DNA from: Shinella zoogloeoides
GTDB lineage: Bacteria; Pseudomonadota; Alphaproteobacteria; Rhizobiales; Rhizobiaceae
Direction: 5' to 3'
DNA: 64,000 bases
NCBI RefSeq assembly: GCF_033705735.1
Contig: NZ_CP131131.1
Location: forward strand, 372,001-436,000
Under the pieces are notes generated by a model that did not search any database, was not told the DNA's origin, and saw nothing but the letters and a program-made list of their open reading frames with translations. Both the position numbers and the translations under genes were made by a program. Shown here in pieces: positions 1 to 64,000 of this stretch (the stretch's first letter is position 1; the number at the start of each line of letters is the position of its first letter).

Positions 1-3000
1 CGGTCCGACGCCTCGGTCCGCAGAAAAAGCCCACGAGGCGCGCAGCGGCTGGCGACAAACCTCCGCCGGTCTCGTCTGCGAATATCTCCGTTGTCCCTCG
101 CCGGGTTGTGACGGCGACATGGCGTGGCGGGACGCGGACCGGCGCACGGGGCGTGAACGGCTCGAATGCCTAGAATGTTGCGCCGCCATCGAGAGCGACG
201 AGATCATTCTCACCCGCGATCGGTTGCAGTCCGAGACGCCCGACATCCTGTTCACTACCACCGAGATGCTCAACCAGCGCATGGGGGACGACCGTTTCCG
301 GCATCTGTTTGGAATCGGCGAGCGTGCGCAGCGACCGGTGGAGATGATGCTGCTGGACGAAGTCCACACCTACGCAGGTAGTTCCGGTGCTCAAGTTGCC
401 TTCCTCTTACGTCGCTGGCGGCGACTCCTCCGGCGGCACGTCAGCTTTGTGGGCTTGTCCGCCACGCTCAAGGACGGTGCGCGCTTCTTTGCGCAATTGA
501 CCGGCCTGTACGAACAGGCGTCGGCCGAGATCGCCCCTTCCAACAGTGACATGATCGCGGAAGGTGCCGAGTATTTGCTCGCGCTGCGCGGCGATCCCGT
601 GTCGCGCACCGCACTGCTGTCGACGACGATTCAGACAGGGATGCTCCTTTCCCGGCTTCTCGACGCGCCGGATGAACGCAAGAGCCAGGGCATCATCGGC
701 GAACGTGTGTTCCTGTTCACCGACGACATCGATGTTACAAACCGCATGTATTTCGCCATGCTCGATGCCGAGGGTCGACGGAGCAGCGGTGTACCCGACT
801 TGGCGAACAAGCCGGACGGTGGTCTGGCTTCGCTGCGTCGTCCGCTGCCGGTCGAGCACCGCAAGCTGCATGGGCAGGATTGGGAGGCGGTGGTTGAGAT
901 CGGCCACACTCTCCAGCCGCAGGATCGCAAGGCGATCGGGCGCGTGATGTCGATGGATCCGGGGGTCGGCAACAATCTCGACATTATTGTCGCGACCGCT
1001 TCGCTCGAAGTTGGGTTCAACGATCCGCGCGTCGGCGCGGTCATCCAGCACAAGGCACCCCGCGACGTTGCGCAATTTCTCCAGCGCAAAGGTCGCGCTG
1101 GCCGATCACGCCTGATGCGGCCTTGGACCGTCGCGGTGCTGTCCGACTATGGACGGGACCGTCTCGCCTACCAGGGCTATGACCTGCTGTTCGATCCCGA
1201 GTTGCCGCTGCGTACGCTACCGATCGCTAACCGCTATGTGATGCGCATTCAGGCGGTCTATGCGACGCTTGACTATTTGAGCCAAATGCTAGGCCCCTCC
1301 CGACCGGGAAGCGTGTGGCTGGACCTATCGAGCAGCACCGACAACAACTATCAGCGGGCGCGGCAGACAGCGCTCGCCGGCGTGATCCGCCGCATCCTCA
1401 CCATCCCTGCCGAACTCGACCGCTATGTGTCCTATCTCGCCTCGGCGCTCAAGGTCGATGAAAGCGCGGTCACGCCCTTGCTCTGGGATCACCCCAGGCC
1501 GCTCATGACGCAGGTCCTGCCAACTGCGCTTCGCCGGCTCGAGAGCAACTGGCGCGCTTGGGGCGAGCCCGGCGAGGATCATCAGGTCTTCAACTCGCCT
1601 CTACCTGAATTCGCGCCGGCCAACCTGTTCAGCGACCTCAACCTTCCTGAAGTCGATATCGTCTTGCCGCAACCCGGCAGCGCAACGCCCGAGCGGGTTG
1701 CTATGCCGATCGCGCAGGCCCTGCGCGAGTTCGCGCCCGGCCGCGTGTCGCGGCGATACGGCATCAGCCATGCGTTCGAGCGGCATTGGTTATGCCCGGC
1801 CCTCAACCAGAACCGCGGGCAGACTGTGCCGCTCGAGCCGCTCGCCCGTCTCGACCGCCTCGGCGATTGGCGCATCAATGTCGCCGGTTCGGCTCGGCTG
1901 GTCCCCGTCTATCGGCCGCGTGTTCTCGAAGTCCAGCCACCGCCCGCTACTGTCGTCGATACGTCCAACGCCCGACTTCGCTGGCGCAGTCAGATTGTCG
2001 CCCGCGATCAGGGCTTAGTGCTCGATCCGCCGCGCGGTAGTCACTGGACATCGTTGATCGAAGACGTGCGGTTCTACTCGCATGAAGGACTGAGCCCGAT
2101 CGAAGTCCGCCGAATGGCGCTTGGGAGCGACGCGGGCATTCGCTTTCGCGACGGAGGATCACTCCCCAAGGAGTTCCACTTCGAAGTTGGTGGTGAAGCG
2201 GTCGCCCTCGGGTTCAGTCTTGCTGTCGATGCGATGTGCATGCGCCTGCGGTTCCCCGAGGCCTTGTGGTCGAACCTCGGAGCGGAGTCGGACCCGCGAT
2301 ATCGGGCGATGCGCACGGCGCGCTTCCACCATCAGGCATTGAACGGGCCGCTTAGCGAACGGGTAGAAAACCCGTTCGCGCGAGAGTGGTTGGCGCATCT
2401 TATGCTCGCAGCCCTCAGCAATGAAGCGATGGCGCGTGGGGTCTCGTTGAGGGAAGCGGCCGAACGGTTGGCGGTCGGGAACGCCGAACTCGGCCTCGAC
2501 CAGACGCTCAACATCCTGTTTCAGTCGGCGATCGTCGATGATGCCAATGCTCAAGGCAACCAGCAGGACAAGCTGCGCCAGGATCTGGCCGGCTTCCTCG
2601 CCGACCGGCAAGTGGTGGCCAGCCTGTTTGAATTGGCTGAGATACTATGGACGCCGATCGACGCGGGCTGGGAGCCATGGCTGCGCGAGCGATACGCTTC
2701 GACCGTCGGCACGGCTGCGCTCAGCGCCATTACCAGCCTATGTCCGCAGATCGACGGCGACGGTCTGATCCTCGATGTGACGGCCGGAGTTCGGGAAGAG
2801 GATGACGTGCTCGCCGGCACGCCCGATGGCGAGATCTGGATCAGTGAGATGACGCCGGGCGGCAATGGGCAGATCGAGGAGGCGCAGCGTCAATACGTTG
2901 AGGACCCGCGGCGGTTCTTCACCCTGATGACGGCGGCGCTGCGCGACAATGACTTCTCGCTCAGCGATTATCAACTCGGTCGCTTCCTTGCATCGGTCGT

Positions 3001-3739
3001 GGAGGGCGACAACGACGATCCACTGCTAACCGCGACGTGTGCGTTCCGGAATAGCTCGGGCGCGGTGGAAAGCCATGCGAGTTTCACCGCGTTGCGTCAC
3101 GCGCTTGCGGAGGAAGGATTCGTCACCTTTCACGCGTTCGTCGTCGCGCTCGCCAATCGCATCCTCCGGCCCGGATCGAGCAGAGACAGCGATGCCTTCT
3201 TCCTCTTCGCTGTGCGGTTGTGGGACGCCGAGGAAGCGCGCCTTGGCATCGAGTTGGATGCTCGCGTGCTCGCCTACCGGCTCGCGCGCTCCGACGATAT
3301 TGATGCGGCACTTGCCCTGGCCGGCATCGATCCGCCGACGGTCAATCCGGATCAGTGGCGATACGGCGTGATTTACGGACTGCTCTGGCCGCGCGGGGCG
3401 CACATCAGGCAATCGGGTCTTCGGCCTTATTCGCCATTTGCCGATCTGCCGCTGCCTGATCCGCTGCTGGTGCGGACCTATCTAGCAGAGGATGCTGCGC
3501 TCGTCGATCTCGAGGCTGACGGCTGGCAGGACCTTTGCCTTGATCGTCTCGCCGCCGTAGGCGCGGCGACGTTGGTGTGCCCGATGGCGGCTTCACCTTT
3601 GCTGGCGGACGCTCTGAGCTTCCTGGCGACCAATCCGGTGCAGTCCGCCTATTTGTCGGTGTTTGCCCGCGTACAGGCGGTGCGACGGGTGGAGAACGCC
3701 TTCCATGTAGATCTCGATGTCGCGGAGGCGCTGCAATGA
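1..3739 (+). CDS. dpdJ: DpdJ-like DEAH/DEAD helicase, 5' end cut by window edge
   Basis: This is a large superfamily 2 helicase of the Dpd DNA-modification/restriction system. The frame is open from the window's left edge, so the N-terminus and Walker A are missing. The ATG at 119 is probably internal, because a Cys-rich stretch (C-x4-C and C-x2-C type) spans it at about 77-184. Seen in order: Walker B LLDEVH (about 349-366), SAT motif GLSATL (about 450-470), and motif VI QRKGRAGR (about 1082-1105). A long C-terminal half carries a DUF1998-like EMTPGGNG segment (about 2846-2869). The stop overlaps the dpdK start by 4 bp. In Salmonella, dpdJ is placed among the restriction-side genes. The helicase call is firm; DpdJ rests on motif layout plus neighbours dpdK, dpdD and dpdA. 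Confidence 0.8.
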   Translation, partial: GPTPRSAEKAHEARSGWRQTSAGLVCEYLRCPSPGCDGDMAWRDADRRTGRERLECLECCAAIESDEIILTRDRLQSETPDILFTTTEMLNQRMGDDRFRHLFGIGERAQRPVEMMLLDEVHTYAGSSGAQVAFLLRRWRRLLRRHVSFVGLSATLKDGARFFAQLTGLYEQASAEIAPSNSDMIAEGAEYLLALRGDPVSRTALLSTTIQTGMLLSRLLDAPDERKSQGIIGERVFLFTDDIDVTNRMYFAMLDAEGRRSSGVPDLANKPDGGLASLRRPLPVEHRKLHGQDWEAVVEIGHTLQPQDRKAIGRVMSMDPGVGNNLDIIVATASLEVGFNDPRVGAVIQHKAPRDVAQFLQRKGRAGRSRLMRPWTVAVLSDYGRDRLAYQGYDLLFDPELPLRTLPIANRYVMRIQAVYATLDYLSQMLGPSRPGSVWLDLSSSTDNNYQRARQTALAGVIRRILTIPAELDRYVSYLASALKVDESAVTPLLWDHPRPLMTQVLPTALRRLESNWRAWGEPGEDHQVFNSPLPEFAPANLFSDLNLPEVDIVLPQPGSATPERVAMPIAQALREFAPGRVSRRYGISHAFERHWLCPALNQNRGQTVPLEPLARLDRLGDWRINVAGSARLVPVYRPRVLEVQPPPATVVDTSNARLRWRSQIVARDQGLVLDPPRGSHWTSLIEDVRFYSHEGLSPIEVRRMALGSDAGIRFRDGGSLPKEFHFEVGGEAVALGFSLAVDAMCMRLRFPEALWSNLGAESDPRYRAMRTARFHHQALNGPLSERVENPFAREWLAHLMLAALSNEAMARGVSLREAAERLAVGNAELGLDQTLNILFQSAIVDDANAQGNQQDKLRQDLAGFLADRQVVASLFELAEILWTPIDAGWEPWLRERYASTVGTAALSAITSLCPQIDGDGLILDVTAGVREEDDVLAGTPDGEIWISEMTPGGNGQIEEAQRQYVEDPRRFFTLMTAALRDNDFSLSDYQLGRFLASVVEGDNDDPLLTATCAFRNSSGAVESHASFTALRHALAEEGFVTFHAFVVALANRILRPGSSRDSDAFFLFAVRLWDAEEARLGIELDARVLAYRLARSDDIDAALALAGIDPPTVNPDQWRYGVIYGLLWPRGAHIRQSGLRPYSPFADLPLPDPLLVRTYLAEDAALVDLEADGWQDLCLDRLAAVGAATLVCPMAASPLLADALSFLATNPVQSAYLSVFARVQAVRRVENAFHVDLDVAEALQ

Positions 3740-4275
3740 GCTTCGAAACACGACGGATCTTCAAGAGCGCGGTGACGAGCCAGAATCTCATTCGTGAACT
3801 CCTGCAAATGATGTTCCTCGGCGAACTCCTTGCGCCAGGCGGAGAGCGCGCCTGGCTGGTCAGCCCATGGATCAGCAACGTGGTGCTATTTGACAACCGC
3901 GCAGGCGGTTTCGGCTCGGTCAATCCGGAGTGGGGCAGCCGCGAGATCAGATTGGTCGAGGTTTTGACCGACGTCATGGCGCGCGGCACGGCGCTGGGCA
4001 TTACAACGAGTCTTGATGATCACAACGATCCGCTCATCGATGCGCTCACGATGGCAGCCGACGAGTCCGGTCTCACCGACAAGTTGTGCGTCGTCCGGCG
4101 GCAGCATCTTCACATAAAGGGCGTGCTACTCAAACGAGGCCTGCTCACCGGGTCGATGAACCTCACCTACAACGGCCTCGAATTGAACGACGAGATGGTG
4201 GTCTACGACACCACACCGAAGACGCTCGCCGAAGCGCGGATAAATTTTGAATCATATATGGGCGCGGCCACATGA
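3736..4275 (+). CDS. dpdK: DpdK, phospholipase-D-like protein
   Basis: This 179-residue protein resembles the phospholipase D/nuclease superfamily and is the probable effector-side partner of DpdJ and DpdD. The ATG at 3736 is chosen because it overlaps the dpdJ stop (ATGA); an open frame upstream lies inside dpdJ. Near the C-terminus is HLHIK, followed by a GSMN segment, which is the H-x-K...G-S-x-N pattern of one PLD half-site. The Asp expected five residues after the Lys is replaced by Lys, and only one half-site is present, so a dimer would be needed for PLD chemistry. In Salmonella, dpdK is reported to contribute to the restriction-like phenotype. Its stop overlaps the dpdD start by 4 bp. 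Confidence 0.8.
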   Translation: MSFETRRIFKSAVTSQNLIRELLQMMFLGELLAPGGERAWLVSPWISNVVLFDNRAGGFGSVNPEWGSREIRLVEVLTDVMARGTALGITTSLDDHNDPLIDALTMAADESGLTDKLCVVRRQHLHIKGVLLKRGLLTGSMNLTYNGLELNDEMVVYDTTPKTLAEARINFESYMGAAT

Positions 4276-6545
4276 TCGAGCATCTGCCCGAGAGTGAGCA
4301 AGAATGGCTGGAGGACTTCTTCGCCTCTCCAAACGAGCTGAGCTGGAGGTCACTTCTCGGCGGCTCCGCCCCTGCCGAACAGGCGGATCAGGTTCGGCGA
4401 TGGCTCGCCCATCTCGGCGCTGATAGGACCAACGCGCCGTTGGTTCTACCGTTCGTGCGCGGCGGAGAGGTGACGGGCTGGTATGCCACCACACAAGGAG
4501 TCGCCGGCGGATTTGAGCTCGGGGACGAGCTCAAAGCGTGGCTGGGGCCGACGTGGCTCAGCCGCTTCGACCGAGTGCCGAGCGATGCCCCGGATCCGAT
4601 GGCGGCCGCGCTTCGCGACCGCTTCGGTGGGACTGTCTATCGCTTCACCGGACCCGATGCCGCAGCAAAGCGGGTGATCGCCGGTCGCTTAGGTGATTTT
4701 GCCGGGCTTCTCGAGCGAAAGCCGCGAGTGACACGCGCGCAGATCCGCCCGGTCGGAGCGATCCGGGGCGACTTCGAGCGCGCTCTGCTGGCCGGCGACG
4801 AAACGCAGGCTGAGGCAATGATCGCCGAGTTGAAACAGACCGGACGCCTCAACGAGGAGAACCTCAAATATCTCGACGTGCGGCTGAGCGCTGGCCTCGG
4901 GCTCTGGCCGCAGATCGCGCGCGATCACTGGCTCATCAAGACGCTCTCGGATCTTGCCCTTCCGCCGCAGATTCTCGCAGACCTGATCGAGGCGCTTTAC
5001 CGCACCTATGTCGACGAGGCGGAGGCCAGTGGTGATCCGGCCGCGCTGCGCGAAGCCTTCATCGTTCACGTCGCAACACCTTATCCCAAACTGTTTACGT
5101 CGCGCCGTGGCATTCGTGCGCCACGCGTGGTCAAGGCGTTCTCGCTGTTCGAGCAGTTGCAACCGAGCCCCGACCCGGCGCTTGTCGCTTCGCTGCTCGC
5201 CCTGTTGCCTGCAGGAACGGACACCGCGTTGTTCGAGCAGGGACCTGTCGCAGAACCCAAGCCCTCATCTGCCACGACTTTGGACGAGGCGGACGAGGCT
5301 TTTGACGACGGGCAGATTGACCGCGCTTTTGAATTTTACATGCGGCTGCCGCCGAGCAGGAAGACCATTAGCAGGTTGGTGTCCTGTGTGGGCACGATCG
5401 GAACCGACGAGGCTCAGGATCGTTTCCTTGCGCTAATTGAAGGCTCCGATCCGGCGCTCCTCGATTCTTTGGCCCCCGCCGTTGCGGCGAAAATCGAGAG
5501 CCTGAGGCAGTCGCTGACCGACGATGGCGAACACGCGCGAGCCGAATTGGTGCCCGCAGCCGTGGTAAGCCCCTGGTTGCGGTGGGCGGAGCAGTTGCGG
5601 GCGGGGCGCAATCTCGTCGCCGCTGAGCGCGACGCGCAATCCGCTCCGACCAACTGGAACGCGGCAGAGATAAGAGAAAGCAGTTCACTCGCCCACCAGT
5701 TCGCGAATATCATCGGCGGCCTCGACGGCGAGGCCAGCGCGATCGCTCGCGCTGCCGTTCCGCAGCTCTTCGCGAGCTTCTTCCCAGACGATGTGAAGGC
5801 GTCACCGGCGGCGAAGCCGATCGCGTCGTTGCTGTTCCTGCTGATCGCGATGAGCGATACGCTATCACGATCGGACCTCGACCTACTCGCACAGTTGACG
5901 ACACTGCTAATCGAGCAGGGATTGTCTTCATCCGAGTACGTGTCGCTGATGAATGATCTTGAAGATGTGCAGAAAAGGATCGGCTCCTACGCCTATCTGC
6001 CGTGGAGCCTCGACGTCGCTGAGGCGCTCGCGATCCTTCCCAGCCCGTCAGATCAGGCCCGCGATGCCCGGCTGAGGCTTTTCCTGCAGGTGCTTGGCCA
6101 GGCCGCCGGTTTTGCCCATCGACTGATGTCGGCAGATCTAGTTTCGGTCCACACGCTGGCGAAAGACTATGGCGTCGGGGCCGAGGCGGTCAGCACCCTC
6201 CAGCGCGAGCAGGGCGTGGATGACATTGCCGCCGCTGCTCTGCCCAACCTTGATGGCAAGACAATCGGCATCTACACGCTGGCCGAAGCGGCGGGCAGCC
6301 GGGCGAAGACCGCGCTTGAAAGGCTGTTTCCCGGTTGCAAAGTCGTCGTGAATTCGGACCTGGTCGCGACGACTCAACTGACAAATCTCGCCAAGACTGC
6401 AGACCTGTTCGTTTTCGCCTGGAAGAGCAGTAGCCATCAAGCCTTCTACTGCGTGAAGGATGCGCTGATCGGTAAAGAGCCGATCTGGGCGCCGGGTAAA
6501 GGCACGGCTAGCATCCTACGGGCAGTCCTCGATCGGCTCAACTGA
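4272..6545 (+). CDS. dpdD: DpdD-like restriction-associated protein
   Basis: A 757-residue, mostly helical, soluble protein without signal peptide or membrane segments. I see no catalytic motif of a known nuclease or ATPase. Assignment to DpdD rests on size, on the translationally coupled order dpdJ-dpdK-dpdD (ATGA overlap at 4272-4275), and on the dpdA/dpdB/queCDE operon opposite. In Salmonella Montevideo, dpdD is one of the genes needed for the restriction-like phenotype rather than for base insertion. The C-terminal part (LDGKTIGIYTLAEAAGS..., about residues 655-757) looks like a small alpha/beta domain, possibly a sensor of nucleotide or sugar; this is inference. It converges on the yhhQ end of the opposite operon. 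Confidence 0.72.
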   Translation: MIEHLPESEQEWLEDFFASPNELSWRSLLGGSAPAEQADQVRRWLAHLGADRTNAPLVLPFVRGGEVTGWYATTQGVAGGFELGDELKAWLGPTWLSRFDRVPSDAPDPMAAALRDRFGGTVYRFTGPDAAAKRVIAGRLGDFAGLLERKPRVTRAQIRPVGAIRGDFERALLAGDETQAEAMIAELKQTGRLNEENLKYLDVRLSAGLGLWPQIARDHWLIKTLSDLALPPQILADLIEALYRTYVDEAEASGDPAALREAFIVHVATPYPKLFTSRRGIRAPRVVKAFSLFEQLQPSPDPALVASLLALLPAGTDTALFEQGPVAEPKPSSATTLDEADEAFDDGQIDRAFEFYMRLPPSRKTISRLVSCVGTIGTDEAQDRFLALIEGSDPALLDSLAPAVAAKIESLRQSLTDDGEHARAELVPAAVVSPWLRWAEQLRAGRNLVAAERDAQSAPTNWNAAEIRESSSLAHQFANIIGGLDGEASAIARAAVPQLFASFFPDDVKASPAAKPIASLLFLLIAMSDTLSRSDLDLLAQLTTLLIEQGLSSSEYVSLMNDLEDVQKRIGSYAYLPWSLDVAEALAILPSPSDQARDARLRLFLQVLGQAAGFAHRLMSADLVSVHTLAKDYGVGAEAVSTLQREQGVDDIAAAALPNLDGKTIGIYTLAEAAGSRAKTALERLFPGCKVVVNSDLVATTQLTNLAKTADLFVFAWKSSSHQAFYCVKDALIGKEPIWAPGKGTASILRAVLDRLN

Positions 6546-6741
6546 AGCTGAAAAGCACCATCTCCGAACTCCGGAGTGGGTGAACCTCGTGGCTGTTACG
6601 ACGGTTCATATTTAGTGCAGCCTGCGACTGATTAGGACTTGTGACAGATACCTGGCGTCTTGCTTGGCGATCTAACTTAACTTCATCGGAGCGGATAACC
6701 AGCATCCTGGACGCTCCCAGAAGATTTTCTGACTTATTCCG

Positions 6742-7305
6742 TCATGCTGGCGTAAGTCCCAATCGTCGATCCCGGTTGCGAATCCAAAAAAGCAGGGGAA
6801 GGGCGGCAATCACCATGAGCGCCTTGCCGACAACTTGTCCTGTGAGGAATTCAAGCGACCCGAAAGCCAACCAGAGGAACATTACGCTGTCGACGACCAG
6901 GCCGGCCACGCTGCTCAGCAGAGCGGCCTTGACTAGGCCCTTCTTCTGCAGGGGAGTAAACACGAGCAGGTCAGCGATTTCCGAGGAAAGGAAGGCCGCG
7001 GCCGATGCGAAAGCAAGGGCAGAGGCCGTGAACGTGGTGGACAAAGCCGCGCCGACGGCGATCGCGCCGATCGCCCAAACGATGCCGAGCCGGCGCTGCA
7101 CGAGATCCCGCAACACCAGTGCGAGCCCTACCAGCAGAACACCGCTTGGAGCTGTCAATCCGGGACCGACCGGAATGATGCACGGGCCGTTCGGAACGCA
7201 TGCCGTTCCAATGTGGCCGATCATGTAGTTTGCCAGCGGGATGCAGGCCATGAAACCCGCCAGGAAAAGTGCGCCTTCGATACGCTGTCTGTTTGTCGTG
7301 TTCAT
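6742..7305 (-). CDS. yhhQ: VUT/YhhQ-family queuosine-precursor transporter
   Basis: A 187-residue integral membrane protein with about six hydrophobic segments, typical of the YhhQ/VUT (QPTR) family that imports the 7-deazaguanine precursors preQ0/preQ1. Visible hallmarks are the early LANYMIGHIG segment, a membrane-embedded VLRDLVQRRLG motif and a C-terminal WIRNRDRR. It is the last gene of the minus-strand operon, 15 bp after queC, so it should be co-expressed with preQ0 synthesis and DpdA. Its presence suggests the system can use salvaged as well as newly made preQ0. The family call is strong; the exact substrate is inferred. Confidence 0.85.
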   Translation of the reverse strand: MNTTNRQRIEGALFLAGFMACIPLANYMIGHIGTACVPNGPCIIPVGPGLTAPSGVLLVGLALVLRDLVQRRLGIVWAIGAIAVGAALSTTFTASALAFASAAAFLSSEIADLLVFTPLQKKGLVKAALLSSVAGLVVDSVMFLWLAFGSLEFLTGQVVGKALMVIAALPLLFWIRNRDRRLGLTPA

Positions 7306-7320
7306 ATGATCGCCCTCGCT

Positions 7321-8022
7321 TCAAACCTGTTCTGCAACAAATCGCTCATAGCCATTCGCCCGCAATTCGCAGGCCGGACATGTACCGCAGCCATATCCCC
7401 AGTCGTGGAGATCACCCCGTTCTCCGAGGTAGCAGGTGTGGCTTTCCTTGACGATGGTCGCGACAAGGCGAGGACCTCCGAGACGGTCCGCCAGACTCCA
7501 GGTATCCGCCTTGTCAAGCCACATCAGGGGGGTATCGAGCACGAAGCGCTTTTCCATGCCGAGATTGAGAGCGACCTGCAACGCCTTGATCGTATCGTCG
7601 CGGCAATCTGGATAGCCGGAATAATCCGTCTCGCACATGCCGCCGACGATGTGTTTCAATCCCCGGCGGTAGGCAAGCGCGGCCGCGAAGGTCAGAAAGA
7701 TGATGTTCCGGCCCGGCACGAAGGTGTTCGGTAGCCCGGTATCTTCCATTTCGATGGCGATTTCGCTGGTCAACGCAGTGTCGGAGATTTCGCCGAGCGA
7801 GGCCAACGAAATCGTATGGTCCTCACCTAGGCGCCCTGCCCAGTCCGGGTTCATGGCCGCGAGTTCCAGGCGAAGGGCTTTCCGGCAGTCGAGTTCGATC
7901 CGATGACGCTGGCCGTAGTCGAAGCCCACCGTCTCCACCCGTTCATATCGATCTAGGGCCCAAGCAAGGCAGGTCGACGAATCCTGACCTCCGGAAAACA
8001 AAACCAGCGCTGTCGATGTCAT
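7321..8022 (-). CDS. queC: 7-cyano-7-deazaguanine (preQ0) synthase QueC
   Basis: QueC converts 7-carboxy-7-deazaguanine and ammonia to preQ0 using ATP. The 233-residue length is normal. The N-terminal PP-loop SGGQDS (residues 10-15) binds ATP. A C-terminal zinc site is formed by Cys residues around SHTCYLGE and GCGTCPAC. In this operon preQ0 should feed DpdA for insertion into DNA as well as any tRNA queuosine pathway. It lies 12 bp after queD and 15 bp before the yhhQ-like transporter. Confidence 0.95.
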
Positions 8023-8034
8023 CGGTCCATCCTT

Positions 8035-8391
8035 TTAATTGCCGTCGTATTCGGCCCAGCACATGGGCGTCTCGAAGACTTTCACTGAACTCAATTCCGG
8101 AAGCAGCGGGCGAACCCGCGTCCAGATCCATGATGCAATGTTCTCGGCCGTCGGGTTTTCCAGCCCCTCGATCTCGTTAAGCGTGTGGTGGTCGAGTTGC
8201 GCGAGGAGGGGACCGAAAGCCTCCTCCAGATCAAAGAAGTCGATGACGAAACCAGTCTCCGGGTTCACCTTGCCGTCCAACTGCAGTTCGACCCGGTAGG
8301 AATGACCATGCATGCGGTGGCACTTATGGGTGGCCGGCACGTGGGGCAGGCGATGCGCCGCTTCAAAAGTGAAAGCTTGGGTGATTCTCAT
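8035..8391 (-). CDS. queD: 6-carboxy-5,6,7,8-tetrahydropterin synthase QueD
   Basis: QueD makes 6-carboxytetrahydropterin from dihydroneopterin triphosphate, the second step of preQ0 synthesis after FolE. The start at 8391 gives MRITQAFTFEAAHRL and 118 residues, the usual length; longer readings run backwards through queE. FEAAHRL, CHRMHGHSY and LDHHTLN supply the zinc histidines and the catalytic Cys. The start overlaps the queE stop by 4 bp. No folE (GTP cyclohydrolase) is present in this window, so the first step must be encoded elsewhere, possibly left of the window edge. Confidence 0.94.
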   Translation of the reverse strand: MRITQAFTFEAAHRLPHVPATHKCHRMHGHSYRVELQLDGKVNPETGFVIDFFDLEEAFGPLLAQLDHHTLNEIEGLENPTAENIASWIWTRVRPLLPELSSVKVFETPMCWAEYDGN

Positions 8392-9020
8392 GGGATCCCG
8401 ATCATCTTGTGCGTTTGCAGCGACAGGCGCCACTTTGGATTTTCCAGGCAGTATTCCGTCACAGCCACCGTGTTTGCAGCCCGGTTCGGTCCATCCATCG
8501 GCTGCAGGAAGTAGTGCTCGAAGGCTAAGTCCGGCAGCGCCTCCGGCAGAAGATCCGGTTGCGGAAAAACCAACTTCAACTCGCTGCCGGCCCTCAGATT
8601 CAAGGGCGCGCCGGCTTTTGGACTGACGCAAATCCAGTCGACGCCGGCTGGAGGCTCAAGCGTGCCATTTGTCTCGATCGCAATCTCGAAGCCGTGCCGG
8701 TGAACGGCTGCAACGAGATCGTCATCGAGTTGCAGGAGGGGCTCACCGCCTGTGAACACGACGTAGCGCCGGTGCGTCGCATCGCCCCACGTCGCGGCGA
8801 TCTGAAGGGCAAGCGCTTCTGCGTCTTTAAATTTCGCCCCGCCGGTGCCGTTTGTGCCCACGAAGTCCGTGTCGCAGAACTTGCAGACGGCCTGGTCACG
8901 GTCCTCTTCCCGTCCCGACCAAAGATTGCAGCCAGTAAACCGGCAAAACACCGCCGCCCGACCGGCTTGGGCGCCTTCTCCCTGCAACGTCTTGAACAGT
9001 TCCTTGACGGCGTAGACCAT
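8388..9020 (-). CDS. queE: 7-carboxy-7-deazaguanine synthase QueE
   Basis: A radical-SAM enzyme that contracts carboxytetrahydropterin to 7-carboxy-7-deazaguanine. The 210-residue protein starts at MVYAVKELFKTLQGEG (start at 9020, overlapping the dpdB1 stop by one base). It has the C-x14-C-x2-C cluster motif of the long QueE type (CNLW...CKFC) and the GGEPLLQ segment of radical-SAM enzymes. It is the fifth gene in the operon, between dpdB1 and queD, with overlapping ends on both sides. This points to tight translational coupling of base synthesis with base insertion. Confidence 0.94.
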   Translation of the reverse strand: MVYAVKELFKTLQGEGAQAGRAAVFCRFTGCNLWSGREEDRDQAVCKFCDTDFVGTNGTGGAKFKDAEALALQIAATWGDATHRRYVVFTGGEPLLQLDDDLVAAVHRHGFEIAIETNGTLEPPAGVDWICVSPKAGAPLNLRAGSELKLVFPQPDLLPEALPDLAFEHYFLQPMDGPNRAANTVAVTEYCLENPKWRLSLQTHKMIGIP

Positions 9021-10117
9021 CACATGCTCGCTTGTTTCGGTTCGACATCGTCGGCGCGGCGCCGCTTGACATCGGCACGCACGATCCCGATGAGGTATTG
9101 CGCGAGGGTCACGATATCGCGGTTGACGTTCTGCACGGACTTCCAATGGCGGCGATCATTCTCGCCGAAGTTCCATTCTCCTGACGTCCACGCGGTATTG
9201 CCGACAAGGCATGCCAGGCCCCTGGAGAAGTCGTGAACGGTGCGGGCGCCATCGAGGAGCGCGAGCACCTCCATCACATAGCCCAGCGACATGATACCGG
9301 CGCCATGGACCAGTCGAGAAGTCTTCGGCGTGTGACCCTCCCATTCATTGAGGAAGACGGTCTGTACCGCACGATAAAAGTCACTGACGAGGGCGAAGCT
9401 GAGATCGGCTCCATCGGGTTCGCGGATGAGTTCACGCATGACGCCGTCGCTCATCGAGTTGATAACGACCCGCTGGATCGCCGTGTCACGGATAATCCCG
9501 GTCGGGTTCGTGTGCTGGTAGATTTTGCCCTTGAGCGAAGAGCCGTCGTCGTAATTGAGGCGTGCTGCCAGATCTGCCGCGACCGAACGATCACCCAGAC
9601 GGCGCGGCAGCCCCCTTACCGTCGGCAGCAGTTCATAGATCAGCGATTTCGGAAGCGGCCGGGTATTGTTGATGAGCACGAACTGGCGGCGCAGTTCCTC
9701 CTCGTCTCTGCAGACGATGGCCGACACGAAGACCTGGAAATCCTTTTCCTCAACCTGGCTGAGGGCAGTCAGGCGCTGCTGGCCATCGACGACGAGACCG
9801 GGCGCACCACCCATTGCGTCAATCTCCACCATGCAGCGGCCGTCCGCGGCTTCCTCACTGATCGTGATTCCGGTGGTGAAGGCGACAACGATCGGGTTGG
9901 GAAGGATCGCTTCCGGTTTTTCCAGATAGTCGCGGATTTCGCGGATGTGACCAGCAATCTGCGGACGCTGAAAACCGCTCAGCGCGCCACCCTCGTCGCG
10001 CGCAACCCGTTCGATCACGGCGAAATTCTTCAGGTCAGACGCTTTCGCTGCAAACGAAAGAACGGTGTGCGTTTCGCTCTGTTTCGCTCGGATTGCCGGA
10101 AATTTGAGTATGGTCAT
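9020..10117 (-). CDS. dpdB: DpdB paralogue 1 (DGQQR/DndB-like protein)
   Basis: A DGQHR-domain protein of the DndB/DpdB group, the partner DpdA needs in Salmonella to place preQ0 in DNA. The start at 10117 (MTILKFPAIRAK) is chosen over 10168; it overlaps the dpdA 3' end by about 80 bp. Seen: DGQQR at about residues 111-115, then RRQFVLINNTRPLPKSLIYELLP, a ParB/DndB-like segment, and a C-terminal AWTSGEWNF block shared with dpdB2. It lies immediately downstream of dpdA and upstream of queE. The second copy at 11399-12520 is clearly homologous but diverged, so the two may form a heteromer. That is inference. Confidence 0.85.
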   Translation of the reverse strand: MTILKFPAIRAKQSETHTVLSFAAKASDLKNFAVIERVARDEGGALSGFQRPQIAGHIREIRDYLEKPEAILPNPIVVAFTTGITISEEAADGRCMVEIDAMGGAPGLVVDGQQRLTALSQVEEKDFQVFVSAIVCRDEEELRRQFVLINNTRPLPKSLIYELLPTVRGLPRRLGDRSVAADLAARLNYDDGSSLKGKIYQHTNPTGIIRDTAIQRVVINSMSDGVMRELIREPDGADLSFALVSDFYRAVQTVFLNEWEGHTPKTSRLVHGAGIMSLGYVMEVLALLDGARTVHDFSRGLACLVGNTAWTSGEWNFGENDRRHWKSVQNVNRDIVTLAQYLIGIVRADVKRRRADDVEPKQASM

Positions 10118-11402
10118 TGTTATCGCTATTGCTTGGAAGTTGATCGACGAGGGCGTTGTAGACGCCAAGGTTATGGATACCGCGACGCTTGTTGCGGTTG
10201 CTGGCCCGGAACAGCACGACTTCGATCGAGAGGGCCGAACAGATCGCGCAGGAGCATTTTTTCCACGGTCGGTCGATGAGCGTGCGCTTGTACCGCTCGC
10301 GAAGATCCTTGACTGCCTTGGCGTCCGGCAGTTCTTCGACCGGCGACCCCGTCACGGCCGGTGTCGAGTAGGCAATCACCGTATCGAGCGTTTCATCGAG
10401 CACAGCTTCGCCGCGGTCATAGGCACGCAAGGCGGATAGCGCTTTTTTTTCCATCTCGACCAGCGTTTCTTGATGAAGCGCGCCACGCTTGGCCAAGCGC
10501 ATCAGCTTGGGATTCTCGAGGGCCTGCGGCACCCGAATGGCGGTGTAATAATCGAGCTTGCCGCCCTTGGAGGGCAGATAGTAGTTCGCTTTGGCGTCCT
10601 TGAAGGCGCGGATCAGGGGCGAAGTCGTGTCGAAACTGGTGATGTTGAACGAACCGAAAGTGTCGATCTCGTCAGCTTTGGCGAAGCCGAGAATGTGGAT
10701 GCGCGTGGAAGCGGGAACGATATCGCGGATGGCTGCCAGGCAGGATTTGATCTGCGAGGCTTTGAGTGGGACGGTACCACCAAGCGCCAGGTAATCGTAA
10801 CCCATCGCGACCAAACGGCGGGCGCCCTCTGCCATGCTACCCGGCGACCAGCCCTGAATGACCCCCATCGGCGTAAACCGCCCCGACATGTGGGCCGTTG
10901 CTGACCGGAAAGCCGAGGCGTTTTCGAGCGTGATTTCGAACCGGCGACGCGCTTCCTGGGTGCCACCCTCCATGCCTTTAAGGTCTTCGTCGAAATCAAA
11001 GATGATGTGGTCGACAGAACAGCCATGGGTGAAACGGGCATCATCGTAGAATTCCGCCGTGTCCTCCGGTGTGTAAGGAGGTTTGTCTTCCTTGTGATAG
11101 GTGAAGGCGCCGCAATCGCCGAAGATCGGCAGATGCTCGAACTCGGGCTTGTCGAGGCGCAGGAATTCGCGAGCACCGACCCGCCGGAAGCGCATAGCCT
11201 GCGCTTCAGTGTACTTACCACCGACGGCCACGCCACCCACGATACCTCTTGAAACCAGCATGCCTTTATAGGGGGCATAACCCATGATTTCATGCGGATA
11301 GGCGTCGTCCCAATAAGGCGTGCGGCCTTCGGAATACCGGTCGCGGAGAAAATCGTAGCCCGGATCAACATGGTCGAGGCTGTCTGCGAAAATAAACTTC
11401 AT
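10035..11402 (-). CDS. dpdA: DpdA, DNA-guanine transglycosylase (TGT-like)
   Basis: DpdA exchanges guanine in DNA for preQ0, analogous to tRNA-guanine transglycosylase. The protein has 455 residues. GDCGAF at about residues 95-100 carries the TGT-type substrate Asp. LALGGTVPLK (about 205-214) matches the base-binding loop. FDTTSP (about 257-262) includes a candidate nucleophile Asp. A zinc site is formed by C383, C385 and C388 in KKCSCAIC, with H410 in RRGIHN. The last 45 residues run over the dpdB1 start and look unconserved. The start at 11402 overlaps the dpdB2 stop by 4 bp. This gene identifies the cluster as a Dpd system; a phage-type DpdA is less likely given the bacterial restriction genes beside it. 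Confidence 0.93.
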   Translation of the reverse strand: MKFIFADSLDHVDPGYDFLRDRYSEGRTPYWDDAYPHEIMGYAPYKGMLVSRGIVGGVAVGGKYTEAQAMRFRRVGAREFLRLDKPEFEHLPIFGDCGAFTYHKEDKPPYTPEDTAEFYDDARFTHGCSVDHIIFDFDEDLKGMEGGTQEARRRFEITLENASAFRSATAHMSGRFTPMGVIQGWSPGSMAEGARRLVAMGYDYLALGGTVPLKASQIKSCLAAIRDIVPASTRIHILGFAKADEIDTFGSFNITSFDTTSPLIRAFKDAKANYYLPSKGGKLDYYTAIRVPQALENPKLMRLAKRGALHQETLVEMEKKALSALRAYDRGEAVLDETLDTVIAYSTPAVTGSPVEELPDAKAVKDLRERYKRTLIDRPWKKCSCAICSALSIEVVLFRASNRNKRRGIHNLGVYNALVDQLPSNSDNNDHTQISGNPSETERNAHRSFVCSESV

Positions 11403-12520
11403 CGAGAGGCCTTCGATAGCTTGCGATCCAATAGGATCAGATGTTGCGTCAGGCGGTCGATGTGCAGTTGGGTCCCCTGGACTTCATTCCATCTCCAGGC
11501 GAGTTCATCCCACTTTCCGGACGTCCAGCAGCAATGGTCGCGCAAACGAGTCAGCGATCGGCGGATGTCCTCTTCGCTATCGCTAACACTATCAGCACGG
11601 ACCATGATCGGGTCCATGAGTGCGCCCATCGCCCGAATGCCGGCCATATGCATGAGGCGGCTTTTCTCCGGCGGCTGTCCCCATGCCTCCGGAAAAGTAT
11701 CGCGCACAGCCGACCAATACTTGACGAGGACGTGAAACATCTCGTCGGCGTCACAGGCGCCGTCAACGCCGGCATATTGGCTAAGCGCACTCGTCGGCGT
11801 TTTAAGATTGATCTTGATCGCAGCGATCAGAGCGGAGTCGCTTACGACAGCAGATTTCGCCTTCTGGTCGGACCGCCTCTTGATCAACTGGAAGAAGGGC
11901 GAAGCCTTATGGTTATTAAGGAGGTTGCACAACTCGCTTGGAAGCTTGTTTGCAGCGAGATCGCGCGGCAGAAGGGTGCTGACTTCCGGCAGGAGTTCAT
12001 TGATGAGCCTCGTGTCGAGGGCCTTCACCTTGTTTACCAGGATGAACTGTTGCCTCTGAACCTCGATGTCCTGCGAAACGAAGGCAATGACTGGGACTGG
12101 AACGTCTTTGTTTTCTGCGCGCGCAAGAGCAATCGATCGCTGCTGGCCGTCAACAATCCAGGCAATCTTCTTCCCGTCCTTGCTAAGCGGTAAATGGAGA
12201 GTGCCGGATGTCCCGATCTCAATGATATCGGATGGTTTGGTACCGCGTGCGGCTTTGAACTCGACCGCGTCCGAAAGCGCAAGAATGATCGCGTTTGGAA
12301 AGAGGACAGGTCCGCTATTCAGAAACTCGACAATCGAGTTCACATGGCTGCGGATTTCCTGCCGCTGGAAGCCCTGTAACTCGGCTTCATCGCGTTTGAT
12401 GCGGCTAATCTCGGCAATCTGCATGACCGCAGAACCGGGAAGGAAAAACGCATAAACGTCGGTTCCGTACCCTTGCTGTGTCCGGACCGCACGAACGGCC
12501 ATCGACTGCGTTGCTGTCAT
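11399..12520 (-). CDS. dpdB: DpdB paralogue 2 (DGQQR/DndB-like protein)
   Basis: A second DGQHR/DndB-type protein, 373 residues, starting at MTATQSMAVR (12520, ATGA overlap with the gene before it). DGQQR lies at about residues 124-128. RQQFILVNKVKALDTRLINELLP and the C-terminal CWTSGKWDELAW block align by eye with the same parts of dpdB1, so the two are paralogues of near-equal length. It sits immediately upstream of dpdA, while the other copy sits immediately downstream. Known Dpd clusters that I recall have one dpdB, so two copies bracketing dpdA is unusual. Which copy supplies the function is not visible from sequence. Confidence 0.83.
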   Translation of the reverse strand: MTATQSMAVRAVRTQQGYGTDVYAFFLPGSAVMQIAEISRIKRDEAELQGFQRQEIRSHVNSIVEFLNSGPVLFPNAIILALSDAVEFKAARGTKPSDIIEIGTSGTLHLPLSKDGKKIAWIVDGQQRSIALARAENKDVPVPVIAFVSQDIEVQRQQFILVNKVKALDTRLINELLPEVSTLLPRDLAANKLPSELCNLLNNHKASPFFQLIKRRSDQKAKSAVVSDSALIAAIKINLKTPTSALSQYAGVDGACDADEMFHVLVKYWSAVRDTFPEAWGQPPEKSRLMHMAGIRAMGALMDPIMVRADSVSDSEEDIRRSLTRLRDHCCWTSGKWDELAWRWNEVQGTQLHIDRLTQHLILLDRKLSKASR

Positions 12521-13437
12521 AGCTGTGTCCTCTCGGCGCGAACGATTGCGGCCAGTCTGGCAAATCGGCCCTGTTCGCAAGCAATACCGAGCTCATCGCG
12601 AAGCATGCGGAGGAGTCGAGTCGAACGACCCTGCACAGAACCCCACTCCTCGCGGATGGTCCTTAAAAGGTCGTCGTCGTTCAGTCGGATTCCGGCTTTT
12701 GAAATGGGCCTGTCCCACCGATCCTGGGCCGAAGCCACTCGACCAGCGTGGTCTAACGCATCACCATTCGGCGACGCCGGCAATATGTCGGTCACGAAAT
12801 GCCAAAGGGCGCGCTGGGCGAAGTCAGCGAACGTGCCAGGCGTTGGTCCCCCATCCAGACGTCGATCGTACGGCATGCGATAAGGCTTTAATTCGAGATC
12901 GATCTCGAATTGCTCGGATCCAGTGAAAATTCGGATCCGGCCACTCGCGAAGACGGATAACGTCTTCAGAAACCCGCTGAGCATTTTGAGGTAGCTTGCG
13001 GGAAGAGCGACCAGAAGAAGGGCATGGTCGATTTTCAACAGCGTCTCGATCTGAGAGACCTTGTCTCGCCTCGAAATCGCATTCCACCACTCCTCTTCGG
13101 TCGTCCCGTCCGGGAGTTTCGACAGGATCGAGGAAGGAAGGCCTTTGGCCACCGTGAGGTCGTAAGACGGGATGAGATCGGTCGCTTCGACAAGACCCAA
13201 CCCTGCGGACGCAATGAAAAGAGTAGCGTTGGCACCGGAGGCCGCTTGTTTTGCCTCAAGCATGCTCCGACCGGCATAGACCTTGATCGCCTCTGCGACG
13301 CCGGCTGTCCCTGCTAACCGGGTGCTCCATTCCTCGGCAACCGAACGGAGGCTCCCATGCTGAAGACTCGCCGCGATCAGGGAAGGGGCTGGGGAAAACC
13401 GTTTGCGCATGGTGCAAGCTGTTAGAATGACTGTCAT
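12517..13437 (-). CDS. Unrecognised first gene of dpd operon, DUF6884/YaaA-like pattern
   Basis: A 306-residue protein, first in the modification operon and coupled to dpdB2 by a 4-bp overlap. It has an N-terminal VILTACTMRKR (about residues 3-13), then LFIASAGLGLV (about 73-83) and SYDLTV (about 91-96). This spacing resembles the small DUF6884/YaaA-like alpha/beta fold. The remaining 200 residues are not recognised. Position suggests a role in DNA modification. In Salmonella, DpdC turns inserted preQ0 into the amide, and no obvious dpdC is seen here, so this gene is a candidate for that step or a different one. The start could also be at 13467 or 13413. Confidence 0.6.
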   Translation of the reverse strand: MTVILTACTMRKRFSPAPSLIAASLQHGSLRSVAEEWSTRLAGTAGVAEAIKVYAGRSMLEAKQAASGANATLFIASAGLGLVEATDLIPSYDLTVAKGLPSSILSKLPDGTTEEEWWNAISRRDKVSQIETLLKIDHALLLVALPASYLKMLSGFLKTLSVFASGRIRIFTGSEQFEIDLELKPYRMPYDRRLDGGPTPGTFADFAQRALWHFVTDILPASPNGDALDHAGRVASAQDRWDRPISKAGIRLNDDDLLRTIREEWGSVQGRSTRLLRMLRDELGIACEQGRFARLAAIVRAERTQL

Positions 13438-13467
13438 GCTATGGGCTCGCACAAAACTGCAAATCAC

Positions 13468-13481
13468 TTTTCGCGCGAAAA
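13468..13481. promoter_or_regulatory. 14-bp perfect palindrome upstream of dpd operon
   Basis: TTTTCGCGCGAAAA is a perfect 14-bp palindrome starting 31 bp upstream of the first gene of the minus-strand dpd operon. It is a candidate operator or promoter-overlapping regulator site. No regulator gene is adjacent to it; the nearest regulators are hipB and the WYL protein, several kb away. Function is inferred from position and symmetry only. Confidence 0.4.
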
Positions 13482-13665
13482 ATAACTGTCCGTTGTGGTG
13501 AGTTCAAGAAATTACTGTCGGGGGCATGCAGGTTCCCCAGAAAACTGCAGTCGATGGCAGCGTGGCCGGTCAATTATGCCGTCACCCACGGCAAAAGAGC
13601 GCTCGCCTCAGGGCCCCTTAAATTGTAACGTAACTCCGACTCAAATCTTGCGTGCATGTTCTACG

Positions 13666-14037
13666 ATGATTGAATTCATTGACGACGCCGAGCCGTGGCG
13701 ACCTACTACTTCAGGCGAGCGTCTTCTTTTCCTGCTTCTGGCAAATCACAAAGAAGCTCGGTTCCTTTCGGAATCCCTTACCGGATCGGGCCTGCGCTTT
13801 GCTCGACGCTATAGCGATTGGTCGAACTTTATGGTGGGGGCGTCTCTTCTCCACCTTCAGCAGAGGCTCATCAAGCTTGGCAACGACGTGCGCGAGAAAT
13901 TGACGTCCGACAGAATGGATCAACTGAAGGAATTGAGAGCCCGAACCTGCGATGTCGTGCAGTTGACCCACATCGAATACGATGGCGATTTCGGTGAGCT
14001 TATTCAGGAAATCCTTGAGTCGGTCAACGCAGCGTAG
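13666..14037 (+). CDS. Orphan protein between dpd operon and integrase
   Basis: I do not recognise this protein. From the ATG at 13666 it is 123 residues (MIEFIDDAEPWRP...), soluble, with a central LLFLLLANHKEARFLSE helix and an acidic C-terminus. The frame stays open back to 13495, but the extra N-terminal residues (Trp/Arg/Ser-rich) look non-coding, so the shorter start is preferred. It diverges from the dpd operon and is followed by the convergent integrase-like gene. It could be cargo of the island or an accessory of either neighbour; nothing in the sequence decides. Confidence 0.5.
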   Translation: MIEFIDDAEPWRPTTSGERLLFLLLANHKEARFLSESLTGSGLRFARRYSDWSNFMVGASLLHLQQRLIKLGNDVREKLTSDRMDQLKELRARTCDVVQLTHIEYDGDFGELIQEILESVNAA

Positions 14038-14168
14038 GCTAACGAGAATTTTTGGTTGATAGTCAATATATTGGACTCGTCAATGAGTCATAGGTTCATT
14101 CGTTTCGAGGCGAAAACTACTCATCGTCAGGTGCAGATCTATGTCCGCACCTGACGCAAAATGGATAG

Positions 14169-16532
14169 CTATGCAGCTTCCCAAACTTGGTTCAAAATCT
14201 TAGCGGCCAACGCTGCCTTGTCTTGAGGTAGAAAGCGACCGTAGTGCTGCTGTACCACATCCGGCGTATCTTGAATGGCATAGCTGGCCTGCTCATACGA
14301 CCCGGTTTGCTTCAGGATATGCGTTGCAAGTATATCGCGGAGATTATGTGGCCCATGCGGCAACAAGCCCTTGATGGCGCCGCGACCGGTGTAGGGGTTG
14401 TAGATCCCGTACCGCTGGATCACGGTTCGCCATGCCTCGTAGAATTTTGTTGAGTCGTATGCGGCGTCGAGGCTTGTCGTCTTCACCGTCTTGACGAAGA
14501 AGGTGCCAGGATCCTTTGCATTTCCGAGCAGCACACCGCGATGCTTGTCGATGTAAGCCTCAAGGTATTTGTATAGGTCCAGCAGGTCTGGGAGGATCAA
14601 GCGGAACGGCTTCTGACCGAAGAACGATGAGCTGGCGTTCTTGAAGGCGACTGACGGAATGAGTACTTCCCAGCCGCCATCACGATCGCTCCAGCGCAGT
14701 TCACCGCACTTCATGTCTTCGAGGCGGCGTTCGGATGTTGGGAAATGTCCGCGCGGGCAGACACGCAACTGCCGCAGGTTCTTTTGGCGAAGGCCGAGAT
14801 GCAGGCCAAGGCGCAACAGCAGCAAGGATCGAACGGCTTCCGCCGCCGGCCGCGGGTAGCGATTTTCATCTGGCATGCGTTTCAGGATCTCGTCGGTGAT
14901 CTTGCGGTACTCCGCGAGCGGGCTGTCCGCTTCGAGAACGCACATGATTGGCTCGAACGGATCGCGATGGACGCGCGCTACTCGCTGGATTTCTTTCGAA
15001 CGGTTGGCGGCATGCCGGTGAAACGCATCGCAGGCGCCGTTCCAGTCGCGGGTAGCGAACTCGATTTCCTCCGGTGCAATCAGCCCATCGATCGGTCTGA
15101 CATTCTTCAGAAGCTCCGGGTGCTGTCGGATCCATCCTACCTCCGCGCGCGTGAGTGCCTGCGCGACCATCAGCATGTCTTCTTCCCACTTCGTGTAGAA
15201 GCCACGCCGTTGCTCGCGCCATTGCAGATACCAGTCCCAGACACCGGGAAAGATCAGCAAGCCAAAGCTCAGGTGACTGAGCGGCACGCCTCGACCTTTG
15301 ATCATGCCCGATGGGGAAGCGGCAAGTGCGCCGAACATCAGGCCGAGATGTTCGATCTTTTGAGAGGCGGTTTCTTCACCCCAGACCCCGTTGCGCTGCA
15401 AGCCGATCGCCGTCAGCGTCGAAGTCTTGAACCGGATCAAATCGGCCATTTCCATCGCGAGACGTGGCGGCGCGTCGACGACACCGGACAGAAGGTCCGG
15501 ATCGTCGATTTCCTCGGCCATATTCTGGTTGGCATTGGCTGCAGATGCCCGGGGGCGGGGCGAAAGCGAACCGCCGCCATAGGTGACACCAGGAAAGCGG
15601 ATCGCATAACGCTGCTTGCTGGCTGCCGCCTGGTAGCGGCGGTACTCAGTCGAACCTGAGATGATTACTCGGCGCACCCAGTCGAGAATCTCCTCTCGCT
15701 TCGTGAAGGGCAGGGTGTTGAAGTTTTCCGGTAGATGTAAGGAAATGCGCCGACGCTCGGCCGGGCTGATGTCGCCGAGGTCATGGCCGTAGAGGGAGCG
15801 CTGCTGATGCGGCAGCTTCGCCTTGAAATAGCCTTCCGACAACCGATACCGCTGCTCGATTCGCCGCAGGATGTCGAAGCTGGCAACCGACCGCGGGACA
15901 CGCTCGCCCTGGATCCAGGACAGAAGTGTCTTGCTGTCGAAGGTCTCGGTCAGGCGAACTACGGCGCGGTAGAGCTGCCAGTAACTGTCACCGAACCGGC
16001 GCATATGGTAGATGAGCGCATCCTGAAAGCTTGTCGGATCGGCAGTCGCCTCGAATAATGGATCCGGAAATGGGCTGATCGGCTTTGGTGCAGGACCGCG
16101 TTGCGCGGATGTGTTCCGGGCAAAAAACCCGTCGGCCGCAGCGCGCTTCGGTTTTCTGGTCGAGGAAACTGGCGCTGTCTTTTTGACTGCTTCAATTTTG
16201 CTCATCCGGGTATACTGCTTTGCCGGCGGGGCGTCTTCGCTAACGGGAGGCGCCTTAAGCCATCGGATGATCGCGTCCAGTGCCGGCCGCAACTGCTTCC
16301 TGAGTTCAGCTGTCATTTCGTCTTCGACCCCGCAGGCCTCTCCGATCGCGGTCCAGTCGAGATGGCCATTCAGGATCGGGGGCCGCTTGCGGTAAATGAT
16401 GAGGCTGATCAGATAGGGGCGGAGATTCTCCAGCACCCGCTTTGAGGATATCGGTGCAATACGCACCTCGCAGAATTCCGAAATTTTTCGCTGAAAATGA
16501 CGTGATGAAGGATCGTGTTTGGGCATGCTCAT
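14169..16532 (-). CDS. Large tyrosine-recombinase-like protein (787 aa)
   Basis: The C-terminal third has tyrosine-recombinase features: LHLGLRQKNLRQL (about residue 590, candidate first Arg), PHNLRDIL (His about 729, Arg about 732) and QQHYGRF (Tyr about 764), followed by a terminal helix. The N-terminal 450 residues are not typical of phage integrases. They include a helix-turn-helix-like stretch (LLSWIQGERVPRSVASFDILRRIEQRY) and proline/lysine-rich linkers. It is probably the integrase or a recombinase of the defence island that carries dpd. An internal 160-bp segment (15504-15663) recurs at the right edge of the window. The start is at 16532, or two codons in. Confidence 0.7.
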   Translation of the reverse strand: MSMPKHDPSSRHFQRKISEFCEVRIAPISSKRVLENLRPYLISLIIYRKRPPILNGHLDWTAIGEACGVEDEMTAELRKQLRPALDAIIRWLKAPPVSEDAPPAKQYTRMSKIEAVKKTAPVSSTRKPKRAAADGFFARNTSAQRGPAPKPISPFPDPLFEATADPTSFQDALIYHMRRFGDSYWQLYRAVVRLTETFDSKTLLSWIQGERVPRSVASFDILRRIEQRYRLSEGYFKAKLPHQQRSLYGHDLGDISPAERRRISLHLPENFNTLPFTKREEILDWVRRVIISGSTEYRRYQAAASKQRYAIRFPGVTYGGGSLSPRPRASAANANQNMAEEIDDPDLLSGVVDAPPRLAMEMADLIRFKTSTLTAIGLQRNGVWGEETASQKIEHLGLMFGALAASPSGMIKGRGVPLSHLSFGLLIFPGVWDWYLQWREQRRGFYTKWEEDMLMVAQALTRAEVGWIRQHPELLKNVRPIDGLIAPEEIEFATRDWNGACDAFHRHAANRSKEIQRVARVHRDPFEPIMCVLEADSPLAEYRKITDEILKRMPDENRYPRPAAEAVRSLLLLRLGLHLGLRQKNLRQLRVCPRGHFPTSERRLEDMKCGELRWSDRDGGWEVLIPSVAFKNASSSFFGQKPFRLILPDLLDLYKYLEAYIDKHRGVLLGNAKDPGTFFVKTVKTTSLDAAYDSTKFYEAWRTVIQRYGIYNPYTGRGAIKGLLPHGPHNLRDILATHILKQTGSYEQASYAIQDTPDVVQQHYGRFLPQDKAALAAKILNQVWEAA
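15504..15663. repeat. 160-bp direct repeat, copy 1 (inside integrase gene)
   Basis: This internal piece of the integrase-like gene matches 63841-64000 with about five mismatches in 160 positions (counted by eye), same orientation, offset 48,337 bp. The second copy runs off the window end, so the true repeat may be longer on that side. Confidence 0.95.
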
Positions 16533-16652
16533 CCGTTTCTCTCTGGCATTAGTGCCGGGGGCGAGCGGAAATAGGGATGTGCCTTTAACAAAGCATGTAT
16601 GGTGGACGCGACCCGCTGGCCGTTACGCGGCTATTCAGAAAACAGCATGAAT

Positions 16653-16698
16653 GATATATAAACGGATCAACTAAGGCTATATGATCCGTATTTATATC
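16653..16698. promoter_or_regulatory. Dyad upstream of hipBA, candidate HipB operator/promoter
   Basis: ACGGATCA (16662-16669) and its exact inverse TGATCCGT (16682-16689) are separated by 12 bp. They are flanked by AT-rich tails (ATATATAA and TTTATAT) that roughly continue the symmetry. The dyad ends about 80 bp before the hipB ATG. HipB-type antitoxins bind paired inverted half-sites at their own promoter, so autoregulation here is likely. The site itself is inferred. Confidence 0.55.
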
Positions 16699-16770
16699 TT
16701 TTCCGTTGACCGAGCTCAGAATGTTTGAGATAGCTTGCCCTGCTCCACGGAGAACTTTTGGGTAGGTAGG

Positions 16771-17091
16771 ATGGCACGGTCTGAGTCAGATGCCTTGCTG
16801 GAAATTGGGAAGTTGCTGAAGGCTACGCGTAAAGGCAGGCAACTGACGCAGGAGCAGGTTGCCGACATGGCGGGTATATCGCGCCCCCGCTATCGTGAGA
16901 TAGAAGCCGGAAGCAGTGCTGCGCGCACGACGACCCTGATCAACATCGGCCGCGCCCTCGGGCTTGAACTGATGCTTATACCGCAGACTATGGTTCCGGC
17001 CGTCAGCGCGCTGCTGCGGCCGCAGGATGATCTCGACGATCTCCCGGCATTCATGGCTCATCCGGACGGGGACGGGGATGAGAATGTCTGA
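16771..17091 (+). CDS. hipB: HipB-like XRE-family antitoxin/repressor
   Basis: A 106-residue helix-turn-helix protein that should bind DNA and neutralise the HipA kinase next to it. The start at 16771 follows a GGTAGG ribosome site; an upstream in-frame ATG is less likely. The XRE domain spans about residues 8-70, with the recognition region QEQVADMAGISRPRYREIEAG. The C-terminal tail is acidic (DDLDDLPAF, DGDGDENV). Its end overlaps the hipA start. The dyad at 16653-16698 is the expected autoregulatory site. Confidence 0.88.
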   Translation: MARSESDALLEIGKLLKATRKGRQLTQEQVADMAGISRPRYREIEAGSSAARTTTLINIGRALGLELMLIPQTMVPAVSALLRPQDDLDDLPAFMAHPDGDGDENV

Positions 17092-18337
17092 ATCATCTTC
17101 CAATCCGAGGTCCATCTCGTCGCTCAGCGTGCTGTTGAACGATGTGAAGGTCGGTACGATTGTCAGGACGCCTGGCGATTTCAACGCCTTCAGCTTCGAG
17201 GACAGCTATCGCGCCACGGGCGGCTTCCCGGTGCTCAGCCTGTCTTTTCGCGCAGTCACTGGCGGCTTGCGCAAGGACCCGAAACCCGTCGCCAGAGCGT
17301 TGCCGGCGTTCTTCGCCAATCTGCTTCCCGAAGACAAGCTGCGCGAGGCAATGGAAAAACACCACGCGGGGAGTGTTCGCGCGGGAAACGATTTCGATCT
17401 GCTCGTCGCACTGGGTTCGGATCTGCCAGGCGCCGTCCGCGTCGTGCCGAGCGACAGGACGATTGCTCGTCTCGACAATCTGCCCTCTAGCAAGCCGAAA
17501 GCCCGGTTTTCGCTCGCCGGCGTTCAGATGAAGCTTTCGGTCATCAAGAACACGGGGAAGGGCGGTGGACTGACGTTGCCGATCGGCGACGAGCAGGGGG
17601 CCTACATTGCCAAGTTTCCATCGACCTCGTTTCCCGGCGTGTCGGAAAATGAATATGCCAATCTTGCACTGGCTGAAGCGATCGGCATGGAGGTTCCGGA
17701 GCGTGAACTCGTCGAGCAATCAGAGTTCGAAGGTATCCCGAAGGAGTTCGAGACGCTGTCGGACGGTAGAGTCCTGCTCGTCAAACGTTTCGATCGTGGC
17801 GCAAACGGCGAGCGGATCCATATCGAGGATTTCGCGCAGGTATTCGGCGTCTATCCTTCGCGGAAGTACGAAGGAGCTGCATATCATGATATCGCCGCAG
17901 CCTTGAACATTGCCGTTTCGCCCGACGCTGCGCTCGAGTTCGTCCGCCGACTGGCTCTGGCTGCCATAACCGGCAATGGTGACATGCACCTGAAAAACTG
18001 GTCGCTGATCTATCGCGAAGCGGGCGACAAACCGGAGTTTGCGCCTGTCTACGACGTGCTCTCGACGATCCCTTACATCCCAGCAGATGCCATGGCTCTG
18101 TCGCTCGCCGGCGAGCGCCCCTTCAAGGCGTTGAATGCGCAACGATGGAAAGCCTTCGCCAATCGCGCGCGCTTGCCGGAAGCGGCTGTGCTTAAAGCGG
18201 TGGTCGATACGGTCGAGCGCGTCAACGAAGTTTGGTGGTCGCTGCCGGAACGTAGTGTCGCTCCGGCGAAGGTTCTCGAGCGTATCGATACGCATGTAAG
18301 GCTGATGACGCCGATCCTTGGCACGTGCGCGGAGTGA
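17078..18337 (+). CDS. hipA: HipA-family serine/threonine kinase toxin
   Basis: HipA kinases phosphorylate glutamyl-tRNA synthetase or related targets and halt growth. The likely start is ATG 17078 or 17084, overlapping the hipB stop; the protein is about 418 residues. The N-terminal couple-HipA domain (LNDVKVGTI...) is followed by RFSLAGVQMKLSV. The catalytic loop GNGDMHLKNWSL lies at about 17971-18006, and the Mg-binding YDVLSTIPY follows. All expected motifs are present, so the toxin looks intact. It converges on the serine recombinase gene 32 bp beyond its stop. Confidence 0.9.
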   Translation: MRMSESSSNPRSISSLSVLLNDVKVGTIVRTPGDFNAFSFEDSYRATGGFPVLSLSFRAVTGGLRKDPKPVARALPAFFANLLPEDKLREAMEKHHAGSVRAGNDFDLLVALGSDLPGAVRVVPSDRTIARLDNLPSSKPKARFSLAGVQMKLSVIKNTGKGGGLTLPIGDEQGAYIAKFPSTSFPGVSENEYANLALAEAIGMEVPERELVEQSEFEGIPKEFETLSDGRVLLVKRFDRGANGERIHIEDFAQVFGVYPSRKYEGAAYHDIAAALNIAVSPDAALEFVRRLALAAITGNGDMHLKNWSLIYREAGDKPEFAPVYDVLSTIPYIPADAMALSLAGERPFKALNAQRWKAFANRARLPEAAVLKAVVDTVERVNEVWWSLPERSVAPAKVLERIDTHVRLMTPILGTCAE

Positions 18338-18369
18338 AGCCATCCGGCCGAACGGTACCGAGGCTTGTC

Positions 18370-19266
18370 CTAGCCCACGCGCCAGTTCTCCTGGCGGGTC
18401 TTCACCCGTTGCCAAAGGGCATTTTCAACAATTCTGAGCGACGGCACCTCGTGCACGACATGGTGTTCGACAGCATTCTCCCGAGAGACCCGACGTTCTG
18501 TCGCAGGATTTTTTCGATAGGCGAGGCGGTTGAAGACGATCAGTCCGATATAGGCCTGATTGTTCAGAATGCCGCTGCCACGATTACGATGACCGCGAAT
18601 TGCGGTCCCTTGCCAAGGTCGACCGCGCGGGCCGGGTACACCGCGTGCATTGAGTTCGTCAGCGATCCTGACCGGGCTCATGCCGTCTGCGTACCGCTCA
18701 AAAATCCAGACGATGGTTGCCGCCTCATCAATGTCGATCGAACGCAGGCCGCGCACCGGCTCCCCGCTATCGTCGAACTCACGTCGCACTCTGTAGCCGT
18801 AACAGATACCGCCTGGCACCCGGCCATGCTTGGCGACAGTCTTCATGCCTTCGCGCGTGCGATAGCGAACCTGTTCGAGCACCTCTTGATTGAGAACCGC
18901 CCTCAGCCCCAATTCCATTGATGACACCGCCGCGGCGCCTTGTACCGTCCACAGTTCGACATCATGAAACTGCAGGATCTTGAGAATGCGAGCACTGTGC
19001 TCGAGGTCGCGGGAAAGGCGATCGAGAGTGAGGCATAGAAAGACGTCATAGGCGCCAGTGCTCGACCTGGCCAACGCGGCCTGAAGACCGGGCCGCGTCT
19101 CAAATGACGAGCCGCTGACACCAGCATCAACGAAGGTGTCGGCCAGCTCCCAGCCTTGCCGCATGACGAATTCCTTTCCGAGATCGAGCTGGGTTTCGAT
19201 CGAAGCGGGGTTTTGTTGATCTGTCGAATAACGCGCGTAAAGTACGACGCGCTTGAGGGCATGCAT
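18370..19266 (-). CDS. Serine recombinase, resolvase/invertase family, short C-terminus
   Basis: The N-terminal resolvase domain begins RVVLYARYSTDQQ, with the nucleophile Ser at residue 14. TLDRLSRDLEHSARIL and the long helix EQVRYRTREGM follow. A Recombinase domain (GICYGYRVRRE... to NNQAYIGLIVFNR) follows at about residues 160-260. It stops at 298 residues. Large serine recombinases usually run on with a zinc ribbon and coiled coil to 450-600 residues, so this one is either a short form or C-terminally truncated. It is a mobility gene of the island, convergent with hipA and divergent from the HNH gene. Confidence 0.85.
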   Translation of the reverse strand: MHALKRVVLYARYSTDQQNPASIETQLDLGKEFVMRQGWELADTFVDAGVSGSSFETRPGLQAALARSSTGAYDVFLCLTLDRLSRDLEHSARILKILQFHDVELWTVQGAAAVSSMELGLRAVLNQEVLEQVRYRTREGMKTVAKHGRVPGGICYGYRVRREFDDSGEPVRGLRSIDIDEAATIVWIFERYADGMSPVRIADELNARGVPGPRGRPWQGTAIRGHRNRGSGILNNQAYIGLIVFNRLAYRKNPATERRVSRENAVEHHVVHEVPSLRIVENALWQRVKTRQENWRVG

Positions 19267-19317
19267 AGTGATCGTTCTCCCTGGTTTGAATCGCGGTCAC
19301 CATGATAGAGATCGAGT

Positions 19318-20229
19318 ATGGGATTCGGGGTTTTCATTCACCGCACAGATTCGATCTACGACGACAGTCCGGCTGAACAATATCAGTTTCCGAGCCAGTA
19401 TCTCGGTCGCGTTCAAGCCTGCGTTGGGGACTGGATCATCTATTACGAGCCTCGAAAGGTTGCGGCGACGCGCGGATATTTCGCGGTGGCCAAAGTCGCG
19501 CAGGTCATCCCGGATCCTAAAGCGCCCGGGATGTATCTGGCTCTGATTGAACCCGGCAGCTATCTTGATTTCGTAAATGCCGTACCCTTCAACGGGCCAA
19601 ATGGTGTGATCGAGCACGGGGTGCTCAACGACGCGGGAGGGATTTCGGGAAGGGCTCAAGCAGCAGTCCGGCCGATCTCAGCCGCAGATTTCAATCGCAT
19701 TCTGTCGATTGGGCTGGCGGAAAATCAACCGGAACTGCCGCGGTCGGGTGAGGCAATCGACGCGATACTGCCAAGCGGGCTCGCTGAGAGCGCCCAGGCT
19801 CCTTTCATATTCGAGCTGGATAGAACGAGAGTCACACAGCTTTCATCACGCGTCGTTCGCGATCGGCTGTTCCGCCGCTTGATCTTGCAGGCCTATGACA
19901 AACGCTGCGCGGTAACAGGCTTGAAGCTGATCAACGGCGGTGGCCGCGCGGAGGTTGATGCTGCCCATATCCGCCCCGTTGAAGCGAGTGGCCCGGACAT
20001 TTTGTCGAACGGCATTGCGCTTTCCGGAACTGCACACTGGATGTTCGATCGCGGCCTTATCGGCTTGTCGGACGATCTCGAGGTTCTGGTTTCGCGTCAC
20101 GCAAACGACCGCGACAGCATCCAAGGCCTCATCAATAGAACCGGAAGAGCGATCGTGCCGGCAGGTATCCATGAGCGACCTCATCCTCAATTTCTGAAAT
20201 GGCATCGTGAGAATACCTTCAAGCACTAA
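19318..20229 (+). CDS. HNH endonuclease-domain protein
   Basis: A 303-residue protein with a C-terminal HNH nuclease domain. Seen: CAVTGLKL, then DAAHIRPV (first catalytic His), SNGIALSGTAHWMFD (Asn and second His) and GLIGLSDD. The N-terminal 130 residues (GVFIHRTDSIYDD..., AEQYQFPSQYLGRV, GDWIIYYEPRK) resemble the sensory halves of modification-dependent HNH restriction proteins, but I cannot name the family. It lies 16-40 bp upstream of the WYL regulator, on the same strand. A restriction role is plausible, given the modified-DNA system nearby. Confidence 0.78.
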   Translation: MGFGVFIHRTDSIYDDSPAEQYQFPSQYLGRVQACVGDWIIYYEPRKVAATRGYFAVAKVAQVIPDPKAPGMYLALIEPGSYLDFVNAVPFNGPNGVIEHGVLNDAGGISGRAQAAVRPISAADFNRILSIGLAENQPELPRSGEAIDAILPSGLAESAQAPFIFELDRTRVTQLSSRVVRDRLFRRLILQAYDKRCAVTGLKLINGGGRAEVDAAHIRPVEASGPDILSNGIALSGTAHWMFDRGLIGLSDDLEVLVSRHANDRDSIQGLINRTGRAIVPAGIHERPHPQFLKWHRENTFKH

Positions 20230-20267
20230 AGCGAGTTGTGCATCACAACCGGCCCGCGGGAATGCCC

Positions 20268-21251
20268 ATGTCACACTCCAAGGCTCAAGATCTGATCCGA
20301 CTGGCCCGGCTGGCTGCAACTAGGCGAACCGGGATCTGCCTCGATGAAATCTGTGAGGAGTTCGGAGTTTCGCATCGAACAGCGCAACGCATGACAGAAG
20401 CGCTGGAGACCGTCTTCATCAACGTCGAGGTCGTGGACGGTCCCGATCGGCGCCGGCGATGGCGTGTTGCCGACCCGGCACTCGACAGACTCCAGATCCG
20501 CCAGGAAACTGCGATCGAGGCCCTCGAGATCGCAAGTAGATCAGCGCGCGGCGATGGCCGTCTTCGCCACACTGCTGCCCTGAATGATTTGCGCGACGCT
20601 TTGCTAGCGCGTTTGACGCCAAAAGATGCTTTGCGCACCGAGGCAGATGTCGAGGCGGTCCTCCTAGCCATGGGCTCAGTTACTCGCCCCGGTCCACGCG
20701 TCAACTTGGCACCTGCGGTTCTTGACGCGGTAATCGAGGGACTACGCGGACCATTGCGCTTGCGGCTACGTTATCGAAGCCAAGATGAACCTGAACGGAT
20801 CATCGAACCGCACGGGCTCCTTCTCGGGCACCGCAGTTATCTTGTGGCGCGCCAGCCGGCCCGCGGCGAAGATATGCTTAACTTTCGTATGGACCAGATC
20901 CTAAGCGCTCAGACTCTCGATGAGAGCTTCAGCCTCTCGCCAGGCTTTTCGCTGGAAGATTACGCGGCAAAATCATTCGGCGTCTACCAAGACCCAAAGC
21001 AGTATGACGAAGTCATTTGGCGTTTTGCTCCGCATGCCGCAGCAAGAGCGGCCGAGTTTTCCTTCCACCCGAAACAAACAGTGGAACTACAGGATGATGG
21101 AAGCCTGATCGTGCGCTTTAAGGCCGCCGGTTGGCTTGAAATGGCTTGGCATCTTTATCAATGGGGGAATGCCGTTGAAATCATCGCTCCCGAAGGTCTG
21201 CGCACTCTAGTCGAACAGCATCGCAGAAGCGATTTTGACGCTCTGCCGTAA
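20268..21251 (+). CDS. WYL-domain transcriptional regulator
   Basis: A 327-residue regulator. The N-terminal helix-turn-helix (about residues 5-60, with ICLDEICEEFGVSHRTAQRMTEAL) is followed by a WYL ligand-binding domain (LRLRYRSQ... HGLLLGHRSYLVAR) and a C-terminal WCX-like extension. The start at 20268 is preferred, with GCGGGA 7 bp upstream; GTG 20238 and ATG 20262 are alternatives. WYL proteins often control defence genes and sense nucleic-acid signals. This one probably controls the HNH gene just upstream and/or the TIR module after the hairpin at 21300. Confidence 0.88.
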   Translation: MSHSKAQDLIRLARLAATRRTGICLDEICEEFGVSHRTAQRMTEALETVFINVEVVDGPDRRRRWRVADPALDRLQIRQETAIEALEIASRSARGDGRLRHTAALNDLRDALLARLTPKDALRTEADVEAVLLAMGSVTRPGPRVNLAPAVLDAVIEGLRGPLRLRLRYRSQDEPERIIEPHGLLLGHRSYLVARQPARGEDMLNFRMDQILSAQTLDESFSLSPGFSLEDYAAKSFGVYQDPKQYDEVIWRFAPHAAARAAEFSFHPKQTVELQDDGSLIVRFKAAGWLEMAWHLYQWGNAVEIIAPEGLRTLVEQHRRSDFDALP

Positions 21252-21299
21252 AATGGTTCCGAGGGCTCGAACGTAGCAACGACGGCGGCACGCCTCGCA

Positions 21300-21332
21300 G
21301 CGTGAGGGTGACAGTTTTTGACACCCTCACGC
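21300..21332 (+). terminator. Perfect 11-bp stem hairpin after WYL gene
   Basis: GCGTGAGGGTG (21300-21310) pairs exactly with CACCCTCACGC (21322-21332) across an 11-nt loop containing five Ts. It is 49 bp past the WYL stop and 50 bp before the next start. It could terminate the HNH-WYL transcript. There is no T-run after the stem, so an operator or RNA control element for the TIR module is equally possible. Confidence 0.5.
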
Positions 21333-21382
21333 CGTACGTTGGGAACAACCCGAATCCTACGTTCGATCGAATGGAGCTAAAG

Positions 21383-21598
21383 ATGGCGAAAAGTAGAAGC
21401 GGCGGAAGCAATTTCCGCAGCGCAATCAGCGGACGATTTGTCACAACCAAACACGGACTGGCCAGTCCACGAACGACGATTCGAGAGGCAAAAGGCGGCG
21501 GTAGTACAGGTGGTACATATCGAAGTGCCATATCCGGTCGTTTCGTATCCACGAGATACGGGAAAGCCAATCCGCGCACGACGATCAAAGATAGCTAG
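21383..21598 (+). CDS. Small two-repeat protein upstream of TIR gene
   Basis: A 71-residue basic protein with two 23-residue repeats at about residues 11-33 and 46-68. Both follow (F/Y)RSAISGRFV(T/S)T...(S/N)PRTTI. Similar small RSAxxGRFV peptides are common in actinobacteria and proteobacteria and are often mislabelled as transporters; no activity is known to me. The start at 21383 has GGAG 7 bp upstream; a start at 21371 or earlier is possible. It lies 30 bp before the TIR gene on the same strand. It may be a partner, guard or regulator of the TIR protein; this is inference. Confidence 0.7.
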   Translation: MAKSRSGGSNFRSAISGRFVTTKHGLASPRTTIREAKGGGSTGGTYRSAISGRFVSTRYGKANPRTTIKDS

Positions 21599-21628
21599 AC
21601 GCTACATTCATTCGAAGGAATATTCCCA

Positions 21629-22348
21629 ATGGCTCGATGCACAGCGCCAGTTGAAGGGCATCGCTCAGCGAGTGCCGCAGCGAATTGTCCGGCATGCCGT
21701 GGAAGCGGCCGTTATCGTGGCTACAGCAGTTATAGCAGTTATAGCAGTTACGACAGCGGCTACGGTTCCTCCCCCTCTTACACGGCACCTTACCGTCCCT
21801 CATCAGTAGGCGGAGGTGGCGGATCCGGTCGTGTCCGTGCGAAATGGTCGAAGGCCGGTTCATCTGTATTGTACACCCCCACGGAAGTGCGAGCGCTCAC
21901 GCCAATACGTCAGACTGCAGAAGTCCGAGCGGAGCTTCCCGATCTCCGCGATGTTTTTCTATGTCATGCGTGGGACGACCGTCAGGAGGATGCCAAGACG
22001 CTACACGACCTGCTTGAAGCACGCGGTGTATCAGTCTGGTTCAGCGAGAAAGACGTCGCTCTCGGTACTTCGTTGCTTCGGGAAATTGACAAAGGACTGG
22101 CGAAATCGCGCGTAGGTATCGTTCTCGTAACGCCTGCATTGCTCCGTCGCCTTCCAGCAGCAGGGGTCGCAGATAAAGAGCTTTCAGCTCTGTTGGCGAC
22201 AGAACAGCTCGTGCCAATCGTGCATAACACGACATATGAAGCTCTGCGAAATGTCAGTCCTCTTTTGGCCTCGCGAAGCGGTCTAAGCACCGAAGAAGAC
22301 ACGATGTCCGGCGTGGCCGACAAGCTCGCCGAGCTTGTGGCTACATAG
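21629..22348 (+). CDS. TIR-domain protein with N-terminal Cys/His motif
   Basis: A 239-residue protein. The N-terminus has a C-x6-H-x8-C-x2-C zinc-like motif (C4, H11, C20, C23). A low-complexity Ser/Tyr/Gly linker (about 25-68) follows, then a TIR domain (about 108-236). TIR hallmarks are DVFLCHAWDD, VSVWFSEKDV, VGIVLVTPALL and KELSAL with a candidate catalytic Glu at about 184. Bacterial TIR domains often cleave NAD+ or make signalling ADP-ribose products during phage defence; which applies here is unknown. GAAGGA lies upstream of the ATG. It is flanked closely by the repeat peptide and an HNH-like zinc protein. Confidence 0.82.
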   Translation: MARCTAPVEGHRSASAAANCPACRGSGRYRGYSSYSSYSSYDSGYGSSPSYTAPYRPSSVGGGGGSGRVRAKWSKAGSSVLYTPTEVRALTPIRQTAEVRAELPDLRDVFLCHAWDDRQEDAKTLHDLLEARGVSVWFSEKDVALGTSLLREIDKGLAKSRVGIVLVTPALLRRLPAAGVADKELSALLATEQLVPIVHNTTYEALRNVSPLLASRSGLSTEEDTMSGVADKLAELVAT

Positions 22349-22367
22349 TGTCGAGGAGAATATGCGG

Positions 22368-22628
22368 ATGCTAAAAACGAATACCCGTCAAGCTCACTGG
22401 CGCCGAGCAAACCCGGTTAAGTACGATGCTCATCTTGCCGTGCAGCGAGCTGTCAAGGCAGGGAATCTGGCGAAGCAGACATGCGAAGTTTGTGGGGCTG
22501 AAGGAGTTGACGCGCATCACGATCATTATGACGAGCCTCTCGTCGTTCGATGGTTATGCCGCCTGCATCATACCCGCTTACACCATCACGGCGAAGATAT
22601 GTTTCCTATCAGGTCTCCACACGGATAA
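22368..22628 (+). CDS. Small HNH-like zinc protein downstream of TIR gene
   Basis: An 86-residue protein with CEVCG (about 39-43), AHHDHYDEPL (about 49-58) and WLCRLHHTRLH (about 62-72). This is the zinc/HNH-like pattern found in small phage and island proteins. AGGAG lies 9 bp before ATG 22368; ATG 22362 is an alternative. It begins 19 bp after the TIR stop, so it is probably co-transcribed. It could be a nicking nuclease or a DNA-binding partner. The catalytic Asn of a classic HNH is not obvious, so nuclease activity is uncertain. Confidence 0.7.
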   Translation: MLKTNTRQAHWRRANPVKYDAHLAVQRAVKAGNLAKQTCEVCGAEGVDAHHDHYDEPLVVRWLCRLHHTRLHHHGEDMFPIRSPHG

Positions 22629-22734
22629 GGCCGGATTTCTCATAGCCACATTGCTGAAGCTTTAGGCTATCGCGACTTAAATTCGTTGGAGGTGACATAC
22701 GGCGATGCAACTCGGACCGAATATCCGGCTACGC

Positions 22735-23364
22735 CTAAAACTTTAGCCGTTTAAAGCGCCAAAGATGATAATACAGTTCGCTGAGCATCTGAGCCATTTC
22801 CGAGGAAAACCCTTTTTGTATCAGAAGCGGGCGAAGCGCGCCTTCGGGCAACTCCTTCCGGCTGTTGCGGACGAATAGGTAAAACCTCTCCCAATCCAAT
22901 GGATGCAGTGTACGCGTGTTGGCCAAGATCGAAAACCGCTCGAACAGACGCTTCGATTGCGGAGGCAACTGATAGTCAGCACGCGGTCGCGAGACCCGCA
23001 TCCTATAATGCGTGCCGAAGGCTTTGTTGTAGGCACGTAAAAGCGGTCCGAATACCTCTTTGCAGAAAGCTATATATTCGTTCCTGGTCGGATGGTCCGT
23101 TTGCCAATCGGCCGACCGCATTTCTATGAGGATTCTAGCCTCTCCGGGTCGGACAATAAGTTGCCCGCCTGATCGTATATTCTCTGAAAATCCCGGTAGA
23201 AGGAAATTCGCGAAATGCAGTCCTTCATTGCCGAACGTATCTTGATGAAGTTCGACAGTCACCCCCGACTCGGACTCCGCGATGGAGACCATCCGTTTTA
23301 CGAATGTGAGTCGATCTTGACCTGCGGCGATATCAATATCTGGAAGTGCTTCTCTGTCGTTCAT
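22735..23364 (-). CDS. Unrecognised 209-aa protein at island edge
   Basis: I do not recognise this protein. It is soluble, with an N-terminal half rich in beta-like segments (SGVTVELHQDTFGNEG, GQLIVRPGEARILIEMRS). Its helical, basic C-terminal half (RLFERFSILANTRTLHPLDWERFYLFV, LYYHLWRFKRLKF) suggests an adaptor or nucleic-acid contact. It converges on the TIR module and is the last island gene before the metabolic region. Coding is supported by regular codon use over the full length and absence of a better overlapping frame. Confidence 0.55.
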   Translation of the reverse strand: MNDREALPDIDIAAGQDRLTFVKRMVSIAESESGVTVELHQDTFGNEGLHFANFLLPGFSENIRSGGQLIVRPGEARILIEMRSADWQTDHPTRNEYIAFCKEVFGPLLRAYNKAFGTHYRMRVSRPRADYQLPPQSKRLFERFSILANTRTLHPLDWERFYLFVRNSRKELPEGALRPLLIQKGFSSEMAQMLSELYYHLWRFKRLKF

Positions 23365-23811
23365 GCCCTATCTTATTCTGATAATCAGCGTTCACAAACA
23401 ATGGGCCGTGTGTCAGTTCACGACACGTAACAGGCATCACCAAATAAAGGCGCTGATCCCAACTTAGGACGGATCAAGATCTTGCATCTATTAGATAATC
23501 CGGCACAGAGCAAAAAACGAAATAGCAGGGTCTCAGGTTCACATCCCTTCAAGAGCTTGCATCGGTAATGTCTTCAAGTGATCTCACCATAAGCAATGCC
23601 GACCCTGTGACGAGCAATTCCTGTGGTGGGATTGGGTCCGGCTTACCAGGAAGCGCCTCGGTCCCGTCATTCCCAATCTGGGCGCCGAATCGAAAGTCGT
23701 TGTGGTGCGTAGTACTTCAATATCGGAAGAAGCTCTGTCCCTCGGAAGCTCGTGAGCCGATTGAATGCTTTTGTGAGGAGCAGGGTCCGCACCGACAGCA
23801 TCTTTGAACGA
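23365..23811. other. Gene-poor boundary between island and metabolic region
   Basis: About 450 bp with lower GC than its flanks and no convincing gene. One plus frame (about 23595-23750) reads QFLWWDWVRLTRKRLGP and on to a stop, which looks like the decayed end of a coding sequence, but I cannot name it. The base-composition change fits an island boundary. Confidence 0.35.
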
Positions 23812-24597
23812 TCATTTTCTCGTAAAGCCGAGCTCGCGGGAAATATCCTCCGCGCAAGAGGTCACGAGCGGCACGAGGGCCGTCAGACGCTGGCGCGTCA
23901 TATACGGTAGGGTGCTGGCAATGCTGAGCCCGGCGACGATCTCGCCCCGCGCTCCCCTGATCGGAGCTGCAACACAGCAGATCGATGCCTCGTTCTCTTC
24001 GACTTCCATCGTATAGCCGCGGGCACGATATTCCCGCATGGCCGCGACATATTCCTCCCATGGCAGGAAGCCGGGCGGGGGCATCTCATCGGATAGAATG
24101 GCGATCTGCGCGAGTGCATAGAGCCGGTTCCACTCCTTTTCAGGCAGGTCGAGCATCTGCGCCTTGCCGGTTCCGGTGATGGCGATCGGCTTTCGAAGGC
24201 CAACTCGGGAACGCATTTCAAGGCCTTTGTTTCCCGAGATCTTGTCGACATACATGATCTCGTCGCCGTCGCGGACGCTCAGATGGATGGTGTCGCCCGT
24301 CTGCTGCGAGAGGCGTTCGAGCAAGGGGCGGGCGACGCTGGTCAGCGGCATCTGCGCCAGGGCCGCAGATCCGAGCTCGATCAGCCTTGCGCCGAGCACA
24401 TAGCCGCGCCCGTCCACATGTCGCACGAAGCCGCTGCGCTGGAGGAAGGAGACGAGCCGGTGCGTGGTGCTGCGACTGGTGCCTAGGACGCGGCCGATGG
24501 AGGCGAGGTCCCCATTGCCGTCGGCTACGGCGTCGAGCACCGAAAATGCGCGCGCGAGCGATTGCGTTCCCTGCACGATTTCTTCGCTTTTCTCCAT
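23812..24597 (-). CDS. IclR-family transcriptional regulator
   Basis: A 261-residue IclR protein. The N-terminal winged helix (about residues 8-70, with IGRVLGTSRSTTHRLVSFLQRSGFV) is followed by the ligand domain (SLxV-type IHLSVRDGDEIMYVDK..., AITGTGKAQML, YTMEVEENEASICCVAAPI). It diverges from the ABC transporter and UxaA-family dehydratase at 24838-29341 and very likely controls them. Dyads in the shared promoter region are listed separately. The effector is probably the transported acid, which the sequence does not identify. Confidence 0.9.
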   Translation of the reverse strand: MEKSEEIVQGTQSLARAFSVLDAVADGNGDLASIGRVLGTSRSTTHRLVSFLQRSGFVRHVDGRGYVLGARLIELGSAALAQMPLTSVARPLLERLSQQTGDTIHLSVRDGDEIMYVDKISGNKGLEMRSRVGLRKPIAITGTGKAQMLDLPEKEWNRLYALAQIAILSDEMPPPGFLPWEEYVAAMREYRARGYTMEVEENEASICCVAAPIRGARGEIVAGLSIASTLPYMTRQRLTALVPLVTSCAEDISRELGFTRK

Positions 24598-24637
24598 GTG
24601 GTCCTCCGGTCAGATTTGGAAAGAGTATGCATAATGT

Positions 24638-24692
24638 GAGAGAAATCAACTCTCTAAGGCGATAATTTAATAGGATTTCCCATAATATGGGA
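24638..24692. promoter_or_regulatory. Two dyads in the IclR/ABC divergent promoter
   Basis: GAGAG and CTCTC face each other across 7 bp at 24638-24654. TCCCAT and ATGGGA face each other across 3 bp at 24678-24692. Both lie in the AT-rich gap upstream of the iclR ATG and the permease gene. Either could be the IclR operator; the second is the more symmetrical. Confidence 0.4.
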
Positions 24693-24837
24693 TAATGTCT
24701 CGTATATTGAACAATTAGAGCCGCGATGCTATAAGCCCGCCCAACGCTCGGGAGGGGCGGGCACGTGGCGGCCGCGCATCGACGCGACAGCGTGGGCGGC
24801 CTTCCAGCCGCGGGCAGACGTGGAGGATAACCGGCCG

Positions 24838-25521
24838 ATGGCCTATGAATTCGATTTCAGTTTCCTGTCGGACTATTGGCCCGAGCTTCTGCGCGGGCTC
24901 TGGCTGACGATCAGGATGTCGGTGCTCACGATCGCGCTCGGCTTCCTGCTCGGCACGGTGCTCGCCGTCGGCAGGACCGCGCACAGCGTCTGGATACGGC
25001 GGGCCTGCGGCGTCTACGTGGAGGTGATCCGCAACACGCCGCTCCTCATCCAGATGTTTCTCATCTATTTTGGCCTCGCCTCGCTCGGCCTGAAGCTGAG
25101 CGCGAATGTCTGCGCGATCCTGTCGATCGTCATCAATATCAGCGCCTATACCTGCGAGATCATGCGGGCCGGCATCGAATCGATCCGCAAGGGCCAGTTG
25201 GAGGCGGCGCAGTGTCTCGGCCTGTCGCGGCTGCAGACACTTGCCATGATCGTGCTGCCGCCGGCGACCGAGCGCGTCTATCCTGCGCTCACCAGCCAGT
25301 TCATCCTGATCATGCTGACGACCAGCGTCGTCTCGCAGATCTCGGCCGAGGAACTGACCTCTATCGCCGCACGCATCGACTCGATCACCTTCCGCTCCTT
25401 CGAAATCTATTTCGTCGTGGCCGTGCTCTACATCCTGCTCGCGGTGGCCGTGCGCGGCGCCTTCTGGCTCATCGCCCGGCTGGTGTTCCCTCGCCTTCGC
25501 CGTCTCGGCACGCCGCTCTGA
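24838..25521 (+). CDS. Polar amino-acid-type ABC transporter permease 1
   Basis: An inner-membrane permease of the HisM/GlnP family, 227 residues from MAYEFDFSF; an ATG at 24820 gives six more residues. It has about five hydrophobic helices. The family signature EVIRNTPLLIQMF lies near residue 65, and the cytoplasmic EAA loop EAAQCLGLSRLQTLAMIVLPPA near 122-143. It is first in a five-gene operon: two permeases, ATPase, binding protein and a UxaA-like dehydratase. Control by the divergent IclR gene is likely. Confidence 0.92.
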   Translation: MAYEFDFSFLSDYWPELLRGLWLTIRMSVLTIALGFLLGTVLAVGRTAHSVWIRRACGVYVEVIRNTPLLIQMFLIYFGLASLGLKLSANVCAILSIVINISAYTCEIMRAGIESIRKGQLEAAQCLGLSRLQTLAMIVLPPATERVYPALTSQFILIMLTTSVVSQISAEELTSIAARIDSITFRSFEIYFVVAVLYILLAVAVRGAFWLIARLVFPRLRRLGTPL

Positions 25522-25531
25522 GGAGACAGAT

Positions 25532-26176
25532 ATGTTGACGACCTTCCAGATACAGGCCCTTCTCGTCGGGGCGCTTTGGACCGTGGGGCTTGCCCTCGTC
25601 GCCTTCGCCGGCGGCGGCGTTATCGGCCTCCTCGTCGCCGTCACGCGCGTTTCGCGCCACCGGATCGTGCGCAATCTCTCCTTCCTCTACGTTCAGATCG
25701 TGCAGGGCACGCCGCTGCTCATCCAGATGATGCTGGCCTATTTCGGCCTGTCGCTGCTCGGCTACGACCTGCCGCCGTTCGCTGCCGCCTGCCTGGCGAT
25801 CGTTATCTATGCCAGCGCCTATTTCGGTGAGATCTGGCGGGGCGGCATCCTGTCCGTGCCGAAGACCCAGTGGGAAGCGGCCGAATGTCTCGCGCTTTCC
25901 GATGCGCAGCGCTTCTGGCTCATCATCGTGCCGCAGGCGCTCCGCCTCTCCACGCCGCCAACGGTCGGTTTCATGGTGCAGGTGGTCAAGAACACCTCGC
26001 TCGCCTCGGTCATCGGAGTCGCCGACCTCACCTATACCAGCAAGCTCATCAACAATTCGACGTTCCAGCCCTTCCAGGTCTTCGTGCTCGTCGCCGCCCT
26101 TTACTTCGTCATGTGCTTCCCGCTCGCCTGGTGGAGCCGAAAGCTGGAGGATCGCCTCAATGTCTCCAATCGTTAA
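25532..26176 (+). CDS. Polar amino-acid-type ABC transporter permease 2
   Basis: A 214-residue partner permease of the HisQ/GlnP family. It has [20 protein letters not shown] and the EAA loop [22 protein letters not shown], which docks the ATPase. It starts 10 bp after permease 1, and its end overlaps the ATPase start by 17 bp, consistent with translational coupling. Paired distinct permeases are usual for this transporter class. Confidence 0.92.
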
Positions 26177-26894
26177 GCTGACCAATGTGTCGAAGTCGTT
26201 CGGTGCGCTGCAGGTCCTCGACGGCATCTCCTTCGACGTCCAGCCGGGCAGCGTCGTGGCGCTGATCGGCCGGAGTGGCTCGGGCAAGAGCACGGCGCTG
26301 CGCTGCATGAATGGCCTCGAGACTATCGACAGCGGCGAGATCGACATCTGTTCGCACAGGCTCGGCACGAGGCTCGAGAAGCGCCTGCTGCGCGAACTGC
26401 ATCTCGACGTCGGAATGGTGTTCCAGAGCTACAACCTCTTTCCGCACCTGACCGTCGGGCAGAACGTCATGCTCGCGCCGCGCTGGGTCAAGAGGTCGGC
26501 GAAAGGCGAGGCGCGCGACCGCGCCATGGAGGTCCTTTCGCGCGTCGGTCTTGCGGAGAAGTTCCATTCCTATCCCGAGCAGCTTTCCGGCGGCCAGCAG
26601 CAGCGCGTGGCGATCGCCCGTTCTCTCGCCATGCAGCCCAAGGTGATGCTGTTCGACGAGGTGACATCGGCACTTGATCCGGAACTGACAGGCGAGGTGC
26701 TGCGTGTCATGGAAAATCTCGCCCGCGAGGGCATGACCATGGTGCTCGTCACTCATGAAATGTCCTTTGCCCGCCGCGTCGCCGACACGGTGATCTTCAT
26801 GCACAAGGGCCGCATCCACGAACAGGGGCCGGGCGCCATGCTCGAAGCGCCGTCCACCCCCGAACTCGCGCAATTCGTTGGTAACGGCCTCTAG
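26160..26894 (+). CDS. Amino-acid-type ABC transporter ATP-binding protein
   Basis: A 244-residue ATPase of the GlnQ/HisP family. It has Walker [10 protein letters not shown], a Q-loop at [13 protein letters not shown], the signature LSGGQQQR, Walker [15 protein letters not shown] and the switch His in VLVTHEM. The start at 26160 ([15 protein letters not shown]) overlaps the permease stop. The longer open frame upstream only shadows the permease. It powers the import system encoded by its neighbours. Confidence 0.94.
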
Positions 26895-26943
26895 GCAGCA
26901 GGCCAGCCGGCTTTCGACCATCATCCCAAACCCGGAGGAAAAA

Positions 26944-27750
26944 ATGGGTATCTCGAAATACATGACGTCTCTCATCGCGCTTGCCGCCCTCGGCGTCAGC
27001 GCCGTGACGGCCAGCGCCGACCAACTCGCCGACATCAAGGCTGCAAAAACCATCACGATCGGTGTCGACCTCGGCCAGGCGCCCTTCGGCATGGTCGACG
27101 GAGAGATGAAGCAGGTCGGTTCCGACGTCGCGACCGCGGAGCTTCTCGCCAAGGACCTCGGCGTGGAGCTGAAGATCGTTTCCGTCGCGCCGGCCAACCG
27201 CATTCCCTACCTGATGACGAAGAAGGTGGATGCCGTCATCGCCAGCTTTTCGATCACCGACGAGCGCAAGAAGACGATCGACTTCTCCAATCCCTATGCC
27301 GTGATCCAGTCGGCTGTCGCCACCACCGGCGGTCTGAAGGTCTCCGCGCTCAAGGATCTCGAAGGCAAGGAAGTTGCCGTCACGCGCGGCTCGACCAACG
27401 ACCAGATCATCACCAAGGTCGCCGAGGACGAGGGGCTGAACATCACCGTCGTGCGCTACGACGACAATGCCACCGCCACGAACGCCGTCGTTTCCGGCCA
27501 GCAGGACGTCTATGTCGTCGCCCCCTCGCTGCTCGTTCCGGTCAATGCCGCTAACCCGGACAAGAAGATCGAGCCGCAACTGACGCTCAAGACCTTCCCG
27601 CTCGGCATCGGCCTACGCAAGAACGAGCCCGAATTCAAGGCCTGGCTCGACCAGTGGGTCACGGACAACCTCGCCAGCGGCAAGCTGCGCGAGGTCTACA
27701 AGACCTATCACGGCGTTGCCCTGCCCGACGACATGGCCTCGTTCAACTAA
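26944..27750 (+). CDS. Periplasmic substrate-binding protein (amino-acid/organic-acid type)
   Basis: A 268-residue periplasmic binding protein of ABC family 3. A Sec signal peptide (MGISKYMTSLIALAALGVSAVTASA) is likely cleaved after the Ala near residue 24. KTITIGVDLGQAPFG, VDAVIASFSITDERKKTIDFSNPY and VAVTRGSTNDQII are typical of the family. GGAGG precedes ATG 26944. The linked UxaA-family dehydratase suggests that the ligand may be a hydroxy acid rather than an amino acid; this is inference. Confidence 0.9.
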   Translation: MGISKYMTSLIALAALGVSAVTASADQLADIKAAKTITIGVDLGQAPFGMVDGEMKQVGSDVATAELLAKDLGVELKIVSVAPANRIPYLMTKKVDAVIASFSITDERKKTIDFSNPYAVIQSAVATTGGLKVSALKDLEGKEVAVTRGSTNDQIITKVAEDEGLNITVVRYDDNATATNAVVSGQQDVYVVAPSLLVPVNAANPDKKIEPQLTLKTFPLGIGLRKNEPEFKAWLDQWVTDNLASGKLREVYKTYHGVALPDDMASFN

Positions 27751-27811
27751 CCGTTCGGTCCCGGCCCTTAAACGGGTCGGGACCATCCCCGCATCGTTTC
27801 CGGAAAATTCC

Positions 27812-29341
27812 ATGTCCATCTCGACCATCATCCGCCTGCGCCCCGAAGACGACGTCGTGATCGCCGCCAAGGCGATCCCCGCCGGCACCGTTCTGCCCGA
27901 TCTCGGCATTGCCACGCTTCAGGATATCCCCGCGGGGCACAAGGTCGCGGTGCGCGACCTGAAGGCCGGATCGCCGGTGCGCAAGTACAACCAGATCATC
28001 GGGGCGGCGAGTGCGGACATTCCGGCTGGCGCCCATATCCATGTGCACAATCTCGTCATGACGGAGGTGGAGCACGATTTCGCGATCGGTAGCGCGGCCG
28101 AGCCGGTCGAGATGGCCGCCGAGCCCGCGACCTTCATGGGCATCCGTCGTGCCGATGGCCGCGTGGCGACGCGCAACTATATCGGCATCCTGACGAGCGT
28201 GAACTGTTCCGCCCGCGTGGCGCGCGCCATCGCCGATCATTTCCGGCGCGACCTGCGCCCCGAGGTGCTTGCGGATTTTCCGAATGTCGATGGTGTGGTA
28301 GCGCTCACCCATGGCATCGGTTGCGGCGTCGACACGCGCAGCGAAGGCATGGCGATGGTGCGCCGAACGCTTGCCGGCTATGCTGTGCACCCGAATTTCG
28401 GCGCCGTGCTGATGATCGGCCTCGGCTGCGAGGCCAACCAGATTTCCGACATCCTTGCCGAGCGTGGCCTTGCCGCCGGCGAGGGGCTGCGCACTTTCAC
28501 CATCCAGGAGCAGGGCGGCACGGCCAAGACCATCCAGCATGGCATCGAGCAGATCAAGGCGATGCTGCCGGCGATCAACGACGTCGAACGCGAGCCGCTG
28601 TCTGCCTCGCACATCGTCGTCGGTCTGCAATGCGGCGGCTCGGACGGCTATTCCGGCATCACAGCCAACCCGGCGCTGGGCGCGGCCGTCGATCTCCTGG
28701 TGAAGAACGGTGGCACGGCCATCCTTTCCGAGACGCCGGAGGTCTACGGCGCGGAGCACCTCCTCACGCGCCGCGCTTGCAGCGAGGAGGTTGGCCGAAA
28801 GCTGATCGATCGTATCGAATGGTGGAAGGAATATTGTGCCCGCAACGGGGCGGAGATGAACAACAATCCGTCGGCCGGCAATAAGGCCGGCGGGCTGACC
28901 ACCATCCTGGAAAAGTCCCTCGGCGCGGTCGCCAAGGGCGGCACCACGCCGCTCAACGGGGTCTATCAATATGCCGAGCCGGTCACCGCGAGCGGCTTCG
29001 TCTTCATGGATTCCCCCGGCTTCGACCCGATCTCGGCCACCGGTCAGGTGGCCTCGGGGGCAAACCTGATCTGCTTCACCACCGGCCGCGGTTCCGCCTT
29101 CGGCTGCATGCCTTCGCCCTCCCTCAAGCTTGCGACCAACACCGCGACCTGGAACCGCCAGGAAGAGGATATGGACATCAACTGCGGCACGATCATCGAC
29201 GGCACCGCGACCATCGAAGGGCTCGGACAGGAGATATTCCAGATGATCCTCGACTGCGCGTCAGGCAAGCCGTCGAAGAGCGAGCTCTTCGGCTACGGTC
29301 AGGACGAGTTCGTTCCCTGGCAGGTCAGCGTCGTCACGTGA
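27812..29341 (+). CDS. uxaA: UxaA-family altronate/galactarate-type dehydratase
   Basis: A 509-residue sugar-acid dehydratase. The N-terminal SAF domain (about residues 5-75, DDVVIAAKAIPAGTVL) is followed by a linker and the GD_AH catalytic domain. The latter includes MGIRRADGRVATRNYIGI, THGIGCGVDTRSEG, GLGCEANQI and GLQCGGSDGYSGITANPALG. Conserved Cys residues could hold the metal. The family removes water from altronate or galactarate to give 2-keto-3-deoxy acids; the true substrate here is unknown. It is the last gene of the IclR-linked operon. The start at 27812 (MSISTIIRLRPEDD) leaves a 61-bp gap after the binding protein. Confidence 0.85.
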   Translation: MSISTIIRLRPEDDVVIAAKAIPAGTVLPDLGIATLQDIPAGHKVAVRDLKAGSPVRKYNQIIGAASADIPAGAHIHVHNLVMTEVEHDFAIGSAAEPVEMAAEPATFMGIRRADGRVATRNYIGILTSVNCSARVARAIADHFRRDLRPEVLADFPNVDGVVALTHGIGCGVDTRSEGMAMVRRTLAGYAVHPNFGAVLMIGLGCEANQISDILAERGLAAGEGLRTFTIQEQGGTAKTIQHGIEQIKAMLPAINDVEREPLSASHIVVGLQCGGSDGYSGITANPALGAAVDLLVKNGGTAILSETPEVYGAEHLLTRRACSEEVGRKLIDRIEWWKEYCARNGAEMNNNPSAGNKAGGLTTILEKSLGAVAKGGTTPLNGVYQYAEPVTASGFVFMDSPGFDPISATGQVASGANLICFTTGRGSAFGCMPSPSLKLATNTATWNRQEEDMDINCGTIIDGTATIEGLGQEIFQMILDCASGKPSKSELFGYGQDEFVPWQVSVVT

Positions 29342-29801
29342 AGCGGGAAAGATGGTGATGAGCGGCATCGCTTGCGGAATGCCCGGCTCCTTCTGACCCC
29401 AGAATATCGATTGCCTCACGGATGCGCCGGCTGATGGCGAATTGCTTGGCCGATGTCGCGTGTGGAGTAGAATGTCGGAGGCGCGAGCTTCAGCGTGGGA
29501 GCCGCGAAAGCGAAGAACTTCGCCGATTGTAAAGCTGCCTTTTTTCAGAACCTCTTCCATCTTCGCCCCAGTCGGAATTACGCCTCAGCGTTCAAGAACT
29601 CAATGCGGTAATCGCAGAATAATGCCTTCTCTTGGATCGTTCGCACGAGGCCGCTGCGCGTGACCACTTTCTGGTCCATCGCCTTCGTCAGCCCCGGGAC
29701 GCCTCGGCTAGCCCCACCTTGTGCAGAGCCGGACTTTGCGTTTTTATGCGCGACAATCTCTCTGCGCATGACGAAATGAGCGCACCTGGAGCCTCGAACA
29801 T
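29342..29801. other. Gap between dehydratase and SyrB-like genes
   Basis: About 460 bp without a convincing gene. Short minus-strand frames read AISRRIREAIDILGSEG (about 29400-29440) and MDQKVVTRSGLVRTIQEKALF (about 29600-29680). They have coding-like composition but are unrecognised and may be decayed fragments. Confidence 0.3.
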
Positions 29802-30470
29802 TTGAAAAAGCCACAAAAGAACTTTGTCGTTGAGTACAAGGGTGTACGTCGAAAACCCGTGCCGCAATCCAATTCGATCTGGGGTAGCGTCGATTTGCGC
29901 CAGTTCGCCGAGCACGACGACAACGTGGAGGCCCCTCGGCTTGGCGGGTCTCCCGCAGGTTCGGATGCAGCGGGAGACGAGGCACCGCGCGCACCCGCGT
30001 TGACAGCAGATCTTCAGCAAAAGCCAACATCAAACTTTCCTCCGGAGGAACAAATGGCCGACGAAACAAGCGTAACCGAACCGACGTCCACTGAAACCGG
30101 AACTGCTCTGTCGAAAACGCCGGAGCCCAGGAAGCGTGGCCCGCGTGCCAAGAGCGCAGTGTCGGAAACTGCATCTTCGGATGCTTCGGTCGAAGCACCG
30201 GCCGTCAAGAAAGCCCGGGCAAAGAGGGGTAGCAAAAGCGTCGCAGCGGAGATGAAGCCCTCAGCTCGCCGAGGCGGGCGCAAAGCCAAGGCTGCTGTCG
30301 ATCAGGTTGTCGATTCCGCCCAGCAGGCTGTCTCGCCTGTCACAGCTGCCGGTGAGAAAATGGAGGATTTGCTCCAGCTCGAGCAGGAAAATCGGCGACT
30401 GCGGAAGCTGCTCGCGGAAAAGCTCCGCACCGAGAACGCGGACCTTCGCAAACGTCTCGGCCTTGACTGA
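29802..30470 (+). CDS. syrB: SyrB-like rhizobial regulator with in-frame N-terminal extension
   Basis: From ATG 30054, preceded by CCGGAGGAA, the product is 138 residues. It has a Lys/Arg/Ala-rich, histone-like middle and a C-terminal coiled coil (LLQLEQENRRLRKLLAEKL and LRKRLG) typical of SyrB, a Sinorhizobium regulator of the syrM/exopolysaccharide circuit. The same frame is open upstream to a TTG at 29802, adding 84 residues (KNFVVEYKGVRRKPV, SIWGSVDLRQFAEHDDN). These look like a second small conserved rhizobial domain rather than noise. Either one 222-residue protein or two nested starts is possible. Confidence 0.72.
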   Translation: MKKPQKNFVVEYKGVRRKPVPQSNSIWGSVDLRQFAEHDDNVEAPRLGGSPAGSDAAGDEAPRAPALTADLQQKPTSNFPPEEQMADETSVTEPTSTETGTALSKTPEPRKRGPRAKSAVSETASSDASVEAPAVKKARAKRGSKSVAAEMKPSARRGGRKAKAAVDQVVDSAQQAVSPVTAAGEKMEDLLQLEQENRRLRKLLAEKLRTENADLRKRLGLD

Positions 30471-30602
30471 GCTGATGTCGGAGGATTGGTCGGCTGCCAG
30501 GCCGGCCTTTCGCTTCAGCGCGATGTTGCTCGGCGGCTGCATGGGGGTCTCCGTTTCCCGGTGGGTTACCGGAGCGTACGTCAAGATGGGAGTTGAGAAG
30601 CG

Positions 30603-31172
30603 ATGGTAAAGTCGCCCTGGAAACTTCTCACCGGATTGCTGTCTCGGGGCATGACTGCGGATCAACGTCATGTTGACCAGGCCAGCCCCATCGGGATTCT
30701 CGACAATGCCGGTGCGCTTGGAGCCCATTCCACCGCGTCTGAAACATCGAACGAAGGCGAGCCTGCACCTGGGCGAGAATCATCGGCGGCATCGCAAGCT
30801 GGCAAGATCGAAACCGGGGATCGTCAGGAGCCACCGCCGGCAATCGCGGCAGACGTCGCTTACGTGACGCCAGCCGGTGAAGTCCCTGCTTTGGCCCCGG
30901 ACCGCGCTACAGGCACCGTGGGCGCCGAACGTCGAAATTCTCAGCGCAAGGCATCGCCGAAAATCCATCGGAAAACCAGGGCGAAAGTGCCGGATCACGC
31001 CAGGGATGCGGAACTGGACGTTGCTTTGGCGAAGCAGGCCGGGCCAATCCAGGCAAACCCCATGGCGGCGCTGGACAGCGAGATCACGGAGCTGCGGTCC
31101 CGACTGGCAGTGAAGCTCCGGCTTCAAAATGATCAACTGAGGCAAATGCTCAAGCGATTTGAACCGCATTGA
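30603..31172 (+). CDS. SyrB-like/coiled-coil protein, second of pair
   Basis: A 189-residue protein. It begins MVKSPWKLLTGLLSRG, has a disordered Ala/Pro/Glu-rich middle and a basic patch (RRNSQRKASPKIHRKTRAK), and ends in a short coiled coil (SEITELRSRLAVKLRLQNDQLRQMLKRF). The ending matches the style of the SyrB-like gene 130 bp upstream. The two probably belong to the same regulatory family and may act together. No enzymatic motif is seen. Confidence 0.65.
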   Translation: MVKSPWKLLTGLLSRGMTADQRHVDQASPIGILDNAGALGAHSTASETSNEGEPAPGRESSAASQAGKIETGDRQEPPPAIAADVAYVTPAGEVPALAPDRATGTVGAERRNSQRKASPKIHRKTRAKVPDHARDAELDVALAKQAGPIQANPMAALDSEITELRSRLAVKLRLQNDQLRQMLKRFEPH

Positions 31173-31601
31173 TCCTTCTGTCGATGCGCGCCCTCGCGTG
31201 GCGCGAAGACGTTTGTGCTGAAGAAGCCGGCGAATGTGAACGCGAAGCGCGATAAACTCCACCATGGATTAAGAGAGCGAAAAGCTGGGCCGAACGATCA
31301 AGCGGGATGTTGTCGCCCGCTGGATGGCAGCAAGAGATACCCAGGATGTCCCCATTGCTGGCGCCTATTCGAGGTCGAGGTGGAGCGCCGCGTATGGGAT
31401 GTCGTCGAGGGCAAATCACATATCGCGGTCTCGCTCGACCTTGGAGACGTCTTCGCCGAACCGAATGAACGCCTGGCCGATTGGCGAGCACCGGCAAGGC
31501 CAGGTCGCAATCGAGTGGTGAGCAGTCGCCAGCGGCCATCAGCACGAATGACGTCCACACGGACAAAGCGATCATTGGTTTCCGGCGCGATTAATGCTGC
31601 T
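31173..31601. other. Gap between SyrB-like pair and AraC gene
   Basis: About 430 bp. Open frames on both strands exist but none shows family motifs or a ribosome site, and they overlap the end of the araC gene. I see no clear promoter or repeat. Confidence 0.3.
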
Positions 31602-32381
31602 TTATTGTGTCCGCAGTGGCCGATGATGTTTTCCGATTTCGCTCGGGGCGTATCCGAAGTGACGCGAGAAGGCGCGCGACAAGGCTGAGGCGCTGCCGAA
31701 GCCGACGCGTCCGGCAGCCACCTTGACACTGTACCCCTTGGACAACATAAGCTGCGCCAATGTGAGGCGCCATCTCGCCAGATAGGCAAGCGGGGGACGC
31801 CCCACGGTTTCGGCAAACTCCCTCATAAACCGGCTTCGGCTCATGCCGGAAAGCTCCGCCAGCTCCTTAACGCGCCACGGGCGAGTGGGATCGTCGTGCA
31901 TGGAAACGAGGCAGGCATGAAGTTCCGAATGCGCAAGGCCTGCTAGAAGACCTGCGGTGACCGTTCCCTCGGCAATGGCGCGCCGGATCGCATAGATGAC
32001 GAGGATCTCGCTCAGCCGCTTGCCGATAAATCCGCTGCCGCATCGCGAGAAGGATCGCTCGGTCATAAAGAGTTCCGAGAGCGCAGCGAGCTGCGGTTCC
32101 GCGGCAAGCTCAAAGACGATCTCTTGCGGAAGCGCATCGACCAGCGGATTACAATGACCGCCGAAATCGAGGCTGGCGGTCGCAAGCAGCACCATGGTGC
32201 CGAGAGACCCTCCAGTGCGCGGACGATAGAAAATGTGTGTCGGATGTTGTGCATCCGGGATCGCCGCGATGAGCAGGTTTGCGGATTCAATCGTATCGCT
32301 CGGGTGTGCTTCGAGCGGAAATGCCTGGAGAAAAGCAAACAACCGGTCATGCTTTTGCTTCGTTTCGGGATTTTCAGTCAT
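31602..32381 (-). CDS. AraC-family transcriptional regulator (cupin_6 type)
   Basis: A 259-residue regulator. The N-terminal cupin-like domain (FYRPRTGGSLGTMVLLATASLDFGG..., residues 1-150) is followed by two helix-turn-helix units (WRVKELAELSGMSRSRFMREFAETVGRPPLAYL and KGYSVKVAAGRVGFGSASALSRAFSRHFGYAP). It diverges from the methyltransferase gene at 32466 across 84 bp and may control it. The effector is unknown. Confidence 0.9.
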   Translation of the reverse strand: MTENPETKQKHDRLFAFLQAFPLEAHPSDTIESANLLIAAIPDAQHPTHIFYRPRTGGSLGTMVLLATASLDFGGHCNPLVDALPQEIVFELAAEPQLAALSELFMTERSFSRCGSGFIGKRLSEILVIYAIRRAIAEGTVTAGLLAGLAHSELHACLVSMHDDPTRPWRVKELAELSGMSRSRFMREFAETVGRPPLAYLARWRLTLAQLMLSKGYSVKVAAGRVGFGSASALSRAFSRHFGYAPSEIGKHHRPLRTQ

Positions 32382-32465
32382 GAAAATTTCCTCTTGGGTG
32401 TTTTAAAATCTCCTATCATTTCCTGAAGCGGATAATCACCTCGTGCAGGGAAGGCAAATATCGTC

Positions 32466-33176
32466 GTGGAACAGAGTTCACATTCAAAATTCGATGCGTC
32501 CCGGGCAGAGGAATACGCCCGCCAGGCGCGGATCGCGCTTGCTGGTTATGACGCCTGCCATGAGCTCTCGGCCTGCATCCTGGCTGCCGCACATCCGGAG
32601 CGCCGAGATGCTAAAGTGCTGGTCGTCGGCGCTGGCGGCACGGGGGGAGAAGTGCTCGCAGCAGCGGGTCTCGAGTCCGGCTGGAGCTTTGTCGCAGTCG
32701 ATCCGTCCACGCCGATGCTTGACCTTGCCAGAGCGCAGATCGAGGCGGCTGGTCTTAGCTCACGAGTGACCTTTGTCTATGGCGACCTCTTGGCCGTTCC
32801 GCCCGAAACCACTTTCGATGCGGCGCTCGTGATAGGTGTCCTGCATCATATTCCGGACGACGTCGGCAAGGAAACGCTCCTGGACGAAATCGCTATGCGT
32901 TTGCGACCAGGAGCGTCTCTGATCCTTGCCGGGAACTACAGAAATTATGCTTCTGAACCATTATTGCTGGCGGCGTGGGCAAACCGCTGGCGCATGGGCG
33001 GGGCGGACAAAGATGAGGTTCAGCGAAAGCTCAACAAGATTATGAGCGGCGCTGCTCCGCCGGAATCAGAAGAACGGGTGGGAAACCTCCTCGCTGAAGC
33101 TGGCTTCGAAACGCCAAGCAAATTCTTTTCCAGCCTTTTCTGGGGAGCTTGGCATACGCGGCGCGTGAACGGCTGA
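32466..33176 (+). CDS. Class I SAM-dependent methyltransferase
   Basis: A 236-residue Rossmann-fold methyltransferase. Motif I is KVLVVGAGGTGGEVLAAAG; the acidic residue after strand 2 is in FVAVDPSTPML; motif IV is FDAALVIGVLHHIPDD. The start is GTG 32466, with AGGGAAGG about 12 bp upstream. The substrate cannot be inferred. Its divergence from the AraC gene suggests shared control. Confidence 0.85.
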   Translation: MEQSSHSKFDASRAEEYARQARIALAGYDACHELSACILAAAHPERRDAKVLVVGAGGTGGEVLAAAGLESGWSFVAVDPSTPMLDLARAQIEAAGLSSRVTFVYGDLLAVPPETTFDAALVIGVLHHIPDDVGKETLLDEIAMRLRPGASLILAGNYRNYASEPLLLAAWANRWRMGGADKDEVQRKLNKIMSGAAPPESEERVGNLLAEAGFETPSKFFSSLFWGAWHTRRVNG

Positions 33177-33299
33177 AGGAGGGGGGCGCCGAAGCTGAGT
33201 AATGTCTATCTTGGGTCGGAGAATGGCCGAGAAGGCGCGAAAGCTCTCTGCCACGCATGATTCAAATTCCGCGCTTGTGACGGACGAGCAATTTTTCAC

Positions 33300-33390
33300 C
33301 TTGTAGAAATGCACTGTTGAGACGGCGATGCCGCTGCGGCGGGCAAATGTCTCCGACTGTCAGGCTGTTCTTGGTGTTCTGTTTTTCCAT
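33300..33390 (-). pseudogene. Frameshifted MerR/SoxR-family N-terminal remnant
   Basis: From ATG 33390 the minus strand reads MEKQNTKNSLTVGD. After one frame shift it continues FARRSGIAVSTVHFYK, together matching the SoxR/MerR start (LTVGEVARRSGVAVSxLHFYE). The rest of the gene is absent. A one-base insertion near 33346 breaks the frame. It probably once controlled the neighbouring MFS transporter or a lost redox gene. Confidence 0.65.
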
Positions 33391-33458
33391 TGCCATCTCT
33401 CTTCCTTGCAATAGCCCCTCCGCGGAAACGGAATCCACCAGCGGAGGGGCATGATGCC

Positions 33459-34871
33459 CTATCGCCTCGTCGCGATACCGGCTGTAAGGATACCGGCAAG
33501 GGTAAGAAGCGAGATACCGAGGATGACGTAACGGGCAGCGTCGACGACGGCCTCGCCACCAGCGGTCATCAGTGTTCCCGAGAGGGCCGAGGTGACGGAG
33601 AACGCGATGAGTTGCGTGGTGGTGATGGCCGCGGCGGCCTTTCCTCCTTCGGCGGGATCGCGCGTCGCGCTCATGGCCGCAACGCCGAGCAGCGGCCATG
33701 CTAGTCCGATGCCGGCGCCGGCTATGGCCAGAACCCCAGCCCAGATCGCGACCATGGCAATATCGGCGCCCTGGACCTGCAACAGTCCGTAGGCGATGAG
33801 TCCGCCGGTTAAGAGGAGTGGGCCCAGACGGATGGCACGCCGCCTGCCGGCCTCCGACGAAATCGAAACGACGAACAATTGCGCAATGACCCAGGCGAGT
33901 GAAAGGACCGCGCCGAGAAGACCGGCTACAAGCGGTTGAAGTCCGGCGATCTTCTGCGCGAACAGCGGAATGAATGTCTCGACCATCACGCCGGCGCTGA
34001 GTGTGGCAACCGTGAGGTAGACCCATTTCAGCGAATTGCCGCGCCGATATGTGACGTGCGGCAGGATCGTATCGCGGGTGCGGCGCTCTACAATGACGAA
34101 CAGCGCCAGAAGCACCAGTCCCACTCCGATCATGGCGAATGTAGGCCATCCGATCGGAACGACCGAGCTGAGACTTATCGCGACGATTGCCAGGATGAGG
34201 GGGACAAGTGAAGCCACAGGCACGGTCGTGCGATGTCCAGATCCGGCCATGCCGCCAAAGGAACGCTGCGCAAGAACCGCGAAGGCGAGTGCGGCAAGCG
34301 CGAGAGCGCCATAGGACCAGCGCCACAGACCAAGCTCGGCAAAAACGCCTCCGAGCGCCGGACCGAACAGCGTGCCGATGCCCCACATTGCCGACACGGC
34401 GCCGGTTGCGCGCGCCCAGTGACGTTCGGGCAGGGCCGACCGAATTACCGCATAGCCGAGACCTGCCAGCAGGCCCCCGCCAAGGCCCTGAACGACACGG
34501 CCCAGAATCAGCAATTCCATACTTGGGCTTGCGGCATTACCCGCTGCCCCGACCGCAAATGCGATGAGGCCAAGAACATAGGCCGTCCCTGGCCCTTTCC
34601 AGTCCAGGACGCGGCTAACGAAGAGCGAGGCGACGATGGCGGCGACGACGAAAGACGTCGTTACCCATGCATAATAATGTTGACCGCCGATCTCCGCAAC
34701 AATCGAGGGCATCAGCGCTGCCGTAAAGTAAAGGTTCATAGCGTAAAGGAGAACGCCGCTGGCAAGAACGGTGAGGATGGCAAGATGGCGGGCCACCAGA
34801 AGATCGGCCCATGTGTTGTTGCCCGATTCTGCGCGCTCTTCTGCACCCGCCTGCATGGTTGGCTGTGTCAT
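33459..34871 (-). CDS. MFS drug-efflux transporter, DHA2-like
   Basis: A 470-residue inner-membrane transporter with 12-14 predicted helices. The N-terminal VLASGVLLYAMNLYFTAALMPSIVAEIGG is followed by the motif A region (LFVSRVLDWKGPGTAYVLG), LGRVVQGLGGGLLAGLGYAVI and motif C (GIGTLFGPALGGVFAELGLWRWSYG), typical of DHA2 proton-antiport exporters. It is the second gene of an operon with the DoxX-like gene, and divergent TetR control is likely. The exported compound is unknown. Confidence 0.88.
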   Translation of the reverse strand: MTQPTMQAGAEERAESGNNTWADLLVARHLAILTVLASGVLLYAMNLYFTAALMPSIVAEIGGQHYYAWVTTSFVVAAIVASLFVSRVLDWKGPGTAYVLGLIAFAVGAAGNAASPSMELLILGRVVQGLGGGLLAGLGYAVIRSALPERHWARATGAVSAMWGIGTLFGPALGGVFAELGLWRWSYGALALAALAFAVLAQRSFGGMAGSGHRTTVPVASLVPLILAIVAISLSSVVPIGWPTFAMIGVGLVLLALFVIVERRTRDTILPHVTYRRGNSLKWVYLTVATLSAGVMVETFIPLFAQKIAGLQPLVAGLLGAVLSLAWVIAQLFVVSISSEAGRRRAIRLGPLLLTGGLIAYGLLQVQGADIAMVAIWAGVLAIAGAGIGLAWPLLGVAAMSATRDPAEGGKAAAAITTTQLIAFSVTSALSGTLMTAGGEAVVDAARYVILGISLLTLAGILTAGIATRR

Positions 34872-34894
34872 GTGGTAGCTCCCGAGGAAATGTT

Positions 34895-35257
34895 TCAGGC
34901 GACTTGGCTGCGCGCGGGCAGGTTAAAGACTGCCACGAGAAGGGAAACGGCAAGGACAATTGCCGGCGCTGTGGAATGGTCGTAGTCACCATGGACAAGG
35001 GTGGTCAGGGTCGCCGCCGCCATGACGATGGCGCCCAGAGTTGCACCGTAAAGACGGGTCCCGTGTCCGATCAGGAGCAACGCCGCGCAAAGCTCTAAGA
35101 GAGCGGTCAGGTAATGGAACCAGCCTGGATAGCCCCAACGGGCATAAGCGGCGGCGTAATCGGCAGATAGGAACGTATTTCCGCAGGCACCGAACAGGAA
35201 GAACGCCGTGAGCAACCACGCCACAACGGCTTTGTACGACAGGACGGTTTTATTCAT
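34895..35257 (-). CDS. DoxX/DoxD-like small membrane protein
   Basis: A 120-residue protein with four hydrophobic helices (VVAWLLTAFFLFGACGN, WFHYLTALLELCAALLLIG, ATLGAIVMAAATLTTLVHG and IVLAVSLLVAVFNL), as in DoxX-like proteins. It is first in the operon with the MFS exporter, 23 bp upstream of it. Its role in this context is unknown; DoxX relatives are linked to redox and membrane stress. Confidence 0.78.
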   Translation of the reverse strand: MNKTVLSYKAVVAWLLTAFFLFGACGNTFLSADYAAAYARWGYPGWFHYLTALLELCAALLLIGHGTRLYGATLGAIVMAAATLTTLVHGDYDHSTAPAIVLAVSLLVAVFNLPARSQVA

Positions 35258-35372
35258 GATACCCCTTCAAGGAGATGCGGCCGCCTCGATCCGATTGAAC
35301 TGGACGCGCGGCATCTTCTATAATAGATTGAACAGCAACTCTAATTATTCGAAATTTTGACAGGTCGTCAAG

Positions 35373-35394
35373 ATAGATCGATCGATCGCTCTAT
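35373..35394. promoter_or_regulatory. 22-bp near-perfect dyad, candidate TetR operator
   Basis: ATAGATCGATCG (35373-35384) is followed by a half-site that inverts it with one mismatched pair (ATCGCTCTAT). It is 12 bp upstream of the tetR ATG and 116 bp from the divergent DoxX start, the usual place for an autoregulating TetR operator. Confidence 0.65.
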
Positions 35395-35406
35395 TTAGGA
35401 GGGCAT

Positions 35407-36015
35407 ATGGGCCGCGTACGTGTACCGGAGCAGCATGAAGGAAAGAGGAAGGAGATATTGGACGCAGCCCATCGCTGCTTTTTGCGATATGGGCTGCAGG
35501 GTGCCTCGATCTCGATGATCTGCAAGGAAGCGGGGATGAGTCCGGGCCACCTCTACCACTACTTCCCCAGCAAGGATGCGATCATCGAGCAGATGGCAGA
35601 CGAATATCTTTCGACGCTGCACACCTATTTTGGTCGACAGGAGACAGGGGATGTGGCGACGGTGCTGCTGTCGGAAATCTGGAGTATGTCGAGCTGGGAC
35701 GACACGGCGCATTGCCGCATTCTATTCGAACTCCTGGCTGAAGCCGGCCGCAACGATCGCGTCCGCGACATTCTTGCCGACAACACCGCAGGAGTGAGGA
35801 AACTGCTTGCGCAAACCCTGAGGGCAGGTCAGGCAAAAGGCGAGGTCGATCGCGGTCTGGACCCTGAACACACCGCCGCGATGCTGATTGCGATCGTCGA
35901 CGCCGCCCCGATGCTGCCGCTGATGGTGCCGGGCATCGGCTTTGACGAGAGCAGAAAACTCATGACCGCGATGGTCAGGCGATTTCTTGAGCCGAAGGCG
36001 GCCGAGCAGTCATAA
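35407..36015 (+). CDS. TetR/AcrR-family repressor
   Basis: A 202-residue regulator. The N-terminal helix-turn-helix (KRKEILDAAHRCFLRYGLQGASISMICKEAGMSPGHLYHYFPSKDAIIEQM, residues 13-62) is followed by a helical ligand domain. AGGAGG precedes the ATG. It is divergent from the DoxX-MFS operon, with the dyad at 35373-35394 between them. It most likely represses the exporter until its ligand binds. Confidence 0.92.
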   Translation: MGRVRVPEQHEGKRKEILDAAHRCFLRYGLQGASISMICKEAGMSPGHLYHYFPSKDAIIEQMADEYLSTLHTYFGRQETGDVATVLLSEIWSMSSWDDTAHCRILFELLAEAGRNDRVRDILADNTAGVRKLLAQTLRAGQAKGEVDRGLDPEHTAAMLIAIVDAAPMLPLMVPGIGFDESRKLMTAMVRRFLEPKAAEQS

Positions 36016-36322
36016 GTATAAAACCGCGTCATTTAGCAGCACGTTCCGGCCCTCGCATCAATCTATCTATCAACACGCCGCCGTCCATGATCGGAGTGCG
36101 GCTCCGTCGCGTCGGTCAGACAGGCGCTCAGGATTCGCCTATGCCTGGGCGGCCATCCACCGGACGATTTGAAAAAGGGCGCTGATTGTGTTCGCCGAAC
36201 TGATCGTTTCATTGGAACTCACATCGTCTCTCTTCGCGGACTGGACGCTGCAGCGGTGATGGAAGCGCTGCACAATCTGCCGTTCGTGTCCGCAAATCTC
36301 GATGTGGCGGCGTATGCGGATA
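36016..36322. other. Gap between TetR and ClpP genes
   Basis: About 300 bp. A plus-strand frame ending at about 36345 contains VSLRGLDAAAVMEALHNLP and [14 protein letters not shown], with coding-like composition. It has no start codon or ribosome site and runs into clpP, so it is at most a fragment of an unknown gene. Confidence 0.3.
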
Positions 36323-36949
36323 TCAGATTAGCGGCGTGGTCGTGACCGGAGGTTCCTCGCTGTGTTCCAGGATGCGGTCGATTAGACCCCATTCAAGCGC
36401 TTCTTCCGCTGTCATGAAACGGTCACGGTCCATCGCGCGCTCGAATTCCTCATAGGAGCGTCCGCAATGCTCGGCGTAAAGACGTGTCATCCGCTGTTTG
36501 GTCTTCAGGATTTCCTCGACATGGATGAGCATGTCCGACGCCTGCCCCTGGAAACCGCCGGACGGCTGATGGACGAGTATGCTGGCATTGGGCAAGGCGG
36601 CGCGCTGGCCGGGTTCGCCCGCCATCAGCAGGAACGATCCCATCGAGCGAGCGGTGCCCATGCACAGAGTATGCACGGGTGCGCGGATGTATCGCATGGT
36701 GTCATACATGGCGAGGCCGCTGGTCACGACCCCGCCTGGCGAATTGATATAGAGATTGATCGGCTTCTTCGGGCTTTCCGCCTCCAAGAACAGCATCTGC
36801 GCACACACCAGTGCCGAAACGGCATCGTTCACCTCGCCATTGAGGAAGATGATGCGCTCGCGCAGAAGGCGGGAGTAGATGTCGAACGACCGTTCCCCTC
36901 TGCTGGATTGTTCTATGACCATGGGGACGAGTTGCATCGCTTCGCACAT
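36323..36949 (-). CDS. clpP: ClpP-family ATP-dependent protease subunit (paralogue)
   Basis: A 208-residue ClpP peptidase that pairs with ClpX/ClpA to degrade proteins. The N-terminus [32 protein letters not shown] matches the housekeeping enzyme (start 36949 or 36937). The Ser-His-Asp triad is present: [18 protein letters not shown] and [18 protein letters not shown] replaces the usual GQAASMG. No clpX or tig is adjacent, so this is probably an extra copy, as is common in rhizobia. It is probably transcribed alone. Confidence 0.92.
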
Positions 36950-36992
36950 CGGCGAACTCCATTTTCCCGAATTTGGCGGAAATCCCGCCGCG

Positions 36993-37352
36993 TCAAGCGG
37001 CGAGCATGAAGGGTAGGCTGTTGTTGTTGGCCGCCGCTGTGGCCATCCGGTCGAACCTTGCGCCCGTCATTTCGTGGATGATGCGCAAACTGGTTCCGCC
37101 GACCGCGTTCGGGGCGATCCTGAACGTCACAGTGCTTTCAAGAAATGGCGGCGCACTGTCGCGCATCCTGTAGCGGATTTCCTCGCCGGGCGTGACGGAG
37201 TCCGCTTCGGGATCGGCCAGTGCCTCCTTCGGCAGCCAGTGTTCCCGAAACTCCGGAATGCTGATCGCCCGCCAGACCTTTTGCGGCGGCTCGTCGAGCT
37301 CATATTCAAGTTCGATGCCATTTTTCTGCTCTTCGATCTTTCCATGATTCAT
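36993..37352 (-). CDS. SRPBCC/AHSA1-domain protein
   Basis: A 119-residue START-like protein from [31 protein letters not shown]. The family's helix-grip segments and the late [12 protein letters not shown] are visible. The start overlaps the arsR stop (ATGA at 37349-37352). ArsR-AHSA1 pairs are common and act on unknown small ligands. The longer frame upstream lies inside arsR. Confidence 0.85.
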
Positions 37353-37663
37353 TGGTCCATATCCTTCAGCAATACCTTGAGAGCCTCGACGCGCTGAGGC
37401 CAGTAGGCGCGATACTTCTCCAGCCATTCAGCGATGAGGGTGAGCCCTTCCGGATCGACCTCATAGTTCACGAAACGCCCCTGACGTTCCTCTCGCACCA
37501 GTTTCGCGCTCCGAAGGACCGAGAGATGCTGAGACATCGCCGGCTGGCTGATCTCCATGCCCTCGCGCAGGGCACTGGCATTCATGCCGCCTTCTGCCAG
37601 CTTCTCATAGATCGCGCGGCGGGTCGGGTCGGCCAAGGCTCGGAATATGTCGTTCTCGATCAT
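37349..37663 (-). CDS. ArsR-family transcriptional regulator
   Basis: A 104-residue winged-helix regulator from MIENDIFRALADPTRRAIYEKLAEGG (start 37663). MEISQPAMSQHLSVLRSAKLVREERQGRFVNYEVD forms the recognition helix and wing. No metal-binding Cys pair is seen, so it is probably of the ligand-free or organic-ligand class paired with AHSA1 genes. It is coupled to the AHSA1 gene by a 4-bp overlap; the dyad at 37671 is a likely autoregulatory site. Confidence 0.9.
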   Translation of the reverse strand: MIENDIFRALADPTRRAIYEKLAEGGMNASALREGMEISQPAMSQHLSVLRSAKLVREERQGRFVNYEVDPEGLTLIAEWLEKYRAYWPQRVEALKVLLKDMDQ

Positions 37664-37670
37664 ACCGTCA

Positions 37671-37688
37671 CATAAGCGCACACTTATG
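37671..37688. promoter_or_regulatory. CATAAG-N6-CTTATG dyad, candidate ArsR operator
   Basis: Perfect 6-bp arms at 37671-37676 and 37683-37688, starting 7 bp upstream of the arsR ATG. The position and symmetry suit ArsR autoregulation. Confidence 0.6.
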
Positions 37689-38145
37689 CGATTCGCAAGA
37701 TTAATCGGAAGTCGATTGGTCATTTTTTGGGGCGCGGTCATTGCGATCTATGCGCTTTTGCGTCTTCGCGCGCCCCGCGTGCCGTGTCAGCATTTAACGG
37801 TACGGCCGCCGATTCGATTCCGCTCAAGAGCAAAATCAATGTGGCAATCAGTTCTCGCGCCATTTCTAGAGCCATCGCGCGATTCCTGCGGCCCTGCCGA
37901 AAGGTTTAGCTCCAGCCATCTCATACGCCTCCACGATGGGCTTGAAGTCGAGGCAGAGTAGGACGAACTGTCTTTCGCGCAGCTCCCGTTCGATGAGGGT
38001 TGGGCTTGCCCGTCGTCCGACATTCAGTCTTCCGCGTCCGGATCGATGTACCAGGTCGTGATGGTCTTGCTGACTTGGCTAATGATAACTCTGCTGTGAT
38101 CGACTCGTAACAGCCTTTTAGGTCACTGTGAGCGGCGCGGTTACT
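37689..38145. other. Gap upstream of ArsR gene
   Basis: About 455 bp with no convincing gene. A minus frame near 38025-38090 reads VIISQVSKTITTWYIDPDAED then stop, and another near 37940-37990 reads ERQFVLLCLDFKPIVEAYEMA. They may be pieces of one decayed gene; I cannot name it. Confidence 0.3.
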
Positions 38146-38961
38146 CTAACCTTTCGATTTTTCCGCAACGATTGCGTAACGGTGCTGAAGCCCACGTGCC
38201 ACGCCTTTGAAGAAACTGAGATTTACTGCCTGCGCGTCGTGAACTCGCCGAAGGTTCGTGTCGATTGTCACTGGCGAGAAGCCAGCCTCTTCGATGAGGC
38301 GTGCCACGGGCTCGGCCCGCGCACCGCCGGAAAAATAGACACGCGACAGGATGCTCTCATGCGTGCCGGCCATGATCGCCGGCGCGTGTGGGGCCTGCGG
38401 CTTGACGAGGCCGGTTCGCTCGAGGAGGGTGGCAAGGCGCTTGACCAGCCGCTCGGCAAGGCCCGCATTGACGAAATCGCCGTCAATGACCAGCAGCTTG
38501 CCGCCCGGTTTGAGGACCCGTAGCCACTCGCGGAAACAGGTTTCGGGATCGACCAGCGTCCAGACGAGATGGCGGGTGACGATCACGTCGTAGCTGTCGT
38601 CTGCCTCGAGCGTGTTCTCGGCATCGCCGAGATGGAAGCGGATGGAGCGGCCGCGTGAGGCCGCCTTGGCGCGCGCCCGTTCCAGCATGGCTTCCGACCA
38701 GTCGATGCCGGTGACGCGATAGCCCAGATCATCCATTAGATGGGAGATCACGCCCGTGCCGCTGGCAAGGTCGAGCGCCTTGCGGCCGGCGCCCCAGCCA
38801 AGATGCCGCTCGATGAGTTCATGCCAGGCAGCCCGTTCCTCTTCGGAGAAAATTTCATGGCCGGGCGACTGGTCGAAAGTCGCCGCGCGGGCGGACCAGT
38901 AAGCCTTGATCTCATCACGCAACGTGAAGTTGGCGCCATCCGCCATTGGCTCGCTCTGCAT
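38146..38961 (-). CDS. Class I SAM-dependent methyltransferase, divergent from iron ABC operon
   Basis: A 271-residue methyltransferase. Motif I is ALDLASGTGVISHLM; GYRVTGIDWSEAMLERA, IRFHLGDAENTL and LRVLKPGGKLLVIDGDF follow. It starts at 38961 or 38946 (MADGANFTLRDEI). It diverges from the siderophore ABC operon at 39057 and shares its promoter region, a linkage I recall from other rhizobia. A role in siderophore or metallophore modification is plausible but not shown. Confidence 0.85.
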   Translation of the reverse strand: MQSEPMADGANFTLRDEIKAYWSARAATFDQSPGHEIFSEEERAAWHELIERHLGWGAGRKALDLASGTGVISHLMDDLGYRVTGIDWSEAMLERARAKAASRGRSIRFHLGDAENTLEADDSYDVIVTRHLVWTLVDPETCFREWLRVLKPGGKLLVIDGDFVNAGLAERLVKRLATLLERTGLVKPQAPHAPAIMAGTHESILSRVYFSGGARAEPVARLIEEAGFSPVTIDTNLRRVHDAQAVNLSFFKGVARGLQHRYAIVAEKSKG

Positions 38962-39056
38962 GTTGTTGCCCTCATTTCCAGATTCGAACGCTTCTAAAAG
39001 ATAAAACTTGACTATGAAAGTCGCCTAATAATACCTGCCGGAAGTTTTCACTGGAG

Positions 39057-40196
39057 ATGAAACCCATGCGTCTTTCAGGCAAGTCGGCAATATTCGCCCT
39101 CGGCCTTCTCCTGTCCACCGCGCTTCCGACTATGGCCGAGCCGATCGTCGTGAAGGACGTGACGGGCCGCGACGTTGAAGTCGATGTGCCGGTCAAGCAC
39201 GTCATCCTCGGCGAAGGCCGGCAGATTTACTTCCTCGCCGCCCTCGACAAGGAAAACCCGTTCCAGCATGTCGTCGGCTGGCGCGACGACCTGCCGAAGG
39301 CCGATCCGGAATCCTACGCCGCCTATCTCGCGAAATATCCGGAAATCGCCAAGCTGCCGACCTTCGGCGGCATGAAGGAGGGCACGTTCGACATCGAGCA
39401 GGCGGTAGCCCTGAAGCCCGACGTCATCCTGATGAATGTCGACGCCAAGACCGCGACGGAAGAGGCCGGCTATATCGAGAAGCTCGCCAAGGTCGGCATT
39501 CCGCTCGTCTATGTCGACTTCCGCGAAAAGCCGATGGAGAACACCGAGCCGAGCATGCGCGTCATGGGCACGCTGATGGGCAAGGAGAAGCTCGCGGAGG
39601 ACTTCATTGCCTTCCGAGCCGATGCCATCAGGAAGGTCACGGATGTCCTGGAGAAGAGCAATCCCGCAAAGCCGGTCGTCTTCATGGAACGGGCAGGGGG
39701 ATATTCCGACGATTGCTGCATGTCCTTCGGCAACGAGAACTTCGGCAAGATGGTCGAGCTCGCCGGCGGCACGAACATGGCCAAGGACATCATTCCCGGC
39801 ACGTTCGGCGCGGTCAATCCGGAGCAGATCATCGCCTCCAATCCTGACCAGGTCATCATCACCGGCGGCATGTGGGAAGGCTATGTTCCCGGCGGCAACT
39901 GGATCGGCGTCGGTTATGGCGCGGATGCCGCGGAGGCGCACCGGAAGCTGGAAAACCTGACGAAGCGCCCGGCCTTTACCGGCATCAAGGCGGTCAAGGA
40001 CGGCAATATCCACGCGATCTGGCACCAGTTCTACAACAATCCCTACCAATTCGTCGCGATACAACAGATCGCCAAGTGGCTCCACCCCGACCTCTTCAAG
40101 GATCTAGACCCGGAAGCGACCTTCAAGGAACTGCATGAGCGCTTCCTGCCGCTCGATTACAAGCCGGGATATTTCGTCTCGCTGAAGGGTGAATAG
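39057..40196 (+). CDS. Iron-siderophore-type ABC substrate-binding protein
   Basis: A 379-residue periplasmic binding protein of the FecB/FhuD class (PF01497). The signal peptide is KSAIFALGLLLSTALPTMAEP. VVKDVTGRDVEVDVPVKHVILGEGR is followed by LKPDVILMNVDAKTATEE and DQVIITGGMWEG. The start is at 39057 or 39066. It is first in the operon with a FecCD permease and ATPase. Iron control (RirA/Irr/Fur) is expected; a GACT-N5-AGTC dyad at 39010-39022 is the only symmetry seen in the promoter. Confidence 0.9.
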   Translation: MKPMRLSGKSAIFALGLLLSTALPTMAEPIVVKDVTGRDVEVDVPVKHVILGEGRQIYFLAALDKENPFQHVVGWRDDLPKADPESYAAYLAKYPEIAKLPTFGGMKEGTFDIEQAVALKPDVILMNVDAKTATEEAGYIEKLAKVGIPLVYVDFREKPMENTEPSMRVMGTLMGKEKLAEDFIAFRADAIRKVTDVLEKSNPAKPVVFMERAGGYSDDCCMSFGNENFGKMVELAGGTNMAKDIIPGTFGAVNPEQIIASNPDQVIITGGMWEGYVPGGNWIGVGYGADAAEAHRKLENLTKRPAFTGIKAVKDGNIHAIWHQFYNNPYQFVAIQQIAKWLHPDLFKDLDPEATFKELHERFLPLDYKPGYFVSLKGE

Positions 40197-40199
40197 GCA

Positions 40200-41264
40200 A
40201 TGAGCGCTGCGGCGATCGAAACGAAGGTAACGGGGCGCGATCAGTATCGCGCCCTTGCCTTTCGGCGCATTCTCATCCTGAGCGGCCTTGCGGTCGCGCT
40301 GGCGGCCAGCATTGCCATCGACATGGCGCTGGGGCCGGCGAACTACAGCCTCTCGCAGGTGCTTTCCGCGCTCTTCTCACCTGAAACGGCGGGTGATCAA
40401 CTGCGTGTCGTCATCTGGGACATCCGCATGCCGATCGCGCTGATGGCCGTGATGGTCGGGGCGTCGCTTTCTGTCGCCGGTGCACAGATGCAGACGATCC
40501 TGTCGAACCCGCTCGCCAGTCCCTTCACTCTCGGTATTTCGGCCGCCGCCAGCTTCGGCGCGGCGCTGGGGCTTGTCGGCGGCGTCGCGATCTTTCCGGG
40601 CGCGGTTCAGTACATGGTGCCGGTAAATGCTTTCGTCATGGCCATGGTGGCGGCGCTGTTCATCCATTTCGCCTCGACGCTGCGCGGCGTCACCGTCGAG
40701 ACGATCGTGTTGCTCGGCATCGCGTTGGTCTTCACCTTCAACGCGGCCCTGTCGCTGCTCGAATATCTTGCTTCCGAACAGGCGCTGGCGGCCGTCGTGT
40801 TCTGGACGATGGGCAGCCTGACCAAGGCGACCTGGGGCAAGGTTTTCGTCACCGCCGCCATCCTGGTCGTGACGCTGCCGCTCTTCATCCGCAATGCCTG
40901 GGCGCTGACGGCTCTGCGGCTCGGCGACGACAAGGCGGCAAGCATGGGGGTGAACGTGCGCCGCCTGCGCCTTCATACGATGCTCGTCGTCAGCCTGCTG
41001 GCCGCCATTCCCGTCTCCTTCGTGGGCACGATCGGTTTCGTCGGTCTTGTCGGCCCGCATATCGCGCGCATGGTCGTTGGCGAGGACCAGCGCTTCTTCC
41101 TGCCGGGCGCCATGATCTGCGGAGCGCTGCTGCTCTCGGCGACCTCAGTCGTCAGCAAGGTTCTGATCCCGGGTGCCATCCTGCCGATCGGTGTCATCAC
41201 CGCGCTTGTCGGCGTGCCCTTCTTCTTCGTCCTGATTTTCTCGAACCGGAGGCGGGCATGGTAA
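40200..41264 (+). CDS. FecCD-family ABC transporter permease
   Basis: A 354-residue inner-membrane permease with about ten helices. IRMPIALMAVMVGASLSVAGAQMQTILSNPLASPFTLGISAAASFGA is the family's hallmark. The ATPase-contact region GTIGFVGLVGPHIARMVVGEDQRFFLPGA is also present. It begins 3 bp after the binding-protein stop and overlaps the ATPase start by 7 bp. It probably works as a homodimer. Confidence 0.94.
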   Translation: MSAAAIETKVTGRDQYRALAFRRILILSGLAVALAASIAIDMALGPANYSLSQVLSALFSPETAGDQLRVVIWDIRMPIALMAVMVGASLSVAGAQMQTILSNPLASPFTLGISAAASFGAALGLVGGVAIFPGAVQYMVPVNAFVMAMVAALFIHFASTLRGVTVETIVLLGIALVFTFNAALSLLEYLASEQALAAVVFWTMGSLTKATWGKVFVTAAILVVTLPLFIRNAWALTALRLGDDKAASMGVNVRRLRLHTMLVVSLLAAIPVSFVGTIGFVGLVGPHIARMVVGEDQRFFLPGAMICGALLLSATSVVSKVLIPGAILPIGVITALVGVPFFFVLIFSNRRRAW

Positions 41265-42010
41265 GCTTGGTGCTGAAGGACCTCGGCGCCAGCTATGGCC
41301 GCACGACGGTTTTGTCCAAGGTGGCGATCGAGCTTTTGACGCCCGGCGCGACCACGGCCGTGATCGGGCCGAACGCCGCGGGAAAATCGACGCTTTTCAA
41401 GCGCATCGCCGGCCTGATTTCCGGTCCCGGGGTCGTCCAGCTTTCCGACGCGACGCGTGGTGATCGGGCGATCTGTTATATGCCGCAGGATACCGGCTCG
41501 AACGCCGTGCTCACGGTCTACGAATCGCTGCTGCTTGCCACCAAACAGGGTGGAAGCTGGCGTGTGCAGGACGACGAACTGTTCGAGATCGACGTGATCC
41601 TGAAGGCGCTGCGCATCGAAGATCTTGCGTTTCGCGGCCTGGACGCCCTTTCAGGCGGTCAGAGGCAGCTTGTCTCCCTCGGGCAGGCGCTGGTGCGCAA
41701 GCCGGAAGTCCTGCTGATGGACGAGCCGACCTCCGCGCTCGACCTGCATCGCCAGATCGACGTCCTCGAGTTTGTCGCCGGGCTTGCCGCTCGCACCGGT
41801 ATGATCGTGCTCATCGCGCTGCACGATCTCAATCACGCGCTCCGCTACTGCACAAACACGATCGTCATCGCCGATGGCGAAATGGCTTCGAGCGGTGCGA
41901 CGGCGGACGTGATCACTCCGGCGATGCTGCGCGATATCTATCGTGTTGACGCACGGATCGAAGCTTGCTCGCGTGGCCGCCCCATGGTCATCGTCGACGG
42001 CGCGCTGTGA
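41258..42010 (+). CDS. FecE-family ABC transporter ATP-binding protein
   Basis: A 250-residue ATPase. Walker A is GPNAAGKST, the signature is LSGGQRQLVSLGQAL, Walker B is VLLMDEPTSALDLH and the switch is IALHDLNHALRYC. The fused-looking C-terminus (YRVDARIEACSRGRPMVIVDG) is normal for siderophore ATPases. It is the last gene of the three-gene iron uptake operon. About 250 bp of gene-free sequence follow. Confidence 0.94.
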   Translation: MVSLVLKDLGASYGRTTVLSKVAIELLTPGATTAVIGPNAAGKSTLFKRIAGLISGPGVVQLSDATRGDRAICYMPQDTGSNAVLTVYESLLLATKQGGSWRVQDDELFEIDVILKALRIEDLAFRGLDALSGGQRQLVSLGQALVRKPEVLLMDEPTSALDLHRQIDVLEFVAGLAARTGMIVLIALHDLNHALRYCTNTIVIADGEMASSGATADVITPAMLRDIYRVDARIEACSRGRPMVIVDGAL

Positions 42011-42259
42011 CGATGTCGAGGCGATCGGTCTGCCTGGGAAGCATGCCATCCCTGCGATCTGCCCGTCGCTTGCATCAGAACAAAGAGTGCCAACCTGCAG
42101 AATTGGGCGCGAGCGATCGCGGTTGCAAGCTCGCCAACCCGTTGGGTAGAAGTCGATCTTCGATATCGCAGTTTCATTCTAACGGCCAATCACTCTTTTG
42201 GAGTGGAACTATGCCAGCGCCTGATGCCGTCATCGCGTGCAGCAAACTTATTAAGTGGA

Positions 42260-42640
42260 TCGAGGGTGCCCCGGCTGACCGGCCGGTTCGACAGCCGCGC
42301 GGGTAAAGCCGCAGCCACGCCACCTGGGGTTTTGGGGGTGTTCTGCAAGGGCGGCGAACATGCCCGCCACGCGCTCGGGCAATGGTCAGGTGGGGTCACC
42401 CAGCCAGTTGCGATAACGTTCCACTGTCGCGCTGTCGCGGGCCTCCAGATAGGCGGCGATCAGAGCATCCTTACTTTGAAAATGGTTGTAGAGGGTGCGT
42501 TTGGTCACGCCGGCGCGCTCGGCAATCGCATCGACACCAACGCTGCGCAGCCCGTGTTCGTAAAACAGGGCCTCTGCCGCGGTGATGATCTTGGCTGCCG
42601 TTGCTTCGGTCGTGTTGATCTGTACTCCATTTGCGTCCTA
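42260..42640 (-). pseudogene. Decayed TetR-family regulator
   Basis: The minus strand reads a TetR start (AAKIITAAEALFYEHGLRSVGVDAIAERAGVTKRTLYNHFQSKDALIAAYL), but no start codon lies in frame; the nearest ATG is one base out of frame. A TGA interrupts it after RNWLGDPT, and the same frame resumes PLPERVAGMFAALAEHPQNPRWRGC before further stops at about 42260. It sits beside a LysE exporter that it may once have controlled. Confidence 0.8.
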
Positions 42641-42787
42641 ACATCCGCGTGGTTGTGCCTCCAGCCGGAAAGAAAGACGATATTGCCGCTATCCACCGTG
42701 CATCTTCAGGCCGGCAACTTGCAACGCACGGCACTGCGATCCTAACCTGCCGCCTTGTTTGCGGCCTATCGGCTGGAGGATATGCTT

Positions 42788-43408
42788 ATGACATTCTTGG
42801 GATCGCTGTCGCTTTTCCTGGCCATGATCGCGCTGGCCGCTCTGCCTAGCTCCAGTGTGGCGCTCGTTGTCGTCCGCTCGGCGACCCGTGGCGTACGCCA
42901 TGGCATTGCGACGTCCCTCGGGATAGCCGTGGGCGACCTGATCTTCGTCGCTTTCGCCGTTGCCGGGCTGGTCGCGATGACCGAAGCGATGGGGGTCTCT
43001 TTTGCCATGATGCGCTACGCCGCAGCAGCCTATCTATTCTGGTTCGGGATCAGCCTGCTGCGAAACGAAACTGCTGCGATCAATGGCGCCGGCGCGGATG
43101 GTCGGGGGGGCGGCCTGTGGATAAGCTTCGCCGCTGGTATCCTGCTGACGCTTGGCGATGTGAAGGCCATCCTTTTCTACGCAGCGCTGTTTCCCTTGTT
43201 TATCGATCTGACCGCTATGACGTTCATCAATGTCGCCTTGATCGCGGCCATCACGTTGATTGCCGTAGCAGGCGTAAAGATCGCTTATGCGATGACCGCG
43301 GCCACGATTGCCAGAGCTTCTCACGGATGGCCCTACCGGCCCGCCGCGCGGCGGGTTGCCGGTGGTGCGATGATCGCAGCGGCCGGGGCTTTGGCCTTGA
43401 AGTCCTAG
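42788..43408 (+). CDS. LysE/RhtB-family exporter
   Basis: A 206-residue inner-membrane protein with about six helices (LGSLSLFLAMIALAALPSSSVALVVV, GVRHGIATSLGIAVGDLIFVAFAVAG, FWFGISLLRN, ILLTLGDVKAILFYAALFPLF). The LysE family exports amino acids or related metabolites. CTGGAGG 8 bp before ATG 42788 decides the start; ATGs at 42755 and 42782 are alternatives. The adjacent dead tetR suggests control has been lost. Confidence 0.86.
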   Translation: MTFLGSLSLFLAMIALAALPSSSVALVVVRSATRGVRHGIATSLGIAVGDLIFVAFAVAGLVAMTEAMGVSFAMMRYAAAAYLFWFGISLLRNETAAINGAGADGRGGGLWISFAAGILLTLGDVKAILFYAALFPLFIDLTAMTFINVALIAAITLIAVAGVKIAYAMTAATIARASHGWPYRPAARRVAGGAMIAAAGALALKS

Positions 43409-43557
43409 AGCCGGTTACTCTTTCCGTCTGAACGGAGTTTTCTGCTCGATCTGAATGCCGTGTGAATAAGTAATCTCGCGATGTGCCGAGGGCCTGCTCC
43501 GTGTCCCAAGCTTCCTGAAGCGCCCGTGAGCGCTTCAGGGTCTCGATTCTAACGTCT

Positions 43558-45171
43558 CTAGCGGGGTTCGTTGGCAAGGCCCTTGAGGATCGCGAAGCAG
43601 GCGAGCAGCAGGACGATGGTGAATGGAAAGCCCGTGGAGACCGCCATCGCCTGCAAAGCGCCCAATCCCCCGCCGAGCAGCAGGGCGATGGCGACGAGGC
43701 CCTCGAAGCTTGCCCAGAAAACGCGCTGGGGAACCGGCGCGTCCACCTTGCCGCCGGCGGTGATGGTGTCGATGACGAGTGAGCCGGAATCCGACGAGGT
43801 CACGAAGAAGACGATGACCAGTACGATGCCGATGAAGCTCGTGATCGCCTGAAGGGGCAGGGCTTCCAGCATGGCGAACAGTTTCAGCTCCAGCGGCGCA
43901 TCGACCACGGCCTGGTAGCCGTCGTTGACGATCTGGCTGATCGCCGTTCCGCCGAAGGCGGTCATCCAGAAGACGGAGACCAACGAGGGGATGATGAGCA
44001 CGCAGGTGAGGAACTCGCGCACCGTGCGCCCGCGCGAAATGCGTGCGATGAACATGCCGACGAAGGGCGACCAGGAAATCCACCAGGCCCAGTAGAAGGC
44101 GGTCCAGCCCTGGCGGAAATTGTCGTCGGCCCGGCCGAACGGGTTCGACAGTTCCGGCAGGTAGCGCACGTATTCGAAGAGGTTGGTGAAAAAGCCGGTA
44201 AAAATGGCCAGTGTCGGCCCGACCGCCACGACGAAGGCAAGCAGCAGCGCCGCGAGGATCATGTTGATCTCGGAAAGACGTTTGACGCCCGCTTCGAGCC
44301 CGGCCACGACCGAAGCCAGGGCGACGGCCGTGATCGCGACGATCAGCACGACTTTGGAGACGTCATTGACCGGCACGCCGAACAGATGGTTGAGACCGGC
44401 ATTGGCCTGTTCGGCGCCGAAGCCGAGCGAGGTGGCAAGGCCGAAAAGCGTAGCGAAGACGGCCAGTATGTCGATCACATGCCCCACCCAACCCCAGACG
44501 CGCTCGCCGAAGATCGGATAGAAGATCGAGCGCATGGTCAGCGGCAGGCCCTTGTTGTAGCAGAACAGCGCCAATGCCAGCGCGACGACGGCATAGATCG
44601 CCCAGGGATGGAGGGCCCAGTGGAAGATCGTCGCGGCCATGCCGAGATGCCGAGCGGTCGCTGTATCTCCTGCCGCGCCGCCGAGTGGCGCCCAACTCTG
44701 CGGACTTCCGGCATCCGCCGCGACGGCGGACGAGTAATGGGAGATCGGCTCGGATACGCCGTAAAACATCAGGCCGATGCCCATGCCGGCGGCAAAAAGC
44801 ATGGAGAACCAGCCGGAGTAGGAATAATCCGGCACGGCATCGCGCCCGCCGATGCGGACCTTGCCGTAGGGCGAAACGATCAGGAAAAGACACAGCAGCA
44901 GGAAGACGTTGCCGGCAGCCAGGAAGAACCAGTCGAAAGTCGCGGTCAGCCAGTCGCGCAGGCCGGAGAAGAGCGGTCCGACATATTGCTGGAAGGCGAG
45001 CGTCAGGAAGACGAAGCCGACGATGGTCAGGCCCGAGATCAGGAAAACCGGGTTGTGAACGTCGAGGCCGAAGGGGCCGATCCGGGGCGTGATGTTGTCC
45101 TGGCCGATCGTGTACGTCGTGTCGATCAGTTCCGTTGGACCTTCGGGAACGGGGATGCCAGTGTCGCTCAT
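43558..45171 (-). CDS. BCCT-family betaine/choline/carnitine transporter
   Basis: A 537-residue transporter of the BCCT family with 12 helices. The start at 45171 has GGAGGACACC before it; the longer frame is non-coding upstream. The signatures GWFSMLFAAGMGIGLMFYGVSEP and the Trp-rich WTAFYWAWWISWSPFVGMFIARISRGRTVREF, which forms the betaine site, are both clear. The C-terminal regulatory tail is short. It probably imports an osmolyte or quaternary amine, complementing proXWV at 57976-61070. It is a single gene. Confidence 0.93.
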   Translation of the reverse strand: MSDTGIPVPEGPTELIDTTYTIGQDNITPRIGPFGLDVHNPVFLISGLTIVGFVFLTLAFQQYVGPLFSGLRDWLTATFDWFFLAAGNVFLLLCLFLIVSPYGKVRIGGRDAVPDYSYSGWFSMLFAAGMGIGLMFYGVSEPISHYSSAVAADAGSPQSWAPLGGAAGDTATARHLGMAATIFHWALHPWAIYAVVALALALFCYNKGLPLTMRSIFYPIFGERVWGWVGHVIDILAVFATLFGLATSLGFGAEQANAGLNHLFGVPVNDVSKVVLIVAITAVALASVVAGLEAGVKRLSEINMILAALLLAFVVAVGPTLAIFTGFFTNLFEYVRYLPELSNPFGRADDNFRQGWTAFYWAWWISWSPFVGMFIARISRGRTVREFLTCVLIIPSLVSVFWMTAFGGTAISQIVNDGYQAVVDAPLELKLFAMLEALPLQAITSFIGIVLVIVFFVTSSDSGSLVIDTITAGGKVDAPVPQRVFWASFEGLVAIALLLGGGLGALQAMAVSTGFPFTIVLLLACFAILKGLANEPR

Positions 45172-45474
45172 GGTGTCCTCCAGATAGCGAGTTTTGCGTC
45201 CGGGTGGTGCGCGGCTGCGGATTACAGCAGTACGGGGCAGGGAAGACCCCCATAGATTCTTAGAAAGTTTGGAACATCCCACCCGTGCCGTCCAGTATTG
45301 CTGACAGGAGAATGAAGCATTAATCATGCATCGGCCAGAGGTGGTCTAAATGCGACCCAACTGGTTTCACCGACCGAGCGAAAGCAATTATCTGGCGGCA
45401 GGGCGGCACAATTTCTTCGCCCGCGAGTTTCGTATTCTGCGCACAGTTTTTACCGCTGAATGGGAACACGAAAC

Positions 45475-45969
45475 ATGAGCTATGCCCGCTTCTGCTTCAT
45501 GATCGCGGTTTCGACCGTCGTGATGTTCGGCCTGATGTACCTGAACACGTTCGCCGCCGATCATATTTTCTATAGCCAGACACGCATGTGGATGGCGCTT
45601 CTCATGGGCGCTGCGATGGTCATCGTCATGCTGTCTTTCATGTGGTCGATGTATCCAAATCGCATGGTCAATGTAGCGATCGTCGTGGTGGCGACAGTCG
45701 TGTTCGGTCTCTCGCTCTGGCTAGTGCGCAGCCAGGAAACGGTGGACGACGTCTCCTACATGAAGGCTATGATCCCGCACCATTCCATCGCGATCATGAC
45801 GAGTGGCCGGGCGCATATCAAGGATCCGCGCGTGCGAAAACTCGCCGACGGTATCATCGAAGCTCAGGTCCGGGAGATCAAGGAGATGAAGCAATTGATC
45901 GCCGAACTCCAGACCAATCCCGCGGCGGACGGTTCGCCGGACCTTCAGCCTGCGGTGACGACGCAGTAG
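45475..45969 (+). CDS. DUF305-domain membrane protein
   Basis: A 164-residue protein. Three or four N-terminal hydrophobic segments are followed by a ferritin-like DUF305 portion with the hallmark DDVSYMKAMIPHHSIAIMTSGRA and a helical C-terminus. The start MSYARF at 45475 is preferred over 45460. It is 4 bp before the paoA frame and may be co-transcribed. DUF305 proteins are often linked to metal or oxidoreductase genes. Confidence 0.82.
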   Translation: MSYARFCFMIAVSTVVMFGLMYLNTFAADHIFYSQTRMWMALLMGAAMVIVMLSFMWSMYPNRMVNVAIVVVATVVFGLSLWLVRSQETVDDVSYMKAMIPHHSIAIMTSGRAHIKDPRVRKLADGIIEAQVREIKEMKQLIAELQTNPAADGSPDLQPAVTTQ

Positions 45970-45973
45970 CGAC

Positions 45974-46669
45974 ATGACGGTGCGTCCGCCGGACGAAACG
46001 ATGCAGTCAGGATCTTCCAACGAACTGGTGCAGATTATGCAAAGCCTTCAACTCGAAATCTCCCGCCGCGACCTGGTGGCGTCCACGGCCGCCACTGTCG
46101 CGGTTACGGCGCTTGTCGGAGAAGCGGCGGGCCAGTCGCAAGGAGCTGCAATGAATCATGGATCTCAGGTGACATTCACCGTGAACGGCCGGATGCATAG
46201 TGTGGAGATCGACAACAGAACCACGCTTCTCGACGCGCTGCGCGAGCATCTGCATCTCACTGGCACAAAGAAGGGATGCGATCACGGTCAATGCGGTGCC
46301 TGTACGGTGATCGTCGACGGGCGCCGCATCAATTCCTGTCTGACGCTTGCCGTCATGCATGACGGCGACGACATCATGACGATCGAGGGGCTGGGACAGC
46401 CGGGCGAACTGCATCCGATGCAGGCGGCCTTCGTCAAGCATGACGGCTTCCAGTGCGGCTATTGCACGTCCGGCCAAATCTGTTCCTCCGTGGCGGTGCT
46501 GGAAGAGATCGCAGCGAATATTCCCAGCCATGTAACAGCCGATCTGACCGCGCAGGCGACGATCACGCCAGACGAAATCCGCGAGCGGATGAGCGGCAAT
46601 ATCTGTCGTTGTGGGGCCTACTCGAACATCCTGGACGCCATCACCGAAGTCGCGGAGACACCGACATGA
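45974..46669 (+). CDS. paoA: Aldehyde oxidoreductase 2Fe-2S subunit PaoA
   Basis: The small subunit of a periplasmic molybdenum aldehyde oxidoreductase. A Tat-type signal ([18 protein letters not shown], about residues 30-47) explains periplasmic export. Plant-type 2Fe-2S ligands are in [16 protein letters not shown] with a following Cys. The second cluster is in [12 protein letters not shown] and GNICRCGAY. The 231 residues match the usual PaoA length. The start may be 45974, 46001 or 46037. Its stop overlaps the paoB start (ATGA). Confidence 0.9.
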
Positions 46670-47616
46670 GACCTTTCACCTATGAGCGGGCCTCCTCCGT
46701 CGAGGCCGCAGCGAAGGCCGCGGCCTCCAATGCGGATACCAGGTTCATCGCCGGCGGCACGAATCTTCTCGACTTGATGAAACTGGAGATCGAAACGCCG
46801 GCGCATCTGATCGACGTCAACGGCCTCGCCCTCGACACGATCGAAGCGACTGCCGAGGGAGGCTTGCGTATCGGCGCAATGGTACGCAACACCGATCTGG
46901 CCGCGCATGAAACCGTCCGCCGCGATTACGGCCTGCTGTCGCGCGCGCTGCTTGCCGGCGCATCCGGCCAGTTGCGCAACAAGGCGACGACGGCTGGAAA
47001 CCTGTTGCAGCGGACGCGCTGTCCCTATTTTTACGATACCAACCAGCCGTGCAACAAGCGACATCCGGGCAGCGGCTGTTCGGCCATCGGCGGTTTCAGC
47101 CGCCAGCACGCGGTGGTCGGGGTCAGCGACGCCTGCATCGCCACTCACCCCAGCGACATGGCGGTGGCCATGCGCGCCCTCGATGCGACCGTCGAAACCG
47201 TGAAGGGCGACGGCAGCAAACGCTCCATCGCGATTGCCGATTTCCACCGTCTGCCGGGCGACACACCACACATCGAGACCGTTCTCGAACGCGGCGAGTT
47301 CATCACCGCTGTGGTGCTGCCGCCGCCGATTGGCGGCAAACACATCTATCGGAAAGTGCGCGACCGCGCGTCCTACGCCTTCGCGCTGGTCTCGGTCGGC
47401 GCGGTCGTCCAGCCCGATGGAACGGGCCGTATGGCGGTTGGCGGCATCGCGCATAAGCCATGGCGTATGGAGGCGGCGGAGCGCGTCTTGCCGAAAGGCG
47501 CCAAGGCGGCCGCGTCGGTGCTTCTCGCCGATGCCCGGCCCACCGACCAGAACCGCTTCAAGGTCGATCTCGTCGCGCGCACGCTCAGCGCCGTCATCGC
47601 GGGGGCAAAGGAGTAA
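46666..47616 (+). CDS. paoB: Aldehyde oxidoreductase FAD subunit PaoB
   Basis: The FAD-binding medium subunit, 316 residues. [19 protein letters not shown] binds FAD. The segment [22 protein letters not shown] supplies the extra cluster cysteines seen in PaoB and distinguishes it from ordinary xanthine-dehydrogenase FAD subunits. It starts on the ATG overlapping paoA; a longer upstream frame is inside paoA. It passes electrons between the 2Fe-2S clusters and the acceptor. Confidence 0.92.
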
Positions 47617-47619
47617 TCC

Positions 47620-49818
47620 ATGCAGTTCGACAAACCAGCAACCACCAACCCGATAGACCGGCTCACGGTCGTGGGCCGGCCCATCCGCCGCATCGACGGC
47701 GAACTTAAGACCAGCGGCCGGGCGAAGTATGCCTATGAGTGGCATGATCCCGACATTCGCTATGCCTATGGCTATCCGGTTGGTTCCTCCATTGCCAAGG
47801 GCCGGATTAAATCGATGGATACGACTGCCGCAAAAAAGGCACCTGGCGTTATCGCCGTGGTCACCGCACCGGAGATCGGCGAGCTCAAGAAGGGAGAGCA
47901 CAATATCGCCAGACTGTTTGGCGGGAATGAGGTCCAGCACTATCATCAGGCAGTCGCTGTCGTTGTGGCGGACACCTTCGAGCAGGCGCGTGCGGCGGCC
48001 GTGCTGGTAAAGGTGGAATATGACGAAGGAAACGGCGTCTACGATCTCGCACAAGCGAAGGGATCGGCCGTCAAGCCTGACGACTCGCAGCAGCCGGATA
48101 CGGCCGTCGGCGATTTCGATGCTGCCTTTAAGGCGGCTGCGGCACGCCTTGACGAAACCTATATGACTCCAGACCAGTCTCAAGCGATGATGGAGCCGCA
48201 TTCGTCCATTGCAGCGTGGGACGGTGATGAGGTGAGCGTGTGGACATCCAGCCAGATGATCGACTGGTGGCGCACCGATCTTGCGACGACGCTCGATATC
48301 GACAAGGAAAAAATCCACCTGATGTCGCCGTTCATCGGCGGCGGTTTCGGCGCCAAACTGTTTCTGCGGGCGGACGCCGTTCTGGCTGCTCTCGGTGCGC
48401 GCGCAGCCGGACGCCCTGTCAAAGTGGCTCTGCCGCGGCCTTTCGTCGCCAACAACACCACCCATCGGCCGGCAACGATCCAGCGCATTCGCATCGGGGC
48501 TGAGCGCGACGGAAAAATTACCGCCATTGGGCATGAAAGCTGGTCGGGAAACTTGCCGGGCGGGCCGCTTGAGATTGCTGTCAACCAGACGCGCCTGCTT
48601 TATGCCGGCGCAAGCCGCATGACGGCGATGCGGCTGGCGACGCTCGATCTCCCCGAAGGCAATTCGATGCGCGCGCCGGGGGAAGCGCCCGGCTTGATGG
48701 CGCTCGAAATCGCCATGGACGAAATGGCGGAAAAACTTGACATGGATCCGGTTGAGTTCCGCATTCTCAACGACACCCAGGTCGATCCCGAAAATCCGGA
48801 GCGCCCGTTCTCGCATCGCGATCTTATCGGCTGCCTCAAGCTCGGCGCTGAGCGGTTCGGCTGGAAGGGGCGCGGCACGCCGGGCGCGCGGCGCGACGGC
48901 AATTGGCTGATCGGGCAGGGGATGGCTGCCGCCTTCCGCGACAATCTGCTGGTTCCGTCCGGCGCGCGGGTGCGGCTCGACAAGGACGGGGTCGTCACCG
49001 TCGAAACGGACATGACCGACATCGGCACGGGCAGCTACACGATTATCGCCCAGACCGCCGCTGAAATGCTGGGCCTTCCCTTCGAAAAGGTGGCCGTTCA
49101 TCTCGGCGATTCCCGCTTCCCCGTCTCCTCCGGCTCCGGCGGCCAGTTCGGCGGCACCTGTTCGACATCGGGCGTCTATGCCGCCTGCGTCAAATTACGC
49201 GAGGCGGTGGCGAAGAAGCTCGGCCTCAACACGCAGGACGTCAGCTTCGAAAATGGCGAAGTGCGCTCCGGCAGCCGCTCGGTTCCACTGTCGGAGGCAG
49301 CCGGTCCCGACGGGATCACGGTCGAGGACAAGATCGAATGGGGCAAGCTCTCCGAAACGCACCAGCAATCGACGTTCGGCGCGCATTTTGTCGAGGTCGG
49401 CGTCGACAGGGCGACGGGAGAGACCCGCATCCGCCGAATGCTGGCGGTGTGTGCGGCCGGCCGGATTCTCAATCCGATCACCGCCCGCAGCCAGGTGATC
49501 GGCGCGATGACGATGGGAGCGGGCGCCGCGCTGTCGGAAGAACTGGTTGTCGATACCCGCCGCGGCTTTTTCGTCAACCATGATCTGGCCGGCTACGAAG
49601 TCCCGGTCCATGCCGATATTCCGCATCAGGAGGTGATCTTCATGGACGAGACGGATCCGATGTCGTCGCCGATGAAGGCGAAGGGGGTCGGCGAACTCGG
49701 TTTTTGCGGCGTGGCCGCTGCGATCGCCAACGCCATTTACGACGCGACCGGCGTTCGCGTGCGCGACTATCCCGTGACGCTGGACAAGTTGATCGGCGGC
49801 CTACCGGACGTCGCGTAG
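47620..49818 (+). CDS. paoC: Aldehyde oxidoreductase molybdenum subunit PaoC
   Basis: The large catalytic subunit binding molybdenum cofactor (cytosine dinucleotide form in the known homologue). It has 732 residues, the family length. Seen: FIGGGFGAKLFLRADAV, MRAPGEAPGLMALEIAMDEMA, SGSGGQFGGTCSTSGVY and the catalytic Glu in KGVGELGFCGVAAAIANAI. It oxidises aldehydes to acids in the periplasm. The maturation factor PaoD/XdhC is not found next to it in this window and must be encoded elsewhere. Confidence 0.94.
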   Translation: MQFDKPATTNPIDRLTVVGRPIRRIDGELKTSGRAKYAYEWHDPDIRYAYGYPVGSSIAKGRIKSMDTTAAKKAPGVIAVVTAPEIGELKKGEHNIARLFGGNEVQHYHQAVAVVVADTFEQARAAAVLVKVEYDEGNGVYDLAQAKGSAVKPDDSQQPDTAVGDFDAAFKAAAARLDETYMTPDQSQAMMEPHSSIAAWDGDEVSVWTSSQMIDWWRTDLATTLDIDKEKIHLMSPFIGGGFGAKLFLRADAVLAALGARAAGRPVKVALPRPFVANNTTHRPATIQRIRIGAERDGKITAIGHESWSGNLPGGPLEIAVNQTRLLYAGASRMTAMRLATLDLPEGNSMRAPGEAPGLMALEIAMDEMAEKLDMDPVEFRILNDTQVDPENPERPFSHRDLIGCLKLGAERFGWKGRGTPGARRDGNWLIGQGMAAAFRDNLLVPSGARVRLDKDGVVTVETDMTDIGTGSYTIIAQTAAEMLGLPFEKVAVHLGDSRFPVSSGSGGQFGGTCSTSGVYAACVKLREAVAKKLGLNTQDVSFENGEVRSGSRSVPLSEAAGPDGITVEDKIEWGKLSETHQQSTFGAHFVEVGVDRATGETRIRRMLAVCAAGRILNPITARSQVIGAMTMGAGAALSEELVVDTRRGFFVNHDLAGYEVPVHADIPHQEVIFMDETDPMSSPMKAKGVGELGFCGVAAAIANAIYDATGVRVRDYPVTLDKLIGGLPDVA

Positions 49819-50002
49819 TTGAGCGCTTTGCCGGTTGGCGTGGATGTCTCTTCCGTCGCCAAGCCCGGATTTCGCGGCGCCCGATTGAGAAAGCCGCATA
49901 GTCTGGAACTTTGCGGCTATGGATGAGACGGAAGTCTGTCAGCGCTTCGCCGATGCAGAGTGCCGCGAAGCTTCCTTTGGCGTCTCGGCGGTGCGGCGAG
50001 CG

Positions 50003-50482
50003 TTACTTCGCGAGATGGTCGATCCAGCGGAGCAGGGTCACGACGATGGGCACGATGACGCCGATCGTAACCAGGAACAGCACCACGCGCCCCTGATCGC
50101 CGTACGCGCCAGTGTTGAGGGCGATGATCCCGACGAGACTGAAGAGGAACGATCCGACGAAGGTCGAGAGCACATTCTGCGTCGTGCTGTCCTCCATGAC
50201 GAGTTTCGTCGCACGCGGCGTGACGTTGCTGGTCGCTGCGGAGTAGGCCGAAACCATCGTGCTGAGCGAGAACGTCGTCACGGTCAACATGCTGGACGCG
50301 ATGATGCCGAGGATATTGCCCGCGGCGTCCGCGCCGATACGGGTCGATAGGTCGCCAGGTATGAAGGGAGCGAGCACGATGGCGATCAAGGCCGTCGCAA
50401 TGGCGAGAATGGAAAACAGCGTTGCGCGGAACCAGATCCGGCGCACGAGTTGGGACAGCAACCAGACCCGCCGTGACGTCAT
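50003..50482 (-). pseudogene. DUF2254 membrane protein, C-terminally truncated
   Basis: It starts MTSRRVWLLSQLVRRIWFRATLFS at 50482 and follows the DUF2254 pattern (IASSMLTVTTFSLSTMVSAYSAATSNVTPRATKLVMEDSTTQNVLSTFVGSF), with four hydrophobic helices. It ends at LLRWIDHLAK, 159 residues. Full DUF2254 proteins have over 400 residues and a soluble C-terminal domain. Reading past the stop gives unrelated sequence, so the gene is most likely truncated. The membrane half could still be made. Confidence 0.75.
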
Positions 50483-50571
50483 AAACCGCCCCTTATTCCC
50501 TCCAGACGACGCAAGTGCTTCGAGGATTTGCATGTAGCGATGTGGAGCGCATGCGCAATAAACCAAGCCCG

Positions 50572-51930
50572 CTACTGCTCGTTGTTTTCCGTCTGCCTCC
50601 TTCGATAGCTCTGGAGACCGCGCCGGCTCATCTTTTCGTTGAGTGTGCGAAGCGGAATGCCGAGGACCGCAGCTGCGCGCGCGGCGCTTCCATCGCTGCG
50701 ATCAAGTGCTTCGCGGATGAGATGGGCCTCATATGCGGCCAACCGATCCGGCAGGGCAAGGTCCGTTGCTTCGGGTGCGGCCGTGCCGGCCTGCATGATG
50801 GTATCGTCGAGGCCCAGCGCAAAGCGTTCTGCCTGTGCCTTGAGTTCACGCACATTGCCTCGCCATTCCTGCTGCCGGAGTTGCTCGATCTGGCCGGCGG
50901 GAGCCGCCCGAATGGGCCGGCCATATCTGTGCGCCGCAAGGGTGGCGAAATGGCCGAACAGGAGGCCAATGTCGTCGCGCCGCTGGCGTAACGGCGGAAT
51001 GCGGATATCCACGGTGGCGAGACGATAGAAGAGGTCTTCACGGAAGCGCGCGGCAGCAATCTCGGGGGCAAGATCGCTCTTGGCGGCGGCGACGATGCGC
51101 ACGTCGACGGGCCGCAGCCGGTTCTCGCCGAGCCGCTCGACGACCCGTTCCTGCAGCACGCGCAGGATTTTCGCCTGCAGGCCGAGCGGCATGGATTCGA
51201 TCTCGTCGAGAAAGATCGTGCCGCCGGCGGCATGCTCGAACTTGCCCTCGCGATCGGCAATCGCGCCGGTGAAGGCGCCTTTCACATGGCCGAACACCTC
51301 GCTTTCGAAGATGGCTTCCGGCAGCGCCCCGCAGTTGATGGCGACGAAGGGACCGGCGGAGCGCCGGCTGAGCCGATGGAGCGCGCGTGCGACAAGCTCC
51401 TTGCCTGTGCCCGTTTCGCCGATGACGAGAACGTCGATATCGACATCGGCGAGTGTCGCGACACGGCTGCGCAGATTCTGGATCGCTGGACTGTCGCCGA
51501 CGATGGCGTCCTTTTCCTCGCCACCGACAAGATTCTGGAGGCGCACGATCTCCTGTTTCATGCGCCGCTTCTCAACGGCCTTGTCTAGCACCGTAAGCAA
51601 GCGTTCGGCATCGTAAGGCTTTTCCAGAAAATCCTCCGCGCCTTGTTTGATCGCCTGGACGGCAAGTCCGACATCGCCATGCGCCGTGATAAGCACGACA
51701 GGCACGTCCGGTTTCTGGCAAACGATGGAATTGAGCAGCGTCATGCCGTCGATACCCGGCATGCGCACGTCCGTGACGACGACATGCGGCTCTGCGCGTA
51801 GCAGCGCCGTAAAGGCCTCCTCCGGCCGATGGAATGCTTCGACGGAAAAACCGCTGACGGTGAGCCAGTCCGTTGCGGCCTTCAGCAGGTCGCGGTCGTC
51901 GTCGACCAGCAGGATGTGGCCGCGGTTCAT
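50572..51930 (-). CDS. dctD: DctD-type sigma-54-dependent response regulator
   Basis: A 452-residue NtrC-family activator. The receiver domain (residues 1-120) has the phospho-acceptor Asp at 54. The AAA+ domain has Walker A GETGTGKE, the sigma-54 contact loop GAFTGA and Walker B GGTIFLDEIE. The C-terminal Fis-type helix-turn-helix spans SDGSAARAAAVLGIPLRTLNEKMSRRGL. The start overlaps the sensor gene stop by 4 bp. With a sigma-54 promoter upstream of the TAXI-TRAP operon (57417-57434), it very probably activates that transporter. Confidence 0.93.
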   Translation of the reverse strand: MNRGHILLVDDDRDLLKAATDWLTVSGFSVEAFHRPEEAFTALLRAEPHVVVTDVRMPGIDGMTLLNSIVCQKPDVPVVLITAHGDVGLAVQAIKQGAEDFLEKPYDAERLLTVLDKAVEKRRMKQEIVRLQNLVGGEEKDAIVGDSPAIQNLRSRVATLADVDIDVLVIGETGTGKELVARALHRLSRRSAGPFVAINCGALPEAIFESEVFGHVKGAFTGAIADREGKFEHAAGGTIFLDEIESMPLGLQAKILRVLQERVVERLGENRLRPVDVRIVAAAKSDLAPEIAAARFREDLFYRLATVDIRIPPLRQRRDDIGLLFGHFATLAAHRYGRPIRAAPAGQIEQLRQQEWRGNVRELKAQAERFALGLDDTIMQAGTAAPEATDLALPDRLAAYEAHLIREALDRSDGSAARAAAVLGIPLRTLNEKMSRRGLQSYRRRQTENNEQ

Positions 51931-53777
51931 TGCGCCGCCTCCAGGTTGCCGGCGTCACGCCTGCCGAGCGGCACGGAGACGATAGCGGAGGTCCCTCCGC
52001 CCGGCACTTCGGCGAACCGGATCTCGCCGCCGCATTCGCGCACGATCGTCGTGGCGATGGACAGGCCGAGGCCGAGGCCTTCGCCCGTCAGCTTAGTGGT
52101 AAAGAAGGGTTCGCCGATGCGCTCGCGATGTTCCGGCGCGATGCCCGATCCGTTGTCGATGATCGCTACCTCGACGCGATCCGAATCCTGCGTGCGCCGG
52201 ATCGTGATGGCGGGGTCGGGGCGCCCCTCGACGGCATCCAGCGCGTTCAGCAGGAGATTGAGCATCGCCTGTTCGAGCTTCAGCGCGACGGCGATCACGA
52301 TGGGCGAGGGGGCCTGTGCCTCGATGACGGGGGTGATGCCGAGGCTTTTCGTACGCGGGACGGCGAGGTCCACCACGTTGCCGATGACGCTGTCGATCGA
52401 AACGTCCTCCAGCTCCGAGGCGTCCTTGCGGGCGAAGGTCTTCAGGTGCTTGACGGTACGTTGCATGCGCCGGACGAGGGAGCGCGCGTCGACGATGCGT
52501 TCGCCGGCGGCCCCGGCCTCCTGCTTGCCGGCCAGCACGCCGGCCGTTGCGAGGGTGGCATCGAGCGCGGCGAGCGGCTGGCTGACCTCGTGCACGATCG
52601 CCGCGGACATGCGGCCGAGCGCCGCCATCTTTTCCGAATGGATGAGGCCCTCCTGCGCGTGGCGCAGTTCGTCCTCGGTCCTGCGGCGCATGTCGATCTC
52701 GCAGGCGAGATCCCGCGTGCGCTCGGCCACCATGCGTTCGAGCAGTTCGCCTTGACGCAGCCGCATACGGATGATTTGGGCGTGCTGGTGCAGGAAGTAG
52801 AGCGTGCCTGTCGCCAAAAGGCCGGTGATCAGCGCGGCGAGCGCCCAGAAGCCTGCGAGCTTGGCGGTATCCCCAGTGCCGCTCGCCGCCAGCACGCGCC
52901 AGCCGTCCGGCTCCACCGTCGAGAAGCGGGCGAGCAGCGGTGCACCGCCTTCTTCGAGATGGAGCGCTGGGTCCTCCAGGGCGCCGGAGGGCAGGCCGAC
53001 CCCTTCCGGCAGGATCGGCCTGCGTGCCGCAAGGTCGGCGCCCTCGTAGGTGCGTTCCGCCGCGAGCCGCACCGAAGCTTCCGTCCCGAGCGGCGCCAGT
53101 GGACGATATTTCCAGTCCGGATTGCCAGAGAGGAAGACGATGCCCCAGCGGTCGGCGATGGCGGTCTGTACGCCGGCTGCCTCCCAGGTCAGCTCCAGCG
53201 GCGACAGGTCCGCCTTGACGACGACGACGATGGGCGGCTTGCCGGCGATATCGATGCGCGAGGCGAGGAAATAGCCGGGCTTGCCGGTCGTCACGCCAAT
53301 GGCGTAGTAGCGGCCCTCTCCTTTGCGCATCGCGTTGCGGAAATACGGGCGGAAACTGTAATCCTGCCCGACGAAACTCTCCGGCGTTGCATGGTTGCTG
53401 GCCGCAAGGGTGACGCCGCGGGCGTCGAGCACGTAAAGGTCGGCGGGGCCGGCCTGCCGGACGATGGTCTCCAGATAGGCGTTCGCGGCGGCGAGGGTCG
53501 TCTCGCCGCGCTCCGGCCCGGCTATCGCGCGGATGCGCGCGTCCTCGCCGATCACCATCGGCAGGTAGCGGAAGCGCTCGATCTCCGTTTCGATGGCGCG
53601 ATTGGTCAGGACGAGGCTGCGCTGGAGCTGACCTTCGAGCGCGCCGATGGCGACGCCGCTTGCCAGGTGATAGGCGACGAAGGGCGCGATGCAGGTCGCC
53701 ACAAGCATGGCGAACGTCATGCGGCCGATGGTGCGCGTCATTTTCGGATCGATCCGTCTGTGAATGTTCTCGGCCAT
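51927..53777 (-). CDS. dctB: DctB-type membrane sensor histidine kinase
   Basis: A 616-residue kinase. An N-terminal membrane helix (TFAMLVATCIAPFVAYHLASG) is followed by a periplasmic double-PAS/Cache sensor (about residues 40-310), a second helix (WALAALITGLLATGTLYFLHQ), a coiled-coil linker, the phospho-acceptor His in AAIVHEVSQPLAALDA (about residue 394) and an ATPase domain (NLLLNALDAV, IIDNGSGIAPEH, GLGLSIATTIV). It is translationally coupled to the DctD-type gene and follows the TRAP genes. It probably senses the transported substrate. Confidence 0.93.
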   Translation of the reverse strand: MAENIHRRIDPKMTRTIGRMTFAMLVATCIAPFVAYHLASGVAIGALEGQLQRSLVLTNRAIETEIERFRYLPMVIGEDARIRAIAGPERGETTLAAANAYLETIVRQAGPADLYVLDARGVTLAASNHATPESFVGQDYSFRPYFRNAMRKGEGRYYAIGVTTGKPGYFLASRIDIAGKPPIVVVVKADLSPLELTWEAAGVQTAIADRWGIVFLSGNPDWKYRPLAPLGTEASVRLAAERTYEGADLAARRPILPEGVGLPSGALEDPALHLEEGGAPLLARFSTVEPDGWRVLAASGTGDTAKLAGFWALAALITGLLATGTLYFLHQHAQIIRMRLRQGELLERMVAERTRDLACEIDMRRRTEDELRHAQEGLIHSEKMAALGRMSAAIVHEVSQPLAALDATLATAGVLAGKQEAGAAGERIVDARSLVRRMQRTVKHLKTFARKDASELEDVSIDSVIGNVVDLAVPRTKSLGITPVIEAQAPSPIVIAVALKLEQAMLNLLLNALDAVEGRPDPAITIRRTQDSDRVEVAIIDNGSGIAPEHRERIGEPFFTTKLTGEGLGLGLSIATTIVRECGGEIRFAEVPGGGTSAIVSVPLGRRDAGNLEAAQ

Positions 53778-53828
53778 GAGCTTAGCGCCCCTTCCGTACT
53801 GAAAGAACAGAAGAATGGCATCCGGTCA

Positions 53829-54218
53829 TCATTTGCCGGATTCCTTCAGTGTGGCTGCGGGGCAAGAGCGTAGCACGATGGGCTCCCCCTTGTCGTGGCC
53901 AAGCTCCCGGCAATCGTCGCCGGCGCAGAGCATCCAGCCGGAGCCGGTGGCGCCGGACGATGCGAGCACCAGTTCGGCAAGTGGGGCGGCATGCGGTTCC
54001 CATACCCACCAGCCGTCCTGTCGGCGCGCGCCTTCGCCGGGCTCCATGCCGGCGCCCGAGCCCTTTACGCGCGCCTCCCGCAGCACCAGACCATCCGGCG
54101 TGACGGCCCAGAGTTCTTGCCATGCGGTCTTCTCCACCGAATGGGTCCAGCTCAGGGTAAAAAGGCCGGCGGCAAGGACGATGGCCTTGCCGCCCGCCAT
54201 GCACAGCAGTGCGCTCAT
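53829..54218 (-). CDS. DUF1850 protein associated with fused TRAP permease
   Basis: A 129-residue protein starting MSALLCMAGGKAIVLAAGLFTLSWTHSVEKTAWQE, with an N-terminal membrane anchor or signal. WTHSVEK, GWWVWEP and a C-terminal CAGDDCREL Cys pair are visible, as in DUF1850 proteins linked to TRAP 4TM/12TM permeases. The ATG shares one base with the TRAP stop (TGATG). A longer frame upstream is antisense-like reading of trap and is not coding. The function is unknown; it may be an accessory of the transporter. Confidence 0.8.
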   Translation of the reverse strand: MSALLCMAGGKAIVLAAGLFTLSWTHSVEKTAWQELWAVTPDGLVLREARVKGSGAGMEPGEGARRQDGWWVWEPHAAPLAELVLASSGATGSGWMLCAGDDCRELGHDKGEPIVLRSCPAATLKESGK

Positions 54219-56320
54219 CAGGCCGCTTTCGGCTCGGCCGCGCGAGCCTTGCGCCAGATGAGGACGGCGAAGGCGGCTCCGAGCGCGAAGCCGATCTCGT
54301 CCGTCAAGGGCAGCGCGGCGAGCGTGGAGAAGGACGCGGCCGTCGCCAGCACGCGCTCGAAGAGCGTGAGCCGGACGGCGGCGAAGCCGATCACTGCAGC
54401 GCCCCACAGGGCAATCGCGAAGCCCGTCTTGAAGACGATGTAGGCGACCGCCGCCGGATAGCCGAGGGAGGCGGCAATCGCGCCGCCGTCCTGGAGCATG
54501 AGTGCCGGGGAATAGACCGCCATGAACGGAATGACGAAGCCCGCCGCGGCCACCTTGATGGCCTCGAAGGATATCTTCAGGCCGCTCTCGCGGGCGATGG
54601 GCGCGGCGGCGAAGCAGGCGAGCGCCACCGGCGGTGTCAGGTCGGCGAGAATGCCGAAATAGAACACGAACATATGGCTGACGATCAGCGGCACGCCGAG
54701 TTCGAGAAGCGCCGGACCCGCGATGGACGAGGTGATAATGTAGTTCGGGATCGTCGGGATGCCCATGCCGAGAACGAGGCACGTCACCATGGTCAGCAGC
54801 AGCGACAGGAACAGGCTCTTGCCGCCGACCGAAACGATGAACTGGCCGAAGGTGTTGGCCGCGCCGGTCAGCGTCATCGTACCGATGATGATGCCGACGA
54901 GCGCGCAGGCGATGGCCACCGGCAGCGCGGTCTTGGCGCCTTCCGCCAGCGCATCGCGGCAGATTACGAGCGTCTCGCGCCCGCCTTTCCAGACGGCATT
55001 GGCGACGATCAGCGCGGCAAGGGCGACCACCACGACCTTTATGCCGAACTTGAAGAAGGCGGCGGCGATGAGACCGAGGCCGATCCAGAAGATGACCCTG
55101 ACGACCGTCGAGGGAAGGCCGAGAGCGATCGAGCTGCCGAGAATGAGCAGCAGGGTGAAGCCGAGGCCCACCGTGCCGGCGAAAAGCGGCGTATAGCCGG
55201 AGAAGAGCAGCCAGATGAGCGCGGCAAGCGGCAGGATCAGATACCAACCCTTGACGATGGCTGTGCGTGCCGAGGGCAGCTCGCTTCTGGACAGTCCGAG
55301 AAGGCCGCGCTTTCCGGCTTCCAGATGCACCATCCAGAAGGCGGAGGCGAAGTAGAGGATCGCGGGAATGAGGGCGGCCTTGACGACCTCGTGATATTCG
55401 ACGCCGAGCGTTTCGGCCATGATGAAGGCGACGGCGCCCATGACGGGCGGCATGATCTGGCCACCCATGGAGGCGGTCGCCTCCACGCCGCCGGCAAAGG
55501 CCGGGCTGTAGCCGAACCGCTTCATCAGCGGGATCGTGAACTGGCCGGTGGTGACGACATTGGCGACGCCCGAGCCGGAGATCGTACCCATCAGGGCGGA
55601 AGAGATGATCGAGACCTTCGCCGCCCCGCCCCGCCGCGCACCGACGAGGCTGAGCGAGACATCGTTGAAGAGCTGGATCATGCCCGCCTTCTCCAGGAAG
55701 GCGCCGAACAGGATGAAGAGGAAGATATAGCTGGACGATACCAGCGTCGGGATGCCGTAGATGCCCTCCGTCCCGTAGGCCATGTGGTCGATGACCTGGG
55801 AGAAGTCGTAGCCGCGGTGGTCGAGCGGAGCGGGCAGGTATTCACCGAACAGACAATAGGCGAGGAAGACGCCGGCGATGATCGGCAGCGCCGGTCCCAT
55901 CAAGGCCCAAGCGGCGGCGAAGACGATGCCGATTCCCAGGACTCCGAAGACGATGTCCTGCGGCAGGGGATCGCCCGCGCGCACCAGAAGGTCCGCATAT
56001 TCGTAGCACTGGTAGGCGGCCACGGCCGCCCCGAACGCCGAAAGCGTCCAGGCGGCGATGCGCACTAGGCCGCGGCGGCCGGACATGGCGGTGAGCAATG
56101 GAAAGATCAGGACGGTGACGAAGCCGACATGGATCGCTCGGATGAGCTGGCTCGGCGGATCGAGAAGATGCGCGGCCGTCGCGATCTGGAAGACGGAGAA
56201 CAAGAAGGCAATTGCAAAGAGCAGGCGTCCTTCCGGAGTCGCGGGAAATGCGCCCGCGAGCGCATCATGCTTGCTGAGATCGACGGCGGCGCCGTCGATC
56301 GATCCTTGGGTGTCGTGCAT
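54218..56320 (-). CDS. Fused TRAP transporter permease (4TM/12TM)
   Basis: A 700-residue membrane protein that joins the small DctQ-like and large DctM-like subunits. About 16 hydrophobic helices run from FAIAFLFSVFQIATAAHLL to the C-terminus. The DctM core has FGAFLEKAGMIQLFNDVSLSLVGARRGGAAKVSIISSALMGTISGSGVANVVTTGQFTIPLMKRFGY and later GMGIPTIPNYIITSSIAGPALLELG. Fused permeases pair with TAXI binding proteins, as here. It is driven by a sodium gradient in characterised relatives. The substrate is unknown. Confidence 0.93.
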   Translation of the reverse strand: MHDTQGSIDGAAVDLSKHDALAGAFPATPEGRLLFAIAFLFSVFQIATAAHLLDPPSQLIRAIHVGFVTVLIFPLLTAMSGRRGLVRIAAWTLSAFGAAVAAYQCYEYADLLVRAGDPLPQDIVFGVLGIGIVFAAAWALMGPALPIIAGVFLAYCLFGEYLPAPLDHRGYDFSQVIDHMAYGTEGIYGIPTLVSSSYIFLFILFGAFLEKAGMIQLFNDVSLSLVGARRGGAAKVSIISSALMGTISGSGVANVVTTGQFTIPLMKRFGYSPAFAGGVEATASMGGQIMPPVMGAVAFIMAETLGVEYHEVVKAALIPAILYFASAFWMVHLEAGKRGLLGLSRSELPSARTAIVKGWYLILPLAALIWLLFSGYTPLFAGTVGLGFTLLLILGSSIALGLPSTVVRVIFWIGLGLIAAAFFKFGIKVVVVALAALIVANAVWKGGRETLVICRDALAEGAKTALPVAIACALVGIIIGTMTLTGAANTFGQFIVSVGGKSLFLSLLLTMVTCLVLGMGIPTIPNYIITSSIAGPALLELGVPLIVSHMFVFYFGILADLTPPVALACFAAAPIARESGLKISFEAIKVAAAGFVIPFMAVYSPALMLQDGGAIAASLGYPAAVAYIVFKTGFAIALWGAAVIGFAAVRLTLFERVLATAASFSTLAALPLTDEIGFALGAAFAVLIWRKARAAEPKAA

Positions 56321-56398
56321 CGTTTCCTCCCGAGTGGCTGATGGGCGAGGGCTTCCATGCGGCGATCCTCCGTCGCCGCATGGATTGTCCCGGACCCG

Positions 56399-57355
56399 TC
56401 AGAGCAGCCCCTTTTCCTTGTAGAAGCGCTCGGCGCCAGGATGCAGTGGGATCGGCATGCCCTTCAGCGCCTCCTTGAGGTCGATCTGCTCGGCCGCTTT
56501 GTGCGCGGCGACCATGGCCGGAAGGTTCTCGAAGAGCTGTTTGGTCATCTGGTAGGCGGTCTCGTCCGAAACCTCCGAATGGGTCACGAGGAAGTTGACG
56601 ACGGCGACCGTCGGAACGTCCTTGTCCTGGCCCTGGTAGGTGCCCGCCGGAACGGTGGCGGCGATGTAGGGCGCACCGAGCTTGGTGGCGATGTCTTCCG
56701 GAACGGCGACCATCTGGACGTCGAGCGAGGTGGCAAGGTCCTTGAAGGATGAGACGCCGAGGCCTGCCGATTGCAGCGTGGCGTCGAGCTGGCGGTTCTT
56801 CATCAGTTCGACGGATTCGGCGAACGGCAGGTATTCCGTCTTGCCAAGGTCGTCATAGCTCATGCCGGCGGCCGTCAGGATGGCGCGGGCGTTGAGCTCC
56901 GTGCCGGATTTTGGCGCGCCGACCGAAAGGCTCTTGCCCTTGAAGTCGGCAAGCGTGGCGATGCCCGATTCCTTTGACGCCATGATCTGGATGTAGTTGG
57001 GATAGATAGCGGCGATGCCGCGCAGTTTGTCGAGCGGCGCCTTGAACCCGGCCTCGGCGTCGCCCTCCCAGGCGAGCTTAACGGAATCGCCGAGCGCGAA
57101 GGCGATCTCGCCACGGCCCTGCTGCAGCAGGTTCAGGTTCTCGACCGACGCCTTGGTCGCCTGGACCTGGACGCGCGAGCCTTCGATCTTGTCGCCGTAG
57201 ATCTTGGACAGGGCGACGCCGAGCGGATAATACACCCCGGACGTGCCGCCGGTCAGGACGTTGATGAATTCGTCGGACCGCGCCGATGTGACGGACGCGG
57301 CCATGGCCAGGGTGGCGACAGCCGCGATGGCGGCGCGTTTGACGGCTTTCTTCAT
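56399..57355 (-). CDS. TAXI-family TRAP solute-binding protein
   Basis: A 318-residue periplasmic protein, first gene of the TRAP operon. The signal peptide is MKKAVKRAAIAAVATLAMAAS, with cleavage near TSARS. The TAXI hallmark VLTGGTSGVYYPLGVALSKIYGD is followed by ENLNLLQQGRGEIAFALGDS and LDATLQSAGLGVSSFKDLA. GGGAGGAG lies before the ATG. The sigma-54 promoter at 57417 lies about 60 bp upstream. Ligands of this class include glutamate and other acids; the sequence does not say which. Confidence 0.93.
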   Translation of the reverse strand: MKKAVKRAAIAAVATLAMAASVTSARSDEFINVLTGGTSGVYYPLGVALSKIYGDKIEGSRVQVQATKASVENLNLLQQGRGEIAFALGDSVKLAWEGDAEAGFKAPLDKLRGIAAIYPNYIQIMASKESGIATLADFKGKSLSVGAPKSGTELNARAILTAAGMSYDDLGKTEYLPFAESVELMKNRQLDATLQSAGLGVSSFKDLATSLDVQMVAVPEDIATKLGAPYIAATVPAGTYQGQDKDVPTVAVVNFLVTHSEVSDETAYQMTKQLFENLPAMVAAHKAAEQIDLKEALKGMPIPLHPGAERFYKEKGLL

Positions 57356-57416
57356 GGAAAACTCCTCCCGTTGTGCAAAGGACGCGGTTCTCTCCTACCG
57401 CGCCATCCTCCATTCA

Positions 57417-57434
57417 TTGCAAGAGCCGGGCCAA
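57417..57434 (-). promoter_or_regulatory. Sigma-54 (-24/-12) promoter of TAXI-TRAP operon
   Basis: On the minus strand the sequence TGGCCCGGCTCTTGCA fits the consensus TGGCACG-N4-TTGCA with one mismatch and exact GG-N10-GC spacing. It is about 60 bp upstream of the TAXI start. The same cluster encodes a GAFTGA-bearing activator, so this promoter is probably real. Confidence 0.75.
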
Positions 57435-57480
57435 ATCTAAACCATTGTATTTTCTCGCAGTGAGCCATGGATGGAAGATC

Positions 57481-57504
57481 GATCAGGCAGGAAATTGCCA
57501 GATC
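57481..57504. promoter_or_regulatory. Dyad 1 upstream of sigma-54 promoter
   Basis: GATC-A-GGCA (57481-57489), a 6-bp centre, then TGCC-A-GATC (57496-57504): the arms match except for one position. It lies about 60-70 bp upstream of the -24 element, a common distance for a DctD-type enhancer site. Confidence 0.5.
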
Positions 57505-57631
57505 ATGACTTGGTTCGGCAATAATATGCCGAAGAAAACTCCCGAATCGATGTTCCCGGCGGTCAGCACGATCGCCTTTTAAGGTCGGAGTGTCGATTTC
57601 CGCTTGCCGCCCAGACGATGGCGGGGATGTC

Positions 57632-57652
57632 GGATGCATCGTGCATGCATCC
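57632..57652. promoter_or_regulatory. Dyad 2 upstream of sigma-54 promoter
   Basis: GGATGCA (57632-57638) and TGCATCC (57646-57652) are perfect inverted arms with a 7-bp centre, about 210 bp upstream of the -24 element. It could be a second enhancer site or belong to another gene. It does not resemble dyad 1, so at most one may bind DctD. Confidence 0.4.
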
Positions 57653-57945
57653 ATGCAAAGGCGTGCGGGAGCCAGTTCGATACCTGCCCGGTGTTTCCTC
57701 AAACTCCAGCGGTCGAGGTCAGACCGAGCGTTGTGCATGAACTCAAACCCTGCTCGATAGACGGGGAATGAGAATTTTTTTCCACCAAAAAATTTACGTA
57801 GAAACATGATTTCTGTTTGATTGAATCGTGATGAATTTTTTGAATATACAATCGTATACTTTCATATGTAGAAGAGATCGATTTGTGCGTAATATAAATG
57901 TATCCTGCAAGAATTTGACAGGGTATTTCATGGTTGATAGCCTTA

Positions 57946-57965
57946 ATCCATTGAAATGAATGGAT
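57946..57965. promoter_or_regulatory. Dyad just before proX start
   Basis: ATCCATT and AATGGAT face each other across 6 bp, ending 10 bp before the proX ATG in an AT-rich promoter stretch (about 57770-57960). It is a candidate operator or mRNA hairpin that could mask the ribosome site. Confidence 0.4.
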
Positions 57966-57975
57966 GGGGTTATAT

Positions 57976-59022
57976 ATGCTTAGAAAATCGTTTGTCGCTA
58001 CCGCTCTGATTGGTCTTTCCTTTCTCCCTGCTGGCGTGATTGCTGCCGCTTCTACGAGTGCAATTGCAAACGCGCAGGATGCTGCTGCATGTGGTACCGA
58101 GAAGAAGATCGACATAGCCGAGATGACCTGGCCATCGGCGGCGGCGCTTGCGCATATCCATGCGATCATCCTGGAGCACGGTTACGGCTGCTCGGTCGAG
58201 ATTGTGACGGGCGACACGGTTCCGACCTCCGCATCGATGATTTCGCGCGGCACGCCTGCCGTTGCACCGGAACTTTGGACCAGCACGGTCGAGGAAGCCT
58301 GGGAGAAGGGCATTGCAGACGGTATCGTCGTCAAGCTCGGCGATGCCATCACAGACGGCACGGTCGAGGGCTGGTTCATTCCGCGCTACATGCAGGAAAA
58401 GCATCCCGAACTGAAGAGCGCCGAAGCGGTGATCGCTCGGCCCGACCTTTTCCCGGACCCGGAGAACGGCGACAAGGGGCGGCTGTATTCGTGCCCTCCC
58501 GGCTGGGCGTGTGAGCTGTCTACCTCGGCACTCTATGAAGCCTTCGATATGTCCGGCAAGGGGTGGAACCTATTCTCGCCAGGCTCCGGCGGGGCTCTCG
58601 ATGCCTCGATTGCGCGCGCCTTCACCCGCGAGGAACCGATCCTGTTCTACTACTGGGGGCCAACCTCGATCCTCGGTAAATTCGATGCGGTCCAGCTCGA
58701 CCTCGGCCCGGCAAAGCCGGACGTCTATGCCTGCAATACGGACACCGACTGCACGGACGCCCCGGGCATCACCGCTTACCCGTCTTCCCCGGCGATTATC
58801 GGCGCTGCGTCCTGGTTGCCGAAGGAAGCGCCGGCCGTCGCCGCTTATATGGCCAAGGCCGGCCTGAGCAATGCCCAGATCAGTAAGCTTCTCGTCTATG
58901 GCGACGAGAACAAGGCCGATGCGGCCGAAACCGCTCGCAACTTCCTCAAGACGGAGCAGGACGTTTGGACGGGCTGGGTTCCGGTCGAGGTTGCCGAGAA
59001 GGTACGCGCCTTCCTGAAGTGA
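57976..59022 (+). CDS. proX: Glycine-betaine/choline-type ABC binding protein ProX
   Basis: A 348-residue periplasmic binding protein (OpuAC/ProX family). The signal peptide MLRKSFVATALIGLSFLPAGVIAAAS is followed by KKIDIAEMTWPSAAALAHIHAIILEHGYGC. Later come MISRGTPAVAPELWTSTVEEAWEKG and WGPTSILGKF, aromatic residues of the quaternary-amine site. The start is at 57976; ATG 57964 is an alternative. It is first of three transporter genes with the permease at 59122 and the ATPase at 59991. Confidence 0.9.
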   Translation: MLRKSFVATALIGLSFLPAGVIAAASTSAIANAQDAAACGTEKKIDIAEMTWPSAAALAHIHAIILEHGYGCSVEIVTGDTVPTSASMISRGTPAVAPELWTSTVEEAWEKGIADGIVVKLGDAITDGTVEGWFIPRYMQEKHPELKSAEAVIARPDLFPDPENGDKGRLYSCPPGWACELSTSALYEAFDMSGKGWNLFSPGSGGALDASIARAFTREEPILFYYWGPTSILGKFDAVQLDLGPAKPDVYACNTDTDCTDAPGITAYPSSPAIIGAASWLPKEAPAVAAYMAKAGLSNAQISKLLVYGDENKADAAETARNFLKTEQDVWTGWVPVEVAEKVRAFLK

Positions 59023-59121
59023 TGGCGGCGCGGTCATCTCAACGTCTGCAAGCGACCGGGCCATCTGCCCGGTCGCATTTTCTTCTGGCGGGTTTTCAAT
59101 CGTATATTTCAAGGGGAGCGG

Positions 59122-59991
59122 ATGTTTCCGGAACTGATCGACACAAGGCCGCTCAGGCGCACCGTCGACGACGGGTTGAGCTGGGTGGTGCGCAACTGGG
59201 GCGGCGAGCTTGAAACCGCGGCCTATCCATTGCTGATGCTGCTGAACTGGATCGAGCGCCTGCTCATCGCGACGCCGTGGTGGCTGTTCATCGCCTTCTT
59301 CGTCGGCCTCGCCTTCATGGCGACACGCAATTGGCGACTGCCGCTTGTCGTCTTCCTGGGACTGGTTTTCCTCGGCCTGATGCAATTGTGGCGTGACGCG
59401 ATGATAACCACGGCGCTGATGATTGCTGCCACGCTGACGGCGATCGTCATTTCCATTCCGGTCGGCGTGTGGATGTCGCGTTCGGACCGTGTCCGCCAGA
59501 TGGTGACGCCCGTGCTCGACCTGATGCAGACCCTGCCGAGCTTCGTCTACCTCATTCCGACGGTGATGATCTTCGGGCCGGGCAAGATACCCGCGCTGCT
59601 CGCCACCATAGTCTACGCATCGCCACCGCTAATCCGCTTGACGGATCTCGGCCTGCGCAACGTGGACCCGGCGGTGATGGAGGCGAGCCGCGCGTTCGGC
59701 ACCTCGGCCACGCAACGTTTGTTCGGGGTGCAAATTCCCCTTGCGCTGCCCACCATCCTCGCCGGCATCAACCAGACGACGATGATGGCGCTCGCCATGG
59801 TCGTCATCGCCTCGATGATCGGTGCGGGCGGCCTCGGCTATCAGGTGCTTCAGGGCATCGGCCGGCTTGAGGTCAGCCGCGGGCTGTTCGCCGGTCTCGG
59901 CATCGTCGCACTCGCCATCGTGTTCGATCGCATCACTCAGGCCTATGGGCGCCGTCTCCAGGAGCGGATCGGCGTTGGGGAGGTTCGCTGA
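59122..59991 (+). CDS. proW: Glycine-betaine/proline-type ABC permease ProW
   Basis: A 289-residue permease with about six helices. The N-terminus is amphipathic (LRRTVDDGLSWVVRNWGGELE). VWMSRSDRVRQMVTPVLDLMQTLPSFVYLIPTVMIFGPGKIPALLATIVYASPPLIRLTDLGLR is typical of ProW. The EAA loop MEASRAFGTSATQRLFGVQIPLALPTILAGINQTTMMALAMVV contacts ProV. Its stop shares one base with the proV ATG. Confidence 0.93.
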   Translation: MFPELIDTRPLRRTVDDGLSWVVRNWGGELETAAYPLLMLLNWIERLLIATPWWLFIAFFVGLAFMATRNWRLPLVVFLGLVFLGLMQLWRDAMITTALMIAATLTAIVISIPVGVWMSRSDRVRQMVTPVLDLMQTLPSFVYLIPTVMIFGPGKIPALLATIVYASPPLIRLTDLGLRNVDPAVMEASRAFGTSATQRLFGVQIPLALPTILAGINQTTMMALAMVVIASMIGAGGLGYQVLQGIGRLEVSRGLFAGLGIVALAIVFDRITQAYGRRLQERIGVGEVR

Positions 59992-61070
59992 TGACAGAGC
60001 ATGCTCAGCTTCATGATCCCGCTTCTGCGCCCGGCTCGGACGAGCTTGCCATCATCATGCGGGGCGTCACCAAGATCTTCGGCCCGGATCCGCAGGCGGC
60101 GCTGGCGCTGCTGCGGCAGGGCAGCTCCAAGGCCGACGTGCAGGCCGAGACCGGCCATGTGGTCGGTCTCGACAATGTCTCGCTCGATATCGAGAAAGGG
60201 CAGATCTATGTCGTGATGGGGCTTTCCGGCTCCGGCAAGTCGACGCTGATCCGCCATGTCAACCGGCTGATCGAGCCGACGGCGGGCGAAATCGTCGTCA
60301 ATGGCGAGAAGGTGCTCGACATGACGATGGCGCAGCTCGGCGATTTCCGGCGCACCCGCATCGCCATGGTGTTCCAGAAGTTCGGATTGCTGCCGCATCG
60401 TTCCGTCATCGACAATGTCGCCTATGGCCTGGAAACGCGCGGCATGAGCAAGGCCGAGCGGCTGGAAAAGGCCGCGCACTGGATCGGGATCGTCGGACTT
60501 TCCGGCTACGAGAAGTCACGACCGCGCCAGCTCTCCGGCGGTCAGCAGCAGCGTGTCGGCCTTGCCCGGGCGCTGGCCATGGACACCGATATCCTGCTGA
60601 TGGACGAAGCTTTCTCCGCGCTCGATCCCCTGATCCGTTCGGGCATGCAGGAACAGCTTCTCGAACTGCAATCCTCGCTGAACAAGACCATTCTGTTCAT
60701 TACGCATGATTTCGACGAAGCTCTGAAGATCGGAAACCGGATCGCCGTGCTCAAGGACGGGGCCGTGCAGCAGGTGGGCAAGCCGGAGGAGATCGTTCTC
60801 AACCCGGCCAACGCCCATATCGAGGAGTTCGTTCGCGATGTGAACAAGGCGCGGGCCATCCATATCCGCACGATCATGGAGAAGGGAGCATTCGAGCCTT
60901 GCGAGATGGCGATGCCGGCCGATGCGCGTTGCGAGGACGTGCTGCCCTGTTTCGACCAGCATGAATGGGTGGGTGTTCTCGATGAGGCAGGCAGGCAGAT
61001 CGGACGTGTCAGGGCACGCCATGTGATCAAGGCACTGGCGCGCTATGCGCCGTCAAATGGGTCGTTGTAG
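59991..61070 (+). CDS. proV: Glycine-betaine/proline-type ABC ATPase ProV
   Basis: A 359-residue ATPase. Walker A is GLSGSGKST, the signature is [15 protein letters not shown] and Walker B is ILLMDEAFSALDPL. The switch ITHDFDEALKIGNRIAVLKDG follows, then a C-terminal domain that may sense ions or osmolarity in place of a full CBS pair. The N-terminus has the ProV-style insertion (FGPDPQAALALLRQGSSKADVQAETGHVVGL). It is the last gene of the operon; a strong hairpin follows at 61110. Confidence 0.94.
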   Translation: MTEHAQLHDPASAPGSDELAIIMRGVTKIFGPDPQAALALLRQGSSKADVQAETGHVVGLDNVSLDIEKGQIYVVMGLSGSGKSTLIRHVNRLIEPTAGEIVVNGEKVLDMTMAQLGDFRRTRIAMVFQKFGLLPHRSVIDNVAYGLETRGMSKAERLEKAAHWIGIVGLSGYEKSRPRQLSGGQQQRVGLARALAMDTDILLMDEAFSALDPLIRSGMQEQLLELQSSLNKTILFITHDFDEALKIGNRIAVLKDGAVQQVGKPEEIVLNPANAHIEEFVRDVNKARAIHIRTIMEKGAFEPCEMAMPADARCEDVLPCFDQHEWVGVLDEAGRQIGRVRARHVIKALARYAPSNGSL

Positions 61071-61109
61071 AAAATGCTGTTCGGCCCGGCGCCGCGACGC
61101 CGAATTGGA

Positions 61110-61133
61110 AAGGCCCGGCCGAAGCCGGGCCTT
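61110..61133 (+). terminator. Hairpin terminator after proV
   Basis: AAGGCCCGGC, a CGAA loop and GCCGGGCCTT form a perfect 10-bp GC-rich stem 39 bp past the proV stop, followed by a weak T-containing tail. It is likely the intrinsic terminator of proXWV. Confidence 0.75.
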
Positions 61134-61240
61134 CCTATGTTTCGGAACGAACCCGTGGTAGGGCTGCGTCGGAATTTGAAGACGAGCGCCTTCCAAGGGA
61201 AGCGAGTCCCGCGCGGCCGCGAAATCGGGCCGCCAGAACC

Positions 61241-61600
61241 TTAATGGTCCGCTCCTGCCGATAGGGCAGCATGTTCGTTGTCGTGGAGGGTGAAGCGGTC
61301 AAGCATGTGCGCACGCGCCTCGTTGACGCCGATTACCGAGGCCTCGATGCCTTGGCGGCGGTGTTTGAGGACGATCTTGTCGAGCGCGCCGATGGCGGTG
61401 ATGCCCCTCAGATGCGCTTGCGACACGTCGATCGTTACCTTGCGGAGCGGCTCGGCGAAATCGAAGGCGGCGATGAAGCTCTCCGCCGAGGCGAAGAATA
61501 TCTGGCCGTCGACATGATAGGTGCGCTCGTAGCCCGTATCGTTCAGCACGGAGCGAACGTGGAAGAGCCTCGCAACCTTGCCGGCGAAGAACAGGCCTGA
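61241..61600 (-). pseudogene. SulP-family transporter remnant (STAS end only)
   Basis: The minus strand encodes FFAGKVARLFHVRSVLNDTGYERTYHVDGQIFFASAESF, then VTIDVSQAHLRGITAIGALDKIV and VNEARAHMLDRFTLHD, the junction and STAS domain of SulP anion transporters. All membrane helices are missing, and upstream sequence is unrelated. A 102-residue STAS fragment could be translated from 61549, but the gene is dead as a transporter. Confidence 0.8.
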
Positions 61601-61734
61601 TCGATATGTTGTCTGGCCGATCGGCGGCCAGAAGAGCCACTCGGAGTTTTACCAGATCCGGGAAACGAAGCCGTTATAGAAAATGTTGCGCGCGGCTCAA
61701 CACCGTTCCGCCTTCCACATGCATCGGGACGCAT

Positions 61735-62271
61735 TCATGCGCTTGGCGGAATTTCTTCCTGTCCCTTCTCCGCTGCCCGCCGCGCCCGGATGGCCGCGGC
61801 GATGAAGACGCGCGCCAGCCCATGGTAGAGCGGTTCGCGCGAGAGGATGCGCGACATCAGGTAGCCGAGCATTGCCACGGCCATGATGGGGATCACGGCC
61901 TCGTGGTCGCCGGTCATTTCGAGGATGATGACGAAGGCGGTCATCGGCGCCTGCACGACGCCGGCGAAGTATCCCGCCATGCCGAGCACTGCCGAAAGGG
62001 CGATGCTCGTGCCGAGGAGCGAGCCAAGCGTGCTGCCGAGGCCGGCCCCGACCGAAAGCGATGGTGCGAAGATGCCGCCGGGTATGCCTGAAAGCATGGA
62101 GAGGAAGCCGGCTGCGAATTTTTCGAGGAAGAAAAGCAGCGGCAGAGCTTGGCCCTGCACGGCGCCCTTGGCCTGCTCGTAGCCTGTGCCGAAGGTCTTG
62201 CCGCCGGAGATGACGCCGATGGCGGCGATGGCAAGGCCGCAGAAAAGCGCCAGCAGCACCATGCGCTTCAT
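61735..62271 (-). pseudogene. ClC chloride-channel remnant (C-terminal half)
   Basis: A 178-residue frame with ClC motifs GFLSMLSGIPGGIFAPSLSVGAGLGS and VLGMAGYFAGVVQAPMTAFVIILEMTGDHEAVIPIM. The first half of the channel, including the GSGIP and GxEGP motifs, is absent. Sequence upstream of 62271 does not continue the family. It is most likely a truncated pseudogene. Confidence 0.78.
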
Positions 62272-62488
62272 CGGTGCCGGCTGCGCCCAGCGGCGGATGC
62301 GCTGGCCGAATGCAGCGCCATGCCGCTGAAGGCGGCGTCAAGGGCATTCAGAACGGTCACGGCGGTCCTCTTCGCCAGGAGTGCTCATTGTACCAACCGA
62401 CAGCCGGGCGCAGCAGCGCCGAGGTTACCTCGGTCACCGGATCGTTGCACGGGAGTTGCCAAACTGCAACTTTAGAATGTGCGGCCTG

Positions 62489-63421
62489 TCAGGCCTCTTC
62501 CTTTCTCCCAGCGAACCAGTTGGCCAGCAGTGCGCCCGAGATGTTGTGCCAGACGCTGAAAATGGCGCTGGGAACGGCGGCGAGCGGCGAGAAATAGGCC
62601 GTCGCCAACGCCGCGCCGAGACCCGAATTCTGCATGCCGACCTCGATGGCAATCGCCTTGCGCTTGGCAAGGGAAAGCCCCGTGACCTTCGCCGCGAAGA
62701 AGCCGAGCAGATAGCCGAGCCCGTTGTGAAGGACGACGACGGCGAAGATCATCAGGCCGGATTGAACGATCGACGCCTTCGACGCGCCGACAACGGCGGA
62801 AACGATGAGGACGATGCCGATGACGCTCACGAGTGGCAGCGCGGGCACCGCCGTCTTGACGACGCCGGGCAGCAGCTTCTGAAGGAGTGCACCGAGGGCG
62901 AGCGGCACGAGGACGACCTTGACGATGCTGAGGAACATGGCCCAGCCGTCGACGGGAAGGTACTGGCTGGCAAACAGCCAGACGAGGAAGGGCGTGATGA
63001 GCGGCGCGGCCAGCGTCGTGACGGAGGTGCAAGCCACCGACAGCGCGACGTCGCCCTTCGACAGGTAGGTCATGACATTCGAAGACGTACCGCCGGGGCA
63101 GCAGCCGACGAGGATGACACCCGCCGCTACTTCCGGCGGCATCGGGATGATCCGCGTCAGCAGGACGGCGAGAAGCGGCATGATGAGGAACTGGCCGAGC
63201 ACGCCGATGGCGACATCGAAGGGACGCTTCACCACTTCGCGGAAGTCTTCAACCGACAAGGTCAGTCCCATGCCGAACATGATGATCGCCAGAAGCGTGA
63301 CGATCCAAGGACCGAACTGCTTGAAGGTATCGGGAAAAAAGAAACCGAGGACCGCGAAGAGGATGACCCAGCCGGCGAAGGTCTTGCCGACGAAAGCCGA
63401 AACGGATGCCAGTGCTTTCAC
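62489..63421 (-). CDS. Bile-acid:sodium symporter (BASS) family transporter
   Basis: A 310-residue membrane protein with nine or ten helices. FGMGLTLSVEDFREVVKRP, GVILVGCCPGGTSSNVMTYLSKGDVALSVACTSVTTLAAPLITP and IEVGMQNSGLGAALATAYF are the BASS hallmarks, including the sodium-site residues. The start is taken as GTG 63421 (VKALASVSAFVGKTFAGWV), with GGAG about 10 bp upstream. Upstream ATGs lie in IS66 sequence. Members import organic acids or pantoate-like compounds with sodium; the substrate is unknown. Confidence 0.88.
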   Translation of the reverse strand: MKALASVSAFVGKTFAGWVILFAVLGFFFPDTFKQFGPWIVTLLAIIMFGMGLTLSVEDFREVVKRPFDVAIGVLGQFLIMPLLAVLLTRIIPMPPEVAAGVILVGCCPGGTSSNVMTYLSKGDVALSVACTSVTTLAAPLITPFLVWLFASQYLPVDGWAMFLSIVKVVLVPLALGALLQKLLPGVVKTAVPALPLVSVIGIVLIVSAVVGASKASIVQSGLMIFAVVVLHNGLGYLLGFFAAKVTGLSLAKRKAIAIEVGMQNSGLGAALATAYFSPLAAVPSAIFSVWHNISGALLANWFAGRKEEA

Positions 63422-63545
63422 AATGCTTGCTCCAACCGAAAATACCTGCCGCGGGTCTATACGCGCCAGCCTTTCTGTCAAGCGAGGAATCGTGACCGGA
63501 AAGAACGATTGCTTTGATGCCGCGTGTACGTCGTAGGCGGTGTTG

Positions 63546-63840
63546 TCAGGCCACTGCTTTGGCGTCTGGCATCTCGGCATAGGCCCATGGCAACAGGTCA
63601 TCAATCTGGCTGTTGGGATGGCCATTGACGATCTTGGTGATTACGTCGGTGAGATAGGCCATCGGCTCGACGCCGTTGAGCTTCGCCGTTTCAATCAGTG
63701 AGGCGATTGTCGCCCAATGCTCGGCTCCGGCGTCGGAGCCGGCGAACAACGCTTTTTTCCGATTGAGGGCGATCGGTCTGATGGACCGTTCGACAGTATT
63801 GAAGTCGATCTCGATGCGGTCGTCATCGATGAAGCGTGTC
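63546..63840 (-). mobile_element. IS66-family transposase remnant (C-terminal end)
   Basis: The minus strand encodes TRFIDDDRIEIDFNTVERSIRPIALNRKKALFAGSDAGAEHWATIASLIETAKLNGVEPMAYLTDV and ends LLPWAYAEMPDAKAVA. This is the C-terminus of an IS66 TnpC, including the ERSIRP segment with the catalytic Glu. Everything before it is missing: at base 63841 the sequence switches to a piece of the integrase gene. I did not find convincing IS66 end repeats on the left. Confidence 0.9.
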
Positions 63841-64000
63841 GTCGAGTTCCTCGGCCATATTCTGATTGGCATTGGCTACAGATGCCCGGGTGTGGGGCGA
63901 AAGCGAACCGCCGCCATAGGTGACACCAGGAAAGCGGATCGCATAACGCTGCTTGCTGGCTGCCGCCTGGTAGCGGCGGTACTCAGTCGAACCTGAGATG
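63841..64000 (-). pseudogene. Integrase-gene fragment, copy 2 of 160-bp repeat
   Basis: About 97 percent identical (five mismatches by eye) to 15504-15663, the middle of the 787-residue integrase-like gene, in the same orientation. Its frame reads YAIRFPGVTYGGGSLSP... and hits a stop 6-8 codons past the junction with the IS66 remnant. It runs off the window end, so a fuller second integrase copy may lie beyond. Confidence 0.93.

Follow-up and report, generated by a model that had tools for sequence, protein, structure and literature searches.

The 64,000-nucleotide stretch of Shinella zoogloeoides DNA analysed here (the window; G000:C2:372001-436000, from a 5.79 Mb genome in four contigs) carries the right-hand part of an island for 7-deazaguanine in DNA (Dpd). 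Taken with its left flank, this is very probably a complete restriction-modification island of the Dpd type, built from two halves that can be exchanged, a modification cassette and a restriction arm; a split dpdF gene is predicted to impair its restriction. The right-hand part fills window positions 1-13437 and the remainder lies left of base 1, in 20 kb that we analysed with its own coordinates (L002). Family scans of the window and these 20 kb, run with NCBIfam, TIGR, Pfam and PADLOC models against curated cut-offs, find dpdA to dpdK all represented, together with queC, queD, queE and a VUT transporter. The initial annotation had described the Dpd island of an alphaproteobacterium truncated by the left edge, and this description holds; the nearest named relatives are from Shinella and Neorhizobium. 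The island is of a known kind and is useful for studying how cassette and arm remain matched to each other.

The modification cassette lies on the minus strand, its genes joined by successive few-base overlaps. It begins with dpdC (12517..13437, 306 aa; PADLOC DpdC 347 bits, start checked; the match to Pfam DUF6884 is below cut-off), a predicted converter of preQ0-DNA to ADG-DNA, followed by dpdB2, the upstream of two DpdB paralogues (11399..12520, 373 aa; NCBIfam NF041060, 444.9 bits, cut-off 300), dpdA, a predicted DNA-guanine transglycosylase (10035..11402, 455 aa; NF041059, 558 bits, cut-off 200), and the downstream paralogue dpdB1 (9020..10117, 365 aa; NF041060, 385.6 bits, cut-off 300), whose start overlaps dpdA by 83 bases. 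Both paralogues belong to the DGQHR-domain proteins, contain a DGQQR core and were assigned to their groups by tree. Then come queE for 7-carboxy-7-deazaguanine synthase (8388..9020, 210 aa; TIGR04508, 350 bits, cut-off 240), queD for 6-carboxytetrahydropterin synthase (8035..8391, 118 aa; TIGR03367, 103.7 bits, cut-off 89.25), both with checked starts, and queC for 7-cyano-7-deazaguanine synthase (7321..8022, 233 aa; TIGR00364, 205 bits, cut-off 150.3). The last gene encodes a VUT-family transporter (6742..7305, 187 aa) that exceeds the Pfam Vut_1 cut-off and falls below cut-off with the NCBIfam transporter models, the queuosine-transporter model included; it probably serves uptake of preQ0 or another 7-deazaguanine.

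Facing the cassette, on the plus strand, are the 3' part of dpdJ, encoding a YprA-type helicase (1..3739; NCBIfam DpdJ, 1515 bits, cut-off 800), dpdK for a PLD-type nuclease (3736..4275, 179 aa; NCBIfam DpdK, 199.9 bits, above cut-off; start checked, overlapping the dpdJ stop) and dpdD (4272..6545, 757 aa; NCBIfam DpdD, 638 bits, above cut-off), so that the two halves are convergent. This is the arrangement proposed from the window alone, of a TGT-like DpdA, two DGQQR proteins, queCDE and a VUT transporter in overlapping genes facing dpdJ-dpdK-dpdD, and all of its members are found with the families and orientation given. The window edge cuts dpdJ, and the whole gene (1531 aa) starts at L002:19144, 856 bases left of base 1. 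Reading leftward, as the initial annotation had proposed, supplies this start and also dpdE (L002:6288-9536, NCBIfam above cut-off), dpdF in two pieces, dpdG, dpdH and dpdI. The restriction genes D, E, G, H, J and K exceed their NCBIfam cut-offs, and dpdI was assigned by position (DpdI, 112 bits against a cut-off of 150). The suggestion that dpdC, dpdE-I or folE might lie outside the window is thus right for dpdE-I, which are further left, and for folE, which is on contig C1, and wrong for dpdC.

The same division of labour, with dpdA-C for synthesis and dpdD-K for restriction, is described in parts of the literature on the Salmonella enterica serovar Montevideo island (PMC11888242, PMC5567051, PMC12707154), where the dpd cluster restricts unmodified plasmid more than 1,000-fold (PMC5567051, in part); the present island differs in having two DpdB proteins flanking DpdA, its own queE-queD-queC and transporter, and an interrupted dpdF. 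Published accounts have preQ0 made by FolE-QueD-QueE-QueC and inserted by DpdA with DpdB, after which DpdC converts the inserted preQ0; the further Dpd literature drawn on includes parts of PMC6884629, PMC12458937 and PMC12839542. If the activities reported for Salmonella carry over to the proteins of this island, the cassette (dpdC-dpdB2-dpdA-dpdB1-queE-queD-queC-vut) would make preQ0, DpdA and ATP-using DpdB would swap guanine in DNA for it, DpdC would turn preQ0 in DNA into ADG, and the convergent arm (dpdE-F-G-H-I-J-K-D) would attack unmarked DNA. With dpdF cut by an IS21 element, we predict that DNA here is marked and that restriction is slight or absent. The same convergent order is found on Enterobacter cloacae plasmid pPOL9A, where dpdA-dpdB faces dpdD-dpdK-dpdJ...dpdE, but that plasmid has one DpdB and no queCDE annotated in a 37-kb stretch whose gene table is incomplete.

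The interruption of dpdF is a 2,333-bp IS21-family insertion flanked by a 5-bp target duplication and encoding IstA-like and IstB-like proteins (NF033546, 322 bits, and NF038214, 274 bits, both above cut-off). An identical second copy lies at the end of contig C4; the 5 bases that precede it recur where this contig starts, as expected of a circular replicon with a target duplication of its own. The N-terminal piece of dpdF corresponds to positions 3-200 of the DpdF profile (length 813) and scores below cut-off, and the C-terminal piece, corresponding to positions 206-810, scores 704.6 bits against a cut-off of 550 and is still open over 644 aa. We infer a loss of DpdF helicase function in this genome and, as a further step, a loss of restriction. 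Modification is predicted to be intact and restriction impaired, and because dpdF is interrupted the earlier reading of a functional Dpd variant stands as to Dpd identity but is not supported as to function of the whole. It is unlikely, in our judgement, that restriction still works as part of a full restriction-modification system, with DpdF dispensable or replaced by another helicase. Every other arm gene is open, as is the long C-terminal piece of dpdF, and parts of the GATOR-GC work describe islands with variable dpd content; against this, the insertion parts the Walker-A-like N-terminal ATP-binding region from the DEAH-box C-terminal piece of what is one helicase, and dpdF is in one frame in five of the six genomes compared. 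Four of the five relatives with the same type of arm hold the region matching the C-terminal piece in one open frame (873-990 aa), and in the Shinella relative, whose arm is of the other type, the same region lies in an open frame of 862 aa (842 aa for the single dpdF frame in the pairwise island comparison). The fifth same-arm genome, a metagenome bin, has the region in three pieces, which may reflect a tolerated break or an assembly fault. If the predicted loss of restriction holds, this genome is a naturally occurring example of an island that modifies DNA and does not restrict it.

That the two halves differ in ancestry is evident from comparison with relatives. DpdA was found in two of 61 genomes searched (the present genome G000 counted), and a protein search returned at least 2,916 relatives among 8,000 scored candidates, of which 120 are listed; we confirmed 131 DpdA loci and kept the best 80 of the 131 by closeness to the window DpdA. 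The nearest named relative, Shinella sp. WSJ-2 (genome G015, locus L016), shares the cassette order and 95% of DpdA, and its DNA similarity to the window is unbroken, short pieces aside, only over 6769-13552 (80.7% across 6.8 kb), which is the cassette. Its arm, by contrast, lies in tandem, in the opposite orientation to ours, with an unbroken dpdF and about 25-45% of residues identical in the aligned stretches of each protein (DpdE about 30%). The reverse holds for a Rhizobiaceae bacterium Desfum bin (L082), which has a nearly identical arm (DpdK 92%, DpdD 80%) but a cassette just about 50% identical (DpdA 52%). Further discordant pairs are L082-L085 (DpdA 82%, DpdK 32%) and L061-L062 (DpdA 96%, DpdK 61%).

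The same discordance appears when pairwise identities are correlated (Spearman). Within the cassette (DpdA, B1, B2), the 20 convergent loci, which include the window, give 0.77-0.87; within the arm (DpdD, DpdK) they give 0.93, and between cassette and arm 0.16-0.29. Among 24 tandem loci the values are 0.71-0.80 within the cassette, 0.75 within the arm (DpdF, DpdG) and 0.01-0.28 between them. Weak as they are (0.01 to 0.29), the cassette-arm correlations are not uniformly zero, and for several of them p is below 0.05. Arm orientation changes 14 times on a DpdA tree of 58 rows, with 12 changes forced by well-supported branches, in trees that are quick, built without bootstrap and accompanied by warnings on long branches that meet; orientation is slightly clustered (14 changes against a shuffled mean of 16.6-16.8, with 37 or 45 of 500 shuffles as low) and is not the same thing as arm lineage, several convergent arms sharing just 25-38% of DpdJ with the window. 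Together, these comparisons suggest that modification cassette and restriction arm are exchanged independently among such systems. Fast evolution is frequent among defence genes, and in the comparison with G015 the arm is indeed the most different part; even so, we regard it as highly unlikely that faster evolution of the restriction genes, and not exchange, produced the unequal identities, because the mismatch runs both ways, with the arm conserved over the cassette between the window and L082 and the cassette over the arm between L082 and L085, and the similarity to G015 is continuous only over the cassette.

Exchange may also occur within the cassette. In eight rhizobial loci (L018-L023, L028, L037), identity with the window is about 50% where DpdB2 ends and 98-100% where DpdA starts, and DpdB1 identity is high except at its ends; this jump suggests that dpdC-dpdB2 is exchangeable as a sub-unit. 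L024 has no such jump at the DpdB2/DpdA border.

A pair of DpdB paralogues flanks DpdA in 75 of the best 80 loci, and in trees of the same kind the paralogues fall into two groups, separated by a single branch whose support is 100. The second forward DpdB is missing in four of the 80 loci (L044, L065, L068 and L073), and L029 has DpdB1 in two frames. The single DpdB of Enterobacter, the sole single DpdB placed, falls on the upstream side of the tree on a long branch. Extra dpdB copies have been published before, in part of the Dpd literature. Both groups keep the DGQQR core, and GFQR and DGQQR are invariant throughout (77 upstream and 79 downstream rows), so that a reading of one DpdB as an inactive partner is not supported. 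The predicted model of dpdB1 has a ParB/Srx-like N-domain. DpdB1 and DpdB2 would act jointly with DpdA, and DpdB2 may set the target site. The two fixed groups suggest that work in vitro with a single DpdB misses the commonest layout among the 80 loci. We put forward only tentatively the fuller proposal that the marking and cutting parts of Dpd change hands independently of each other, with DpdB1-DpdB2 an obligate pair and an exchangeable DpdB2, often with DpdC, setting the target sequence. If it were true, an arm serving cassettes whose DpdA and DpdB are only about 50% identical would have to recognise the mark whatever the sequence around it, or else use the DpdB pair of the cassette for recognition, the latter being akin to the sharing of HsdS in type I systems. 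Recognition of unmarked DNA by Dpd restriction has not been further explored, according to part of a 2025 review, and the natural swaps among the window, L016, L082 and L085 provide matched pairs for testing which half holds sequence specificity.

The identity of DpdA and the supply of its substrate are consistent with DNA modification. DpdA matches a solved DNA-guanine transglycosylase (PDB 7ui4, E 9e-100), which we take to be the Salmonella protein. Best matches to tRNA TGT enzymes, which the initial annotation had named as evidence against its reading, are not what is found: the DpdA model gives 558 bits for this protein and the Pfam tRNA-TGT model 20.7 bits, below the cut-off of 26.3. The tRNA tgt model has a single match in the genome, a separate gene on contig C1, and the QueC model has four: besides the island gene, it matches one other at 136 bits and two weakly, at 22-24 bits. 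With tgt and a second QueC-like gene elsewhere, the island genes are free for DNA modification. That the island instead supplies queuosine precursors for tRNA, with DpdA acting on tRNA, is scarcely credible, for although queCDE and a VUT-family transporter are part of 7-deazaguanine metabolism in general, the DpdA scores, the separate tgt gene and the adjoining dpdB, dpdC and restriction genes all argue against it. The only folE match in the genome is on C1, none being present in the window or the 20 kb to its left, and the island with its own QueE-D-C probably draws on this chromosomal FolE.

Within the flank available, 23 of the 80 loci show no arm. For six of these 23 (L034, L040, L067, L071, L078, L079) the right-hand flank spans about 2 kb or less, and L067 carries its arm on the opposite side of the cassette. 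Genes of the 80 loci were classified with profiles built from the window's proteins, so divergent arm genes may have been missed. Five loci in which no dpdE-K arm is in view (L018, L022, L023, L028, L037) share a gene for a RecB-like nuclease protein, matching the TM0106 family below cut-off, and another ORF after it, for example at L018:18413-20791, L022:16877-18094 and L028:19188-21362; the L028 ORF has the length needed for matches to a helicase (AAA_12) and a 2,112-aa DpdJ variant profile, and four of the five loci also have a DndB-like gene. These RecB-like and helicase genes are perhaps another kind of restriction arm. Many loci without an arm in view have a gene pair after the cassette (L018:14638-16390 and similar), encoding a weak PycTM-match protein and a HAD-type hydrolase, which forms clusters of 9 and 12 ORFs.

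Beside dpdC in the window is a gene for a 787-aa protein (14169-16532, minus strand; phrog_216, E 0.027) with a presumably integrase-like C-terminal motif; L018 and L083 have strong relatives of it upstream of dpdA, and it is perhaps a mover of the cassette. Between the two lies a 180-aa ORF (13495-14037, plus strand) with no family match above cut-off and no relative in the 80 loci. Further right, 16735-20229 encodes a helix-turn-helix-like ORF with HipA (toxin-antitoxin type), a serine recombinase and an HNH-nuclease protein. The genes left of dpdE are a defence island, with an ABC-three-component system (CTD7, MC3, DUF3732) and a putative phage abortive infection protein (putAbiC) at L002:1139-4816 and 5131-6114 (about -18861 to -13886 relative to the window). 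A scpB-like gene lies near both Shinella-type islands, on different sides (L002:41-745 and G015:C3 about 33476-34038; 77.6% DNA identity over 563 bases), and its neighbourhood is possibly a shared insertion region.
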